The translations under genes were made by a program, and so were the position numbers. A stretch of 64,000 nucleotides of DNA from Marasmius tenuissimus. Its lineage: Eukaryota > Basidiomycota > Agaricomycetes > Agaricales > Marasmiaceae. The notes beneath the pieces are model-generated. The model saw only the letters and a program-made list of their open reading frames with translations, ran no database searches and was not told the origin of the DNA. Where the stretch lies: positions 2,976,001 to 3,040,000 of the forward strand of contig JAQOTA010000052.1 in NCBI GenBank assembly GCA_029532415.1. Direction: 5' to 3'. Below, one piece after another: positions 1 through 64,000 of this stretch; position 1 is the first letter of the stretch; each line of letters starts with the position of its first letter.

Positions 1-512
1 AGAACAGCTTCGTTGGTGACGATGTTAGACCATTAGAGCCCGAGTTCGCCGCTGGCGACGAGGAAGATCAGGATAACGAAGAGGGTGAAGAGGATGAAGA
101 TGCCGGGGAAAAGGAGGGTGATGATGGGGAAGAGTTGACATGGAATGACGTTTGGAACGGAATAGATGATCAGAAGTCTACTGTCCCAGAAGGCGAACAG
201 GCATCAGAGGAACAAGGTGAGCTATTTCTCTTTTTGTGTCCGTGAGTCTTTTGCTGATAATATTGGCCTTACAGATCTACCCGATGATGAGGAACAACAC
301 CAGAGTAAAGAACCGCGTATGAAGACTAACAAGGTATGGCTGTTGCCCCGATTGTATGGTCCTTGTATCTAACCCGCTCCTCACTCTAGCGCAAGGCATC
401 CAATTTCTACTCGAATACCAATGTCAAGAACAAAAACCGGGCCAAGGCAGCGCTCATGAGATCTCTACCGACTGGGAAAAAAGCTGGAGGGAAACGAAAA
501 CCCGCCAAGTGA
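1..512 (+). CDS. 3' end of an unidentified gene: acidic tract followed by basic C-terminus (partial)
   Basis: The window opens inside an exon. Exon 1 runs to about base 215, then come exons at about 275-334 and 390-512, with GT..AG introns between them; the stop TGA is at 510-512. The visible protein has a long Glu/Asp run (about residues 12-50), then a linker, and ends in a Lys/Arg-rich tail finishing GGKRKPAK. An acidic stretch followed by a basic tail is common in nucleolar and chromatin proteins, so a nuclear role is a guess only. I do not recognise the family because the N-terminal part lies outside the window. Confidence 0.7.
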
Positions 513-884
513 TTATCATTGTTCATTTCGGAATTCATCTTATCTAGACATGCATCTGTGTGTATTTCCGCGATTGATGGATCCCAGTATTGAATTCAAT
601 ATTACCGCGTTTTTTACGCGCCCCCGGTACGAGTCGCGATTTTAGGTTATCGACTATTTTGGGCAAATGTGGAGGGTTGATGAGGCGTTTCTACCTTCGG
701 AATCTACTGCAGCCCATTCAGTATTACCGTTTTGGGCCCAAATTTGATAGAAAATCGTCCCCAAGATTTCGATAGAAAACGGTAGAAATTTGGATGGGGA
801 GCTCGTGAGAAAGCGTAATAAAGCGGACGTTACGCGTCACTAATCGATAACAACCGTTTCTTTTCCTCCAACCACCACCACAAA
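513..884. other. Intergenic: 3' flank of the partial gene and enolase promoter
   Basis: No gene seen. At about 730-795 two short, similar AT-rich stretches containing GATAGAAAA lie close together. The last 25 bases before the enolase ATG are C/T-rich then ACCACCACCA-like, a layout common upstream of highly expressed fungal genes. Confidence 0.6.
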
Positions 885-2639
<1,755 letters not shown>

Positions 2640-3343
2640 AAAGATTACGACGGTGATGGGATTTGGGTGATTTCGAACGCTTGCTGAAGACGAATGCTCC
2701 ATGTAATACTTTATCCGTAGACTGCATTCATGTACAAGAAAAAGTAACGATTAACGAGTTGTACTTACCTCGAACAAGTTCAAAGCAATTGGGCGTGCCG
2801 TCACAATGAATTATGGGCGCTTATTTGGTACCCTTCCATTTTTGGCAATGACCCCTGTGGGCTGCCAGTGCTTGGCCTTCGCCTCTTTCTCTTTCTTCAC
2901 TCTCGCTCCCTTTGGCAGTCTCGTTTGGCACCCCCGGAATCTAAACTTCCAGGGCGCTCTCTAAAGTACTGTAAGCTACGTGATCTCTAACCCCGCACTG
3001 CGACACGTCCTGCACTACCACCTCGCGTGAACTTCAGGGAGTATCTAACTCGAGCTCATATTTTTCCGCAGTCCTATTACAGTCTATTACGACACATGCG
3101 GCCTGAAACTGAAAAGGGATGCAGGCTGATGCAGGCTTGGAAGATCTCTAACACCGGGAATGAACGCTCCGAGGGCTGATCCGTTCACTTCAACATGGTT
3201 TGACTTTACCCCCGAAGGTCATCTTCGGACCACGGGATCCGGATTCGAGTGAAGAATAAAGAACGATATACGAGCAACCTTCCCTCACTTCCTACGTTGT
3301 TCTTGGGACTGTTGCTGCCGGGGCACACTGGCCAGACTTCAAA
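2640..3343. other. Intergenic between enolase and the heme peroxidase
   Basis: Enolase 3' region followed by sequence with no gene I can support. From about 3272 the frame of the next gene is open and encodes a hydrophobic stretch (about SYVVLGTVAAGAHWP) that looks like a secretion leader, but no ATG precedes it in frame: the nearest upstream in-frame codon of note is a stop at 3257. Confidence 0.6.
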
Positions 3344-5218
3344 ATGGAACGACTCGACGCGTTGCTTTGGGAGGATAACTTCTTTCCGTTGATCACTAGC
3401 GACTGTGCGATGCGCGACAACTCGACGATCGCGGCTCAATGGGTTCGATTGGTATGTCCTGGCACCATTCGCCGTCCAGATGACGGATGTCTGACTCTAT
3501 TTTGTATAGGCCTACCATGACATGTCCACACACACAATGTGGATGACGGAACAGGAGGTTTGGACGCTTCCATCGCCTACGAGCTGGATAGGGCACAAGT
3601 AAGTTTGAGACCCATCACACAACGTGGTTGTCTGACGTCGGTCAGAATATTGGTTCAGGAATGAGGGGCTCTGTCATTGACTTCCTCGGTTTTATGGACC
3701 CTGCTGTCAGCCGTACGTTGAAGTCATGTTTTCTGACTCTCCTTGTGACGCTCATGAACTGGCAGTGTCCGATACAATTGCGATGGGAACGGTTCTTGGA
3801 GTTGCTTCATGTGGGGGACCGCTCATACCTTTCAGAGGCGGTCGGGTGGATGCCACAACTGCAGGACCCGCCACCGTTCCCGAACCCCAAGAAGACCTCG
3901 CGTCACACACAGAGTCATTCAGACGCCAGGGACTCACTCAATCGGAGATGATTGGCCTCGTCGCCTGTGGCCGCTCCCTGGGCGGCGTCCGTCAGGTGGA
4001 TTTTCCGGATATCATACCAGCACCTATTCCGAACGACGTCGCACTCTTGGACGGAACGCACGCGTTCGACAACAAAGTGTACGGTACCGTCCCTCTCTGT
4101 TGTGTTTTCAACGCTGATACGTGGACTGTATCTCTTAGCATCACCGGTTATTTTGATGGCACAACCCCCAGTCCACTGGTTGTAGGGTCGAATACGACAA
4201 CCAACTCCGACCTCCGTATCTTTGCCAGCGACGGGAACGCAACAATGCAGAGGTAAGTTCTCAACCAATTTCGACTCTCTTCGGTCAACTAATATCGACA
4301 TTTGCCCCCCAGTCTAGCTTCCGCCGACAACTTCGACAAGGTCTGCAGGGACCTATTTGAACGAATGATCGACACCGTGCCCAAAGGCGTGCAGTTAACA
4401 GACGTCGTGGAACCCATGCAATATAAAGTGGGGCAAAGCACCCTGTTTCCCGGCACCGATGGGGCATTCCGCTTTACAACTAGTCTCCGAGTACGTTGGA
4501 ATTCGAGCCTCATTTCGAACGCCTCATCCTGAATTTGGACTTGACCCCAGGTGACTGGACCCAATCCTTCAAGGACGGTGACGCTGCTTTGGAGCGATCG
4601 TCAAGGTTCTGTTTGCCCGGACACAGGCTGTTCTGCTCCACTAGTCAGAATGACCTCCAGCGCTGGGTCGCTCATGGCAGTCAGACGCGGACTAACAGGA
4701 TTTTCAACCTACGAATTTGACACCAAGATCAACATGACAAGCTCCGCATCTAAATTCTGGTTCAAGATCGACGAAGGAGATGGCACAGATCCCATTCTCG
4801 TCGACAATGATGGCCCAGGTCTGCCCATCCAACAGGATGTTCTGTTGTTTGATCGAGCCCGTACTGGGTCCGTGTCAGACCAGAGTGGCTCATTTTTGAA
4901 TTTGGTTCTTGCAGTAAGTTTGTACTCTCAACCTCACACGTGTTAACTGATAACAACTACAGGTCCGGACCAGCGACCCGACTTCAAAAGTCTCAGTCTT
5001 GACCTTCGCTGTTGGCTCAGACACCGATCCGACCCCTAAGCGAGAAACCGTAGATCTCTGTGGATTCCCAGGATCCGCCCATGACCGGTTATACGTTTTT
5101 CTCCAAGAAGTTCCCCCAGACGTTCAGCAACAATTTGCGTTGGTTCGATATGATGGCTGAAGTGGGCGGCCAAACGTTCCGGGAAAACAATATCCAAGTT
5201 TCCATTATTCGCGAATAG
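3344..5218 (+). pseudogene. Secreted heme peroxidase of the plant/fungal peroxidase superfamily, damaged
   Basis: Exons at about 3344-3451, 3510-3600, 3647-3715, 3768-4253, 4313-4490, 4551-4914 and 4964-5218 encode a class-II/cytochrome-c-peroxidase-like protein. The distal haem pocket is intact: WVRLAYHD carries distal Arg (3446-3448) and His (3516-3518). The proximal segment reads GLTQSEMIGLVACGRSLGG; the position normally held by the iron-binding His is Arg, codon CGC at 3972-3974. Downstream is the usual fungal C-terminal extension. Near 5051-5083 the frame must shift by one to keep the conserved end (GYTFFSKKFP..), otherwise a stop follows soon. No in-frame ATG precedes the leader-like stretch at about 3272-3330; 3344 is simply the first ATG in frame. 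Three independent defects suggest a decaying gene, though the shift could be an assembly error. Confidence 0.6.
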
Positions 5219-5579
5219 TGTAGGAATAGTGTAGGTACTCTATACGCAAAGATTCATGTCCAGAAAGTAAGGTATCATACACTTGTACTGTTGCTACTAA
5301 AAGCAGTGGGTGACTATGGGTGCAAGTTCGATTGATGTATTCATTGCGGTGCGCATCGTGTCATGGTCCTCCATGCGAACAAAGCAAATACAAAGCGGAA
5401 ACACGAATTGGCAAGAGCCTGGATCATATGCGGCGTGTATATTGAATCGGATACATGTGTAGATACAGCAAAACATACAGGATGTGGCAAGACGCATGAA
5501 GTTGAACAGTGAAGGTCAGACATATCGATACATAAGACTTAGATCATGATGGGAACAATCAACAGACGTTGCACTGCTC
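5219..5579. repeat. A-gene 3' flank block, copy 1
   Basis: Downstream flank of A1. From about 5265 to 5540 it matches, with substitutions and small gaps, the flanks below A2 (about 12960-13265) and A3 (about 41460-41640, opposite strand), and solitary pieces at 10.89, 18.29 and 24.53 kb. The best-kept stretches are GACGCATGAAGTTGAACA and CATATCGATACAT. Confidence 0.7.
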
Positions 5580-6728
5580 CTATTGAGAAACCAGCCCGAA
5601 ACCACGACGAGGGCCATAGGTACTTGCAACGTTACTGGGGGCTCTTGAAGATGGTGCTCTCGATCGCCTGGACTTCGTTTTGAGTTGCTTTCCCTGCGAT
5701 AGCAGATTAGAACGGGTACATGGGCAGAAGGCGAGGAAGACATACATCGGGACCGACAACTAGGAAACCGTCCACATCCTTTGTACCTCCCTTATCGAAG
5801 GGGGTAAAGCCCTGAGGTGACGTTCAGCTTGGGGAAGGTTCAGAACTTGAATGCATAGCGTACTCACCGCTGAAAGTGTGCTGTTCTGCGTATATCTCGT
5901 CCCACAGGTTTTCTTTGACTGGTAAAACACTCAGAGGTCGGCGACGTACTTGTATGTAGTCTAAAACTCACCGCGAGTGTAGCGCAATCGCCCTCCACTG
6001 CCCCGTTCCGGGATTTATATCTCTGGGATGGGAAATTTAGCCGATGCCACCTATAAAGCCTGGGGAACACGTACGTTTTCTAAAGCTCGTAAACCCTGAA
6101 GCAGACCGGACGCCTTCATGCTACCATTCTCTGCTAACCATTCTTTCGACCTCCTGTGATGCTCAAGGATGATTTCCCGCAGCTTCGACATGGTCGTCTC
6201 GTCAAGAAAGAATCCCGCGTCCAAAGGCATATCCCGCATCCTCCATTTCTTGAATGGCTTCGAGATAACAGTGATGGGTAGAGTGATCAGATATTGCGAT
6301 CCACGAACGCTAGATCCTGGAACTACCCACTCGGGGGTTGAATGAACATGGCGGAGTCTCGTATTCAAGGAAGCCATATCCGAAGGGTTGGTGGTGGATA
6401 CAAGGACGATGAATTCCCTAAATAAGGCTGGTAGCTCTTTGTAAGAGTTCTTATCAAAGGTAGCCATGAGACAGACAGTGAAGGTTTCATCGTCCTTGAT
6501 TGCTGTTATGATACACGGACGGTCTCCAGGTTTGCAACCGCGGTCGTTGTTGGTGTCTCCGAGAAGATGGTAGAAAGGGGCGAGCGCGGATATGCGAATA
6601 CACATGATGTCTCCGACTTGAGGTCCAGATCCGCGTCTAGGTTCGTGAGAAAGAGGAGGGGTACATTGAGGATTCGCACATTCTCGAAGGTTTTCTGCGT
6701 CAGTTTGGGAGGTCTTCCAAAGTTGCAT
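5580..6728 (-). CDS. Cassette protein A1, unknown function
   Basis: Five exons on the minus strand. The first, large exon starts at ATG 6726-6728; four small exons follow whose lengths and phases match A2 and A3, ending in a Ser/Arg/Pro-rich tail (SRRSRAPSSRAPSNVASTYG). The N-terminal part has a Cys pair (ECANPQC) and the conserved core GDIMCIRISALAPFY..LLGD and RPCIITAI. A later conserved exon reads GFTPFDKGGTKDVDGF. No signal peptide or membrane segment is visible. The core GDIxxIxI....RPCIITSI is faintly like the start of PemK/MazF-type SH3 barrels, but I would not assign that fold from sequence alone. It shares a 471-bp promoter with the divergent gene B1. Function unknown; I am sure it is a gene because the splice pattern is conserved in all three copies. 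Confidence 0.85.
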
Positions 6729-7199
6729 AGTAAGAGTGGTAGATCGGCCAGCGAAATGAGCAGTTCGAGAAGAGAGTTCTAGAAAAATGGACAGGTGGCA
6801 TCATATAGAGTCGAATCCCAGAGACAAGGGAAACAAAGGTATGTGGCAGCACGCGGGCAAAGCAGGACTATGGGCTTGTACATGGGCCAAAGCGTGAGCC
6901 AGATAGAGATTGGCATGTGGCATCAATTCAGTCAACAGCACCATCGAAACCGGAAGCATTCGCCGAACTAGACTGTGGCAGGAGGTGGTTCGGGATCAAG
7001 GAGGTTACCCGTGGGAATGTAGCAAGCCTTTGTCTCTCTCCATAACCGTGCACCCGTGCTGGACAACAATGAGCGAGCTCGACCTTTGTCTGACTCACTG
7101 TGGCACGATGGCCGGAAAAGCTACAGCAGATATAAAAGAACGTTCTTGTTCTTTCTCCCCTGCAACACGTCCACCGAAAGCCCCAATCTTCTGACCACC
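6729..7199. promoter_or_regulatory. Bidirectional promoter of the A1/B1 pair
   Basis: This 471-bp divergent intergenic region carries a TATA-like TATATGA about 75 bases before the A1 start (about 6802-6808, minus) and TATAAAA at 7131-7137, 63-69 bases before the B1 start. Just upstream of the B1 TATA is TTTGTCTGACTCACTGTGGC (from 7086), also found before B2 and B3. A second block around 6970-7030 (GTTCGGGATCAAGGAGGTTA) is kept in all copies. Confidence 0.75.
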
Positions 7200-8496
7200 A
7201 TGGAACTCCCGCAATGCGACACAATTGTAGTCTTCAGCATTGACGCTGTTGCAACCGTTGAGCACCTAGAGGACTCACAGCTCACTGAAGCATGCCGAAA
7301 ACTCACTTGTAAGAAGTACGTCGCGATGGTTGGAATGGTACGTGATACTTTATCGTCAGTTGTCCGGATAACTGACTTGGTTTCTTCGGATTCTTACAGC
7401 GGGACCAACCCGGATTCTGGCTAAAAAGGCCCTACCATACGTATGAGTTCAAGCTCATTCATCAAGGTCTACGGAAGAAGGACGAGGAAAAGTGTATCGA
7501 ACCCGAAATGTCCGTCCCCATCCTCCCGAACACGCATCATCCTCTGTCGCGACAACCCCTCAAACCGTCCATACCCCTTCCATGGCAGGATTGCTACGTG
7601 TCTCATCTTTTTGGGGGTAGTGCTCGCTGCCGGAGTACCATGCTCGAGGAGAAGCCAACTCACGTACGTGAGCTCGAATCTGACAACGTTTTTCGGTCAA
7701 CTTTATTGATGGATGAGGATCGGCGGACTCAACAAAGGCGGTTGGAACCGGCTCATGAGGCGCAATGCACTGGAACGGAGGGTTTGATGGACGATGACTC
7801 CGGAGTCGAGTCGGACTATGACTCGGAGGACGAAGATGATCCTGATCAAGAAGGTGCGTCGTATTCCTATTTTAGTTTGTCCGCCAATCACTCATGGCAT
7901 TGCATTTCGACCAGAGTTTGAATTGATCATGTCCATGATCGATAAAGAAAAACTCAAACGCGAAAATCCTGATCGGGAGTTCTATGAAGTACTGCTTGAA
8001 GCGATGGCGAAGGTCAGGGAGGAGTTAGGTCTTCCACCGGACGGAGAGAACTCAACAGAAACAGCTCCTGTGATTGCTCTGGACACGGAGATGTACCAGC
8101 TTCCCGTCTTTAACGTCTCATATGATCTTTCCGAGGTGAATCGTGTGAACGACCCGGAAGATCTCTACGAGGAACTCGATGCCCTCCAAAGGTATGTCCT
8201 TCTGGCCAACTCTCGCTTCAACCCTGACTTTTGGTGCTACAGGCTGATGGGGAAATACAAGGACGGCAAGATGCAGGAGCAGATAGAGAAGGCTCGGCAA
8301 ATCGACGAAGAGTATTTCGCAAACAAAACACAAGGTCCAGTGGCAGGTGCGTCTTTCATCCATCGTCCCATTGCACGTACTCAGACGCCCCGCAAAAGGT
8401 TCCTCTGAACAGCTTATCAGTACACCGAAGAACTCGACACTACTGTCAAGAGTCAAACACTCCCTCAAGAATCTCAAGCGTCTCTTTTGCATGTGA
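7200..8496 (+). CDS. Cassette protein B1, unknown function
   Basis: Five exons (7200-7337, 7400-7853, 7915-8191, 8243-8346, 8399-8496) give 356 aa. The ATG at 7200 is the one shared by all copies (MELPQ..). Visible parts: an N-terminal domain with VAMVGM and RPYHTYEFKLI, the motif EMSVPILPNTHHPLSRQP, then PWQDCYVSHLFGG; a strongly acidic Asp/Glu/Ser stretch (about residues 180-198); a helical, charged region starting MSMIDKEKLKRENP with LGLPPDGE; LPVFNVSYDLSEV; and a basic tail ending LKRLFCM. No signal peptide or membrane helix. The intron positions are the same in B2 and B3. No known family recognised. It faces away from A1 and is followed by F-box gene C1 in the same direction. Confidence 0.88.
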
Positions 8497-8851
8497 TGCG
8501 GCTATTTCGCAATTCGTACACTAAACTACTTTACATTTGTACTATTTGATATTCTCACCATATGTATATGCCTTCGATGTAGCTCGTTCATATACTTGGT
8601 CTAAGTCTTTTTCGCCAGTACAGGTTCACAACGTACGCTTCTCCCAGGCTATGACTGGAAAAAACGGTGACGTCGCCAGTTTAGAGTTGGCGAGCCACGT
8701 CACCTGTGCATACTTGAATTCCAACCACCATCGCCAGATGAAGCTTGCGAGGAAATAGCTTGAGTACAGGCTGATTTTTCCTAAGCAGGTGATTCATTGA
8801 TTGAAGGCAAGTGGTCCCTTACATATCTTCAGTCGCCATTGATAACTGACA
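8497..8851. promoter_or_regulatory. B1 3' flank and C1 promoter
   Basis: From about 8715 the sequence ACTTGAATTCCAACCACCAT matches a motif found about 235 bases before the starts of C2, C3, C4 and the broken C copy. Nothing else coding is seen here. Confidence 0.55.
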
Positions 8852-10333
8852 ATGGAGTACTTGAAGATGGCGCGTCGGTCCAACTTCCCTGTTCGGTCGT
8901 GTCAACCAGATCCATCATATCTTGCCTTTTTCTCACTGCGATTTCCAACAACGCCTTCACATCTCGACAATCTGCCTACAGAGATTCTCACTACAGTCTT
9001 CGAATTACTGCCTCGGGATGGCAGTCGTCTCGCTCTCGCCTCCACAAATAAGCATCTCCGCGACGTGCTAGCTCCCTACATCTTCAGTGCTATCAAGTTG
9101 AACAGTAGCACTCACGAGCGACACGAGTTTGAGCAGCTGGTAAACAAGTACAGACCAACCATTACCCGACTGCATTTCGTGGCATCTATGCCGTATGGCA
9201 GACCTGAGGATGACATCCCTGCCACCCTCCCCCCGAATCACCGTACTCATAAGCGGGACATTCTCAGCTCCGCAGTAGAAAAATCTGACGCTGCCACTGG
9301 TGTTAAAAGTTTCATGACCGACTTTGCACGCGACGCGCTCATGGGGAAGTTGCTACCCAAGGTTACCACCCTTTGCCTTTCGTTCGATTTCGAGTTCAAT
9401 TACGAAGGTGACGAGCTGGACGAGGACGAGGAAACCAACGTATGGGATGACCCAAACCCAACTTCCCCCGAGTGGTCTCACAATATATACGTATTCTCGG
9501 AAGCGGAGACAGCTGAGGATGTACCCAAGAAGGAAGCCAAATACCCTTGGCGTGCGTTGATGGCGCAGACGTGGTTGGCACTCTGTCAAAATAAATTCAT
9601 CACGAAACTCATTGTCCGCGACTTGATACCGAGGAAAACCACGACCTTCGATACAGAGGACTGGCGGGGCTTCCTCGGGCGTCTTGAAACGCTGGAGCTG
9701 AGCGTCTGGGGAGATAGCCAGGAAATTGGACTTGCCATTCTAGAGGGGTACGGGGACTTCGTACGCAAGCTGGACAAGTACTTCCTCCAACACCTGACAC
9801 AGGTACAGCGCCTACTACTTATCGCCTACCCGGATTGTCCCTTTGGGAGGGCTTCTGAGGATCTCCCTAATCAGGACGTCACGTTTTTGGACTGGGCCCT
9901 CTCGAGAGAACACCTTCCACATCTACGACTCCTCGAGCTTTGTAATGTCTGTATCAACAAGAAGCTAGCGGACTTTATTCTCAGCAGAAGCGCGACATTG
10001 CACCACGTACGGCTACTTGATTGTCACTGCGAGAGTACTAGTGACTTTGCCGATGCGGAATTGATTTCGTGGGCCATGTTCTTCACTCACATTGACCATA
10101 ACAAAACCCAACTCAAGGGATTATGTGTCACGTATGAACGAGGCTCAGACGCAGCTATGCTCCACGACGAGAATCGACTGAAGGGGAAGGGAGAGGACAT
10201 GGTTTTTTCATACGGCGACATGGATATTGAGATAGGGTTTAGGGCAGATGACGAGACGATCAGAGAGAAGTATGAAGAAAGGATGGACTTGGTTGCATAT
10301 CACAAGCTGATGGATACTATCAGACAGAATTGA
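8852..10333 (+). CDS. Cassette F-box protein C1
   Basis: Single-exon gene of up to 493 aa. F-box core at about residues 36-80: HLDNLPTEILTTVFELLP..SRLALASTNKHLRDVLAP. Such proteins bind Skp1 and bring substrates to SCF ubiquitin ligases (family knowledge). The rest is a family-specific domain with the conserved block YPWRALMAQTW.ALCQN and KTTTF....WR.FLGRLETLEL, an acidic loop, and a charged C-terminus with KYEERMDL. Compared with C2-C5, the paralogous start codon is missing here: where the others have ATG before P-P-x-P-P-H, C1 reads FPTTPSH with no Met. The ATGs at 8852 and 8867 lie in what is 5' leader in the paralogs, so the true N-terminus is uncertain. C1 is the most divergent copy together with C5. 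Confidence 0.85.
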   Translation: MEYLKMARRSNFPVRSCQPDPSYLAFFSLRFPTTPSHLDNLPTEILTTVFELLPRDGSRLALASTNKHLRDVLAPYIFSAIKLNSSTHERHEFEQLVNKYRPTITRLHFVASMPYGRPEDDIPATLPPNHRTHKRDILSSAVEKSDAATGVKSFMTDFARDALMGKLLPKVTTLCLSFDFEFNYEGDELDEDEETNVWDDPNPTSPEWSHNIYVFSEAETAEDVPKKEAKYPWRALMAQTWLALCQNKFITKLIVRDLIPRKTTTFDTEDWRGFLGRLETLELSVWGDSQEIGLAILEGYGDFVRKLDKYFLQHLTQVQRLLLIAYPDCPFGRASEDLPNQDVTFLDWALSREHLPHLRLLELCNVCINKKLADFILSRSATLHHVRLLDCHCESTSDFADAELISWAMFFTHIDHNKTQLKGLCVTYERGSDAAMLHDENRLKGKGEDMVFSYGDMDIEIGFRADDETIREKYEERMDLVAYHKLMDTIRQN

Positions 10334-10728
10334 GAAGGAGACCCAGAATTGAGGGAACATCTCTCGAGAGCGTAGGTCTAGTGACAAGAGTCGATACCCA
10401 GTAACTTAACGGGAGATACATGCCTGTCTTGAACAAAGAGGCCAACATATCCGGGCGATCCATGGTGCTGATTTAATAATGCCCAAGTTGAATTGAAACC
10501 GATATCGTCGGTGACTGGGGGAGTCTTGCGACGACAGGCTGTGTTCCTCAATCCAGTCTTCAGAGCGAATAGCTCGTTAACCAAAGATGGATGGTCCTTG
10601 TATATTGCCAGCCGGCACAGCTGATTATCAACAAGAGATTTCTCGAAGGTGCCAAATCGATCCAAGTTTCGCCCGTCCAGTTTCGCCGTCCATTGCATCC
10701 CTAGTATCCCTTCCCATCATAGCCAACA
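10334..10728. promoter_or_regulatory. Duplicated F-box (C-type) promoter in front of a broken copy
   Basis: From about 10460 this matches the promoters of C2 (from about 11210) and C3 (from about 16550) nearly throughout: GCTGATTTAATAATGCCC, the AAACCGATATCGTCGGTGACTG stretch (AACCACCATCG elsewhere) and the CTCGTTAACCAAAG stretch. Confidence 0.7.
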
Positions 10729-10890
10729 ATGCTACCGCCGCCCCCACACCTCGAAAACCTGCCTCTGGAGCTTTTGACCCACATCAATAAGTCGCTTCCC
10801 CTGGAGGCTTGGACAGCCGTCTCGCTCCTGCATCTACGAGTTCCAATCTTCGCAATTCGCTGGGGCCTTTCATATTCAACGGTTGTATAG
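10729..10890 (+). pseudogene. Truncated F-box gene of the C family
   Basis: ATG at 10729 opens MLPPPPHLENLPLELLTHIN, the expected start of a C protein, but about 70 bases in there are roughly 8 extra bases relative to C2/C3 (around CTGGAGGCTTGG) that shift the frame. The C-type sequence can be followed in another frame up to about 10880 (..SSNLRNSLGPFIFNG) and then stops abruptly; the remaining roughly 400 codons are absent. The sequence joins directly to a leftover A-gene 3' flank. This looks like a deletion fused across a tandem cassette array. Confidence 0.8.
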
Positions 10891-11110
10891 GGATACAAGT
10901 TAGATTAGCGTATCTATTGCGGCGGACGGAGTGGTCTTTCTCACACAACTTGAACGGAAACAGAAAGCAGAAACGAGCATAGAGCATGTGTGGCGTGTGA
11001 ATTGATACATGTGTAGATCGCAACATACAGGGCATAGCAAGACGCATGAAGTTGAACAATGGAGGTCGGACATATCGATACATGGGACTGATATTATACC
11101 ACCTAATGTG
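10891..11110. repeat. Orphan A-gene 3' flank
   Basis: Matches the region just below A1 (5330-5540) and A2 (13030-13265), including ACATGTGTAGAT, AAGACGCATGAAGTTGAACA and CATATCGATACATG, but no A coding sequence follows. It is probably the scar of a deleted A-B pair. Confidence 0.7.
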
Positions 11111-11473
11111 TTTACCTTTGACCTAGCTCGCTCCTGTAGCACAACGTGTATTCCGGAATTCATGAGCGGCGCAGAGTGTGTTATTGGGCGTCTGTACATA
11201 ATCATGTGGGCGCTGATTAGATAAATGCCTACTTGAGTTCAAACCACCATCGTCGGCGACTGAGGAAGTCTTGCGACGATACGCAGTGTCTCTCAATCGG
11301 GTCTTCAAAAACAGTGGCTTGTTAATCAAAGGTAAATAGCTCTTGCATATTGTGAGAGCTGGCACTGATGTTTGACAAGAGTGCTCGAAGGTGACAAATC
11401 TATCCAACTTTCCCTCGTCTAGTCTCGTCATCCGACACTGCATCCCCAATACCCTATCAAATCGTAGCCAACG
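11111..11473. promoter_or_regulatory. C2 promoter
   Basis: About 60 bases of unmatched sequence, then the C-family promoter block from about 11200: GGCGCTGATTAGATAAATGC, AAACCACCATCGTCGG at 11238, TTAATCAAAGGTAAATAG, and a leader up to the C2 ATG. No separate gene is seen. Confidence 0.6.
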
Positions 11474-12844
11474 ATGCCTCCACCGCCGTCACATCTTGAA
11501 AATCTGCCTATAGAACTTTTGATTCACATCAACGGGTCACTTCCCTGGGATAGCCGTCTCGCTCTTGCATCTACGAGTTCCAATCTCCGTAGCTCACTGG
11601 CCCCTCTCATATTCAACTCCATAAAGATCACCAGCAATACTCCAGGGGGGCAGGATCTCGAACGGCTGGTAGACATGTATGGTTCACTCATCACAAGGCT
11701 CCATTTCGTGGCATCTATGTCGAATGGCAGACCTAGTGACATCCTCGCTCCCACCAGCGGCGGCAATGGCGTCCCTGACCAGGATGACCCTAGCTCCCAA
11801 GAGAGCGCTGACAACGCTATCCGAAGGTTCATGACCGACCTTGCACACGACGCACTCACAGGGAAGTTGTTACCCAAGGTTACGACCGTTTGCCTCTCGT
11901 TCGATTTCGATTTCGAATCGGCCGAAGATGTATGGGACGATCCAGACCGGGTGACCGCTTTCCCCGTTTCTATATGGGTATTCGCAGATGAGGAGACAGA
12001 CGACGATGTGTCAATGAAAGAAGCCAAATGGCCATGGCGCGCGCTGATGGCGCAGACATGGTCGGCGCTATGTCAAAACAGTTCCATTACAAAACTTTTG
12101 GTCCTTAACTTGATTCCAAAGAGAACCACGACTTTCGATTCAGACAACTGGCGGGACTTCCTCGGGCGTCTGGACACGCTGGAACTGAGGATGTGGGGAG
12201 GGAGATCGGATTTCATGTTCGGAAATGAGGCCAATACTCTGGAGGGGTACCTGGGATTCGAGGCGAAGCTGGGCGAGTACTTCTTCCGACACCTGAATCA
12301 GGTGCAGCGGCTGCTACTTGGCGCTTATTTGGAGTCCCCCTTTGGAGCGAGAGAGGAGGGCCAAGGGGAACATGATATCGCCCTCCCACTTTCGAAAGAG
12401 TGCCTCCCCCGTCTACGGTTCCTCGAGCTTCACAACATCTTCGTCAGCAAAAGACTGGCAGATTTTGTTCTTAGTAAAAGCGAAACCCTGGCTGAAGTGC
12501 GGCTGCACGACTGCCATGCGAGTACCTACGACGAGATGAAAATCTCGTGGGCTGCGTTTTTCACCCACCTCAGCCACCACAAATGTGAACTCAGGGATCT
12601 ACACGTCACATACGAGCAAGGTGACGCCTCTGCCATGATCTACGATAAGGAAAATCGACTGAAGAAGGAGAATGAGGAGGATGAAGTGTTTTCGTATGGG
12701 GAGTTATATGGTCGTGGGTATTTCTTGGCGGATGCAAAGAAAATGTGTGAAAAGTATGAAGAAAGGAGGGACTTGGATGCGTATCGCAAGTTGATGGAAC
12801 TTGTGAGCAGCAACGCGAAGGATGTGGCTCAGGGGTACTTGTAA
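11474..12844 (+). CDS. F-box protein C2
   Basis: Intronless, 456 aa. F-box at about residues 6-50 (HLENLPIELLIHINGSLPWDSRLALAS). The middle block (WPWRALMAQTWSALCQNSSITKL; KRTTTFDSDNWRDFLGRLDTLEL) and the tail with EEDEVFSYGELYG and KYEERRDLDAYRKLMELV are shared with C3 and C4; C3 is its closest relative and even its 3' flank resembles C3's (AAGGAACG.AATCAGGA). A likely adaptor of an SCF ubiquitin ligase; the substrate-binding part is not a recognisable LRR, WD40 or Kelch array. It has no A-B pair of its own upstream, only the scar at 10.9 kb. The start is supported by the shared leader and P-rich N-terminus. Confidence 0.9.
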   Translation: MPPPPSHLENLPIELLIHINGSLPWDSRLALASTSSNLRSSLAPLIFNSIKITSNTPGGQDLERLVDMYGSLITRLHFVASMSNGRPSDILAPTSGGNGVPDQDDPSSQESADNAIRRFMTDLAHDALTGKLLPKVTTVCLSFDFDFESAEDVWDDPDRVTAFPVSIWVFADEETDDDVSMKEAKWPWRALMAQTWSALCQNSSITKLLVLNLIPKRTTTFDSDNWRDFLGRLDTLELRMWGGRSDFMFGNEANTLEGYLGFEAKLGEYFFRHLNQVQRLLLGAYLESPFGAREEGQGEHDIALPLSKECLPRLRFLELHNIFVSKRLADFVLSKSETLAEVRLHDCHASTYDEMKISWAAFFTHLSHHKCELRDLHVTYEQGDASAMIYDKENRLKKENEEDEVFSYGELYGRGYFLADAKKMCEKYEERRDLDAYRKLMELVSSNAKDVAQGYL

Positions 12845-13270
12845 AGGAACGAAATCAGGAAGGGAGAAACTCTGGGCAGGGGAAGTATTCCGAGAAAACA
12901 AGCTCAAGTTTCTGTGCGCTCGGAATGGTGTGAATCATACATATGCAGGAATTTATTGCGAAATCTTGAGATACCACACGCTCTTACTATTGAAGACGTT
13001 GGATGCTCATTCGAGATACAAGTTGAAGTGTGTTTATTATCGCGATGGGCTGTGTGGCCTTCTGGCATGCAAACAGTTGAAGCAGACAGAAAGCAAAAAC
13101 GAGCCGTTAGTACTTGAAAGCATAGACCATAGAGCACGTGTGGCGTGTAGCGTATTACATGTGTAGATAGAGCAGAATATATAGGGCGTGGTAAGATGTA
13201 TGAAGTTGAACAGCGGGGGTCGGACATATTGATACACGAGACTGAGATGGAGACGAACATCGTGTCTCTC
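12845..13270. repeat. C2 3' flank and A2 3' flank block
   Basis: The first 60 bases match the flank after C3 (18193 on). From about 12960 it matches the A-gene 3' flank (ATACCACACGCTCTTACTATTG; AAGATGTATGAAGTTGAACA; GGTCGGACATATTGATACA). C2 and A2 therefore end tail to tail across one repeat unit junction. No other gene is seen. Confidence 0.65.
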
Positions 13271-14400
13271 CTAGCGGACCTGACGATTGTGGGTGAAAAA
13301 GCTTGCGATGGTACTGGGCGCCCTTGAAGATGCGGTTCTTGATCGCCTGGACTTAGGTTTGACCTTCTTGCCCTGCGATAATGTCAGTGAATTAGAGTCG
13401 GTACTTAGGCAGAAAGCGAAGGAGGCTTACGTCGGCACCTACGACTATGTAACCATCCACGTCTTCTGTACCTCCCTTGGCGAACGGGGTGAAGCCCTAA
13501 GGTGGCTGTAAGCTCAGGAAAATCAGACGTATATGGTGGACTTACTGCGGAAAGTACACTCTGCGCGCCTCTCGTTCCCCAGGTTCTCTTTGACTAGTGA
13601 AACGTTCAGAACTCAACGGGAAAGCTTGAATTGACCCAGGAACTCACCGTTAGGGTAGCGCGATCATCGTCCCCTGGTTTGCTCCTAGATCTGTACGTCT
13701 ACAATCGAGAAATCAACATCTACCGTTCGAGTAAAAACCTGGAAACGCGCACTTTCTCTAAATTTCGTAGGGCTCTGAGCATATGAGGTACTTTGATACT
13801 CCCATTTTCTGAGAGCCATGTTTTTGAACGCTCTTTATGCTCCATGATGATCTCTCTGAGCTTCGTCATGGTGTCCTGGTCAAAGAAGTATCCTGCGTCC
13901 CAAGGCATGTCTGCCGATCTCCATTTTCTGAATGGCTGCAAAGCAGAAACAACGGGTAAGGTAACGATGTACTGCAGTCCCCCACCAGATCCTGGAACCG
14001 TCCATTCTGGAGTCGAGTGGATGTGACGGACTTGCGTGTTCGTGGAAGTCTTGTCCGACGGATGGGTGGTAGGTACAAGGACGACGAACTCCTTGATTAT
14101 GTCTGGTAAGCTTCCAAAGGGATTCTTGTCGAATGTGGCCATGAGGCAGACGGTGAAGGTTCCATCGCCCTTGATTGATGTTATGACGCACGGGCGCTCT
14201 CCAGATTTGCAGCCGTGGTCATTGGTGTCTCCGAGCAGACGGTAGAAGGGAGCGAGTGCGGATATTCGAATACAAACGATGTCGCCAACTTCGGGTTCTG
14301 TTCCGCATCTAGGATTGTGTGAAGGAGGCGGAGTACATTGGGCGTTCGCACATTCTCGAGGGTTCTCTGTGTCGGTTGAGGAGGTTCTGTGGGGTCTCAT
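13271..14400 (-). CDS. Cassette protein A2, unknown function
   Basis: Second A paralog, five exons. The first exon is large and starts at ATG 14398-14400, matching the starts of A1 and A3; the frame stays open for 52 more codons to 14556, but that stretch contains the TATATAA box and is not conserved as protein, so I reject the longer start. Exons 2-4 (17, 16 and 22 codons) have the same lengths as in A3 and read TYRSRSKPGDDDRATLT, SKRTWGTRGAQSVLSA and GFTPFAKGGTEDVDGY; the last encodes KSRRSRTASSRAPSTIASFF. The core GDIVCIRISALAPFYRLLGD and RPCVITSI is intact, as is the Cys pair CANAQC. The C-terminal tail is shorter than in A1 and A3. Function unknown. Confidence 0.87.
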
Positions 14401-15057
14401 CGTAAGGAGTGGTGGGTCGACCAGCGAAGAGAATAGTGTAGGGAGAGTCTGTTGAAGGAATCGAGCAGTGGCATTATATAGAACCAGCTCTTGAAGACAA
14501 CAGACCTGGACGTATGTGGCAGAGCACGGACAAAGCAGCACCGTAGGCCAAACCATGTGTCAAAGCGCGAGCCAGGATAGGAACGTGACATGAATCCAGG
14601 CGAAAAAAATCGGAAGCCTTCATCGAAGGAAGCCTCATACAGTAAGACACGGTAGGCCGGTCAGCAAATGGGGTCAGAACTGATAGAGAGTTTTGAAGAA
14701 AGCGACGGCAGAGTCAATCCCCAAAGATCTAGACAGGATGAAGCAGAAGTACAATGAGCCATATTGGGGTACCTGGATACTGTTCTGTGGCATCGAATCA
14801 ATGGGCAGGAACGGAGGAGCCCGAAATGGAGTGTGGCAGAAGGTGGCGGTTCGGGATCAAGGAGGTTACGCGTGGGAACCCGGCAAGCCTTTGTCTTTCT
14901 CCTCTATCTCCATAACCGTGCTGAACAATGAGCGAACCTGGCCTTTGTCTGACTCGCTGTGGCACGATGGCCGGAACAGTTATAGTAGCTATATAATGAA
15001 TGTTCTTATTCTACCCTCCCCGCACCACGACCACCGTAAATTCCTACCACTTCGAGC
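14401..15057. promoter_or_regulatory. Bidirectional promoter of the A2/B2 pair
   Basis: This is a 657-bp divergent region. TATATAA lies at about 14474-14480 (minus), 74-80 bases before A2, and at 14990-14996, 62-68 bases before B2. The block TTTGTCTGACTCGCTGTGGC (from 14944) and GTTCGGGATCAAGGAGGTTA (from about 14848) match the other two pairs. The extra length relative to A1/B1 lies mainly around 14590-14800. Confidence 0.78.
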
Positions 15058-16366
15058 ATGGAACTACCACAATGCGACACAATCGTAGCCTTCAGCATCG
15101 ATGCTGTTGCAACCGTCGAGCATCTAGAGGACCCAGGCCTCACCGAAGCATGTCGCAAACTCAGCTCGAAGAAGTATGTCGCAATGGTTGGAATGGTGCG
15201 TGCCACTTGCCATTAGTTGTCTGGTTGATACTGACTAGATCCCTTGAATCCTTATAGCGGGACCAGCCCGGGTTCTGGTTAAAAAGACCCTACCACACGT
15301 ATGAGTTCAAGCTGATCCATCATGGACTGCGGAAGAAGGATGAGAAGAGGTGTACCGAGCCTGAAATGTCGGTTCCCATCCTTCCGAACACACACCATCC
15401 TCTATCGCGACAGCCCCTCGCACCCTCCATACCCCTTCCGTGGCAGGACTGCTATGTTTCTCATCTCTTCGGGGGTGGTGCTCGTTGCCGGAGTATCATG
15501 CTCAAGGAGAAGCCAGTTTACATATGTGAACTCGAATCTACAAACGTGTTTCAGGCGACTTTGTTGATGGATGAGGATCGGCGGATTCAGCAAAGGAAGT
15601 TGAATCCGGCTCAGGAGGCACAATTCACTGTGATGGGGGACTCGGCGTACGACGACTCTGCAGAATCAGACTACTATGACTCTGATAATGAAGAGGACGA
15701 TCCTGAATTGGAAGGTGCGCCGCTTGTGTGATATTTCTCCCCCTCCGCCAAAGCCTCACATGCCTTCTTGGCCAGAATACGAACGGCTCATGTCCATGAT
15801 CGATCAAGAGAAACTTCGGCGCGAAAACCCCGGCCTGAAGTTCTATGATGCATTGGCTGAAGCGTACGCAAAGCTCAGAGAGGAACTAGGGCTTCCGCCG
15901 GACGGAGAGGACTCGACAGAGACGGCCTCTGTGTGTACTCAGGACTTGGAGATGTACAAACTTCCCGTCTTCAACGTCTCGTATGATCTTTCTGGGGTGG
16001 ATCGCGTGAACGACCCGGAAGACTTTTATGAGGAACTCCAGGCCATTCGAAGGTTTGTTCATCTGTTCATCTTTCACTTCAGGTTCTTGACCGCTTTTCC
16101 ACAGGCTGACCGGGCAGTACGAAGAGACCAGGATGCAGCAGCTAATAGAGAAGGCACGGCAAATTGACGAAGAGTATTTCGCAAACAAACCTCAAGGTCC
16201 AGTGGCAGGTGTGTCTTTTCGATGTCGTTTATTACCCCGTTGCGCTGACTCGGATATTTCACGAAAAGGTTCCTCTGAACAACTTCCCGTTCCATCGAAG
16301 AACGCAACATTACTATCAAGAATCGAACACTCATTCACAAATTGCAAGCGTTTCTTTTGCATGTAA
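15058..16366 (+). CDS. Cassette protein B2, unknown function
   Basis: Five exons with the same intron sites as B1. It begins MELPQCDTIVAFSIDA, keeps YVAMVGM, RPYHTYEFKLI, MSVPILPNTHHPLSRQP and CYVSHLFGG, has an acidic stretch rich in Asp and Tyr (about residues 178-200), then MSMIDQEKLRRENP, LGLPPDGEDSTETAS, KLPVFNVSYDLSGV, and ends CKRFFCM. All exons stay open, so I see no damage. Synonymous-looking changes outnumber the protein changes in these motifs, which suggests the protein has been under selection, but I have not counted them. It is divergent from A2 and followed, about 440 bases later, by F-box gene C3. Confidence 0.88.
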
Positions 16367-16809
16367 CATGAATAATACCATTTTGTACATGACTTTCCAT
16401 TACAATACCTAATACCATCATGCATACCTTGATCTAGTATGTTCATATAGCGAAATATATGATTTATGGGCGCGTCGTTCAAGCAACGTTAACGTTTCAG
16501 GAGCATGAGATAATAAGCGCCGCCCGGGTTCAGTCATACAAAAGCGTGAGCGCTTTATTCAATGAACACCTCACTCAAACTTGAACCACCATTGCCGGTG
16601 ACTGGGGGCGTTGCAAGGACTGGCTCTGTCCCTCAATTTATCTTTCATAGCGAGTCACTAGTTAACCAAAGGTGAATAGTCCTTACATATTGTCCGCCGG
16701 CACCAGTGATTAACAAGAGAGTGCTCGAGAGTCGAAGGTGGCAAATCTATTCAAGCCAGTCCGCCCGTTCAGTCTCGTTCGACGTTATCCTTTTGCATCC
16801 TAGCCAACA
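16367..16809. promoter_or_regulatory. B2 3' flank and C3 promoter
   Basis: The last 260 bases carry the C-family promoter block: AACTTGAACCACCATTGCCG at about 16577, CTAGTTAACCAAAGGTGAATAG, then the leader to ATG 16810. No other gene is seen. Confidence 0.6.
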
Positions 16810-18192
16810 ATGTCCCCAACGCCGCCACATATCGAAAATCTGCCTCTGGAGCTTTTGATTCGCATCAACGAGTCACTTCCCTGGGATAGCCGTCTCGCGC
16901 TTGCATCTACAAGTTCCAATCTTCGGAGTTCACTGGCCCCTCTCATATTCAATTCCATAAAGATCACCAGCAATACTCAAGGGGGGCGGGACCTTGAACG
17001 GCTGGTAGACAAGTACGGTTCATCGACCACAAGGCTCCATTTCGTGGCATCCATGTCGAGTGGGATGCCTAGTGACGTCCTCGCTCCCACCAGCGGCGGC
17101 AATGGCGTCCCTGTCCAGGATGACCATAACTCCCAAGAAAGCGCTGATACTCCCAACGCTACCCGAAGGCTCATGACCGACCTTGCACACGACGCACTCA
17201 CGGGGAAGTTGTTACCCAAGGTCAAGACCGTTTGCCTCTCGTTCGATTTCGACTTCGACTCCGACGACGTACAGTGGGACGACGGAAACTGGATAACCGC
17301 TGCCGATGACACAACTTCTATATACGTGTTCACGGAAGAGGAGGCAGCTGACATTGTGCCAATGAAAGAAGCCAAATATCCATGGCGTGCGCTGATGGCG
17401 CAGACGTGGTCGGCGTTGTGTCAAAATAGTTCCATTACGAAACTTATCGTCCTCAACCTGATTCCCAGGAAAACCACGACTTTCGACCTGGACGACTGGC
17501 GGAACTTCCTCGGACGCCTGGAAACGCTGGAGTTGAGGATGTGGGGAGGAGACAATGGGGCCGGATGGGAGGCCAATACCCTAGAGGGATACATGGCGTA
17601 CGAAGCCAGGCTAGGAGAGTACTTCTTCCGATACCTGAATCAGGTACAGCAGCTGTTGTTTGTCGCCTACTCGAGTTGTCCCTTCGGATCGACTGAGGAG
17701 GGCCAAGGGGACGACGTTGAGCACGATGTCGCCTTCCCACTTTCGAAAGATTACCTCCCCCGTCTACGGTTCCTCGAGCTTCACAACATCTTCGTCAGCA
17801 AGAGACTGGCGGACTTTATTCTTAGTAAAAGCGCAACCTTGTTCGAAGTACGGCTGCACGACTGCCATGCGAGTACCTACGACGAGGAGAAAATCTCGTG
17901 GGCTGCGTTTTTCACCCACCTTGACCACAACAAATCTCAACTCAGGGAGCTGGATATCACGTACAAACAAGGCGACGCAGCTACCATCGATGAGGAATGT
18001 CGACCGAAGAAGGAGAATGAGGAGGATAGGGTGTTTTCGTATGGGATGTTGGATGATAAGTATGGGTTTTTCATGGCGGACGACGAGCAAATCTGCGAAA
18101 AGTATGAAGAAAGGAGGGACTTGGATGCGTATCGCAAGTTGATGGAACTTGTGAGCAGCAATGCGAAGGATGTGGCTCGGGGGCACTTGTAA
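16810..18192 (+). CDS. Cassette F-box protein C3
   Basis: Intronless, 460 aa. F-box at about residues 7-51 (HIENLPLELLIRINESLPWDSRLALAS). Conserved middle block YPWRALMAQTWSALCQNSS, KTTTFDLDDWRNFLGRLETLELRMWGG, then YLPRLRFLELHNIFVSKRLADFIL, KISWAAFFTHLDHN, and the tail EEDRVFSYGMLDDKYGFFMADD. It is closest to C2 and, in its last third, to C4, where long DNA stretches are almost the same (for example CTTGACCACAACAAAT); a past gene conversion between C3 and C4 is possible. Predicted role is SCF adaptor, by F-box only. It is the third gene of the A2-B2-C3 cassette. Confidence 0.92.
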   Translation: MSPTPPHIENLPLELLIRINESLPWDSRLALASTSSNLRSSLAPLIFNSIKITSNTQGGRDLERLVDKYGSSTTRLHFVASMSSGMPSDVLAPTSGGNGVPVQDDHNSQESADTPNATRRLMTDLAHDALTGKLLPKVKTVCLSFDFDFDSDDVQWDDGNWITAADDTTSIYVFTEEEAADIVPMKEAKYPWRALMAQTWSALCQNSSITKLIVLNLIPRKTTTFDLDDWRNFLGRLETLELRMWGGDNGAGWEANTLEGYMAYEARLGEYFFRYLNQVQQLLFVAYSSCPFGSTEEGQGDDVEHDVAFPLSKDYLPRLRFLELHNIFVSKRLADFILSKSATLFEVRLHDCHASTYDEEKISWAAFFTHLDHNKSQLRELDITYKQGDAATIDEECRPKKENEEDRVFSYGMLDDKYGFFMADDEQICEKYEERRDLDAYRKLMELVSSNAKDVARGHL

Positions 18193-18468
18193 AGGAACGG
18201 AATCAGGACGAGAGAAAGTTTGGGCAGGGGACGCGTTCCGGCTCAAGCTTCCGCTCGTGAATAGTGTGGATGATATATATATGCAGGAATTCATTGCGAA
18301 GATTTAAGATATCATACACTTGTGCTGTTACTATTGAAGATGGCGGATGTCTATTGATACAGATTGAATTAGTGTATTTATTATTGCGACGGGCAGTGTG
18401 GTCTTCCATGCAAACAAAGCAAGCAGAAAGCAGAAACACGAACTGTTGGTAATAGGGAGTCAGAGCAT
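18193..18468. repeat. C3 3' flank with truncated A-gene 3' flank
   Basis: Matches the flank after C2, then, from about 18290, the A-gene 3' flank (GATATCATACACTTGTGCTG; GTATTTATTATTGCGACGGG; GTCTTCCATGCAAACAAAGC). The match breaks off at about 18448, some 20 bases from the phospholipase C stop codon, marking the edge of the cassette array. Confidence 0.7.
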
Positions 18469-21400
18469 TCACGAAACTCCAATGCGAACGAACAGAGTCG
18501 AATAGAGATACTGCGACATCTGGGCATCGTAGAGAGGGAGGTGGCGATATCCACTTCTCAGGGTGCCCAAACTCGCGCAAAAGACGGCAAGGGGCTCTTC
18601 CTCTCTGTCCCCTCGAGACTGCGTCCTCACGGCGAACCTATGAAGCAGGTAATGGTTTAGTATCGGACTAGCAAAAAATGCCATGGAAGGACTCACTTGA
18701 CAAAAATCAGATCCTTCATTCCACCTTGGGCTTCGCCAATGCAGTTGAACGGAATTCTCAATTTCTCTTCCCACACCGGATTAAACCCATTATTCTTCAC
18801 AACCCCAGTTCGGTATGTGATCGTATTAGAGTTTCCTCCACCTCCATTTCCACCTGATGAGGATCCCGATCGCGTCCGCATAGGTGGGGGAGACAGCGTC
18901 TGAAGCTGGCTGGGACCATTCGTCTTTCCAGGGAGTGAGGTTCCAGTATTACACGAATCCACAACGCTGTTCCAGTCTGGCATGTGCAACGATACCTCCA
19001 CGTAAGGATCGACACCGCCTGCGCCAGCATCCTTTTTGGTCGTCTTGTCCGGAGGCAGGTGTTGCGCGCTGATCACTGTCACGTCAAAATGGTGCTCGAC
19101 CATCTTCGAGAGGACCTCCTTTTGTGACTGAGGGATTCGGAGCGCGAGGGGTTTCAGCACGTAACCACAACGCCCATTGCGTTGAAACATGGCGTGATTG
19201 ATAGTATAGCCAGTGCCTAAAGTCGGCAAGTTAGCTCGGACTCGCCGGTGGTTAGATGCAAGGAGATGAACTAACCAAACGTCTGCCAGTTGATTGCCAC
19301 CAACTGAGCACCCATCACCCAGAAGCGATGCGGTTCATAATTACTGGAAGACACCCGCATCCCCTTCGGGTATATCCTGACAAGGTGTGAGCGAGTATGC
19401 TTGATGACGTCCAACGCAGAACCGGTCTATGAGAACGGGAAGAGTCACCGTCAGTGGGAGCGTAGGCCGAAGAATTAAAGCCTAAGACTTGCCTTCAACA
19501 TCGCTTCAGCCCTGTTCTCACTCAAGCTGAACATCTCTTCAGGTGCATACACCTCCTTTTTGTTGATTCCTCGACACTTCACGCCGACCGTATACACCAA
19601 GAGGGGTATCAGATCGGGAGACATCTTGACCTTGTCCTTCTTCTGCTTACGTGAGCCGGACTTTTCCCTCTTGATGGGCGAGTTCGTAGGAGTGAGCGAA
19701 GCGCTGGTAGCAGGAGAGGTTGGACTGTTCGCAGCTGGAGGAGAAAAGACGTCCTTCGGCCCAGAGGATTTTCGGCGGGAAAGCAAACCACCAGAAGGAG
19801 GACTAGAACCCGCTCCTTCGCTCGCAGACGCAGACGTCGATGACTTGCCGCGAGTAGAGCGCACACGCTGCAGAATGCTTCGGGCTTTGTTCTCAAGATC
19901 TGGAAGGGTGCATTAGCTTTCATACGTCGACCACTAATAGAAGTGAACGTACCACTGAAAACAGCCCCGCCATCCGTGTCGCTCGTCGAGCTAGTTGTGG
20001 TTGTATCCACCATGCCTGCCCCACCTCCACTCCACGACGACGGTGGACTAACCGAACCTAATTCCGGAGTGTCTTTCCGATTCAGAAGATTGAGGTTCTT
20101 CGTCTTCAGAAGTATCCTTCCCTTCAACTCCTCTGGACTAGGCAGCTGCTCGATCTTCCAAGACGACATGGCCCGGAGTTCGGGGTCTTCCATCTCTGTA
20201 TCGTCCTCATCCACAGGTGATGCGGCAGTCGGTGAGGAGGACGATTGTTGTTGCCACTTCTCCCGTTCCTTCTCCTTCGTGACCAACTTGTCTCCAAACA
20301 CCTCCCTCATGATCTTGGCCATTTGGCTTTGCCCCGGTACCGACAGGTGTACCTCCGCAGATATAATGATAGGGTACTCGGATTCCATGAAGCCGTAAGT
20401 CATTATGGCTTCGCAAACCTAGTGAAGTTTACGTCCCGTCCCGTCAGCCAAGGTAGGAGAGGTCAAGAAGAATATAGAAGCACTCGCCTCGCGTAAGCTA
20501 AGCTTGCTAGTCAGCGTATGCCCGTGGTATATCATCGGTGGACCGTTCCCATTATCCGAGTCATATATATCAACTGTAACCACGGGAAAGGTGAAATGTT
20601 AGCCATCGCCTGGATGAATCTCAAAACACTCACCCTCAACACTCCGGCACCCTCCAATCAACGCCCTAACGTACCCTTCGATAGTGCTTTCACCAACAAG
20701 TTGGTGCCCTATCAAGTAGGTATTATGACTCGACGAGATGAAGTACTCCGACAACGGCCTCGTCATATCATGCGATATCACCGAGAGGGGTTGAGGTTGC
20801 TTCTTTTCCTCCTCTTCTCGTTCACCGACAGGCGACGGTGGGTGCGAGTAATGGCTATATCCGAAGTGAGGGATATGCAGATGTGGCAAGTGGAAACTGG
20901 TATGATGAGGTAGATGGAGGTACCGAGATAATCCTAAAGATCCGTCATTCATCAGCACTCGCATGCGAGACAGCGAAAAACAAGCTCACCGAGGCCGCCA
21001 TCATCCTCCGCGCCCACGGGCTCCAACAAAGCAGGGTTGTCGCTACTCATCAGGAACGAGGAGAACGACGTGACCGACATCACTCGGGTTTCTTGTCCGC
21101 TGTCTGGCTCCTGCGCTTCGTCCCGAGCATCTCGGGGGCCAGACGGTAAAGCCGGCAAGTCTGAGCTGCGGGTCATTGGAGAAGCACTAGCCGAGGCCGG
21201 GGGTGTGGGAAGCGGCAAGGCCAACTGCTTCTCCTGCGCCATCCCAGAGACAGCAGGTGGCGTAGGGAGTAATGAAATAGGCGGTGAGCCTGGCGCTTGG
21301 GATGACAAAGGCTCTGAATAGCGATCAAATATCGCCTCAAGCTGGGATTCCGGGAGTGTAGACTAACGGAAACAAGTGAGTTGACAGTAGAGACGCGAAC

Positions 21401-23542
21401 ATGGCAATGACGTACCTCTTGCCTGTTCCTCATAAAATCAACGAAGACTTCAAACGTGAAGAGAGCATGACCATCCTCGTTGTCACCATTACCCTTGCCC
21501 TTCCCAGCCGCAGCCGCCTTGGCGATAGTCTTCCTATACAACCTGTCCAGCTCCGGCCGAGCCTTGAGGAGTTTGACAAACTGCTTGAAGTCGTCAAAGT
21601 CAAGGAACCCTCTGTGCGAGGTGTCTGCGGACTTAGACGAAAGCAAACTAGTGAGAACGTGGTGACCAGAAGAAAGGTTCGATAGAAACGTACAATAAAC
21701 AGCCTCTTCAACTCGCCCTCGTTCATCCTCACATTCAGCTTCCAACACATCTTCGTGATCTCGGCAAAGCTTAAGCGCGAATCGGGCGTAGTGTCGGCTC
21801 CTAAGCACCAGCGTCAGTATGAAGACGCCCATAGAAACCCAAGTATGCCCACCGATGAACTCCCTCCTTTCCCACATTTCCCTTCTCATACCTTCCATCT
21901 CACGGTTCGCGTTCAGACCGCCCATTCCGAATCCTATCAGGCTTTGTTACTACGCGTGTTTCCATCGTGGCAAGACAAAAATACTCACCCAACCCGTCCG
22001 TGAGTTTCGCCCTCACGTCTGCCATCTCCCTGAGCGTCTGCTCCCATGCCCGGAAGATCTCCACAGACGGACACAAGAGATGGAGAGATTTGAACGTCGA
22101 GCCCGAGTACGAGAAACCATTCGAACCTGGTAACAAAGGGCATTACTAAACGAGTTTGATTGAGAAAGAGTGAAACACACCGCTCAAAATCTTGGGCGAC
22201 AAGGCATTCAAACTCGGTAAACTGATCGCGCTGAGCAAAGGAGATCCCTTCGTAATTGTACTCGGCGGAGATACAGCCAAATGGCCTGATTCTGAGGCTA
22301 CACTAGAAGAGCCGGCCAAAGGGGGTGACGTGGTCGTTGACGAAGCGGTGTAGACGATCGTGATCCAGAACGGGAGGTATGTCTGGGAAATGTTGAACTG
22401 CGTGAGGTGGAACGAGGCTGACGCGCCTGTTCGAATCTCCCTTATTGCTTCAACGGGGACTATTGGAAGATCGATAAGTGTGCAATTCCACATATGTGAG
22501 AAGGAAAACGTGGAACGTACTGAACTTCCAAACGCCAGGCTTACTCTCCCATACAACCTGACCTTGATCCCAGTCAGCCCTGACGACAACTCTCTGCCGC
22601 TTCTTCGCCGTGATTTTAGTCAAGAGTGTTCCAGATTTGAGTAATGGAGGAATTTCGAAGGTTTGAATAGATGAAGGAACAGCCGAGATGGCCGAATCAG
22701 TCGATGTCGAGAGGGTTACCTGAGGCGGCGAGAGCATCGCAGTTGTTGGTGTAACTGGGATCATCGCCTCCGAGTCTGGTGAGAGGGCAATTGGACTCTG
22801 TACGATGTCCTCTAATGCAGTTGACTGGTACCCTCCGTCTCCTGCGTTGTCTGTTCTATCCTTCATGAAATTGAGAGAAAGTCGTCGACCGCCCGACTTG
22901 GTAGAGCTGCTCGAGCCCGACACGGATCTATTCAACCCGAGAGGGGGTCTGGCCGGGCTCGGGAGAACCTCCGAGGCTGAGCGCGAATGTCGCCCTGATC
23001 GCGTGGGGGTGATTTCGATGGTGGGTGGTGTGGACGTCACCGATGCACGCGACATTGACCGTGTGAGGTTAAGCGATGTCCTCCGTATCCAGCTCGAGCT
23101 ACGTCGAGACTGGTCATCGTCCATGATGTGTGCTTGGTCGTCGTCGGCATCTTTGAACTCGTTCCTCTTGAGCTCGTCGCTACCGGTCTTGATCTCCTTC
23201 AACTTCCTCTTGATACTCTTCATGCCTCTCCCAAAATTCGAGCTGTGTCTTCTAAACAAGGACTGCGGCTCAGCTTCGGCTGACTGGCGACATGGAAGAG
23301 TCAGAATTTGATATCAGCATTCCATCGCGTTCTACAATTGTCTGAATCAAGCGTACCTCTTTCTCATCCTCATTGTTGTCGTGGCCAAGTCCTTTCAATT
23401 CCGTTATTGGCTTGCCCGTTGTCGTCAGCAGGTTCCCCGCTCGCTTCAGCTTGAATCGTTTGCCTTTCGACGTGTCGCTCGTCTTGCTCGTCATCGACGA
23501 TGCTTCGTCCTTGTTGGAGTGTGAGTACGATGACGAAGGCAT
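18469..23542 (-). CDS. PLC1: Phosphoinositide-specific phospholipase C
   Basis: Cleaves PIP2 into diacylglycerol and inositol trisphosphate at membranes. On the minus strand the exons encode, in order: a Lys/Ser-rich N-terminus ([13 protein letters not shown]); a PH domain with a long Ser-rich insert (about 22.7-22.2 kb, [21 protein letters not shown]); an EF-hand region (about 21.76-21.4 kb); a Pro/Ser-rich linker; the catalytic X domain with [19 protein letters not shown] and [14 protein letters not shown], holding both catalytic His; a linker of about 190 aa rich in Ser and charged residues; the Y domain ([37 protein letters not shown]); and a C2 domain to the stop at 18469-18471. This is the delta-like fungal layout. 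About ten introns. The 3' end lies about 20 bases from the cassette array remnant. The first ATG at 23542 is the best start but not certain. Confidence 0.93.
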
Positions 23543-24681
23543 CTCGTGTATCTATTTAGGTAGAATCGATGAGACCATGAATTCCCCAAAATTGTTCGGT
23601 AGCCGGCTCTTGTGCTAATGGTGGTCGCCGTTGCGGTCGTTAGAGGCGAGTGTCAGTGTTATGTGGTGTTTCGAGCGAGAAGGGAGATGCAAGAAGAGGG
23701 GAGAACTGGGGTGAGGTATATATGAGAGGGAGGGTAAGTCGGGGTGAGTTCATGTTAGAATTATTGCTGAGGTGTCGATTCCTGAGCGCTGACTGCGGAC
23801 AAGTCAGTGCGTTAAACGTGCCGTTATGTACCGCATTTAGAAGGTATGGCATGGCACATATCCACATATAGGCATGTTGCCCCGGTCAACCGTCACCCTG
23901 CTTCCCCGCTCGCTTTGTTTATTTTCCCTCCCAGCCTCCCGTTGATTAGCGCGCTTGATTTCCCGGATTAACTTAGACAGTTTCTTCCCATCTGCCAGGT
24001 AACCAACGAGTAACACCGCCCATAACTGTATTATCAAACACTAAACGCACATGATAGGTTTCCAAAATTACTGCCCAGATGTCGATGCTCTGGGGGCACG
24101 CGGTACCTCAACAAGGTCCGAATTCTCAGAGGGCTTTTAGCTGCAGATCCGTCAGATCCATATACACCATCCCAGTGAGAATTGACAAGCATTCTCAGCC
24201 GCTCTCTGCTATTCCCTAGACATGATCAGCCTCGATGTCGCGCCTGAATAGCTGCCATTGACTGAGAATGAACAGCAGTACGGAACTATGAGTCTCTGCT
24301 ATACAGGTCGAGCTTCAGGCTGTTCGAAATATTACCTGGACTGAGTCGACATCCCTGGAAAACGACGTCACGATGTAAAAATGAACACCGACGCAAACTT
24401 CAGAATCTTGTTCGCCACCCGAAGTGGATCTTGAACTAAGTAGATCCTGCTCGATTGACATCCACAACGGTGAGTCAAGCTGGTCCGACCCCCTGTACCC
24501 CAGTGTGGGGTTACACTGGGTAACATTCCAAGGAGGTATATCATACAGTTCTGTTGGAGTCACTGTTGAAAGCGACGGATATCTATGGATACAAACAAGT
24601 TGAATCAGCACTCGCTACGTCACGCACTCTCCGTCTATATTCTCTTTGTTTTCATGAAGCACCATCCGTCTCCAAATCAGC
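23543..24681. other. PLC1 promoter region and adenosine kinase 3' flank, with a stray repeat
   Basis: About 1.1 kb without a gene I can support. Between about 24531 and 24612 the sequence GGTATATCATACAGTTCTGT..GTTGAAAGCGACGGATATCTATGGATAC..GTTGAAT matches the first part of the A-gene 3' flank seen at 18290-18370. The short frames here are interrupted and have no recognisable content. Confidence 0.55.
24531..24612. repeat. Solitary fragment of the A-gene 3' flank
   Basis: Compare ATATCATACACTTGTGCTGT..ACTATTGAAGATGGCGGATGTCTATTGATACAGATTGAAT at 18309-18368: the same order of words occurs here with about one change every five bases. It lies alone between PLC1 and adenosine kinase, inside the conserved gene block. 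Confidence 0.6.
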
Positions 24682-26314
<1,633 letters not shown>

Positions 26315-29300
26315 TTATAACTTGCAGCCCAATATCCTGACTATAGCATAAGTCAGTAACTGAAACTCGCGTGACAACATCGAAATGGAGAAAACTTACT
26401 GGTACCATCAGGCAAACCAACACCATACAACATCTCCGTAGGATGGAATACCAAGGAGCTGGCCCTCGGTATAAACCTCGAAGGGTGCGCCCGCACCGGG
26501 GACGTCAGCAGTCCAGTGCCGATGCTAAAGTGAGATAATGTGCCGGTGTCCCTGTCGTGCAGGGATTGAATGGTAGCGCGCTGGTTTCTGTAATTGGAGG
26601 TCGTGATAGCGGAAGTTCTGCAACGAGCAAGATCAGTAAGCGTGTGAGGAGGAATCACACTACGACGACTTACGCAGCAAAGACCTCGGTGCTATTGTGC
26701 ACGTCAAACGCTGAGATCCCCTGGCCTGACGAGAACAAGTTCCACGTCTGAACAGCCACCCCTTTACCACGCAAATCCCACAGTTTGACTTCACCATCGA
26801 GACTTAAGCCCAATATCAGTTCGACAACTGGAACCCAATTGTTCGGTAAAGACTCACCTCGCAGACAAGAATTGTAGCCCAGTGGTAGGGTGCGGCCTCA
26901 CATTCTGTATCCATGACGAATGGTCGGAGAACATCGCCACGATGGACTCCTCATCCTCTAGCCGCCTATCAAACACCTTCACAATACCATCACCGAACCC
27001 TGCCGCAAACATCTGCGAAGCACCGTGATCTGACACGATGCTCGTAACTGGACTGTCGGAATTCGTTTCTATATCCAATCCCTGGATCTCAGTCTGGGCA
27101 TCCCACGTCTTGATGACTCTCGAGTCACCCCCAACGAGGAGGATGCCCGTGGATTGCTTCCAGTCCATAACGACTCCGGCGCCTTGACGGACATTGACGA
27201 TCTCGTTCAGACCTCGGAATGAGCTGACCATCTGGACAGGGCCGGGTTCTATGGCGGTATCGTAATGTCGGAAGAGACGAACGACCCCATCAGCTTGAAC
27301 CGGTCTCATGTGAGATGAAGTGTAGCTTGAGATGAGCAAGGAATACAACGCATACCTGAACCAGTAGCAATTATTCCACCCACATCGTGGTTGATGATCT
27401 GGAGTGAGGTGATGCTCGTTCCTTTGGGATTGCCGTTGCAAAATGTTCTCATCTTCTTCCGATGCTCCCAGTCCCAAACACTAACGACACGGTCAAAAAA
27501 GTACAAGGAGCATATTGGCGAACAACGTACGTGATGAGATCAGTCTCGTTCGTTACAATGAGGTGTTTGTCGTAGGAATGGAACGCCATTAGTAACGGGT
27601 TCGCTAGGCCTTGTAAGGAGGCCACCGGTCGATCCCAGCGATTAAATGCTGTCGTATTGCTGAATTAGTGAGGGGAGAGTAAGGCGAAAGGAGGATACTC
27701 ACAAGCAACATCAGCCTGTGACCGAGTCTCTGTGTCCACCTGTTCATTCCGTTCTTGCCTCCACACCTGGTAATTATACTGTATGCTCCCCGGTTCATCT
27801 GCTTCCGTTTGCTAAAGGAAGAACAAAAGTCAGCCAACCGAAATTCAGTCTCATCCCGACCAAAACACATAGACAACTCACCCTCATCTGTGGCTCCGTG
27901 AAGTACTCGCAACACCAATCGAAGAACGTGCTCTTCAACGGCAGCACATCCCTAATCCCAAGGCCAGTACCCAACCCCATAATCACGCTATTCGAAGAAT
28001 CCATCGAAAAAGTGCTGTTACTCGGACTCGGCATCGACCCTTGACTCTGGTGATAATGCGAGTGATGATACGCAGACCCACGTTTAGGTCTCCGTCTCGC
28101 TCGTAACCGCTCCATATCTTCCTCCATCAGAGCTTCCATGACATCCGAGGGCTGGAACCTGTTCGGTGGTAGGTCAAGAGAGCTATCTGACTCCCCGGCG
28201 TTTCCGGGGAACTGGACGTTCCCATTCTGGTACCGGTGCCCACGCCCGTCGTCGTGATGAGGGGGGAAATGTCCGTTCGACGGCGAGGGCTGAGGGGCGT
28301 ATGGGGACGTGTACTGCGCTATGCTGAGAACGGGAGAAGGAGGTCGGGATACGTCCAAATTCGTGGTCGTTATCTGCGGTGGGTTGTGTGAGGGTGCAGG
28401 GGATGAGTGGGATTCTTCTGTAGAGGGGAAAGCAATGTTGCCAGCGAGGTTTTTCAACGCGTGAGCAAAGGAAGACGTTCGCTTGATTGTGTTTGATACG
28501 CTGTTGGAGATGGTGCTTGTCATGGTGTCGCTTCGGGATAGACTTGGTCGGAGGGAGGGAGCTTGTACGAGAGTGGGAGTGAGAGATAGCATAGAAGGTG
28601 ATGATTGGAGAGATGTCTTCCGTGACCGCGGTGCCAAGCCTTGTGACTGGGCAGGAATTGAAGACTGGTGGTGCTTGGGGGCGGTCGGGGGAGAATTGAA
28701 GGAAGAGGACTCGAGGTTCTTGAACGGAGAATCGAGAAGGAGCGCCATGATATAATCTACAATCGTCTGAGCGTTAGTGGCAACCTCGTTATACGGATCT
28801 GCCGATAGGTCCAACAACACCACAAAGATGGTGTAGAACGAAGAGAGTAAAACCCTGTTTTCCTCCCTAAGCATGATATCGTCCCCAAACCCACTTAACC
28901 AAGTATTAACAGCATGGCTGGTAATAATGTCATCCTCGTACGAAGCACCATGAGTAGACGCTCGTCGCCGTCTCTCCTCTTCCTCCCAATACAACCAAGC
29001 ACAAACCACAAAATACCCCCTCCACTCTTTCACCAAACAACTGATAAGAACCAACAGTTCCTTCCTACACATCGGGCTCGCATCATCCTTCACAACCAGC
29101 GTCGCGCCCGTCACAACGGCCACCTCCATCCTAAAATGCACCCTCTCATCCCGATCGTACATCGCACCACTCCCCCCTCCACCCCGTTTCTCCGGATCCC
29201 TAGACCCACTCGCACCCATAAACGTCCCCAGAGCAAACAAACCCGCACACCTCACCTCCGCGGAATCGTCCGATAAAAGATGCGTAAGCTTATCCTGAGT

Positions 29301-31524
29301 CCCACGTTCAACCCCGACCATCTTCCCCTGATCGAACCCATCCCACATCTGGCCAATACAAAGAGCAGTCCACTGCCGAAGCAGATAATCAGGCTCCTCC
29401 AGCCGGTCATAACAGCTCTGGAAAACGTTCTCGTCCCAACAAGCTTGTTGGCCCTTAGGGAAGTCCCTAGCTAACGCCGCGAGGATAAACGAACACATCG
29501 CTTGATGCTCCGATGAATTCGGTAAAACGTGTGCGTGGTCGGGTTTCATAGCTAGGATATTGGAGAAGTATCGATACCCTTGTGCGTTATTGTAGAGATC
29601 CGTCTGAACGGAGGGATCTACCGCCAGAATCCTCGCCCATATGAAGATCAGAACAGGCCTGAGGTCAGGCCCGGGTGCTTGGAGGAGTTTGGAGATGTAA
29701 GGGAAGATTCCAATGGTCAAGACTAGGTTGACTGCCCAAGGGCCGAGATCGACGAATTGGGAGAGGAGAATGAGGGCACGAAGACGATGCGGCTGGGAGA
29801 GGAGAACTTGGAGGACTATGGGGAGTTGATCGGGGGGTTTACGAGGGACGAGGTGTTGTTCTTTGACCCCATCCCATCCATCGATGGGAGCTTGGCTTGA
29901 ACCGCTACCACTATCAGGGGTGGCGGACCGCTCGCCTGAGGGGAGAGATAGGGGACCTCGACGAGTGAGGGCGGAGCCCCCTCTGGATATCCAAACTTCA
30001 AACGCGGTGAGTTGGTCAGTAAAGAAGCGACTGGGGATGTATTGGTAGGGGGGAGGCTTGGGTCCACCATCGGGCGCTGGGGCGTCCGCGGCAAGGAGAT
30101 CCGGGAGTTGGCGGACACATGCGTCCAATGCAAGGTCCCAAGTAGCCCAGAGAGGGTGAGTGTTGGTAGAGGGAAGAGGGGGCGATGTGTGGGGAGTGCA
30201 GTTGTACCCTTTCATGATACGTTCTGCTAGTAGGAAATTCCGGAAAAGGGAGGCGATGAGAAGATCGCTGCGGTAGAGTCGGGCGAAGATTTCCGGAGTG
30301 AAGGTCGTCCAAGCGATCGTATCTGTGATGGCCGTAAATATCCAGTTAAGCTCTCCGAGAGGTGTACGTCTGTCTTTCAAATCACCGGGCATATGAACTC
30401 CTGCGTCCAGATTGAGGTTGATTTCCTTGCCATCGAGGGTCTTCCGATTATTGGTCATGATGTAGTGTCGGATGGCTATGTCAATGGGGGAAGTCAGACA
30501 TGAGGTGAAGACGTCCGCTGGGAGGTCGGGGCAGGTGGGAAGAATCTCGTTTGCAGCGCACGCGGCAAGCTGTAGAGACTGAGAGAAGGGAAGCATTCCC
30601 TCGGGAAATTGACCGTGTGCCCTTCGTAGCTCATCGTCACGACGGCCAGCAAAAACGTTGAAATTGTTCAAGAGGTGGCCGGCAGCAGAACAGTCCCAAA
30701 TGTAGACTCCAGGGGATCCCAGCCAATTCTGAACCTCCTGCAATGAAACCGGAATATACTGTGTGTAATTGCGGTTGAAACACCACAGCTCACCGCTTGC
30801 TGTGGGCTTCGGCACGCCGTGTCCGTTGTAATGGAAGAGCACCGCATCGTCTTTGGCCTGCTTTCGGAGCTGTTGTGCTGCTTTCCGGAGGTCTTCAAAC
30901 GAGGGATCTAGTATGGGTTTGTACTGTATCTTCAAACTGAGCCCTTCGAATTGGTGCTTCAAGTTTGCACCGATGGCTTCAAGGGCCTTGTGTGAAGGCA
31001 TGGACCTTGGATCTACCCAGCACTCCATAGTGGCACAAGGACTCGTCCTAACAACATCTGGGGGATCCACATCGATGTTGAGACAGACTACCAATGCGGC
31101 GTTCGCGGTTTTCAGTTTGCCAGGCTGAGAGGCCGTGTGTCGCCAAGTGATAGGCTTTGTTGACCATGGTGGTGGTGGTGTCGGATTGCCGCAGGTAAAA
31201 TGTCGCTTCGCAGACCAATAGGAAATTGGTGGTGCAGGATCTAGTGAACCGTCTAGCGATGCTGCAGCTCGAGGGTCATCGTCCGGGCTGTAATTTCTGT
31301 TCCGATGGCGACGTTTGGAACGAGATCTTGAATGATTATAATCTCTCTCTGTATCTGAATCCGAATCGTTGCCCCCTTGCCATGGTCCTGCACCTAATCC
31401 GGTTGACTATTTGATGAGTATATTGAACATTATTCAAACGTTTTGAACGAGAACCTGTAGCAAATTTAGGGCTCTTTTTCGCTCCAGGAGCACCTTCTGA
31501 CTGCTCGTATACCGAGACAGTCAT
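26315..31524 (-). CDS. KOG1: TORC1 subunit Raptor/Kog1
   Basis: Scaffold of TOR complex 1 that recruits substrates for nutrient-dependent growth control, at the vacuole surface and in the cytosol. Exon 1 (ATG at 31522-31524) joins, via a 67-base intron, to a Ser/Arg-rich leader and the conserved KRHFTCGNPTPPPPW and ALVVCLNIDVDPPDVV. The caspase-like RNC domain follows (LFHYNGHGVPKPT; YIWDCSAAGHLL), then a long HEAT-repeat part, a Ser/Pro-rich insert (about 28.8-28.0 kb), and several small exons encoding a WD40 propeller (VWDWEHRKKMRTF; GVVRLFRHYD; GLQFLSASLDGEVKLWD), ending VGLPDGTIRILGCKL. The length of roughly 1,580 aa fits the family. The large central exon runs from about 31.4 to 27.88 kb. 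Divergent from the dynactin gene across 254 bases. Confidence 0.95.
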
Positions 31525-31778
31525 CTGTGAGGACCACTATGCAATGGAAGGTGTGGTGAGGAGTCAATAAGGAGTTTGTGTGTCAGCCGCACGGTCCGTT
31601 GTTGGCGCCCTACGCGGACGTTGGTAAACAAGCCAATACACGAGCTCGTCGTCCCTAACAGTGTGCTAGTCCACTTCAGTCCACTTCCAACGAACTTTTA
31701 CCCGTCGGCGCTAACGTCTTTAACGTCGACCACGACCTCACCGCCTCATGTCCTGCTAGTCGGAGCAATAATTCTACA
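31525..31778. promoter_or_regulatory. Divergent promoter of KOG1 and dynactin p150
   Basis: The two start codons are 254 bases apart. No clear TATA box is visible on either side; the sequence is GC-balanced with CACTTCAGTCCACTTCCAAC near 31674. This TATA-poor, housekeeping-like layout contrasts with the TATA-bearing A/B promoters. Confidence 0.6.
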
Positions 31779-34700
31779 ATGAGCGCCCTCGACCCTCCGC
31801 TTGGTGCTATCGTTGAAGGGCCCTTCGGGAGAGGAGTTGTCCGTTTCAGTGGCCCAACTCAGTTCAAACCTGGCAAATGGATCGGTATCGAGCTCTACGA
31901 AAAGGCAGGCAAGAACGATGGATCCATTGACGGCGTTTCCTATTTCACTTGCAAATTGGGCTATGGTGTATTCGTCAGGTCCAGTCAAATCAAGCAAGTC
32001 GTCGGCAACGAAAGAGACAATCAACCGCGTCCAGCTACCGGTAATGGCGGCCCAGCACCTCCAGCAACCCCCCGCCTAGCTCCTCGAGCGTCTCTCGGAC
32101 ACAAGAGAACAGGCAGCAATCCAAGTTTGTTACGGGCAAATTCCAATACTTCAGCACGAACAACTTCACCGGCATCGTCTTCACGTTCTGTGAGTCCATC
32201 GAAACCCTCAGCGAGCCCAGCACCGTCAGCGGCACGTCTCGCAAGACTAGGTCAACCATCACCAACGAAAAGAACACCCTCAATATCATTACACAAACCG
32301 AGAGGCTCCATTTCACTCCGCCAATCTCCCCTCCAACAACCAGACACACCCTCACGAACGCAGTCACCAATTGCATCGTCGCCTCCTATTGACTCAACGG
32401 TCCGGCGAGTCTCCTCGCCACTCGCGCTTCCATCATCACCACCGAGAGCCTCAGGTTCAGGTGCAGTTTCCCCACCACCAGGTCCAGGTCCATCATCCTT
32501 AGGCTCATCACCCGTCATACAAGCAGCAGCACCAGCAGCCACTATACGACCTCCACCCGATGACACAGAACTCCAAGAAATGCGTGCCAAAATACGCGTT
32601 CTCGAAGCGAAACGGGCCGACGACGCGCAGCATATACGGGAACTAGAAACGCGTCTCACAGACGCCGAAGCATTCGTAGCTCTCAGACCTAAACTTCAAA
32701 CCAAACTCAACTCTCTCCAGACCGAGCTCATAGCGACCCGGCGGGATCTCGCAGATGCACAACAAATATCCCAGCTATCAGAAGGTAGGATACTCGATGC
32801 GCAGGAACAGCTTGAAATGGCGATGTTGGATAAGGAGGTTGCTGAGGAGAGGGCTGAGATTGCTGAGGCTGAGGTTGAGGAATTGAAGGAGAAGCTGGCT
32901 ATTGTGGAAGTCGAGTTGGAAGTGATGAAGGAGGAGCAGGAAGGAATGGAAGAAATGGCCGCGAATGCTCCTGAAAAGGGCTCGCTTGCGTATATCCAAC
33001 TGGAGAAGCAGAATGAAAGGCTCAAGGAAGCCTTGATGAAGTACGTGTCTGCATTCCTCTTGGAAGTGTCGTTTCTGAGGTGACCGCAAACAGGCTTCGA
33101 GATCTGACACAAGAGAACGATCAGGATCAACGGCGCCGGATTCAGGAAATGGAAAGGGATATGGTAGGATTGGACGATCTCCAATGTCGGTCTTCTTCTT
33201 CTACGTATCTTCAACCGTATTGACTCGTTTCATAGCCCAGTACGATTCGGCCCTTATCAAGCTCACCAATGCAGAACAACAAGTCGAAGACCTCAAGCTC
33301 CAACTCGACGATGCTCTCGGCGCCGAAGACCTCCTCGTACAACTTACCGAACGGAATCTTATGCTCGGGGAGAAGATCGAAGAAATGCGAATTACAATCG
33401 AAGATCTCGAAGCACTCAAGGAACTCTCCGACGAGCTGGAAGAGAACCACGTCGAGACGGAGAAGAACCTGCATGATGACATCCGTGTGTATCAACTCTC
33501 CGATGTTCTGCGCTGGAAACGCAAATCTGACCTCTTCCCTGAACAGACAACAAAGAGGTACAGATCCACGAACACCAACGAAAGATCGACAGTCTCGAAG
33601 AATCGTGCCAAGACTACGAAAACACTATCACACAGTTCCGAGATCTGGTCGTTCAATTGCAGAAGTAAGTCGCGCATTGATTATCATCCTATCTCTTCTG
33701 ACATTTACTGGGGGCTATGCACACAGTGAACTCGAGACTCTCCGTACACAGACTCAGACCGCTCAGAACGAATCTGCTACAGCCGCGTTCCAGACGGCCC
33801 AGGTCATGTCGTTGAACTTGAAATTGCAATCTTCTGCGTCGAAGAACCAAGCACGAAATATCGAGTTGGAGATCCGGAAGATTGAGGCGAGAGAAAGAGG
33901 GGAGTTATTGGCTATCGTTCAGGTGCACATAAAATCTCTTTCTGTGGAGATCAACTTCTAATTCTTTGATGATGTGTCACCCTATAGCCATATTTGCCAC
34001 AGCTCTACGTCGAATCTGACAGCGATGCTACGAGCTGTTATCTATACTTCCAGCGGCTGGCCAGTAAAGCCGATCTCATCAATAGTACACTCGCACAGAC
34101 GCATGGGTTGCCCGATTCTTTGGATGGTCCCGTGTTGGATGTTGTCGTTGGTATATGCGATGTGCGTCGTGCTTATATAGGTTTCTCTGAGACCACCAAA
34201 CTGACTCATTTGAACTTTTAGATGCGAGGCCGTATCTCCATGCTTTCAGTCCTTTGCAAACGCTTCGCCGCCATCCTCCGTAAATGCGACGTGGAGAGGT
34301 TCCTCGATGTCGGCAAGATTTACCAGGAGATCGCGCCGTTAGAGAAGAGGATCGATATCCATATCGATCTCTTGAGAAGAGACGAGTTCAGGGAAGGAGA
34401 GTGTGTCAGTGATGTCCTCAAGATCACCTCCCAGTTCAACCACCTCGCCGAGATCTACTTCTCTGGGTTCAGATTCGACCTGGGTGAACGAGAGCTTGGG
34501 TACCTGGCTTCGTTCGACCTGGATGTGGATACGTTCACTGCGTCGATTGGCCTCGCGAAGACCTCTATCCAGGCTGTTTTGAAGGAGGATGGTATGAACC
34601 TGTGTCTTCGTTTTTCCGGCCGCTGGCTGACTTGCGTCATTCCCTCCAGATGTGGTCCTCGATTTGGGTGGATTTGATATTACCCCCGAACTGCTGGAGC

Positions 34701-36286
34701 CCTTGCAAGCCTTGCTAGAGAAGACTAAGAGTGTTAAGAACTCGTCCAGGTGAGTGGTGGCAGCACATTCCTATCCCCAGTCTCGCGATGTTTACGTCTC
34801 TACGCAACAGGAAACTCGTCAAGCGTCTCCACGAGCTCATACGCGAGTCGTCGGCTCTCAAAGAGAACCTGCTCTTGCAGATGGATAGTTTGAGCAACAA
34901 ATGCCAAGAGCTTGTCAACTTTGGTATCTCAGTGCGTCATTGACTCAACCCGTACTCTTACTATACAAACTGATCCCTACCTAACTTCATAGCTCGCACA
35001 ACAAACCCTCAAACACGTTGCGGATGCCCGAAGCGCCAAATCTTCGTTCCAACTCACGACGATCGTCGGTTTCGCCAAGGAACTCGCCAGCACGACGGCA
35101 GGCATCAACTACAAACCCGGGACACTTTGGTGGGAAGCTGTCGGTGAGACTATCACGCAGCTTGCACAAGAAGGTGGCAAGTTGTTGCCGACGATCTTGG
35201 AAGCTGAGAACGTTGTTAAGAGTAGGTTGATCTGCCATTCTTTCGTGAATTCGAGGACTGATTTCATTTCCAGTCACTGGTATTCCACCTTGGGTAACCC
35301 GAGTTGAACACATCAAAGCTAGTCTTGCTGTCAACTTGGAAGCGGAACGTAAAGTTGCGCAACTCAACGAGGAAATCCAAGGTCTCGTTCGGAGTCTCAA
35401 GGTCAAAGACCAGAATGTACAGGAGCTTGGGGTTAAGATTGAGCTGCAAGATAGGCGGATGGAGGCTGCGAAGAAACAGGGCGATACTATCACAGATCTA
35501 GAGGCGGAGCTAACGAAAGTGAGGAAGCAAGAGAAGGCGTATGAAGAGGCGATGGAGCAGTTGCAAGCGGATTTAGATGCGTTGGAGCAGGATAATGCGA
35601 AGTTGAAGACGATGTCGGTGGCCCAGGAGAAACAACGTACGGGATTCCTCGAGACCTGGATTATCCTTGGATGTGGTGCTAATCTCCGCTTTCATATACA
35701 GCGGCAGGTGCGCAGGTTGCGGAAGCAGAGCCTGTTATTGAGAACCTTGAACAAGCTCACCTTGCGGAACTGGTAAGTGGAACCATCTAGTTGGCGTTGA
35801 CCTCTGTTGAATGTCTTTGCGCTCTTCTAGAATGAGAGTCTCCGCAACACAGTACGCTTCTTACGCATGGAAAACATGCACCTCAAGGGCCATGACCTAC
35901 TCAAGGAAATCGAAGCTTTACCACCCCTCCCCGAACCTACCACTCGCATGCCCACACCAGAACTTGCTCCATCCGGGCTCTCGGATACCGACTCCGATTC
36001 TGAGTCTGAAGGTTTAAGGTCACCTCGACGTTCACCGCCGACAACTTTACGCTCCCTCGCTACAGAAACTAAATTGCTCTACCGCGATGTCATACAGTTC
36101 TCCTCGTCACCCAAGGTCGTTGACCTGTCAGAGCTGAACGAAAAGCGCAAGGGAGGCGCCAAGGTGTGGATGCCAAGGAAGAAGATGCCTGCCCAGCAGG
36201 TTTTGGACCGGAAGATGGAGGCCGAGAGGTTAAGTAGACGCGTGAAAGGTCTGTTGGATCGTGCGAGTGGGATCAGGAGCTCGTGA
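31779..36286 (+). CDS. NIP100: Dynactin large subunit (p150-Glued)
   Basis: Links dynein to microtubules and cargo, needed for nuclear migration in hyphae. The start ATG 31779 opens an N-terminal CAP-Gly domain (residues about 8-75: GRGVVRFSGPTQFKPGKWIGIELYE, with the hallmark GKNDGSIDG and GYGVFVR). It is followed by a Ser/Pro/Arg-rich basic linker (about 80-260), a first long coiled coil (LEAKRADDAQHIRELETRL on), the dynactin domain (ALSVLCKRFAAILRKC; DVGKIYQEIAPLEKRIDIHI; SGFRFDLGERELGYLASFDL), a second coiled coil, and a C-terminus with MPRKKMPAQQVLDRKME. About ten introns of 50-75 bases; the protein is about 1,280 aa, normal for the family. The C-terminal stop is at 36284-36286. Confidence 0.93.
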
Positions 36287-36695
36287 AATCCGTATCTCCT
36301 CGGTCTGTTCTAGAGTTCTCGGAATCATTCTTTTCTTTCTGCATATGTTTTCTCAGCTATACCTCATACATTCACCCGGTTCTATACCCCTCGCAATCCG
36401 CTCATTCGTACATGTTCACTGCAGCTATTATCTATCTCTATGTATTCTTTTTTCTTTAATTCTGGTACGATATACATACTCAGGCTTTATGGATAATCCG
36501 TTTCTCTCACGGCGTTCAATAATGAACTTCTCAGAGTCACACTGCGACAGCGGCATGATATGAAAACACGAGGCTTTCCGGCAGTGAGTGATTACGCATC
36601 ATCGTCAGTGTATAAAACAATGCCCGCATGAGTCAGGCACCTCTTGGTACCCTACCACCACCTTCTCTCACCTGCACATTTTACACCACACCAAT
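36287..36695. promoter_or_regulatory. Dynactin 3' flank and zinc-finger D1 promoter
   Basis: AT-rich dynactin 3' region, then TATAAAA at 36611-36617, about 80 bases before the D1 start. No gene is seen. Confidence 0.55.
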
Positions 36696-37705
36696 ATGGC
36701 CTACTGCGAACGATGCGAACGCTCCTTCGTCAACACAAACGCTCTGGAACAACACAAACGATTTTCGTCTGCCCACTGGGAGTGCGGCGACTGCGATAAG
36801 GACTTTCTCACTCGAGAAAGGCTTCAGCAACACTGGGCTGATAGCCCTCGTCACATTTACTGCGACCAATGCGAGTGGGTTGTCGACGATGCTGATGATC
36901 TCGATGATCTGGAAGATCATTACGTCTTGGACCATCATTATTGTCGCAATTGCGAGGAGTTCTTCGACGATGAGCAGGAGTTGCAACGCCACTTCAGAAA
37001 CTCCGACAATCACCATTACTGTCGCAAGTGCGATAGGTTCTTCAGCACCAAGCACGGGTTGAAGCAGCACTACGAGGGTTCCAGCAAACATCATTATTGC
37101 GTCGAATGCGAACGTGACTTTCGAACTGAGAACGGTCTTGAACAAGTACGTGGTCCAATCTCTCACTTCGTCGTTGCTGACCAGCACTCCGCTCTTCAAC
37201 GCAGCATCGTAAGTCAGCTTTGCACCAGTCACGAAACATTGATTGTTGTGCGGAAGGATGTGATGATGTCTTTGTATCCCAAGGTCATCTCTACCTTCAT
37301 CTTGAGTATGGCAACTGTCCCTCCGGGATCAACAGAGCCATTTTGAACCGCGAGTTCGAATTACACGACAAGGGTCACAAATTTCTTGTGCCCTTGCATT
37401 GGCTGATGAACAAGCCTAACTGTACTTCTGTCGACATCGGCAGATGCTGGGACGGGAGTGCTTACCAGTGTCCTTACTGTGAGGATACTTTTAGCACAGC
37501 CGCAGCGCTGCGCCAACATCTGGCTAGCCCACGCCATGAGGCGAAGGTGTATCGCTGCCCCTCGAGCGCGTGCACCAGTGATGGGTTTACAGCGCTCAGT
37601 GCCCTCCGGCAGCACATCGACAGTGAGACTTGTGATGCTCATAAGCACACTCGTACTGTCAAGGCTCTGGATAGGATCGTTAGGGATATCACGAGGTCGA
37701 TGTGA
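36696..37705 (+). CDS. Multi-C2H2 zinc-finger protein D1
   Basis: Two exons (36696-37145, 37205-37705) give 316 aa built almost wholly of zinc fingers of the form C-x2-C-x12-H-x5/6-H with very short linkers: CERCERSF, CGDCDKDF, CDQCEWVV (with an acidic Asp run), CRNCEEFF, CRKCDRFF, CVECERDF, then after a spacer CPYCEDTF and a last CPSSAC finger. The single intron falls inside the sixth finger just before its first zinc His (..ENGLEQ/HRKS). The acceptor at 37204 is supported by paralog D2, which has an intron at the same place. The protein could bind RNA or DNA; the double-stranded-RNA-type spacing (two His five or six apart) resembles JAZ/U1-like fingers, an inference only. It has no activation or other domain. 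It sits between dynactin and the third A-B cassette. Confidence 0.9.
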
Positions 37706-38297
37706 TTATTCGCATCGCTGCATCTTATTGCGCCCGGGATGGCTTCCCTCCTGGTGACCTCATGAATCCCTTGTCCTTGTCTATCAGTTCTTTGTCGTGT
37801 TTCTCGCGACACACGAAGAGAACCTGATTCCCAATCTGAAATAGTTGGGCTCTCGGTTTATCTTTGTGTCGTGCATGATAGGGCGAGTTGGAAGAGGGTT
37901 TTGTAACTCGCTCGCTCGCCCTAAGCTCTGTTCTTTCTCCCTGTTGCCTCGCGTATTTATACAGACGACGTACGCAGGAAAAATGGTGCTCAATCTGAAA
38001 TAGTTGGGCTTTCGGTTTTTCTCTCGTGATGTGTACGTCTGTCAGGGCGAGCTGGATGAGTTTTTCATAACTCGCTCTCGTCTTGTGTCTTGTGTCTTGT
38101 GTTCTCTTTCTCTTTTCTTTTCGTTTTCATGTATTCATCGAGTGTTGCATAAACCAATAAACCACATCGATTTGACCGGCAAGATTCAGAACGACATGCG
38201 TCATATGAGCGAACTAGGTCGAAGGTATTACTGCTATGATTAAGTACTAAGTAGTGTACTGGAAAGTAGCTAAGTGTACAAGATGCGATTAATCGTG
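37706..38297. repeat. Convergent 3' region of D1 and B3 with a duplicated stretch of about 95 bases
   Basis: About 37829-37922 and 37989-38086 are imperfect direct copies: AATCTGAAATAGTTGGGCT, TCGGTTT, TCGTG, AGGGCGAG and TAACTCGCTC occur in order in both. No gene is seen. The copies may carry a transcript end signal or a hairpin; I can support only the duplication. Confidence 0.7.
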
Positions 38298-39600
38298 CTA
38301 CATGCAAAAGAAACGCTTGAGATTCTTGAATGAGTGTTTGATTCTTGACAGTAGTGTCGAGTTCTTCGGTGCATCGATGAGTTGTTCAGAGGAACCTTTT
38401 CGAGAAATGTCTAAATACGTGTGACGAGGCGTGGAACGATGATGAAAAGATGCACCTGCCACTGGACCTTGGGGCTTGCCTGCGAAATATTCTTCATCGA
38501 TTTGCCGAGCCTTCTCTATCTGCTCCTGCATCTTGTCGTCGCTGTGTTGGCCCAACATCCTGTAAAACAAGAGGTCAGGTAATGAACCAAAGTCGGTCAG
38601 ATGAACGTACCCTCGGAGGACCCGGAGTTCCTCGTAGAAATCTTTCGGATCGTTTACACAGTCCACCTCGGAAAGATCGTAAGAGACGTTGAAGACGGGA
38701 ACCTCGTACATCTCCAAGTCTCGAGTACACACAGAAGCTGTTTCTGTCGAATCCTCTCCGTCCGGCGGAAGACCCAACTCCTCCCTAACCTTCTCGTACG
38801 CTTCCGATAGCACCTCATAGAACTCCCGATCGGGGTTTTCGCGTTTGAGTTTCTCTTTATCGATCATAGCCATGATTCTTTCGTATTCTGTCCGAGATTC
38901 CACGCCGCTAGTAAATATCGGAAGAAATACAAGAGGAATACGACACACCTTCTTGTTCAGGATCATCTTCGTCCTCCGAGTCATAGTCCAACTCAGCAGA
39001 ATCATCTTCCATCAAGTCCCCCATTCCAGTACATTGTGCCTCCTGAGCCGGGTTCAACCTCGTTTGTTGGGTGACACGATCCTGATCCATCAGTAACGTG
39101 CACTCAAAGGCATTAGTAGACTCGAGCTCACGTATGTGAGCTGGCTTCTCCTCGAGCATGACGCTCCGACAGCGAGCAACACCCCCGAAGAGGTGGGAGA
39201 CATAGCAATCCCCCCAGGGAAGTGGTATAGATGGTTCGAGGGGTTGTCGCGACAGAGGATGGTGCGTGTTCGGGAGGATGGGGACCGACATTTCGGGTTC
39301 GATGCACTTCTTCTCATCCTTCTTTCGTAGACCTTGATAAATCAGCTTGAAAGAGTACGTGTGGTAGGGTCTTTTCTGCCAGAAGACAGGCTGGCCCCGC
39401 TGTAAGGATTCGGAGAACCTGGTCAGCTTCGAACAGACAGCTAACGATAAGGTGGCACGTACCATTCCGACCATTGCGATGTACTTTTTACAACTGAGTT
39501 TCCGACATGCTTCAGTAAGCTCTGAATCCTTTAGATGCTCGATAGATGCAACAGCATCAATGCTGAAGGCTACAATTGTGTTGCGTTGTGGGAGTTCCAT
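38298..39600 (-). CDS. Cassette protein B3, unknown function
   Basis: Third B paralog, on the minus strand. ATG at 39598-39600 (MELPQRNTIVAFSIDA). The exon layout is the same as B1/B2, and the second exon again carries RPYHTYSFKLI, MSVPILPNTHHPLSRQP, CYVSHLFGG, and an acidic tract (LDYDSEDEDDPEQEG). Later parts: MAMIDKEKLKRENPDREFYE, LGLPPDGEDSTETAS, VPVFNVSYDLSEV, IEKARQIDEEYF, and the C-terminus LKRFFCM. All exons are open. It is closer to B1 than B2 in the MIDKEKLKRENPDREFYEV segment and closer to B2 in the STETASVC segment, so the three copies may have exchanged sequence. It is divergent from A3. Confidence 0.88.
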
Positions 39601-40291
39601 ACTGCAAGTGGTTGAAATTCTCGGCGGATGTGGTACAGAGAAAGAAAAAACAAACAAGACAACCTTAATTTATAGCGAGAGTACCAGCCATTGGGCCACA
39701 GTGAGTCAGACAAAGAACGAGCTTGCTCATTGTTGTTCAACCCCGGTATGGAGATTCATGGAAGAGGAAGACAAAGGCTCGCCAGGTTCCCACGGGCAAC
39801 CTCTTGATCCCGAACTGCCACCTTCTGCCACACTCTGGTTCGAACGCTTCCGGCTTGTACGTCCCTATCGACTGACTCAATGCCACATTATAGTCTTCAA
39901 ATGGCTCATGCTCTGTCCCATCGCTTCTTGTCGCGGAAAATCTGCTTCTCTCGTCCATCTCTCTGTAATCAACTGTAATAATGCCATCACCGAAGTTTTT
40001 ACAAATTCTCTACCGATTCTAACTTATCTACTGGCCGACCTACCACCTCTCACCATCAGACTCAGTCAGACGAATTTTTTTTGTCCTGCTGAATCCGTGC
40101 CACATTCCAATATCGACCTGGCTCACGCCCTGGCCCATGCTTTGGCCCATGGTGTTGTTGTGCCCGTGTTTTGCCACACACGTCTGCGTCTGTTGCTTCT
40201 GGAAGCTGCTTCTATATAATGTCATTGCTCGATTTTTCTCCCAAACACACTCGCATAATTCCTTTCGCTGGCCGACCCAACGCTCCTTACG
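39601..40291. promoter_or_regulatory. Bidirectional promoter of the B3/A3 pair
   Basis: This is a 691-bp region in the opposite orientation to the other two pairs. TATAAAT (minus, 39668-39674) lies 68-74 bases before B3; TATATAA at 40213-40219 lies 73-79 bases before A3. On the minus strand TTTGTCTGACTCACTGTGGC lies at about 39699-39718, as before B1 and B2, and GTTCGGGATCAAGAGGTTGC at about 39798-39817 is also kept. Confidence 0.78.
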
Positions 40292-41447
40292 ATGAGACTC
40301 CGAAAAATCTCCCAAACCAATGAAGAAAACCCTCGAGAATGTGCAGACCCTCAGTGCATCCCTCCTCTCTCTCACGAACCTAGACGTGGGGCGGAACCCA
40401 AACCCGGTGATATCGTTTGTATTCGCATATCTGCACTCGCGCCTTTCTATCATATGCTTGGAGACACAAAAAACGACCGGAGCTGCAAGCCTGGAGACCG
40501 CCCGTGCATCATAACGTCGATTATGGACGATGGAACCTTCAATGTCTGTCTTATGGCCACCTTCGACAAGAACTCTTACGAAGAATTACCCGACGTAATC
40601 AAGGAATTCATCGTCTTCGTACCCACTACCAACCCTTCCGACAAGACCTTCTTGAGTACAAGACACTGTCATATTCACACAATCCCGGAATGGACAGTAC
40701 CAGGATCTGGTGTCTGTGGCTCGCAATATCTCATTACTCTCCCCATCAACTCTTCCTTGCAGCCTTTCAAGAAATGGAGGACACCGGATATGCCCTCAGA
40801 CGCGGGATTCTTCCTTGACAAGGCTACTATGTCGAAGCTGAACAAGATTATTCTGGAGCATGATAAGAGGTCAAAAGAATGGTTTAGAGAGAATGGCAGC
40901 ATGAAGGTGTCTGGCTTGCTCCAGGCATTGCGACGCTCAGAAAGGGTGCGTGATCTTGAGGCTCTACGAGTGGCAATAGCTGACCTTCCGATCTCAGGCG
41001 TATAAATCTAAGAACAGGACAGCGGAGGGAGATCGTACTACCCTTGCAGTGAGTTCAGGCCCGTTTTGACTACCTCGTTGATTTCTGAACTTCTCACTAG
41101 TCCAGGCGAACCTGGGGAACGAGAAACACACAAAGCGTGCTTTCTGCGGTAAGTCTACCATGGGCGATTGACTTACTCGAGCTGACCGCCACCTTAGGGC
41201 TTCACCCCCCTCGCTAAGGATGGCACAGAAGACGTCGACGGTTTTAAGCTTGTCGGGTCAGACGTGAGACCTCTCAATATTCCACTCGTGTACCACCCAA
41301 CTCTGATCTCGCTCACATCTATAGGGAAAGCAGATTAAACCCAAGTTCAGGAGATCAAGAGCACCATCTTCAAGGGCACCCAGTACTGTTGCAAGCACTT
41401 ATGGCTTTCGTCGACCAGCGCCAGCCTTCGGGTTGGTCCACGAATAA
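40292..41447 (+). CDS. Cassette protein A3, unknown function
   Basis: Best-resolved A copy. Exons 40292-40945, 40998-41048, 41101-41148, 41198-41263 and 41325-41447 give 313 aa, with every junction in phase 0. Exon 1 holds the Cys pair CADPQC, the core GDIVCIRISALAPFYHMLGD, RPCIITSI, VCLMATFDKNSYEELP, EFIVFVPTTNPSD, HTIPEWTVPGSG and a charged helix (MSKLNKIILEHDKRSKEW). Exons 2-5 encode AYKSKNRTAEGDRTTLA, SRRTWGTRNTQSVLSA, GFTPLAKDGTEDVDGF and a basic Ser/Arg/Pro tail (KFRRSRAPSSRAPSTVAS), which could be a nuclear-localisation or RNA-binding tail. I do not recognise the family. Four introns at matching sites in A1 and A2 confirm the structure. Confidence 0.9.
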
Positions 41448-42022
41448 GAGGGGTACAACCGTAATCGCTCCTGTCCCCCAGTCTCATGTATCGATATGTC
41501 CGACCTTCGCTGGTCAATATGCGTCTTTCCACGCGCTGTATGATTCACTGCTATCTATCTGTATCTACATGTATTAATTCTCGCGCTGAATATGCTCTAT
41601 GCTCATGGATCATGCTTTCATTTCTTGTTCGAAATACAAACTTTGTGAAGTCTACCGTCGTTCGAGCTCAACAAACGTTGGCTCCAGTCTGTTTCTATTG
41701 ATTGTTCCTAGCCGAAGAATTCAACAGCGACGTAACCGCAGCAATTTGAATGGCAGGCTCAGTACGTCACCGTACTGCTTGAACTCGAACTACCACCGTC
41801 GGTTGAGTCTTACGTGAGGAGACAGCTCACTGGACATAGGTTTGTTTTCAATCTATCCTGGGTCAAGCTTCAACTTGGACGTTCGTCTGTTTTCAATCGG
41901 AGGCGAGTGTTTGCTTACTGTCAGCGAGGATTGACATCAATGATCAACAAAACAGTGTTCGACGGAAGCATTGCTCTCACCGTTTATCGCATCCGCAAAC
42001 CCTCTCATTTTATCTCTCGGTG
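41448..42022. promoter_or_regulatory. A3 3' flank block and C4 promoter
   Basis: About 41480-41640 is the A-gene 3' flank in the reverse direction (CATGTATCGATATGTCCGAC; TATGCGTCTTTCCACGCGCTG..). From about 41778 the C-family promoter motif appears (CTTGAACTCGAACTACCACCGTCGG), about 245 bases before the C4 ATG. Confidence 0.65.
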
Positions 42023-43411
42023 ATGCCTCCGCTACAGCCGCATTTCGAAACTCTACCTCTGGAGCTGCTGGCCTGCATTCTCGAGCTACTTCCCTTGGAC
42101 TGCCGTCTTGCTCTCGCGTCCACAAGTTCCAATCTTCGGAGTTCGATAGCCCCTCTCATATTTCAGGCTCTGAAAATCACCAGTAACACTCGAGAAGTGC
42201 GACAGTTTGAACAACTAGCAGACAAGTGGGGCCCGTTCGTCACGAAACTGCATTTCGTGGCATCCATGCCGCATGGTAAACCCAGTGACGTCCTCGCTCC
42301 CACAGGCAACGGCGCCCATGAACAGGACGAACCGAGCCCCCCAGAAAACAGCGCTGGGACCGGAAACGCCCCCCAGAGTTTTATGACCACCCTTGCACGC
42401 GACGCTCTCACGGGAAAATCCCTCCCCAACCTTACGACCGTTCATCTCTCGTTCGACTTCGACTTCGACTTCGACTTTGGATACGAAAAGCCGGATAGCA
42501 ACATCTGGGACGATCCTAACTTATACACTGGCGTATCCTATAGCATATGGGTCTTCAAAGACTCGGAGGCAGCCGAGGATGTGCCAATGAAGGAAGCCAG
42601 ATACCCGTGGCGTGCGTTGATGGCGCAGACGTGGTCAGCACTTTGCCGAAACAAGTCCATCAGGGAACTCATCGTCTCCAATCTGATTCCGAGGAAAACC
42701 ACCGCCTTCAACTCGGACGACTGGCGGGACTTCCTCGGACGCCTGAAAACGCTGGAGCTGAGGATGTGGGGAGTAACGGATGATGGATGGTATGTTAATG
42801 CCCTAGAGGGGTACTTGGCGTACGAGGCCAGATTAGGCGAGTACTTCTTCCGGCATTTGAACCAGGTACAGCGCCTGCTGCTCGCCGCCTATCCTGAGTG
42901 TCCGTTCGGAGGACCTGAGGTGGGCAATGGCCCGGATTTCAGATACGATATCGCGTTCCCGCTCTCCAAAGAATACCTCCCTCGCCTCAAAGCTCTCGAG
43001 CTCCACAACGTCTTCGTCAGCAAGAGACTGGCAGATTTTATTCTCAGTAAAAGCAAAACCTTGAACGAAGTACGACTGCATGACTGCCATGCGAGTACCT
43101 ACGACGAGGAGAAAATCTCGTGGGCTGCGTTTTTCACCCACCTTGACCACAACAAATGTCAACTCAGGGAGCTGGACGTCACGTATAGACAAAGTGATGC
43201 AGCTATCATCGACGAGGAAAGTCGACCGAAGAAGGAGAATGAGGAGGATAGGGTGTTTTCGTATGGAATGTTAGATGAAAAGTATGGGTTTTTCATGGCG
43301 GACGACAGGCAAATCTGCGAAAAGTATGAAGAAAGGAGGGACTTGGATGCGTATCGCAAGTTAGTGGACAGTGTGAGGCAGAGGAGGGAAGTCGGAGAAA
43401 GGCCGAGATAG
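42023..43411 (+). CDS. Cassette F-box protein C4
   Basis: Intronless, 462 aa from ATG 42023 (the GTG at 42020 is not a eukaryotic start). F-box at about residues 6-50: HFETLPLELLACILELLPLDCRLALAS. It shares the family blocks YPWRALMAQTWSALCRNKS, KTTAFNSDDWRDFLGRLKTLEL, YLPRLKALELHNVFVSKRLADFIL and KISWAAFFTHLDHNK, and the tail FSYGMLDEKYGFFMADDRQICEKYEERRDLDAYRKL, the last part nearly the same at DNA level as C3. Its very end differs (QRREVGERPR). It stands third in the cassette B3-A3-C4, but here A, not B, is its neighbour because the A-B pair is inverted relative to C. Putative SCF adaptor. Confidence 0.91.
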   Translation: MPPLQPHFETLPLELLACILELLPLDCRLALASTSSNLRSSIAPLIFQALKITSNTREVRQFEQLADKWGPFVTKLHFVASMPHGKPSDVLAPTGNGAHEQDEPSPPENSAGTGNAPQSFMTTLARDALTGKSLPNLTTVHLSFDFDFDFDFGYEKPDSNIWDDPNLYTGVSYSIWVFKDSEAAEDVPMKEARYPWRALMAQTWSALCRNKSIRELIVSNLIPRKTTAFNSDDWRDFLGRLKTLELRMWGVTDDGWYVNALEGYLAYEARLGEYFFRHLNQVQRLLLAAYPECPFGGPEVGNGPDFRYDIAFPLSKEYLPRLKALELHNVFVSKRLADFILSKSKTLNEVRLHDCHASTYDEEKISWAAFFTHLDHNKCQLRELDVTYRQSDAAIIDEESRPKKENEEDRVFSYGMLDEKYGFFMADDRQICEKYEERRDLDAYRKLVDSVRQRREVGERPR

Positions 43412-44019
43412 CGCTTTCAAAAGACATCGGGACTAAACGCTCTGGTGCCAGAAGTCGAACCGGCCACAAGTATCTGTAACCCTCGTCGATCTTCCAGGCT
43501 GGTCATTTGCACAAGAGTCGTCAGAGTCGTACTTATCTCATTCTCGTGTATTGATACACCTCAGACATGCTTCGCCAAAGTACGATTTGACGCGTTCATG
43601 CATCAAGTTGTCTTGTTGTATCCAAATATGTATTGATTTCCTCTCCGTCACATATGCTCTAAACTCACCGGTCATGTTTCTATCCCGAGCCTGAAATGTA
43701 TACTCAAGCCTATGCAAACTCAATGTTCCTCGTGAAAGGGCCGTTTGCTCGTGTCATATACTTGATTTGGCCGACCCCTGCCGACCCCGGTGCCGGCGAT
43801 ATGTATGATCGATGATGCGCCATCAAATTCAAAGCACGTCACCTTATCCTTGAATCCGAACCATCACCGCGCGCCAGTCGAGGAGATACTTAGCTTCAGC
43901 ACAAGCTGTTCATCTTAACCTATCTGACCTCAAAGCAAGTTTTAACTAGTCGAAGGTGAATATCTTATTCCATACCCTCAGCTGGCACTGATGATCAATA
44001 AGAAAGTTTGGATTGGGTA
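43412..44019. promoter_or_regulatory. C4 3' flank and outer part of the C5 promoter
   Basis: From about 43848 the C-family promoter block is recognisable (CCTTGAATCCGAACCATCAC; AACTAGTCGAAGGTGAATA; CAGCTGGCACTGATGATCAA), followed at 44011-44019 by the target-site copy GATTGGGTA where a mobile element interrupts it. No gene is seen. Confidence 0.65.
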
Positions 44020-45109
44020 GAGAGCTTCGACACGAGCGACAAGAAAAATCGAAATCGAAATCCGAAACCGAAAATCGAAACCGAGATCGAAAGTGAGGTC
44101 AAAAATCGAAAATGAGGAGTTTTTTCTCTGACTTTCGATTTCCGTCGGCGCTTTTGATTTCATTGATGTAGTTCTCCGTCCGCTTCGCTTGGTCTGCCGT
44201 ATTTGAATAGCATTCTAAATCATATTTGGCGAATAGACCATTCCCTCGTATAAAATCGATGTAGCTGGGACCGTTGGACAGTCCTTTTCTTCCCTACGTG
44301 CCCGTGCGTGTGGGCAGACCCCGTCAACTTATCTACTCCACTACTGTTTCCTTATTCATTCCACTACTAGTATAGCCTAAAGCCTAGCTTGTATCGTAGT
44401 CAGAACAATCCCTCTTTCCATTTTACCCACCTAGCTCAAGTCAGTATCAACACTGCACTAAGAACCTAATCCCAATTTGAAAGTAGGACTCTACAGCACA
44501 TCGCGTGCGGCATATATCGCCAATTTACTGATGACTTTACTGGTGACATTATTGAAGGAGTGTCGGCTTATAATGCCATTGAAAGGACCTTTTAGGCCAC
44601 TTAAGCGTGAATGCCTACCAAGAAAGGGTTTTTCAAGGCCCTTGTAAGGCGTCAAACTTGCTTATCTGTAGAGAAACATTACATTGAAAAGCCTTGTATG
44701 GCTTTTCTGGAAATTTGCGACAGTACATTTTGGAGTGCTCAGCGCTCAGTTAAAGCTGAGGGAGATATATACTGTGCCAAACACTTGTAGGTCCATAGTA
44801 GTAGGCATATAAAGAAGAAAATGGGGTATACAAGGTCGAGGGAAGAGAGTTATTGAACTTGGTTGGGCTAGATTGAGAGTTCAATACATATTACCCGACT
44901 ACAGAGACACGACGCAAGACGGAGTTGCGCCTCCCGGGTCATGACACATGATGACGGCCCGCAGACGGAGGTCGGGAAGGAAATCGAAAGCAGAGAGAGG
45001 AAATCGAAAGTATCGAAATTGATCCATTACTTTCGATTTTGAGCCCCGACTTTCGATTTTCGATTTCGATTTCGGTTTTTTTGGGGTCTGTCGCTGGTGT
45101 CGAACTACT
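44020..45109. mobile_element. Non-coding DNA element of 1,090 bp with inverted-repeat ends and 9-bp target duplication
   Basis: Flanked by a perfect 9-base direct repeat, GATTGGGTA, at 44011-44019 and 45110-45118. The ends are inverted copies: left TTCGACACGAGCGACA (44026-44041), right, read on the minus strand, TTCGACACCAGCGACA. Inside each end follow runs of CGAAA/TCGAAAT words, then a second pair of related inverted stretches (about 44120-44185 and 44945-45025), so the terminal repeats are about 150-170 bases long. No open frame of note lies between, so it cannot encode a transposase. Long terminal inverted repeats with a 9-base duplication are typical of Mutator-like elements (family knowledge), so a non-autonomous MULE is the best guess. 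It splits the promoter of C5. Confidence 0.8.
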
Positions 45110-45118
45110 GATTGGGTA

Positions 45119-45190
45119 ACACATTGGACGGTCCACCTCATTATCCATTACATCTCCAGCGTCCTTTCCTATTCAGTGCATCTTCTAAAC
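45119..45190. promoter_or_regulatory. Inner part of the C5 promoter, cut off by the element
   Basis: Removing the element and one target copy brings the GGCACTGATGATCAA stretch to about 118 bases before the C5 ATG; the same words lie about 105 bases before the C3 ATG. The 72 bases left between element and ATG contain no clear TATA box. Confidence 0.6.
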
Positions 45191-46612
45191 ATGCCCCAAA
45201 ACCCGCCACATCTTGAGGATCTACCTGTGGAACTCCTTACTGAAATCCTTGTATCACTGCCCAGCGATGGTACCCGCCTCGCTCTTGCCTCCACAAACTC
45301 CCATCTCCGCAACGTGTTGGCTCCTCACATCTTTAGTGCTATTAAGATAAAGAATAGCACTCGAGAGCGACACGAATTCAAGCAGCTGGCAAACAAGTAC
45401 GGTTCGGCCATCACGCATCTGCATTTCGTGGCATCCATGCCGCATGGCAGACCTGAGGACGACATCTTTACCACCCCCACCGACCATCGCACTGATGAAC
45501 AGGACACTCCCAGCCCCACAAAGAACCCCAACAATGGTGTTGATGACTCGGATCAAAGCTTCATAACCGACTTAGCACGCGATGTGCTCGTAGGGAAGCT
45601 GCTACCCAACGCTACTACCCTCAGTCTCTCGTTCGACTTCGACTTTGAATACGATGGTGCAGAGCTGGACCTGGATGATGGCATATGGGATGGCCCCAAC
45701 TCGATAACCGACGACTCCACCTCTATATACGTGTTCGCGGATGAAGAGGCAGCTGAGGATGTGCCAATCAGAGAAGCCGAATATCCGTGGCGCGCGCTGA
45801 TGGCGCAGACATGGTCGGCTCTCTGCCAAAACAAATCCATCACGAAACTTATCATCCTCAATCTGATCCCAAAGAAGACCACAACTTTCGATTCAGAAGA
45901 CTGGCGAGATTTTCTCGGACGGCTGGAGGTACTGGAGTTGAGGATGTGGGGAGGAGATAATGGCGTTGGGTGGCGTGTTAATACTCTAGAGGGGTACTTG
46001 GTGTACGAGGCCAGATTGGGCGAGTACTTCTTCCGGCACTTGAACAAGGTACAGCGCCTGCTGCTTGCCGCCTATCCTGAGTGTCCGTTCGGAGGACCTG
46101 AGGTGGACGATGGCCCGAACTTCAATTACGATATCGCGTTCCCGCTCTCCAAAGAATACCTCCCTCGCCTTAAAACCCTCGAGCTCCACAATATCTTCAT
46201 CAGCAAGAGGCTGGTTAGCTTCGTTCTTAACAAAGGGACAACATTACACGGAGTGTATTTGCATCACTGTCATGCGAACAGAGACCACGAGGAGGGATTC
46301 TCATGGGCTGACTTCTTCACCTGCCTCGACTCCAACAAATCTCAGCTCAGGGAGCTGCACATTACATACGAAGGGGGCGATCTAGCTTTGCTCTCTGACT
46401 ACGAGGGGAATCAGCTGCAGAAACAGAATGAGGAGGACAGGGTATTCTCATATGGGAACTTGATATCTAAGTATGGGGATTTTGTGGCGGGCAACCGCAA
46501 AATTCGAGAGAAGTATGAGGAAAGGAAGGATTTGGATGCATATCGTAGTTTGATGGATACTTTGGAGCGAAGGAAGGAAGGAGACAAAAAGCCGCTACAG
46601 GAGCGCGTCTAA
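45191..46612 (+). CDS. F-box protein C5
   Basis: Intronless, 473 aa from ATG 45191 (MPQNPPHLEDLPVELL). F-box at about residues 7-52; in this part and the next 70 residues it resembles C1 (RERHEFKQLANKYG; MPHGRPEDDI; TDHRTDEQD), while the middle (YPWRALMAQTWSALCQNKSITKLI; GWRVNTLEGYLVYEARLGEYFFRHLN; AAYPECPFGGPEV) is almost C4. This mosaic look suggests recombination or gene conversion between members. The tail is family-like (EEDRVFSYGNLISKYGDF; KYEERKDLDAYRSLMD) with a longer basic end. All codons are open although the promoter is split by the 1.09-kb element, so expression may be altered. It has no A-B pair directly beside it. Confidence 0.9.
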   Translation: MPQNPPHLEDLPVELLTEILVSLPSDGTRLALASTNSHLRNVLAPHIFSAIKIKNSTRERHEFKQLANKYGSAITHLHFVASMPHGRPEDDIFTTPTDHRTDEQDTPSPTKNPNNGVDDSDQSFITDLARDVLVGKLLPNATTLSLSFDFDFEYDGAELDLDDGIWDGPNSITDDSTSIYVFADEEAAEDVPIREAEYPWRALMAQTWSALCQNKSITKLIILNLIPKKTTTFDSEDWRDFLGRLEVLELRMWGGDNGVGWRVNTLEGYLVYEARLGEYFFRHLNKVQRLLLAAYPECPFGGPEVDDGPNFNYDIAFPLSKEYLPRLKTLELHNIFISKRLVSFVLNKGTTLHGVYLHHCHANRDHEEGFSWADFFTCLDSNKSQLRELHITYEGGDLALLSDYEGNQLQKQNEEDRVFSYGNLISKYGDFVAGNRKIREKYEERKDLDAYRSLMDTLERRKEGDKKPLQERV

Positions 46613-47253
46613 GTTCAGATGATTAGAAGGCCCTGTTTTACAAGTCGGAACGGGATCTGCGTAATTCCAACACCAACACCCGTCTGGGAGATTCATATCG
46701 ACCGAAAATCTCCTGGCTGCCCGGGTCATCTTGGGATTGACAGATACTACATTGGTTGGGCCAAGGTTGGGCGGATCGAATCGAGCTTCTAAATATCTGT
46801 GAGAGGATTGGGTTCTTCCATTACTTATCTTTCTATCTCCGTTCCACGTAACGGTATGTTCAAACTCTTTTTCTCCCGTGGTAAGTGGCATATATTGTAT
46901 TTTTATGTTGACTCTCCGCTTTCTGCTATACATTCATCAATTTTGACTTCCTGTTTGTTGGAATCCTCGCAAGCGACTGGTCCCTCCCGGTACTGGGCTT
47001 TGTATCGGTGCACTACAAGCATGTTCTGTGCGTCTTTCCGCTTGATATCTACTTTCGCAGGAAACACTGTGCATCACGCAGCGGAGGACGAATGGAAGCT
47101 TCAGTTGATGGATGTCTCAACGCATTGAAGCGCGACGCGACGCGGTAGTTACGTAAGGACGAGCATATAAGCACGTAGTGAAGCCTGTCAAAGCTTGATA
47201 TCGCACCCCCATCTTGACCCGCTACCTCCTACGGTCTCGTTCTCTCATTCATC
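46613..47253. other. Intergenic between C5 and zinc-finger D2
   Basis: No gene supported. Near the right end CATATAAGC (about 47164-47172) lies some 85 bases before the D2 ATG, at the spacing of the TATA box of D1. Confidence 0.55.
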
Positions 47254-48211
47254 ATGGTCTACTGCGAGCGATGCGACCGCTACTTCTCTCACTGGGAAGC
47301 ACTATACCAGCACAAACGAGACTCCTATGCTCATTGGGTCTGTGAGCAGTGCGATAGGGACTTCAACAGCCAGCATGCTCGTAAAGAGCATTGGGTGCAG
47401 AGCTCTCTTCACTCTTACTGTCAGTATTGCGAGGAGCATTTTGACGACGATGAAGAACTGGAGCTTCACTACGACCTCTATCATTATCGCTGTCGTCCAT
47501 GTAATTGGGTCTTCAAGAACGAATATGGCTTGCAAGAGCATTACAGGCAGTCCAGCGCCCATCATTACTGTTTTGAATGCAAGCGAGATTTCAGTTCGGA
47601 GAACAGCCTGAGATCGGTGAGTCTCGCTTTGACCTCCACTTGTTCAAGTAATTCTTACCGAGGTCTCTTGATCTCGTCCGCAATAGCATCTCCAGTCGTC
47701 CGTACACCAACCTCGCAACGTCTCATGTCCATTTCGTCTTCAAGGCTGCAATCAGCTCTTTGTATCTCGCTCGGCTCTCGTTCAACATCTCGAGATGGGC
47801 CGTTGCCCCTCTGGCGTTGACAGAAACACCGTCAATCGCATTGTGCGCCAGCTCGATAGGCAGAACATCATCACGGATCCTTCTCGCCTCATCGCGGGTT
47901 CCGATAACAGCAGTAACATCCCACCTCCCCAGTATCTTGCAACTCAAAAGAGCTGGAACGGCTCGGCCTACGAGTGCTACTTCTGTCACGCAACTTTTCG
48001 CCTATTGAGTGCTTTGAACCAGCACTTGAATAGTCCTCGTCATCAGGAGAAGGTGTACTTTTGCCCTCTGAGCTCGTGCCGCGTGAGGTTCAACACGCTT
48101 AGTGCACTTTGCCAGCACATCGAGAGCGAAAGGTGTGGGGTTTCTAAGTTTAAGGCTGTCCAGAACGCTCTGGACGGCTTGGTCGGCGGAATGAAGATGT
48201 TGACAATGTGA
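47254..48211 (+). CDS. Multi-C2H2 zinc-finger protein D2 (paralog of D1)
   Basis: Two exons (47254-47616, 47687-48211) give 295 aa. Fingers: CERCDRYFSHWEALYQH, CEQCDRDFNSQHARKEH, CQYCEEHFDDDEELELH, CRPCNWVFKNEYGLQEH, CFECKRDFSSENSLRS/H with the intron at the same point as in D1, then CPFRLQGCNQLF, and after a spacer CYFCHATFRLLSALNQH and CPLSSCRVRFNTLSALCQH. Compared with D1 it lacks one N-terminal finger (the one next to D1's Asp run). The shared spacer MGRCPSG/YGNCPSG and a helical end (VQNALDGLVGGM / VKALDRIVRDI) show common descent. No other domain. Role unknown; nucleic-acid binding is inferred from the fingers. Confidence 0.9.
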
Positions 48212-48595
48212 TCGGCTTCGATATACCCTGGTACGTTTCGTTGAATTCGGAACCATTGTCAAAGCATGTGAAGACTTTAATTTCAGATGACATTCTCAGG
48301 GTACCAAGCAGGGATTCTCGTTGTTTTTCCGAATGCGAATAGAACTCGTGACGGTAGATAATAGATGAATACTGTCACTGTACAATATGATTGCTTCTGA
48401 ATTGCCGATGTTAGCGTTGTGCCCACACGTACTTACATCGCGGACTGGATTAGATACCGTTCGTGCTTGTACCAAGTGCCAGGCTTAGTGCTCAGATATT
48501 CATTGTCAGAAGAGCTATAACAGTCGAGGAAGCATTCAGCTGTACCTCACGATTGCAATGACAACACCTTGGAACGACTGGGGCAGAACAAAAAT
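48212..48595. other. Intergenic between D2 and the tRNA gene
   Basis: 384 bases with only short interrupted frames. Nothing recognisable. Confidence 0.5.
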
Positions 48596-48698
48596 GATGA
48601 GAGTGGGATTCGAACCCACGCCCCGGAGGACCAGATGTATTGCACATCGCATGTGCTGATCCTTAGTCTGGCGCCTTAGACCGCTCGGCCATCTCACC
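48596..48698 (-). tRNA. tRNA-Leu(AAG) with intron
   Basis: On the minus strand GGTGAGATGGCCGAGCGGTC opens a class-II tRNA. The acceptor stem GGTGAGA pairs with TCTCATC, the anticodon stem CCAGA with TCTGG, and the T arm GTGGG TTCGAAT CCCAC is complete. The loop CTAAGGA gives anticodon AAG (decodes CTT, and CTC after inosine modification). Between positions 37 and 38 lies an intron of about 24 bases containing GCACATGCGATGTGC, a perfect hairpin, at the usual eukaryotic intron site. The long variable arm fits Leu. No CCA is encoded, as expected. Confidence 0.93.
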
Positions 48699-49460
48699 AT
48701 GTCTCAGGCTGGTTAATCAAGAATCAAGAGCCCGTTTAAGGCTGTACTGTTACATGACGTCGGTGGTTGATTTTTCATTTTATTTCCCGCGCCCAGTCGA
48801 CTTTCAACTTGCTATCACGTTCAACTACCACATGCCAGTAGCAAACACACTATCAGCCTTGTCCCTTTCATGTAAATGCGACTTCATCCTCGTTCTTTTC
48901 TCCACCCCTTCTCGGTCTAGACTATTGTTCGAACATCTCGAATGAAAGCCAGTCTCCAGATAAAATGCGGGATATCGATCGTGATCACGATCTTTGGTCG
49001 GTGTCGAAACACCCATTGCTGTGCCGCCAAGCCCGAGGCCCCCTTCGTCATAAATATCCTTCAGGGCTGCCTGTGCGGGTAAACGGTCGATTGTGTACTC
49101 CCTCGCGTGCTGACCTGATAGCAATTGGAGTACCGGGACATGATTCCCACTTAATACGCCACTGGTAGCACGGTAAATCGTTGTCATTAGGATTTGTCGC
49201 CTCTCAAGTCCTTAATATTGGTAGCGCAGTTGTGGAGCACCGTTGAACGGTGAGTCCTGCGACTATGCATTCAGTCGGCTGGCTTACCACTACTCGAAAC
49301 CCGAAGCATCCTTGAGATAGGACGCTGAGAGCGTGACAAAGACGGGTATATAAGACCTACTGGTGGGTCGTGGAAGACATACAACTTCTAGATTCGTTTC
49401 TCATTTCTTCGCTTCCTTTAATTTTTGTTTCTCTTGCTTTTACGGCTCACGACTGCAACG
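48699..49460. promoter_or_regulatory. Intergenic and peroxygenase promoter
   Basis: No gene supported. TATATAA at 49347-49353 lies about 110 bases before the peroxygenase ATG, giving a T-rich leader. Confidence 0.55.
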
Positions 49461-50490
49461 ATGAAGTTCCAATTCTCATTCGCGTCCTTCGTCATTCTCT
49501 CTTCTTCTACCTCTGTTCTTTCAAGCATTGTCTTGAGAGACTACACCAGTCCTCATGACTTGGTCGACTGGGAGCAGCATCAGTTCCAAGCTGCCACCGA
49601 GACCGATTCACGAGGACCGTGTCCTGGTTTGAATACGTGAGCATCTTGTTTCTAGCCTTCAACTTGTCGGCCACAGGACTGAACGAACCGCCCAATCAGT
49701 TTGGCGAACCATGGTTTCCTCCCCCGTGATGGCAAAAATATCACCATTCCAATGGTTCTCAAGGCAGGACGAGGTAGGCGTATTTTCTCCCAACTCGCTC
49801 GTCTTCACCTTTCCTGATGGCTCCTCTCAGAGGGCTTCAACGTCCACCGTGACCTTTTGATTACCGCTGCCAAAGCAGCGATTATGGCTTCACCCCTTGA
49901 CGACCAGTTTGCTTTGGCCGACATTGGCCTGTATGTATCTCAACAAGTTTCTTTCTCTGGTCCTTAGACACGCTGACCGCGTCTTTCGCAGGCACGGCAA
50001 TATCGAGCACGACGCTTCCGTCTCCCGTGTCGACAGGGAGCTCGGCGACCACCTTCCCTTCGACGAGGAAGTCTTCTCCGTCCTCGCCAATTCCAACCCC
50101 GGCGTCGACTACTACAACACTACCTCCGCCGGTATCGTCCAGAAGATCCGGCTCGAGCAATCCCAAGCCGAAAACCCCAAACTCGTCAACACCGTCAAAG
50201 AATTCCAAATCAGGACCAGGGAGTCCGCACTCTACCTGGCTGTTATGGGCAACGCCACGACGGGTGTTGCGCCAAAGACGTTTGTGAACGTTTTCTTCAG
50301 GGAGGAGAGACTGCCTATTGCTGAAGGGTGGCGTATCCCCGAGTTGCAGATTGACCCCAAGACCGACCAGCCTTTGTTCCAGGCGATCACCAAGGCTTCG
50401 GAGTGGCAAGCTAACCCGGAGCAATGCCCATGGGTCGTTCTGGGTCCCGGCGCACCGGAGGATCCTATCAACGACGGAAGCATTCTCTAA
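49461..50490 (+). CDS. Secreted heme-thiolate peroxidase (unspecific peroxygenase / chloroperoxidase family, short type)
   Basis: Four exons give 282 aa. Residues 1-22 (MKFQFSFASFVILSSSTSVL..) form a signal peptide, so the enzyme should be secreted. The proximal haem ligand is Cys54 in RGPCPGLNTLANHGFLPRDG, the PCP motif of this family. The EHD motif (E122 H123 D124, IEHDASVSRVD) binds the structural metal near the haem and supplies acid-base residues. The end WRIPELQIDPKTDQPLFQAI is usual. Such enzymes use hydrogen peroxide to oxidise or halogenate small aromatics, alkanes and fatty acids (family knowledge); the substrate here cannot be told. The length fits the short UPO group. Intron ends at about 49637/49701, 49770/49831 and 49930/49992 keep all motifs in frame. 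No damage is seen. Confidence 0.94.
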
Positions 50491-51347
50491 AGCCTTGTCG
50501 TGCCGTTGGCTCGATCATCGAACTGGTTTTCACTTGCTCGCCTGACTTTGGCAAAACGCACATACACTCACTACCTATTTGGATAATTCGCCTACTACTT
50601 ATGGACCTTACTATTTGCTTCACGCTGAGTAGTAGTCACATTTTACGTTTATTTATCAATCTGATGCCTCCTTGAGGCTTGAGATTCAACCTGTGCCAGT
50701 GAGGGTCAACACCACTTGTGAGCTGACCGACAAGTTGATTCTGCGACTTGAAGCGTCTCGAAATCTTTTCTTCGGGGTTCTATCATGAGCCGTTGGTTGT
50801 CCTGCCCCCTGGGATTTGAAACCGTCAGGTATCAGCCTGGTGATTTGATGCCTTCGCTCTATAGGTAGCGTATGGCGAGCTACCCTTCACAGCGAGACAC
50901 AAAGTTGACATATCCTAGATTCATCAAAGGATCGGGAATCGGGTCAGCATGTTCGGTTCCAGAACGTCGTGTCACTTGAACCAGAGCTCACGACGAGCTC
51001 ATGAAGAACGATCCTGTTATACAAAACCGTTGACCTATCGGTTTAGTGTACCCCGAGAATACATGAAGCGATCGCCGCTGTCACTGCGCCTCAGAGCTGA
51101 CCAATTTCAACGAAAAAAGGACCCCGATTGCGAAAAATTCAGATTCGCCACCTCTCCGTACGACAGGCGATCCCTCTACTAGAAAAAAGCAAACGAAATC
51201 CACGTATTAACCCACAGTATACGCGTAAGTACCAAAGACAACAAAAAAGATATACACCCTTTTAAAACACTAAGCCAGTAGAAACACCTCGACGATAGTG
51301 TAAGATGTCAGCCACTCTAATGTGGCTTAGATACTCTGATGAGCCCA
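50491..51347. other. Convergent intergenic region between the peroxygenase and family E copy 1
   Basis: About 850 bases, no gene recognised. Around 51160-51260 it is rich in A with several AAAAAA runs, as expected for transcript ends. Confidence 0.5.
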
Positions 51348-52532
51348 TCACATAGCCCTGACGCTGTAGCCCTGCTATAAAACGGAGTGTGTATGTTAGA
51401 AACGGTATCCAAGAGCGCCCAAGACTACGGGCTGCAACTCACCTGGTCAGCTTCAGAGAAAGCAAAGCTCGTGGTAGCTGTATAAGTTCAGGAGGGATAA
51501 GGGTCAGTATGGAATCGTCGCGCGAGAGCTATCCATTCGCTACTTACGTGCCAAGGCGGAGAGGTTAGCCGACCAGATCGGTTCGATGGATGCGAGATCG
51601 CCAGCCATAAAGTCGCTTTCTGTTCCGTGTGAAAGACATCAGTTACTTGCAAGCGTCGGGGGAGAGGGGAAAAAACTCACGCTTGTAGTCGAGGTTCACA
51701 AACATCTTCAAGTTGGGTTGGAAGTTGGCTTCAGCGGTCAGGCCGCCCCTTCAAACATGATTGAGATGTTAGTATGGGGCCACATATTGAGCTTTCAGAA
51801 CGCTCGCGCCGTTACTCACCCAACCTTCCACATAAAAGTAGGAAGCAGGATGCTGAAACCGCCCCCGATATCTTTCACAGTGCCTGGCAGCGAAGAGTGA
51901 GTACGAAGTATGATCGGGCATGACCGCCCCGAACGAGGGAAGTTGTTCTTACCGACTGTGATGTTCTGAGCATATCCCGTCTTGTTGGTGGCGCGGATGA
52001 TTGCTCCGTTCCCCCCGCTCCCACTGGGCGGCCCCCAGGTGGGATTGGATCCGTTGAGAAAAAGCTCGGTGGTCTCGCCGAGCTGTCGGTGGGAGAGAGA
52101 AGGCACGGGTTAGTCAATCGGAGAGCAGGAGGAATTTTTTGATTCGGACCTTCATCTCGATCAAGGAGTTCGGGATGACGCTGTTTCCATTGGACTTGAA
52201 ATCAACGTCAGCACTATCATCGTGGGTGAGAGCCAGGAAAGTTACAACTCACGAGTTGCGCAACACCGAAGCCAAGCCTGGAATCGAAGTCAACGCTGAA
52301 CGCATTCATCGCGTTGGAGCCTGGATTCGATTTGAGGTTGGCCACTCTCCTGCGAGAAAACATGATCAACTTCGCCGTCTGAGTGGTTGAGGACAACTCG
52401 GACACCATACCAAGCAACATGGTTCTGTTCACCACTGAGCTCCCCTCCAGTAGGCGGGTCGAAGACCAAGGTGACAGTCACGTCCTTGGTGAGCTGACCG
52501 GGTTTGTAGTTGAAGATCAGGGTGCGTTCCAT
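51348..52532 (-). CDS. Small unknown protein, family E copy 1
   Basis: Eight small exons on the minus strand give about 220 aa. ATG at 52530-52532 (MERTLIFNYKPGQLTKDV). The exon joins are fixed by comparison with copies 2 and 3: ..NHVAW/RVANLKSNPGSNAMNAFSVD, SNGNSVIPNSLIEMK, LGETTELFLNGSNPTWG, ATNKTGYAQNITVG, TVKDIGGGFSILLPTFMWKVGG, GLTAEANFQPNLKMFVNLDYK, ESDFMAGDLASIDPIW, SFAFSEADQ and the end GYSVRAM. No signal peptide or membrane segment; rich in Thr, Asn, Gly and alternating hydrophobics, which suggests a beta-rich fold. I do not recognise the family; a lectin-like or other carbohydrate- or membrane-active fruit-body protein would be a guess. A TATA-like TATAAGA lies 79 bases upstream (52611-52617, minus). 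Confidence 0.75.
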
Positions 52533-54431
52533 CGTTTGAGAGTGTGTGTTGTGCGGGTTTGCAACTATGTGGAGGTTGTGTTGTTATCTGAACAGATCAG
52601 AAACGGTGCTTCTTATACAAATCAGGCCGGCCAATATTTGGTGGTAATGGTCCTGATAGAGGAATTGGATCGGGAAGTGTGTTAGCACTAGCTTCGACGT
52701 TGACAAACGAAATGCAGCGGAGGTCATTTCCTTCCGAACGTACCCCTTTGCTTTGAGGCGGTGCCGAAAAGTGGCCGCTGCGTTTTCGAGTTGTTGTCGA
52801 TGAATTCCAGACGTTGTAGCGTGTATCGAGATTAAGCCTTTCCAGCTGTAATAGTCGACCGGTCGTACTTGAAAAGTGTCGGTGAATGGTACACATCAGC
52901 AACAGGAGACGCGACTGCCTAGTTTTCCCACATGTTGGAGTACCTGATCTTGCATAGGGGTACACACTTATGCTCACAATATCCCGGCACCCGCAAACCA
53001 ACGTCCTCCGCAGGCTATCTGTTACACTGACTGTTATTGCTAGGAACACCTGCATTTTTGTTTCTCGCGTACCTTGTTGGGCTGTCCTAATCGATATATT
53101 CCCCGCTGGCGCGCAAGTCTCTCCTCTCCATCACGAACAGGCTGCAGGCAGGAGAAACTCTTCGGTGGCGAATTGAAAGCTGGATGTTACCTATCGGGCG
53201 AAGTCCATGTCCGAGCGTAGTGTGAACACCTTTGAGGAATTTGGTATGTATCTTCAGGCCCGCCCTTCATACACCGTACGTGCGATGTCAATTACAAAGT
53301 CCGCTAGACAGTGTCAGAAAGAATGATGAGGTTTATCGTCATCTTACTAGGGAACGAAACTGCTCACTTGGGTACAAGGCAATACTCTCACTTGGGCCTA
53401 AGGTCTATGGAGGACCTTCCAAGTCGTCCACAGCAGAATACACACGCTAGTTCGAATTGAACTGCCGGCTTTGGAATCGATGATGGTGGTCAGCAAGCAA
53501 GTCGATCGAACTCCAGGTGCGTGGCGTCACGGACTTCGGACTGGTAGGTGCGGATCGGAGCTTCAAAATCGACAGTGGCATTACGGCACAGCGAGGTCTG
53601 CTCGCCGAATCTTGGAAAAAGCCAGCTTGTGCGTAGAGAATCGAACAGAGTTGTGCTGCAGAGAAGCATCTCGAAAATGTGGCACTAGTGCTCTGGCTGA
53701 GTTTCTCTGATGCGGCAAGGCGGGCAAGAGGAAGACATTCAGTTGTGTCCAAAAGAATAAATAGATACCTTTTTCTTTCGGGCCGGCAAATGCTCGCCAA
53801 AGCTGTCTAAAATGATTCTAAAGACTCCGAACTTGCTCCGATTAACCGCACCTCTTCAAAACCCTGACAACCATCCATTGCAAGAACCTATACTTACACC
53901 GTCACTCACGGGTGCGTTTGCTCAGAACTTCAGCTCATGCCAACTAATAGGAAACTCGCAACGAATCATCGCGTCGACGTTAGTGTGACTAGGCGGCTAC
54001 CGGTAGATCCTCTTGAACGGTGGAGTGACTCGACTCCACCGTGCGATCGAGGGCCATTACTTCCAAATTCCTTCCCTTGCTCCTCTTCAAGAGGCAAACC
54101 CAAGGCAACCCGGCCTCCCAGTACCCAAGGGCAATGATCAACGGTCTCTTGGTGCTCAATCTACTGCCCAAGTCGGAAACCTCATTGAAGAGGTTAGTAC
54201 GGTGCAACGCCCTATCACGGGCCCTACTCCCGTCATCCCGTTGAGAAGAGATGCTTACCTTCTTGCTACCGTGCATTCAGGCAAACTTAATCATGCTGGA
54301 GTGACCTGGGAACTTGATCTCGCTGCGACCTTGCCTATTTAACCAACTCCCGCTGTGACTCTACCGATATCTGTACTAGAGGTCTCTCTTCACTTCTCTG
54401 CTGTCGCCTGAGTTTCCTCAAGGATCTTGTC
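52533..54431. other. Upstream flank of family E copy 1, then unannotated sequence
   Basis: Up to about 53440 this resembles, with many gaps, the upstream flanks of copies 2 and 3 (for example CAATATTTGGTGGTAATGGTCCT at 52633, and a stretch near 53270 with GTACGTGCGATGTCAA). From 53440 to 54431 nothing is recognised; the minus-strand frame at 53447-53800 has no family content that I can see. Confidence 0.5.
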
Positions 54432-55885
54432 ATGTATAGCCCAACATCTATTTCGCCGGATATCATTGAGATGTAAGTACCTCGCGCTTTCAACCCACCT
54501 GGTCTCGCTGACGTGCAACAGAGTGAAACCAGTGGTGGGTACACCTCCTACTCCCTGTCTCTTCTTGACAGCGTGGACTTACCCTTGAATTCAAGTTCCT
54601 CTCCCACCTATTCAACTGGGGGCTATTTGGAGCTCTCAGTGTGCAGTCATGTAAGAGACTCTGGCGTCCTCATGCTGCAAACCAAATATCGAATCTCACT
54701 TCCTTCGACCTGAAACGCCAGATATCTATTATCTTGCCTTCCCCTCTGATCGTTGGTTCACGAAGGCGGTTGTCGCTATCGTGTATACTATTGAACTCGT
54801 TCAGACGATACTGGTTACAAAACTAGGGTTCGACACCTTCGGGGACGGCTGGGGCGATCCGGCTGCCGCGATTGATCCTGGAATTACCTGGCTCTGCTTT
54901 CCCATTATGACAAGCATAGGTATGTAAAATCCGGGGCTTTCTATGGTCGCCTACATAGTCCGAAATCTGATGCGGCGCGGCTCCTCAAGGTAGCTGCATC
55001 ATCCAGTTTTACTATGCATGGCGCGTTTGGATGTTGAGCCGCTCAAAGTACATCCCGTTGATGATATGTGTGGTGAGTTTCCGCATGTCCCAACGTGACA
55101 ACTTATGTCCACGAGCGCTGATGTCCGAACGTCTTTTAGCTCAGTCTCTTTCAGTTGGCTGGTGGTTTATGGGCAGGAATACTCGGTAGTGGCATCAAGA
55201 ACTTTTCACAAACTCGAGACAGAACCCAAGTTCCTATCACCGTACGTGCGATGTATTCATTATGTCGGAGAGGCAGACTCCTCACACACCAGGTCTTAGA
55301 TTTGGCTCATAGGTTCGTGAACCAACGAAGGCCGTGATTGGTACTACTACTGACTGGATTGATCGTACTCCTCAAGGTACGGCGGTATGCGATATCCTCA
55401 TAGCCGTATCCATGCTCCGATGGCTCTTCACCAACCGGAGTGACTTTGCGTCGACGAACGCGATACTTGCCAGGCTCATCCGGCTCACTTTCGAAACCGG
55501 ACTCCTTACATCGACAGTCGCCGTTGCGTAGATACGGTCCTGTTCGTTGGCCTCAAGCATAAACCCTCTCACGTGGACGCCGTAGTCTTCACGACGGTCC
55601 TGCCAAAGTTGTATAGTAATAGTCTGATGGTCGTGAGTGAATACCTGCTGTTTGGAGCTGAGACCAGTCCTTCGTCTGACGACCGCGTTCCAGCTTCTCA
55701 ACTCCAGGCTTAAAATCGGCAGGAACAGACGGGACACAGGACGTTACTCGTTCGAACCGGGTAACTTTTCCGAGTGGTTGGCGGAGTCTGAGCCACAGTC
55801 CCCAGAGCCAAAGGACGACGACTACGTACCATCTCACGGATTTTTCCGCCTCAGGAGATGCTACAACCGGCTCAGTGGGTGCTAA
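54432..55885 (+). pseudogene. DUF6534-type seven-helix membrane protein, apparently frameshifted
   Basis: Exons starting at ATG 54432 give the N-terminus MYSPTSISPDIIEIVKPVF, then LFNWGLFGALSVQSYIYYLAFP, WFTKAVVAIVYTIELVQTILV, PGITWLCFPIMTSI, CIIQFYYAWRVWMLSRSKYI, LSLFQLAGGLWAGILGSGIK and TAVCDILIAVSMLRWLF, matching the helices and order of the large agaricomycete family of plasma-membrane-like proteins with a C-terminal DUF6534 domain. After LIRLTFETGLLTSTVAVA a TAG (55529-55531) stops the frame, yet the family sequence continues at once in another frame (DTVLFVGLKHK.., ending KLYSNSLMV / LLNSRLKIG). A one-base change near 55528-55532 is the simplest explanation. Splice sites up to that point are clean. 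Function of the family is unknown. It could be intact if the base is an assembly error. Confidence 0.65.
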
Positions 55886-56864
55886 GCCAGGGGAGGCGAG
55901 GATTACGATGCCAGAGGGAGTGAGGACTACAACAAGCGAATCCCACAACGTCTAACGACGCCAGGGCCCCCATCACTCGATCTCATCGCCAGCGATACCA
56001 CGTTTATCGTGTGTTGGAATCGACGCTCTCAGTCTTTCTAGGTTTCTACTTTCTACACGGTCTTGTTGTTTTTTTTTTTGTTCAGTTGGGACGACAAGGT
56101 GCTGGTCGCATCCTAATGTGTATGAACACTACGGCGTCTGCATACAGTTCTACCGTACTACTTACTAGCCCTGTGTCAATGTTACTCGACTATCCGATGA
56201 GCAGAGGACGAGACCAGAGTTGTACAGCGTTTAGCCTATATATTCATATTCCAGTCTAGATCCCCTCTCCAAGTACAGCGGTCGAATGAACAAAACTTCA
56301 AGTTACCCTCGATACAGTCAATTGTATGGATACAATTGAGGAAAACAAACACCCGTTCCACACCTCGGAGATTCCATATGACCCTATAGCTGAGGGCTAA
56401 TTGACCGTAGCCGAAATGAACTTAAGTTGCACCCAACCTCAGGCTCCCCCTCAGAAACCAATCAATTGTCTCCCCAACAATTATTTCTACTTGTTTTCCT
56501 ATGTATCCAAATTATCAACAAAGAGCAATTCTTGAGTGCCGACTTCGAATTCCTCGCAGCAGGTCGAATTCTGGAAGACCCGGGCGCCTACTGTGGCAAT
56601 CAACGCACGATATTACGGTAGAATACCTTTCATCGCGACTGGGCTGGATCGGGTGGCTGAGAGTGTTGCGAAGTGCTATTTCACCGAGTACTTCGTCTCG
56701 ACAGTCTCGCGAGTCTAGAGAGTCTGAAGATACGCCCTTTTGAAACTCTGCTACATCCAACTCCGAATGCTCCAGGCTCTAATGGTCTTTGACGTAGTCC
56801 GCATGAAGACTAACTTCACAAGCGCCAGGACTGCATCTTTTCAAGTAAATCACGGTGGTAGTGG
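55886..56864. other. Intergenic, no gene recognised
   Basis: About 980 bases including a run of about 12 T at 56070-56082. Short frames only, none with recognisable content. The segmental duplication starts at its right edge. Confidence 0.5.
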
Positions 56865-57157
56865 CCTGCTAACGCTTACCGAGATCAAACAACTACAAAA
56901 GGTCCCAAGTCCCTCGCAATCCGACTCCCGTACTGAAATCAAGCACAACAATGAAATTGATCAGGAGAATCTACAGTATTAGCCCCTAAACATACAGTAA
57001 ATAGTACCGAATAGAAAATAAACGACAAATACCATCCTTCCGATTCACTGGGCCACCAAATAGGGTTCCACTTCACGAACGCACCGACAAGACCACACTT
57101 TTAACGAGCTCGCATGACCTTGTGCATACCGCTGGCCACTCTCGAGACTTGTAGTGT

Positions 57158-57401
57158 TTAGATGCTGAGAGAAGCGACGCTATAACCCCCCTGAGGAGTC
57201 TCGGAGAAAGTGAAGTTCGTGGTAGCTGCAGAAAGGGATGAACGGAGAAAGTCAGTGTCTCGGAGGGGTCTGCAGTATTTGTTACTTACGTGACAAGGCA
57301 GAGAGATTGGACGACCAGATCGGGTCGATGGATGCGAGGTCGGCGGTCATGAACTCGTTTTCTGTTCCGTATGAAGGGCATCAGTCAAACGCGAACGTCA
57401 G

Positions 57402-57441
<40 letters not shown>

Positions 57442-58301
57442 GAGAAACTCACGCTTGTAGTCGAGGTTGACATACGCCTTCAGTATTGGACGGAAGTTGG
57501 CTTCACAGGTGAGACCCTCCCTTCAAACAGACGGTGTTAGGTTGAAGTCACATACAAAGACTAGAACGCAGCGCCATCACTCACCCAACCTTCCACATGA
57601 ATGTAGGAACAAGAATGCTGAAACCACCCCCGAGGTCCTTAACAGTGCCTAGTAATGAAGAGTAAGTATGGAATCATGATCGGACACAAGTGCCACAAAC
57701 GAGGGAAGTCATTCTCACCGACTGTAATGTTCTGAATATATCCCGTCTTGTTGGTCGCGCGGATCACCGTTCCGTTCGCCGCGCTTCCAGTCGGGTCGGA
57801 CCAAGTGGGTGTCGATCCGTTGAGAGTAAGACCGGTGGTTTGGCCGGTCTGTCGGTGCCAACGAAAGTGATGAGGATAACTGAGGGTCGCGCCAGGAAGA
57901 TATGATACGGACCTTCATCTCAATCATCGAATTTGGGGTGACGGAGTTGCCATTGGTCTGACAACTAGTGTGAACATGGCTATCATGAGCGAAAGAAATG
58001 GCAGTTTAGACTTACAAGTTGCGCAACACCGAAGCCCAGCCTGGAGTTGTAGTCAACACTGAATGCATTCATGGCAGTGGACCCTGGCGCCGCTTTGAGA
58101 TTCGCCGTTTTCCTATGATCATGAGAGAACATCGTCAGCGCCGTCGCTTGAGTAGGTGAGAACGACCTAAACACCATACCAGGCGACACGGTTCTGGTCC
58201 CCACTGAGCTCGGTTCCCATAGGAGTGGCGAAGACGAAGACGACGTTCACGTCCCTGGTGAGTTGGCCGGGTTTGTAGTTGAAGATCAGAGTGCGTTCCA
58301 T
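57158..58301 (-). CDS. Small unknown protein, family E copy 2
   Basis: Eight exons, about 221 aa, ATG at 58299-58301, stop at 57158-57160. The reading is open throughout: MERTLIFNYKPGQLTRDV, VFVFATPMGTELSGDQNRVAW, KTANLKAAPGSTAMNAFSVD, the 15-codon exon TNGNSVTPNSMIEMK, TGLTLNGSTPTWSDPTGSAA, ATNKTGYIQNITVG, LGGGFSILVPTFMWKVGEG, LTCEANFRPILKAYVNLDYK, NEFMTADLASIDPIW and the end GGYSVASLSI. This is the best reference copy of the family. No signal peptide, so if it leaves the cell it does so by another route. TATAAGAA lies about 80 bases upstream (58381-58388, minus). Intron 6 holds a GA-repeat tract. Function not known to me. Confidence 0.8.
57401..57444 (+). repeat. (GA)n microsatellite in an intron of family E copy 2
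   Basis: Forty-four bases of almost pure GA with two GGA interruptions. The matching intron of copy 3 has only GGAGAGAGCAGAG. Confidence 0.9.
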
Positions 58302-59487
58302 TGTTCGAGAGAGAGAAAGATGTGCTGGTTTACAACTGTGTGGAGGTTGTGTTGTGATCTAAACAGACCAAGGATCGCACTTCTTATACGAATCGGACTG
58401 GTCAATATTTGGTGATAACGGTCCTAGTGGGATCGGAGCGGTCTGTGTGCGCTAGCTTTGACTTTGACACTGACAAACGGAATGTAGCGGGGATGATTTC
58501 CCTCCGAACGAACCCCTTTACTTTGGAGGTAAGCCGAAAAGAAACCTTTCTCGATTTGCCTTGTGACCTTTTGCAGCAAATCGCAAAGCTGAACGTTTCT
58601 AGTTGCATTATTTCGCCATTCGTCCGTCCTCAAAGGATCTCCATTCCTGACAATAAGACGCATCGAGCGTGGTCACAAAAATCTTCGGTGGGTAGTACAT
58701 GTCAGAAGCAGACACCACCACTGGCTGACCACGTAACGGAGTTCCTGAGCCGTACGCCAATGCTCACAATATCCCGCGCTCAAACGTCCTCCGCAAGCAG
58801 TCTGTTACACAGAGATTTTTATTACGAGGAACACCTGCATTTTTTGTTTTCGCGTACCTCGTCAAGCTCTCCTGATCCAAGTATTCCCCGCAAGTCTTCT
58901 TGTATCTCGTGAGCAGGATGCAGACAGGCGAAATTGTTCGGTGGCGAAAGGGATTGAAAATATAGAGCGGGCAAATCTGGGCTCCGAGCGTACTGCAAAC
59001 ATTATTGACGGATTTTGCATTCGCTTCCAGGCCAACCCTGCGTACCCCGTACGCACGATGTCAACCCCAACGTCCTCTGGACGGGTTCAGAATGATGAGC
59101 AGCGAGCTCGATGCCACGGAACGAAATCGCTCACTTTATCGCAAGGAACCATTCTTGTCCGGCCACCCACTCGCTGCTCAGGATGGTTTCTTTGAGTATT
59201 CTGTAGCCTAGGTCACTCAATGGTCGGACATTTGGCTTCGGCGGAGATGATGGTGGTCACGGTGAGAAAGCTGAATAGGCGCTTGGGCACACGGACGGCT
59301 AAAGCGCCCATGACCTTCCAGAGACCCTTGTCACTCTTCACGCGACTCCGAGAGCCCATAGTGCGATCCTCTTTTTCTGTGATTCTATGTAGCTAGATTT
59401 CTTGATATTTAAATATTAAATACAGTTTGTCCTTTCCTACGTACATACGGTACTGAAATTCTGTTTACAGTCAAACGAACCTACACT
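58302..59487. other. Upstream flank of family E copy 2, then F-box/LRR 3' flank
   Basis: Up to 59157 it belongs to the segmental duplication. A plus-strand frame of about 500 bases (58409-58912) is partly kept in the other copy (LDLPCDLLQQIAKLN), but shows no start or splice support. From 59158 to 59487 nothing is seen except AT-rich sequence near 59405-59425. Confidence 0.5.
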
Positions 59488-61071
59488 CTAAGGGTCGAAA
59501 GCGAACTTATACCTAACTTCCCCCTCAGAAACCATCTCCGGTATGTGTTTGCCTCGTTCTCCACGTACCAAAATTGTAAGCAAAGGAGGCTCCTTCAACG
59601 TCAGCTTCAAATTCTCCACAATGCTCTTCACGCTACTTGGTCCAGTATCGACGAAAGACATTCCACCGACATCACGGGGGTGGAATGTGGGAGTAATCTC
59701 AATTGTTCGTAGCTTGGGCAGCGCCAGTGCGTGCTTGACGAGGATCCCCTAAGCAATTCGAATTCGAGTCAGTCAGCATCTCCGAGAAAGGAAAACGGTA
59801 GCAGTAACTCACAACCACATTCACCTCCGGATCCTCCGTAGCGAGAATATCATCCTCATCCACACACACACTCAAAGATACCAACTCCGTAAACCCATCA
59901 AACGCGCTTGCGTTCGAAATCCCAATATTCCACAGTCCAGGTTCCCAAGAGAAAATCGTAGCTTCCTTGAGCGTCGCTTGATGTCTCGGCAGGGCCTCGT
60001 AGAACTTCCTCGCGAATCGATCTGATTCCTCTTGATCATTCATTCTAATGACTGAGAGTGTTAAGATCTCGAGTCCGGAGAAGGAGGAGATGTAATCCAC
60101 CAACTCAGAACCTGGGTTGCACACCGTTATGTTCCGGAGGTGAATATCAGACGAACGTAAGACGTCCCAATATGCGCCTTTTTGCTCTTGATCTCGGAGC
60201 TCGAGTGTGCGTAGACTGCGAATGTGGGGGAGAACGTCTGATATAAAGTCCACTGTCCATCCAACGAGCATCAGAAACTCTAGCCGTAGTGGCTTCGAGA
60301 ACGGTACGGTGAATAGATCCGAGAAAGGAGTAGCGGGGAATGTGAATTGGGGGTGGAACTGGAGGTCGAGGTTTGTGAGGTTTGGGTTATTAGTGAGGAG
60401 TGCTTGTAAAGGCTGAACGTAAAGGGATGAGTCTTTGAACGGGTAGATTATCGATAGCTGTTCTAGAGATCCGTGAGTGAAGAGGTGGAGAGGTAATGCA
60501 GGGAAGTCGTCCAGTATCCATGATGCCTGTATGCAGAGGGAGGAGAGTAATGGAAGTGCTGCGAGAGCTTCACATATGATATTTGGAATCCATTCAGGAC
60601 CTTCACCTGGTACTTTCCAGCTATACCGGATGAGGAACGCAGAGAAAGTATAGGAATGAGCAGAAAGAGACACACCTAATAGATCGAAGTCCCTTCAACG
60701 CGCGCAATCCGTCACCCAGAATCTCTAGAAATCTTCCAAGCACCTCTTCTTCCAAATATTGCACAGAGACGTCCAATTCCAGCCTCTGTATCCGCCCAGC
60801 AGATTCAGGTTTGGCCGCGAAGGCCTTCAATTTCACTACTGAGGCCTTATTTCCTGGCTCTTCGTTGATAACAACCTTGACGAGTCGACCCGTCCAAAAC
60901 GCTTGGTCTGTGGCAAACTCGAGAGATTTGCAGGTCAAACGAAGGTTTCCGAGGTCGTCAGAGTCAATCTGAAGATACGCCATTAGCATGACTCATGAAT
61001 GTGGTGAAATAGAATCATTTCCATACCCAGCCGACGAGATACAGAAGAATGTCAGTTGGTAGGTGGTCCAT
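59488..61071 (-). CDS. F-box/LRR-type protein
   Basis: Four exons on the minus strand. The first, 61071 to about 61027, encodes MDHLPTDILLYLVGW; the next continues IDSDDLGNLRLTCKSLEFATDQAFW, together a full F-box. The third and largest carries leucine-rich repeats: LLSSLCIQASWIL, LEQLSIIYPF, LTNLDLQFHPQF, LRTLELRDQ, LRNITVCNPG, LEILTLSVIR, LVSLSVCVDE. The last reads ALPKLRTIEITPTFHPRD and ends KFAFDP with the stop at 59488-59490. Total about 470 aa. This is a different F-box family from C1-C5, with intron-split gene structure and true LRRs, common in many copies in agaricomycetes. Likely an SCF substrate adaptor. It lies between the two copies of the segmental duplication. Confidence 0.88.
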
Positions 61072-61602
61072 TCGTGATTATGAGTCGAAGACAAGAAGTG
61101 AGTGAGGGAAGGAACGCCAGCTGTGCTCTTTAACTGGGCAAACGGAACACTGTGATGAGTCGTGTCGCGGCACGTTTCATCGCTGATGTTGTTGACGAGA
61201 CGGGAATGCTATGCAGCACCAGAGCTCTGCGCATCTGCCGGAGGCCATGGCGTTCAAGAAGGAATGGTGGGTCAGGCAAGAGCACGATAGGTACATAAAT
61301 TCCCACGCGAGCACCTACAATTGGCACAGCGCGGCAGCTGGCCCAGATATTTGTTTTTGTTTTTGGCTCTGCATCAGGACCCACATCACGGATCTCGACG
61401 GTATTTACCCCCTTTTACCCCCTCGATTGATTGAACCAGCGATGCTACTCGTAATCTTGACTCATAGAAAATGAACTAAACGGAAAACCGTACTCGTTCG
61501 ACTTGCTACCCACACCAATCGTGAACTTTGTCTTGTGTAAATGACTCGGGCACCATAGATGACTGAAGTGCCGATGTAGCCATGTATACCCAAACCTTTT
61601 CT
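61072..61602. other. F-box/LRR promoter and intergenic sequence
   Basis: About 530 bases upstream of the F-box/LRR gene. No gene is seen. Confidence 0.5.
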
Positions 61603-63849
61603 CCTGCTAACACTTACCGATACCAAACAACTTCAAAGGCTCCAAGTCACTCGTATTCAAGTTCCGACTCCCGTACTGAGATCGAACACAACAATCAATC
61701 AAACAAGGAGAATCTACAGTATTAACCCTCAACCATACAGTAAATAAGTACCGAATAGAAACAAACATCAAACACCGTTCTTACGGTTCACTGAGCCCGC
61801 TAAATAAGGTTCTGCTCCGTGAATACACCGATAAGACCACACTTCGGATGAGCTCGTATGGTTTTGTATACAGTTGGCCACTCTCGAGACTTGTAGTGGT
61901 TAGATACTGAGAGAAGCGACGCTGTAACCCCCCTGAGAAGTCTCGGAGAAAATGAAGTTCGTAGTAGCTGCAAAAGGGGATGAACGGAGAAAGTCAGTAT
62001 CTCGGAGGGGTCTGCAGCATTTGTTACTCACGCCCCAAAGCAGAGAGATTGGCCGACCAGATCGGGTCGATGGATGCGAGGTCGGCAGTCATGAACTCGT
62101 TTTCTATTCCGTATGAAGTCGTTAGTCTAACGCGCGCCAGGAGAGAGCAGAGAAACTCACGTTTGTAGTCAAGGTTGACATACATCTTGAGTTTGGGACG
62201 GAAGTTGGCTTCGCAGGTGAGACCCTCCCTTCAAACGCCACGATGTTAGCTCGAGGTCACCAGAAACAGCGCCATCACTCACCCAACCTTCCACATGAAT
62301 GTAGGAACAAGAATGCTGAAACCGCCCCCAAGATCCTTAACAGTGCCTGGTAATGAAGAGTAAGTATGAAATCATGGTCGGACATAAGTGCCGCAAACGA
62401 GGGAAGTCATTCTCACCGACTGTAATGTTCTGAACATATCCCGTCTTGTTGGTCGCACGGATCACCGTTCCGTTCGCCGCGCTTCCAGTCGGGTCGGACC
62501 AAGTGGGTGTCGATCCATTGAGAGTAAGACCGGTGGTCTGGCCGACCTGTCGGTGCCAAGGAAAGTGATGAGGCCAACTGATGGTTGCTCTAAGAAAGCT
62601 CGATACGGACCTTCATCTCGATCATCGAGTTCGGAGTAACGGAGTTACCGTTGGTCTAGAAGCTGGTTTGAACACGGCTGTCCTGAGCGAAAGAAATGGT
62701 AGTTTCGACTTACAAGTTGGGCGACACCGAAGCCCATTCTAGAGTCGTAGTCAACGCTGAACGCGTTCATGGCAGTGGAGCCTGGCGCCGCTTTGAGATT
62801 CGCCGTTTTCCTATGATCATGCGAGAACATCGTCAGCGCCGTCGCTCTCGCCTACTCGAGCGACTTAAACACCGTACCAGGCGACACGGTTCTGATCCCC
62901 ACTGAGCTCACTTCCCGTAGGAGTGGCGAAGACGAAGACGACGTTCACGTCCCTGGTGAGTTGCCGGGTTTGTAGTTGAAGATCAGAGTGCGTTCCATTG
63001 TTCGAGAGAGAGAGAGAGTTGTGCTGGTTTACAACTGTGTGGAGGTTGTGTTGTGATCTGAACAGACCAAGGATTGCACTTCTTATACGAATCAGACTGG
63101 TCAATATTTGGTGGTAATGGTCCTAGTGGGATCGGAGCGGTCTGTCGTGCGCTAGCTTTGACTTTGACACTGACAAACGAAATGCAGCGGAGATGATTTC
63201 CCTCCGAACGTACCCCTTTGCTTTGGAGGTGTGCCGAAAAGCAACCTTCTCGATTTGCCTTGTGACCTCTTGCAGCAAATCGCAAAGCTGAACGTTTCTA
63301 GTTGCATTATTTCGCCATTCGTCCGTCCTCAAAGGATCTCCATTCCTGACAATAAGTCGCATCGAGCGTGGTCACAAAAATCTTCGGTGGGTGGTACATG
63401 TCAGAAGGAGACACCACCACTGGCTGACCACGTAATGGAGTACCTGACTCGAGCCTTCGTATACTGGCTTAGGGGTACACCCCGCCAATGCTCACGATAT
63501 CCCGCGCTAAAACGTCCTCCGCAAGTAGTCTGTTACACAGAGACACCTGCATTTTTCGTTTTTCGCGTACCTCGTCGGGCTCTCCTGATCTAAATGCTCC
63601 CCGCAAGTCTTCTTGTATTTCGTGAACAGGATGCAGGCAAGAGATTGATAATGTCGAGCGGGCAAATCTGGGCTCCGAGCGTACCGCAAACATTATTGAC
63701 GGATTTTAACATTCACTTCTAAGCCTACCCTGTGTACCCCGTACGCGCAATGTCAACCCCAACGTCCTCCGGACGGGTCCAGAATGATGAGTAGCGAGCT
63801 CGATGTCAGGGAACGAAATCGCTCACTTTATCGCAAGGCACCATTCTTG
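61603..63849. repeat. Segmental duplication, right copy (carries family E copy 3)
   Basis: Direct copy of 56865-59157; see that entry for shared words. The two copies are separated by about 2.4 kb holding only the F-box/LRR gene. Confidence 0.8.
61900..62998 (-). pseudogene. Family E copy 3, frameshifted in exon 1
   Basis: Same eight-exon layout as copy 2 with near-identical exons (TNGNSVTPNSMIEMK, LGGGFSILVPTFMWKVGEG, LTCEANFRPKLKMYVNLDYK, GGYSVASLSI). In exon 1, copy 2 has CCCGGCCAACTCACC but here it is CCCGGCAACTCACC (read on the minus strand, about 62956-62969): one C is missing, and the frame from MERTLIFNYKPG meets a stop within a few codons. An alternative ATG at 63102-63104 in the other frame would restore the body with a different N-terminus, but that stretch is 5' leader in the other copies. 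Probably a recent pseudogene or an assembly error. The upstream TATAAGA is still present (63081-63087). Confidence 0.7.
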
Positions 63850-64000
63850 CTTTCACTGGGGGCATTTTTCTGTCAAGTAGGACATGTTGTGGTGGTGTCA
63901 AGTAGGGCATGACCTAAGATGGCCTTTTGCAGGGCCACCGTGACTGAAAACAAAGGGAAAATATGTTTCTTTTGTCCAGTATCTAAGAATTTTGCTCCGG
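62999..64000. other. Upstream flank of family E copy 3 and window end
   Basis: Belongs to the segmental duplication up to 63849. After it, GTCAAGTAGGACATG and GTCAAGTAGGGCATG are a short direct repeat (about 63873 and 63897). No gene is seen. Confidence 0.5.

Follow-up and report, generated by a model that had tools for sequence, protein, structure and literature searches.

A head-to-head pair of Marasmius genes, multiplied along one contig, probably encodes co-expressed partner proteins

Gene pairs with a bidirectional promoter, of which a human example is known, have a short common intergenic region and are probably co-expressed, and the partners of toxin-antitoxin systems carry opposite charge. 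The HD1/HD2 mating-type pairs of mushrooms, as far as the available sources describe them, consist of two unlike divergent genes, possibly in strain-specific copies. F-box genes are expanded in Agaricomycetes, and 210 of them are annotated in Flammulina filiformis according to the accessible part of its description (PMC7567395). The locus of Marasmius tenuissimus analyzed here, built around two divergent genes termed A and B, resembles each of these systems in part. It has the short common intergenic region and the probable co-expression of bidirectional-promoter pairs, but differs from them in being formed by two orphan genes, in its five-fold multiplication and in its private conserved stretches. 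As in HD1/HD2 pairs, two unlike genes diverge (5/5 pairs) and may have strain-specific copies, but the A and B sequences scanned against Pfam have no homeodomain match at E ≤ 10. With MazF/PemK toxin-antitoxins it shares a weak fold resemblance of a low-confidence B model and oppositely charged partners, but there is no sequence match, and A and B are eukaryotic, spliced and divergent. An amplified F-box-like family (C1-C7) recalls the expansions in Agaricomycetes, but this likeness concerns a neighbour, termed C, and not the A/B pair. A literature search for divergently transcribed genes in Marasmius returned no papers, and among the matches listed for fungal MazF all were bacterial as judged from titles and the beginnings of abstracts.

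The host assembly comprises 71,056,785 bases in 70 contigs, and the window, meaning the whole 64,000-nucleotide stretch analyzed, corresponds to positions 2976001-3040000 of contig C5. A genome search found five intact A/B pairs, all on this one contig and all head to head on opposite strands (5/5). Three are in the window (Table 1); pairs 4 and 5, at C5:3186219-3189149 and 3190620-3193571, lie 170-210 kb from these and have the same five-exon structure. The original prediction that A and B stand head to head in three units, with open exons and matching intron sites, was confirmed where it had placed them: A1-A3 and B1-B3, whose splicing was modelled by comparing copies, each have five exons with GT-AG splice sites, open frames, and intron positions and phases that match between copies. 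A single GC-AG intron occurs, in B5. Deposited proteins are identical to the spliced models over the full length for B2, B3, B4 and A5, and deposited A4 and its model differ solely by one extra first Met. For B5, the deposited P0019 (304 aa) matches at 293 of 293 aligned residues, and the spliced model is longer (359 aa). Full-length deposited A1, A2 and A3 of this genome are absent among the matches, so these three are represented solely by the spliced models. A1 is identical to one deposited protein over 218/218 residues, A3 to AAF712_013331 over 236/236 and B1 to AAF712_013319 over 314/314. Repeats between copies extend over hundreds of bases at ~60-90% identity, far above chance, and in blastn the pair-to-pair homology spans ~3.0 kb, from just beyond the A stop to just beyond the B stop.

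Table 1 Features of the A/B locus and its neighbours, numbered from the first letter of the window
Feature	Position	Strand	Remarks
A1	5580-6728	-	Exons 6075-6728, 5972-6022, 5868-5918, 5746-5811, 5580-5693; 311 aa; basic orphan; spliced model, GT-AG, all introns phase 0
Divergent promoter region, pair 1	6729-7199	.	471 bp; five-way alignment
Conserved stretch 2, pair 1	7003-7035	+	Pattern matches 5 genome places, all A/B pairs
Conserved stretch 1, pair 1	7085-7111	+	Pattern matches 5 genome places, all A/B pairs
B1	7200-8496	+	Five exons; 356 aa; acidic orphan; spliced model
C1, neighbour	8846-10333	+	F-box-like/LRR-like intronless ORF; F-box-like 18.9 bits, below cut-off
Truncated F-box gene start, leftover	~10464-10880	+	blastn to C2 and C3 starts
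A-3'-flank-like stretch, possible remnant of a lost pair	10955-11097	-	blastn 72-76% to 3' flanks of A1, A2, A3
C2, recent sister of C3	11468-12844	+	F-box-like; dS 0.35 to C3; tree support 100/100
A2	13271-14400	-	Five exons; 304 aa; spliced model
Divergent promoter region, pair 2	14401-15057	.	657 bp; conserved stretches 14864-14896, 14944-14970
B2	15058-16366	+	Five exons; 357 aa; spliced model; = deposited P0014, PM082_003793
C3, neighbour	16804-18192	+	F-box-like intronless ORF; sub-threshold F-box match
C2H2 zinc-finger gene	36696-37705	+	Tail to tail with B3
B3	38298-39600	-	Five exons; 355 aa; spliced model; = deposited P0013, PM082_003801
Divergent promoter region, pair 3	39601-40291	.	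691 bp; conserved stretches 39688-39714, 39769-39801
A3	40292-41447	+	Five exons; 313 aa; spliced model
C4, A side of inverted pair 3	41840-43411	+	F-box-like intronless ORF; sub-threshold F-box match; sister C6 on contig C23
C5, beyond C4, adjoins no pair	45023-46612	+	F-box-like ORF; sub-threshold F-box match

The intervals between A and B measure 471, 657, 691, 466 and 482 bp in pairs 1-5. In the five-way alignment, 215 of the 428 ungapped interval columns are invariant across the five copies, a larger share than in the A introns (68/201), the B introns (73/217), the A fourfold sites (20/71) or the B fourfold sites (34/90). Two segments of the interval, each conserved in 26 of 30 columns, are the best of all 30-column segments. 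With up to three mismatches allowed, both stretch patterns matched five places each in 71 Mb, namely the five pairs, and the reversed control matched none; the patterns were built from these same pairs, and the informative part is that no other genome site matches. The conservation of the interval, together with stretches exclusive to the pairs, supports a common control of the two genes.

A is a basic protein of ~310 aa (pI 9.2-9.5, 5/5), and B an acidic one of ~356 aa (pI 4.7-4.8, 5/5), in which a long helix is predicted and the C-terminal tail is basic. A Pfam scan of the exon ORFs and proteins of both found no domain, PDB profile searches gave best E values of 0.29 (A) and 1.6 (B), taken as noise, and homology between A and B was rejected by profile comparison (probability 0.3%, E 0.19). 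The predicted folds, for which the alignments held 15 of the 17 B matches (without P0022 and P0023) and all 12 A matches plus two window exons, are unreliable, with a mean pLDDT of 52 for B and 32 for A, whose AlphaFold model was too poor for a structure search. In VIA-align, the low-confidence B model showed a weak, non-significant likeness to MazF barrels, with chromo-barrel, auxin-response-factor and Tudor entries close behind; as far as the model goes, B may have at most a general SH3-like barrel. Membership in MazF/PemK was rejected by sequence, the PemK_toxin profile (PF02452) being unmatched at E ≤ 10 in the scanned A/B ORFs and proteins; this profile also had no match at E ≤ 10 in the whole genome, and three of 14 control genomes were positive. 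A mating-type locus was rejected as well: A and B have no homeodomain, the three Homeobox_KN matches of the genome lie on contig C28 and at C5:1.56 Mb, away from the A/B pairs, and phospholipase C, Raptor and dynactin are among the genes that separate the arrays.

Neutral evolution was excluded by the dN/dS check suggested with the original prediction. Nei-Gojobori values, which are whole-gene averages, were 0.17-0.29 for A (10/10 comparisons), 0.15-0.29 for B (10/10) and 0.21-0.39 for C (21 comparisons, for which the F-box copy with a frameshift, 2971.6-2973.2 kb, was set aside), supporting A and B as a conserved unit under purifying selection. Between pairs, dS runs from 0.38 to 1.29 in A and from 0.43 to 0.83 in B, so the pairs are read as old copies that have been maintained. 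In separate CDS trees of the five copies, A1 and A5 are sisters (100/99), as are B1 and B5 (90/93); B2 and B4 group with support (97/95), and the corresponding split among the A copies is not resolved. Larger protein trees were built from 14 A rows and 11 B rows, omitting copies of included sequences (A P0001, P0002, P0009 and P0010; B P0013-P0015, P0018 and P0019) and also the B matches P0023 and P0025-P0029. In these, A2 groups with M. infestans PQX77_012175 (98/97) and B2 with PQX77_012174 (99/99), which have consecutive locus tags. B1 is nearest M. infestans P0016 (90/98), whereas A1 groups with A5 and P0003 and not with P0011, the neighbour of P0016. These groupings do not add up to one clean history of whole pairs.

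At the sensitivity of the search, the 12 proteins related to A were found only in three Marasmius assemblies (one source not shown), and a further protein search that also included distant A-like sequences returned only Marasmius proteins already found, 11 at E ≤ 1. The 17 proteins related to B come also from M. crinis-equi, Paramarasmius palmivorus and Moniliophthora. For Paramarasmius and Moniliophthora, which have distant B relatives, no A was found at limited search sensitivity, suggesting that B may exist without A. In M. infestans, two of seven A matches have a B match at the next tag (010183/010184 and 012174/012175), and five A matches and one of three B matches are without an adjoining partner, which may be missing or unannotated. 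The present genome also has distant A-like genes on contig C44 (964465, 966116) and distant B-like genes at C5:3245872 and 3293988, for which no partner was found by A and B searches or by eye in 10-kb stretches. Common occurrence of A and B apart from each other, named with the original prediction as evidence against it, is thus seen in part, for distant relatives, but the close copies here are paired in 5/5 cases.

A second assembly named M. tenuissimus (AAF712) carries 003421 (A) and 003422 (B) under consecutive tags. Identity to the five Bs of the present genome is 69-79% for its B proteins 013323 and 003422, and its A 003421 reaches no more than 76%; the best genome places for all three are the known copies, with no close copy here. 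In one exon, protein 013323 is 87% identical to B1, and another part of it is 81% identical to B2; its tag number probably places it near pair 2, in the stretch from B1 to A3. The cluster of deposited proteins that contains B5 has a second member, of unstated source. Judging from these sequences, AAF712 appears to hold at least one A/B pair and one B that are absent here, a comparison that partial models or a two-nucleus assembly could mislead; the A/B copies may thus vary between strains. PMC11053350 describes AFHP-31 as M. infestans, assigns the lineage of the West African isolate GHA37 to Marasmius sp. 1 / M. aff. tenuissimus and names this lineage as a cause of thread blight of cacao.

The original prediction added C as the third gene of each unit, and a large F-box-like ORF does stand beside each pair in the window, but the three units do not have one layout: the order is A-B-C in units 1 and 2, and unit 3 has its pair inverted relative to C, with the F-box gene after A3 and the zinc-finger gene after B3. 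The identification of C as an F-box protein held to the extent that all five window C ORFs have an N-terminal F-box or F-box-like match (5/5), but every match is below the cut-off, the best (PF00646) scoring 20.4 vs 20.5 bits; a profile of the five ORFs found no sequence relative in PDB at E ≤ 1. In the genome, this family has seven intact members, one frameshifted member and fragments, and outnumbers the pairs. Copies lie at C5:2969.5, 2971.7-2973.1 (frameshifted), 2984.9, 2987.5, 2992.8, 3018.0 and 3021.0 kb and at C23:2492.8 kb, and searches with A and B found neither on contig C23, the home of C6. Around pairs 4 and 5, a tblastn search of 30 kb (C5:3174501-3204500) with the seven intact copies detected no F-box gene at E ≤ 1e-3, and a repeat in which the copies of the window and of C23 served as positive controls gave no match even at E ≤ 1. 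In blastn, the F-box homology forms separate ~1.8-kb blocks, apart from the pair blocks. The CDS tree joins C2 with C3 (100/100) and C4 with C6 (100/99), with C3 and C4 in one clade and C1 distant; A1+A5 and B1+B5 are sisters, yet of pairs 1 and 5 only unit 1 has a C. A gene related to the C2H2 gene next to B3 is also tail to tail with B5, and a remnant follows B4. The best explanation is that the F-box and zinc-finger genes belong to families multiplying on their own.

A selfish or incompatibility unit of three genes with C as SCF adaptor would agree with C adjoining three of the five pairs, twice in the order A-B-C, and with the leftover F-box start beside the A-flank remnant (10464-11097), which hints at a lost similar stretch in the array. 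However, pairs 4 and 5 have no C within the 30 kb searched, C occurs without pairs on contig C23 and at 2969-2973 kb, unit 3 is inverted, and the A/B and C trees conflict, so C is regarded as a separate neighbour and not as a member of the unit. With C beside only 3/5 pairs, one of them in another layout, the A-B-C unit was rejected, and a selfish role for it is very improbable. Leftover pieces had been predicted and were indeed found, the two in the window and A pieces at C5:3185367-3185954, the sole broken lone A found in the genome; the loss of whole pairs is possible. The predicted decay is seen among C and A pieces, but none of the five pairs is half-broken. Selection on the unit was borne out by dN/dS values of 0.15-0.29, but self-promotion was not: the inverted-repeat search, the purifying selection and the pair-2 relative in M. 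infestans gave no sign of drive, self-promotion or mobility, and meiotic drive, as read from the sequence, is not supported. A mobile element with the pair as its cargo, to which the ~3-kb homology blocks might point by stopping close to the 3' ends of both genes, is judged more doubtful still. Among the arms listed for the five units (seed 8, minimum 12), terminal inverted repeats are inconsistent and no inverted arms at both ends are common to all (the 5 longest pairs for 4 of 5 units), the scanned A and B sequences have no transposase-like Pfam match, and the close copies were found on one contig only and diverged long ago (A dS 0.38-1.29).

It is conceivable, though unlikely, that the promoter is merely shared, that A and B do not act together and that the array reflects ordinary tandem or segmental duplication in a lineage-specific expansion. 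Both genes are lineage-restricted and without a known domain, this region holds further amplified families, F-box and zinc-finger genes among them, the distant A- and B-like genes seem to be unpaired, and five of the seven A matches of M. infestans have no adjacent B match. On the other hand, all five close copies have kept both genes intact in head-to-head orientation, their promoter stretches are constrained, and a single broken lone A was found here. Quite improbably, the two genes form a recognition or poison-antidote pair that is polymorphic between strains and whose strain-specific copies have to match. The fuller version, a multi-copy and strain-polymorphic self/non-self or poison-antidote array of non-homeodomain type, in which a basic effector or recognition protein A and an acidic partner B with a MazF-like barrel would be expressed from a private bidirectional promoter and their copies reshuffled by exchange, is a slimmer prospect again.

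The earlier observation is therefore largely right, its three-gene idea is wrong and the two-gene pair is real; the unit is the divergent A/B pair rather than three genes. The explanation favoured here, held with somewhat better than even confidence, is that A and B are co-expressed partner proteins from one bidirectional promoter, probably forming one complex, and were multiplied by old pairwise duplication. The two genes would be read in opposite directions from one promoter region of 0.5-0.7 kb, whose two private conserved stretches may be the binding sites of a regulator that activates both genes at once. Being oppositely charged, A and B could be stoichiometric partners, probably in one soluble complex, charge being no proof of binding. 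The copies would have arisen by old duplication of whole pairs along one contig, followed by birth and death, with some partner loss or exchange between copies. Both the joint switch and the partnership of the proteins are suggested by the anatomy of the pairs.

In summary, a vaguely defined selfish three-gene unit is replaced by a two-gene unit comprising two orphan families and two promoter stretches unique within the genome. Mutual binding of A and B, combined with variation between strains, would make them a paired system of a kind new to mushrooms; otherwise they would be a clear example of orphan genes that are co-regulated and were multiplied together.

C2H2 zinc-finger genes adjoin copies of B, the partner of A in the five head-to-head orphan pairs, and a further relative is present at window 47254-48184. 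Intron 3 of B5 (contig C5:3193256 region) is of the GC-AG type, whereas that of all four other B copies is GT-AG.

Features beside B copies and other repeats and ORFs in the window (C5, the contig containing the window)
Feature	Position	Arrangement
C2H2 zinc-finger gene	window 36696-37705	tail to tail with B3
C2H2 zinc-finger gene, kin of B3's neighbour	C5:3194012-3194848	tail to tail with B5
C2H2 zinc-finger remnant	C5:3189654-3189781	after B4
Repeated stretch, three copies	window 51535-52675, 57120-58446, 61862-63145	
Family-2 peroxidase ORF	window 49861-50490	

Two of the three copies of the repeated stretch are 91-95% alike. The initial 29-37 codons (window 45023-45110) of the long F-box-like C5 ORF, lying 5' of its likely start, have short dispersed matches on contigs C34, C63, C23, C5, C30 and C11.

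Two tandem A-like genes are located at C44:964465-966517, sharing 31-35% identity with A3 over the matched part, and no B relative was found near them. In AAF712, another assembly named M. tenuissimus, the B protein AAF712_013323 (P0021) appears to be a mosaic, some of its parts resembling B1 and others B2.
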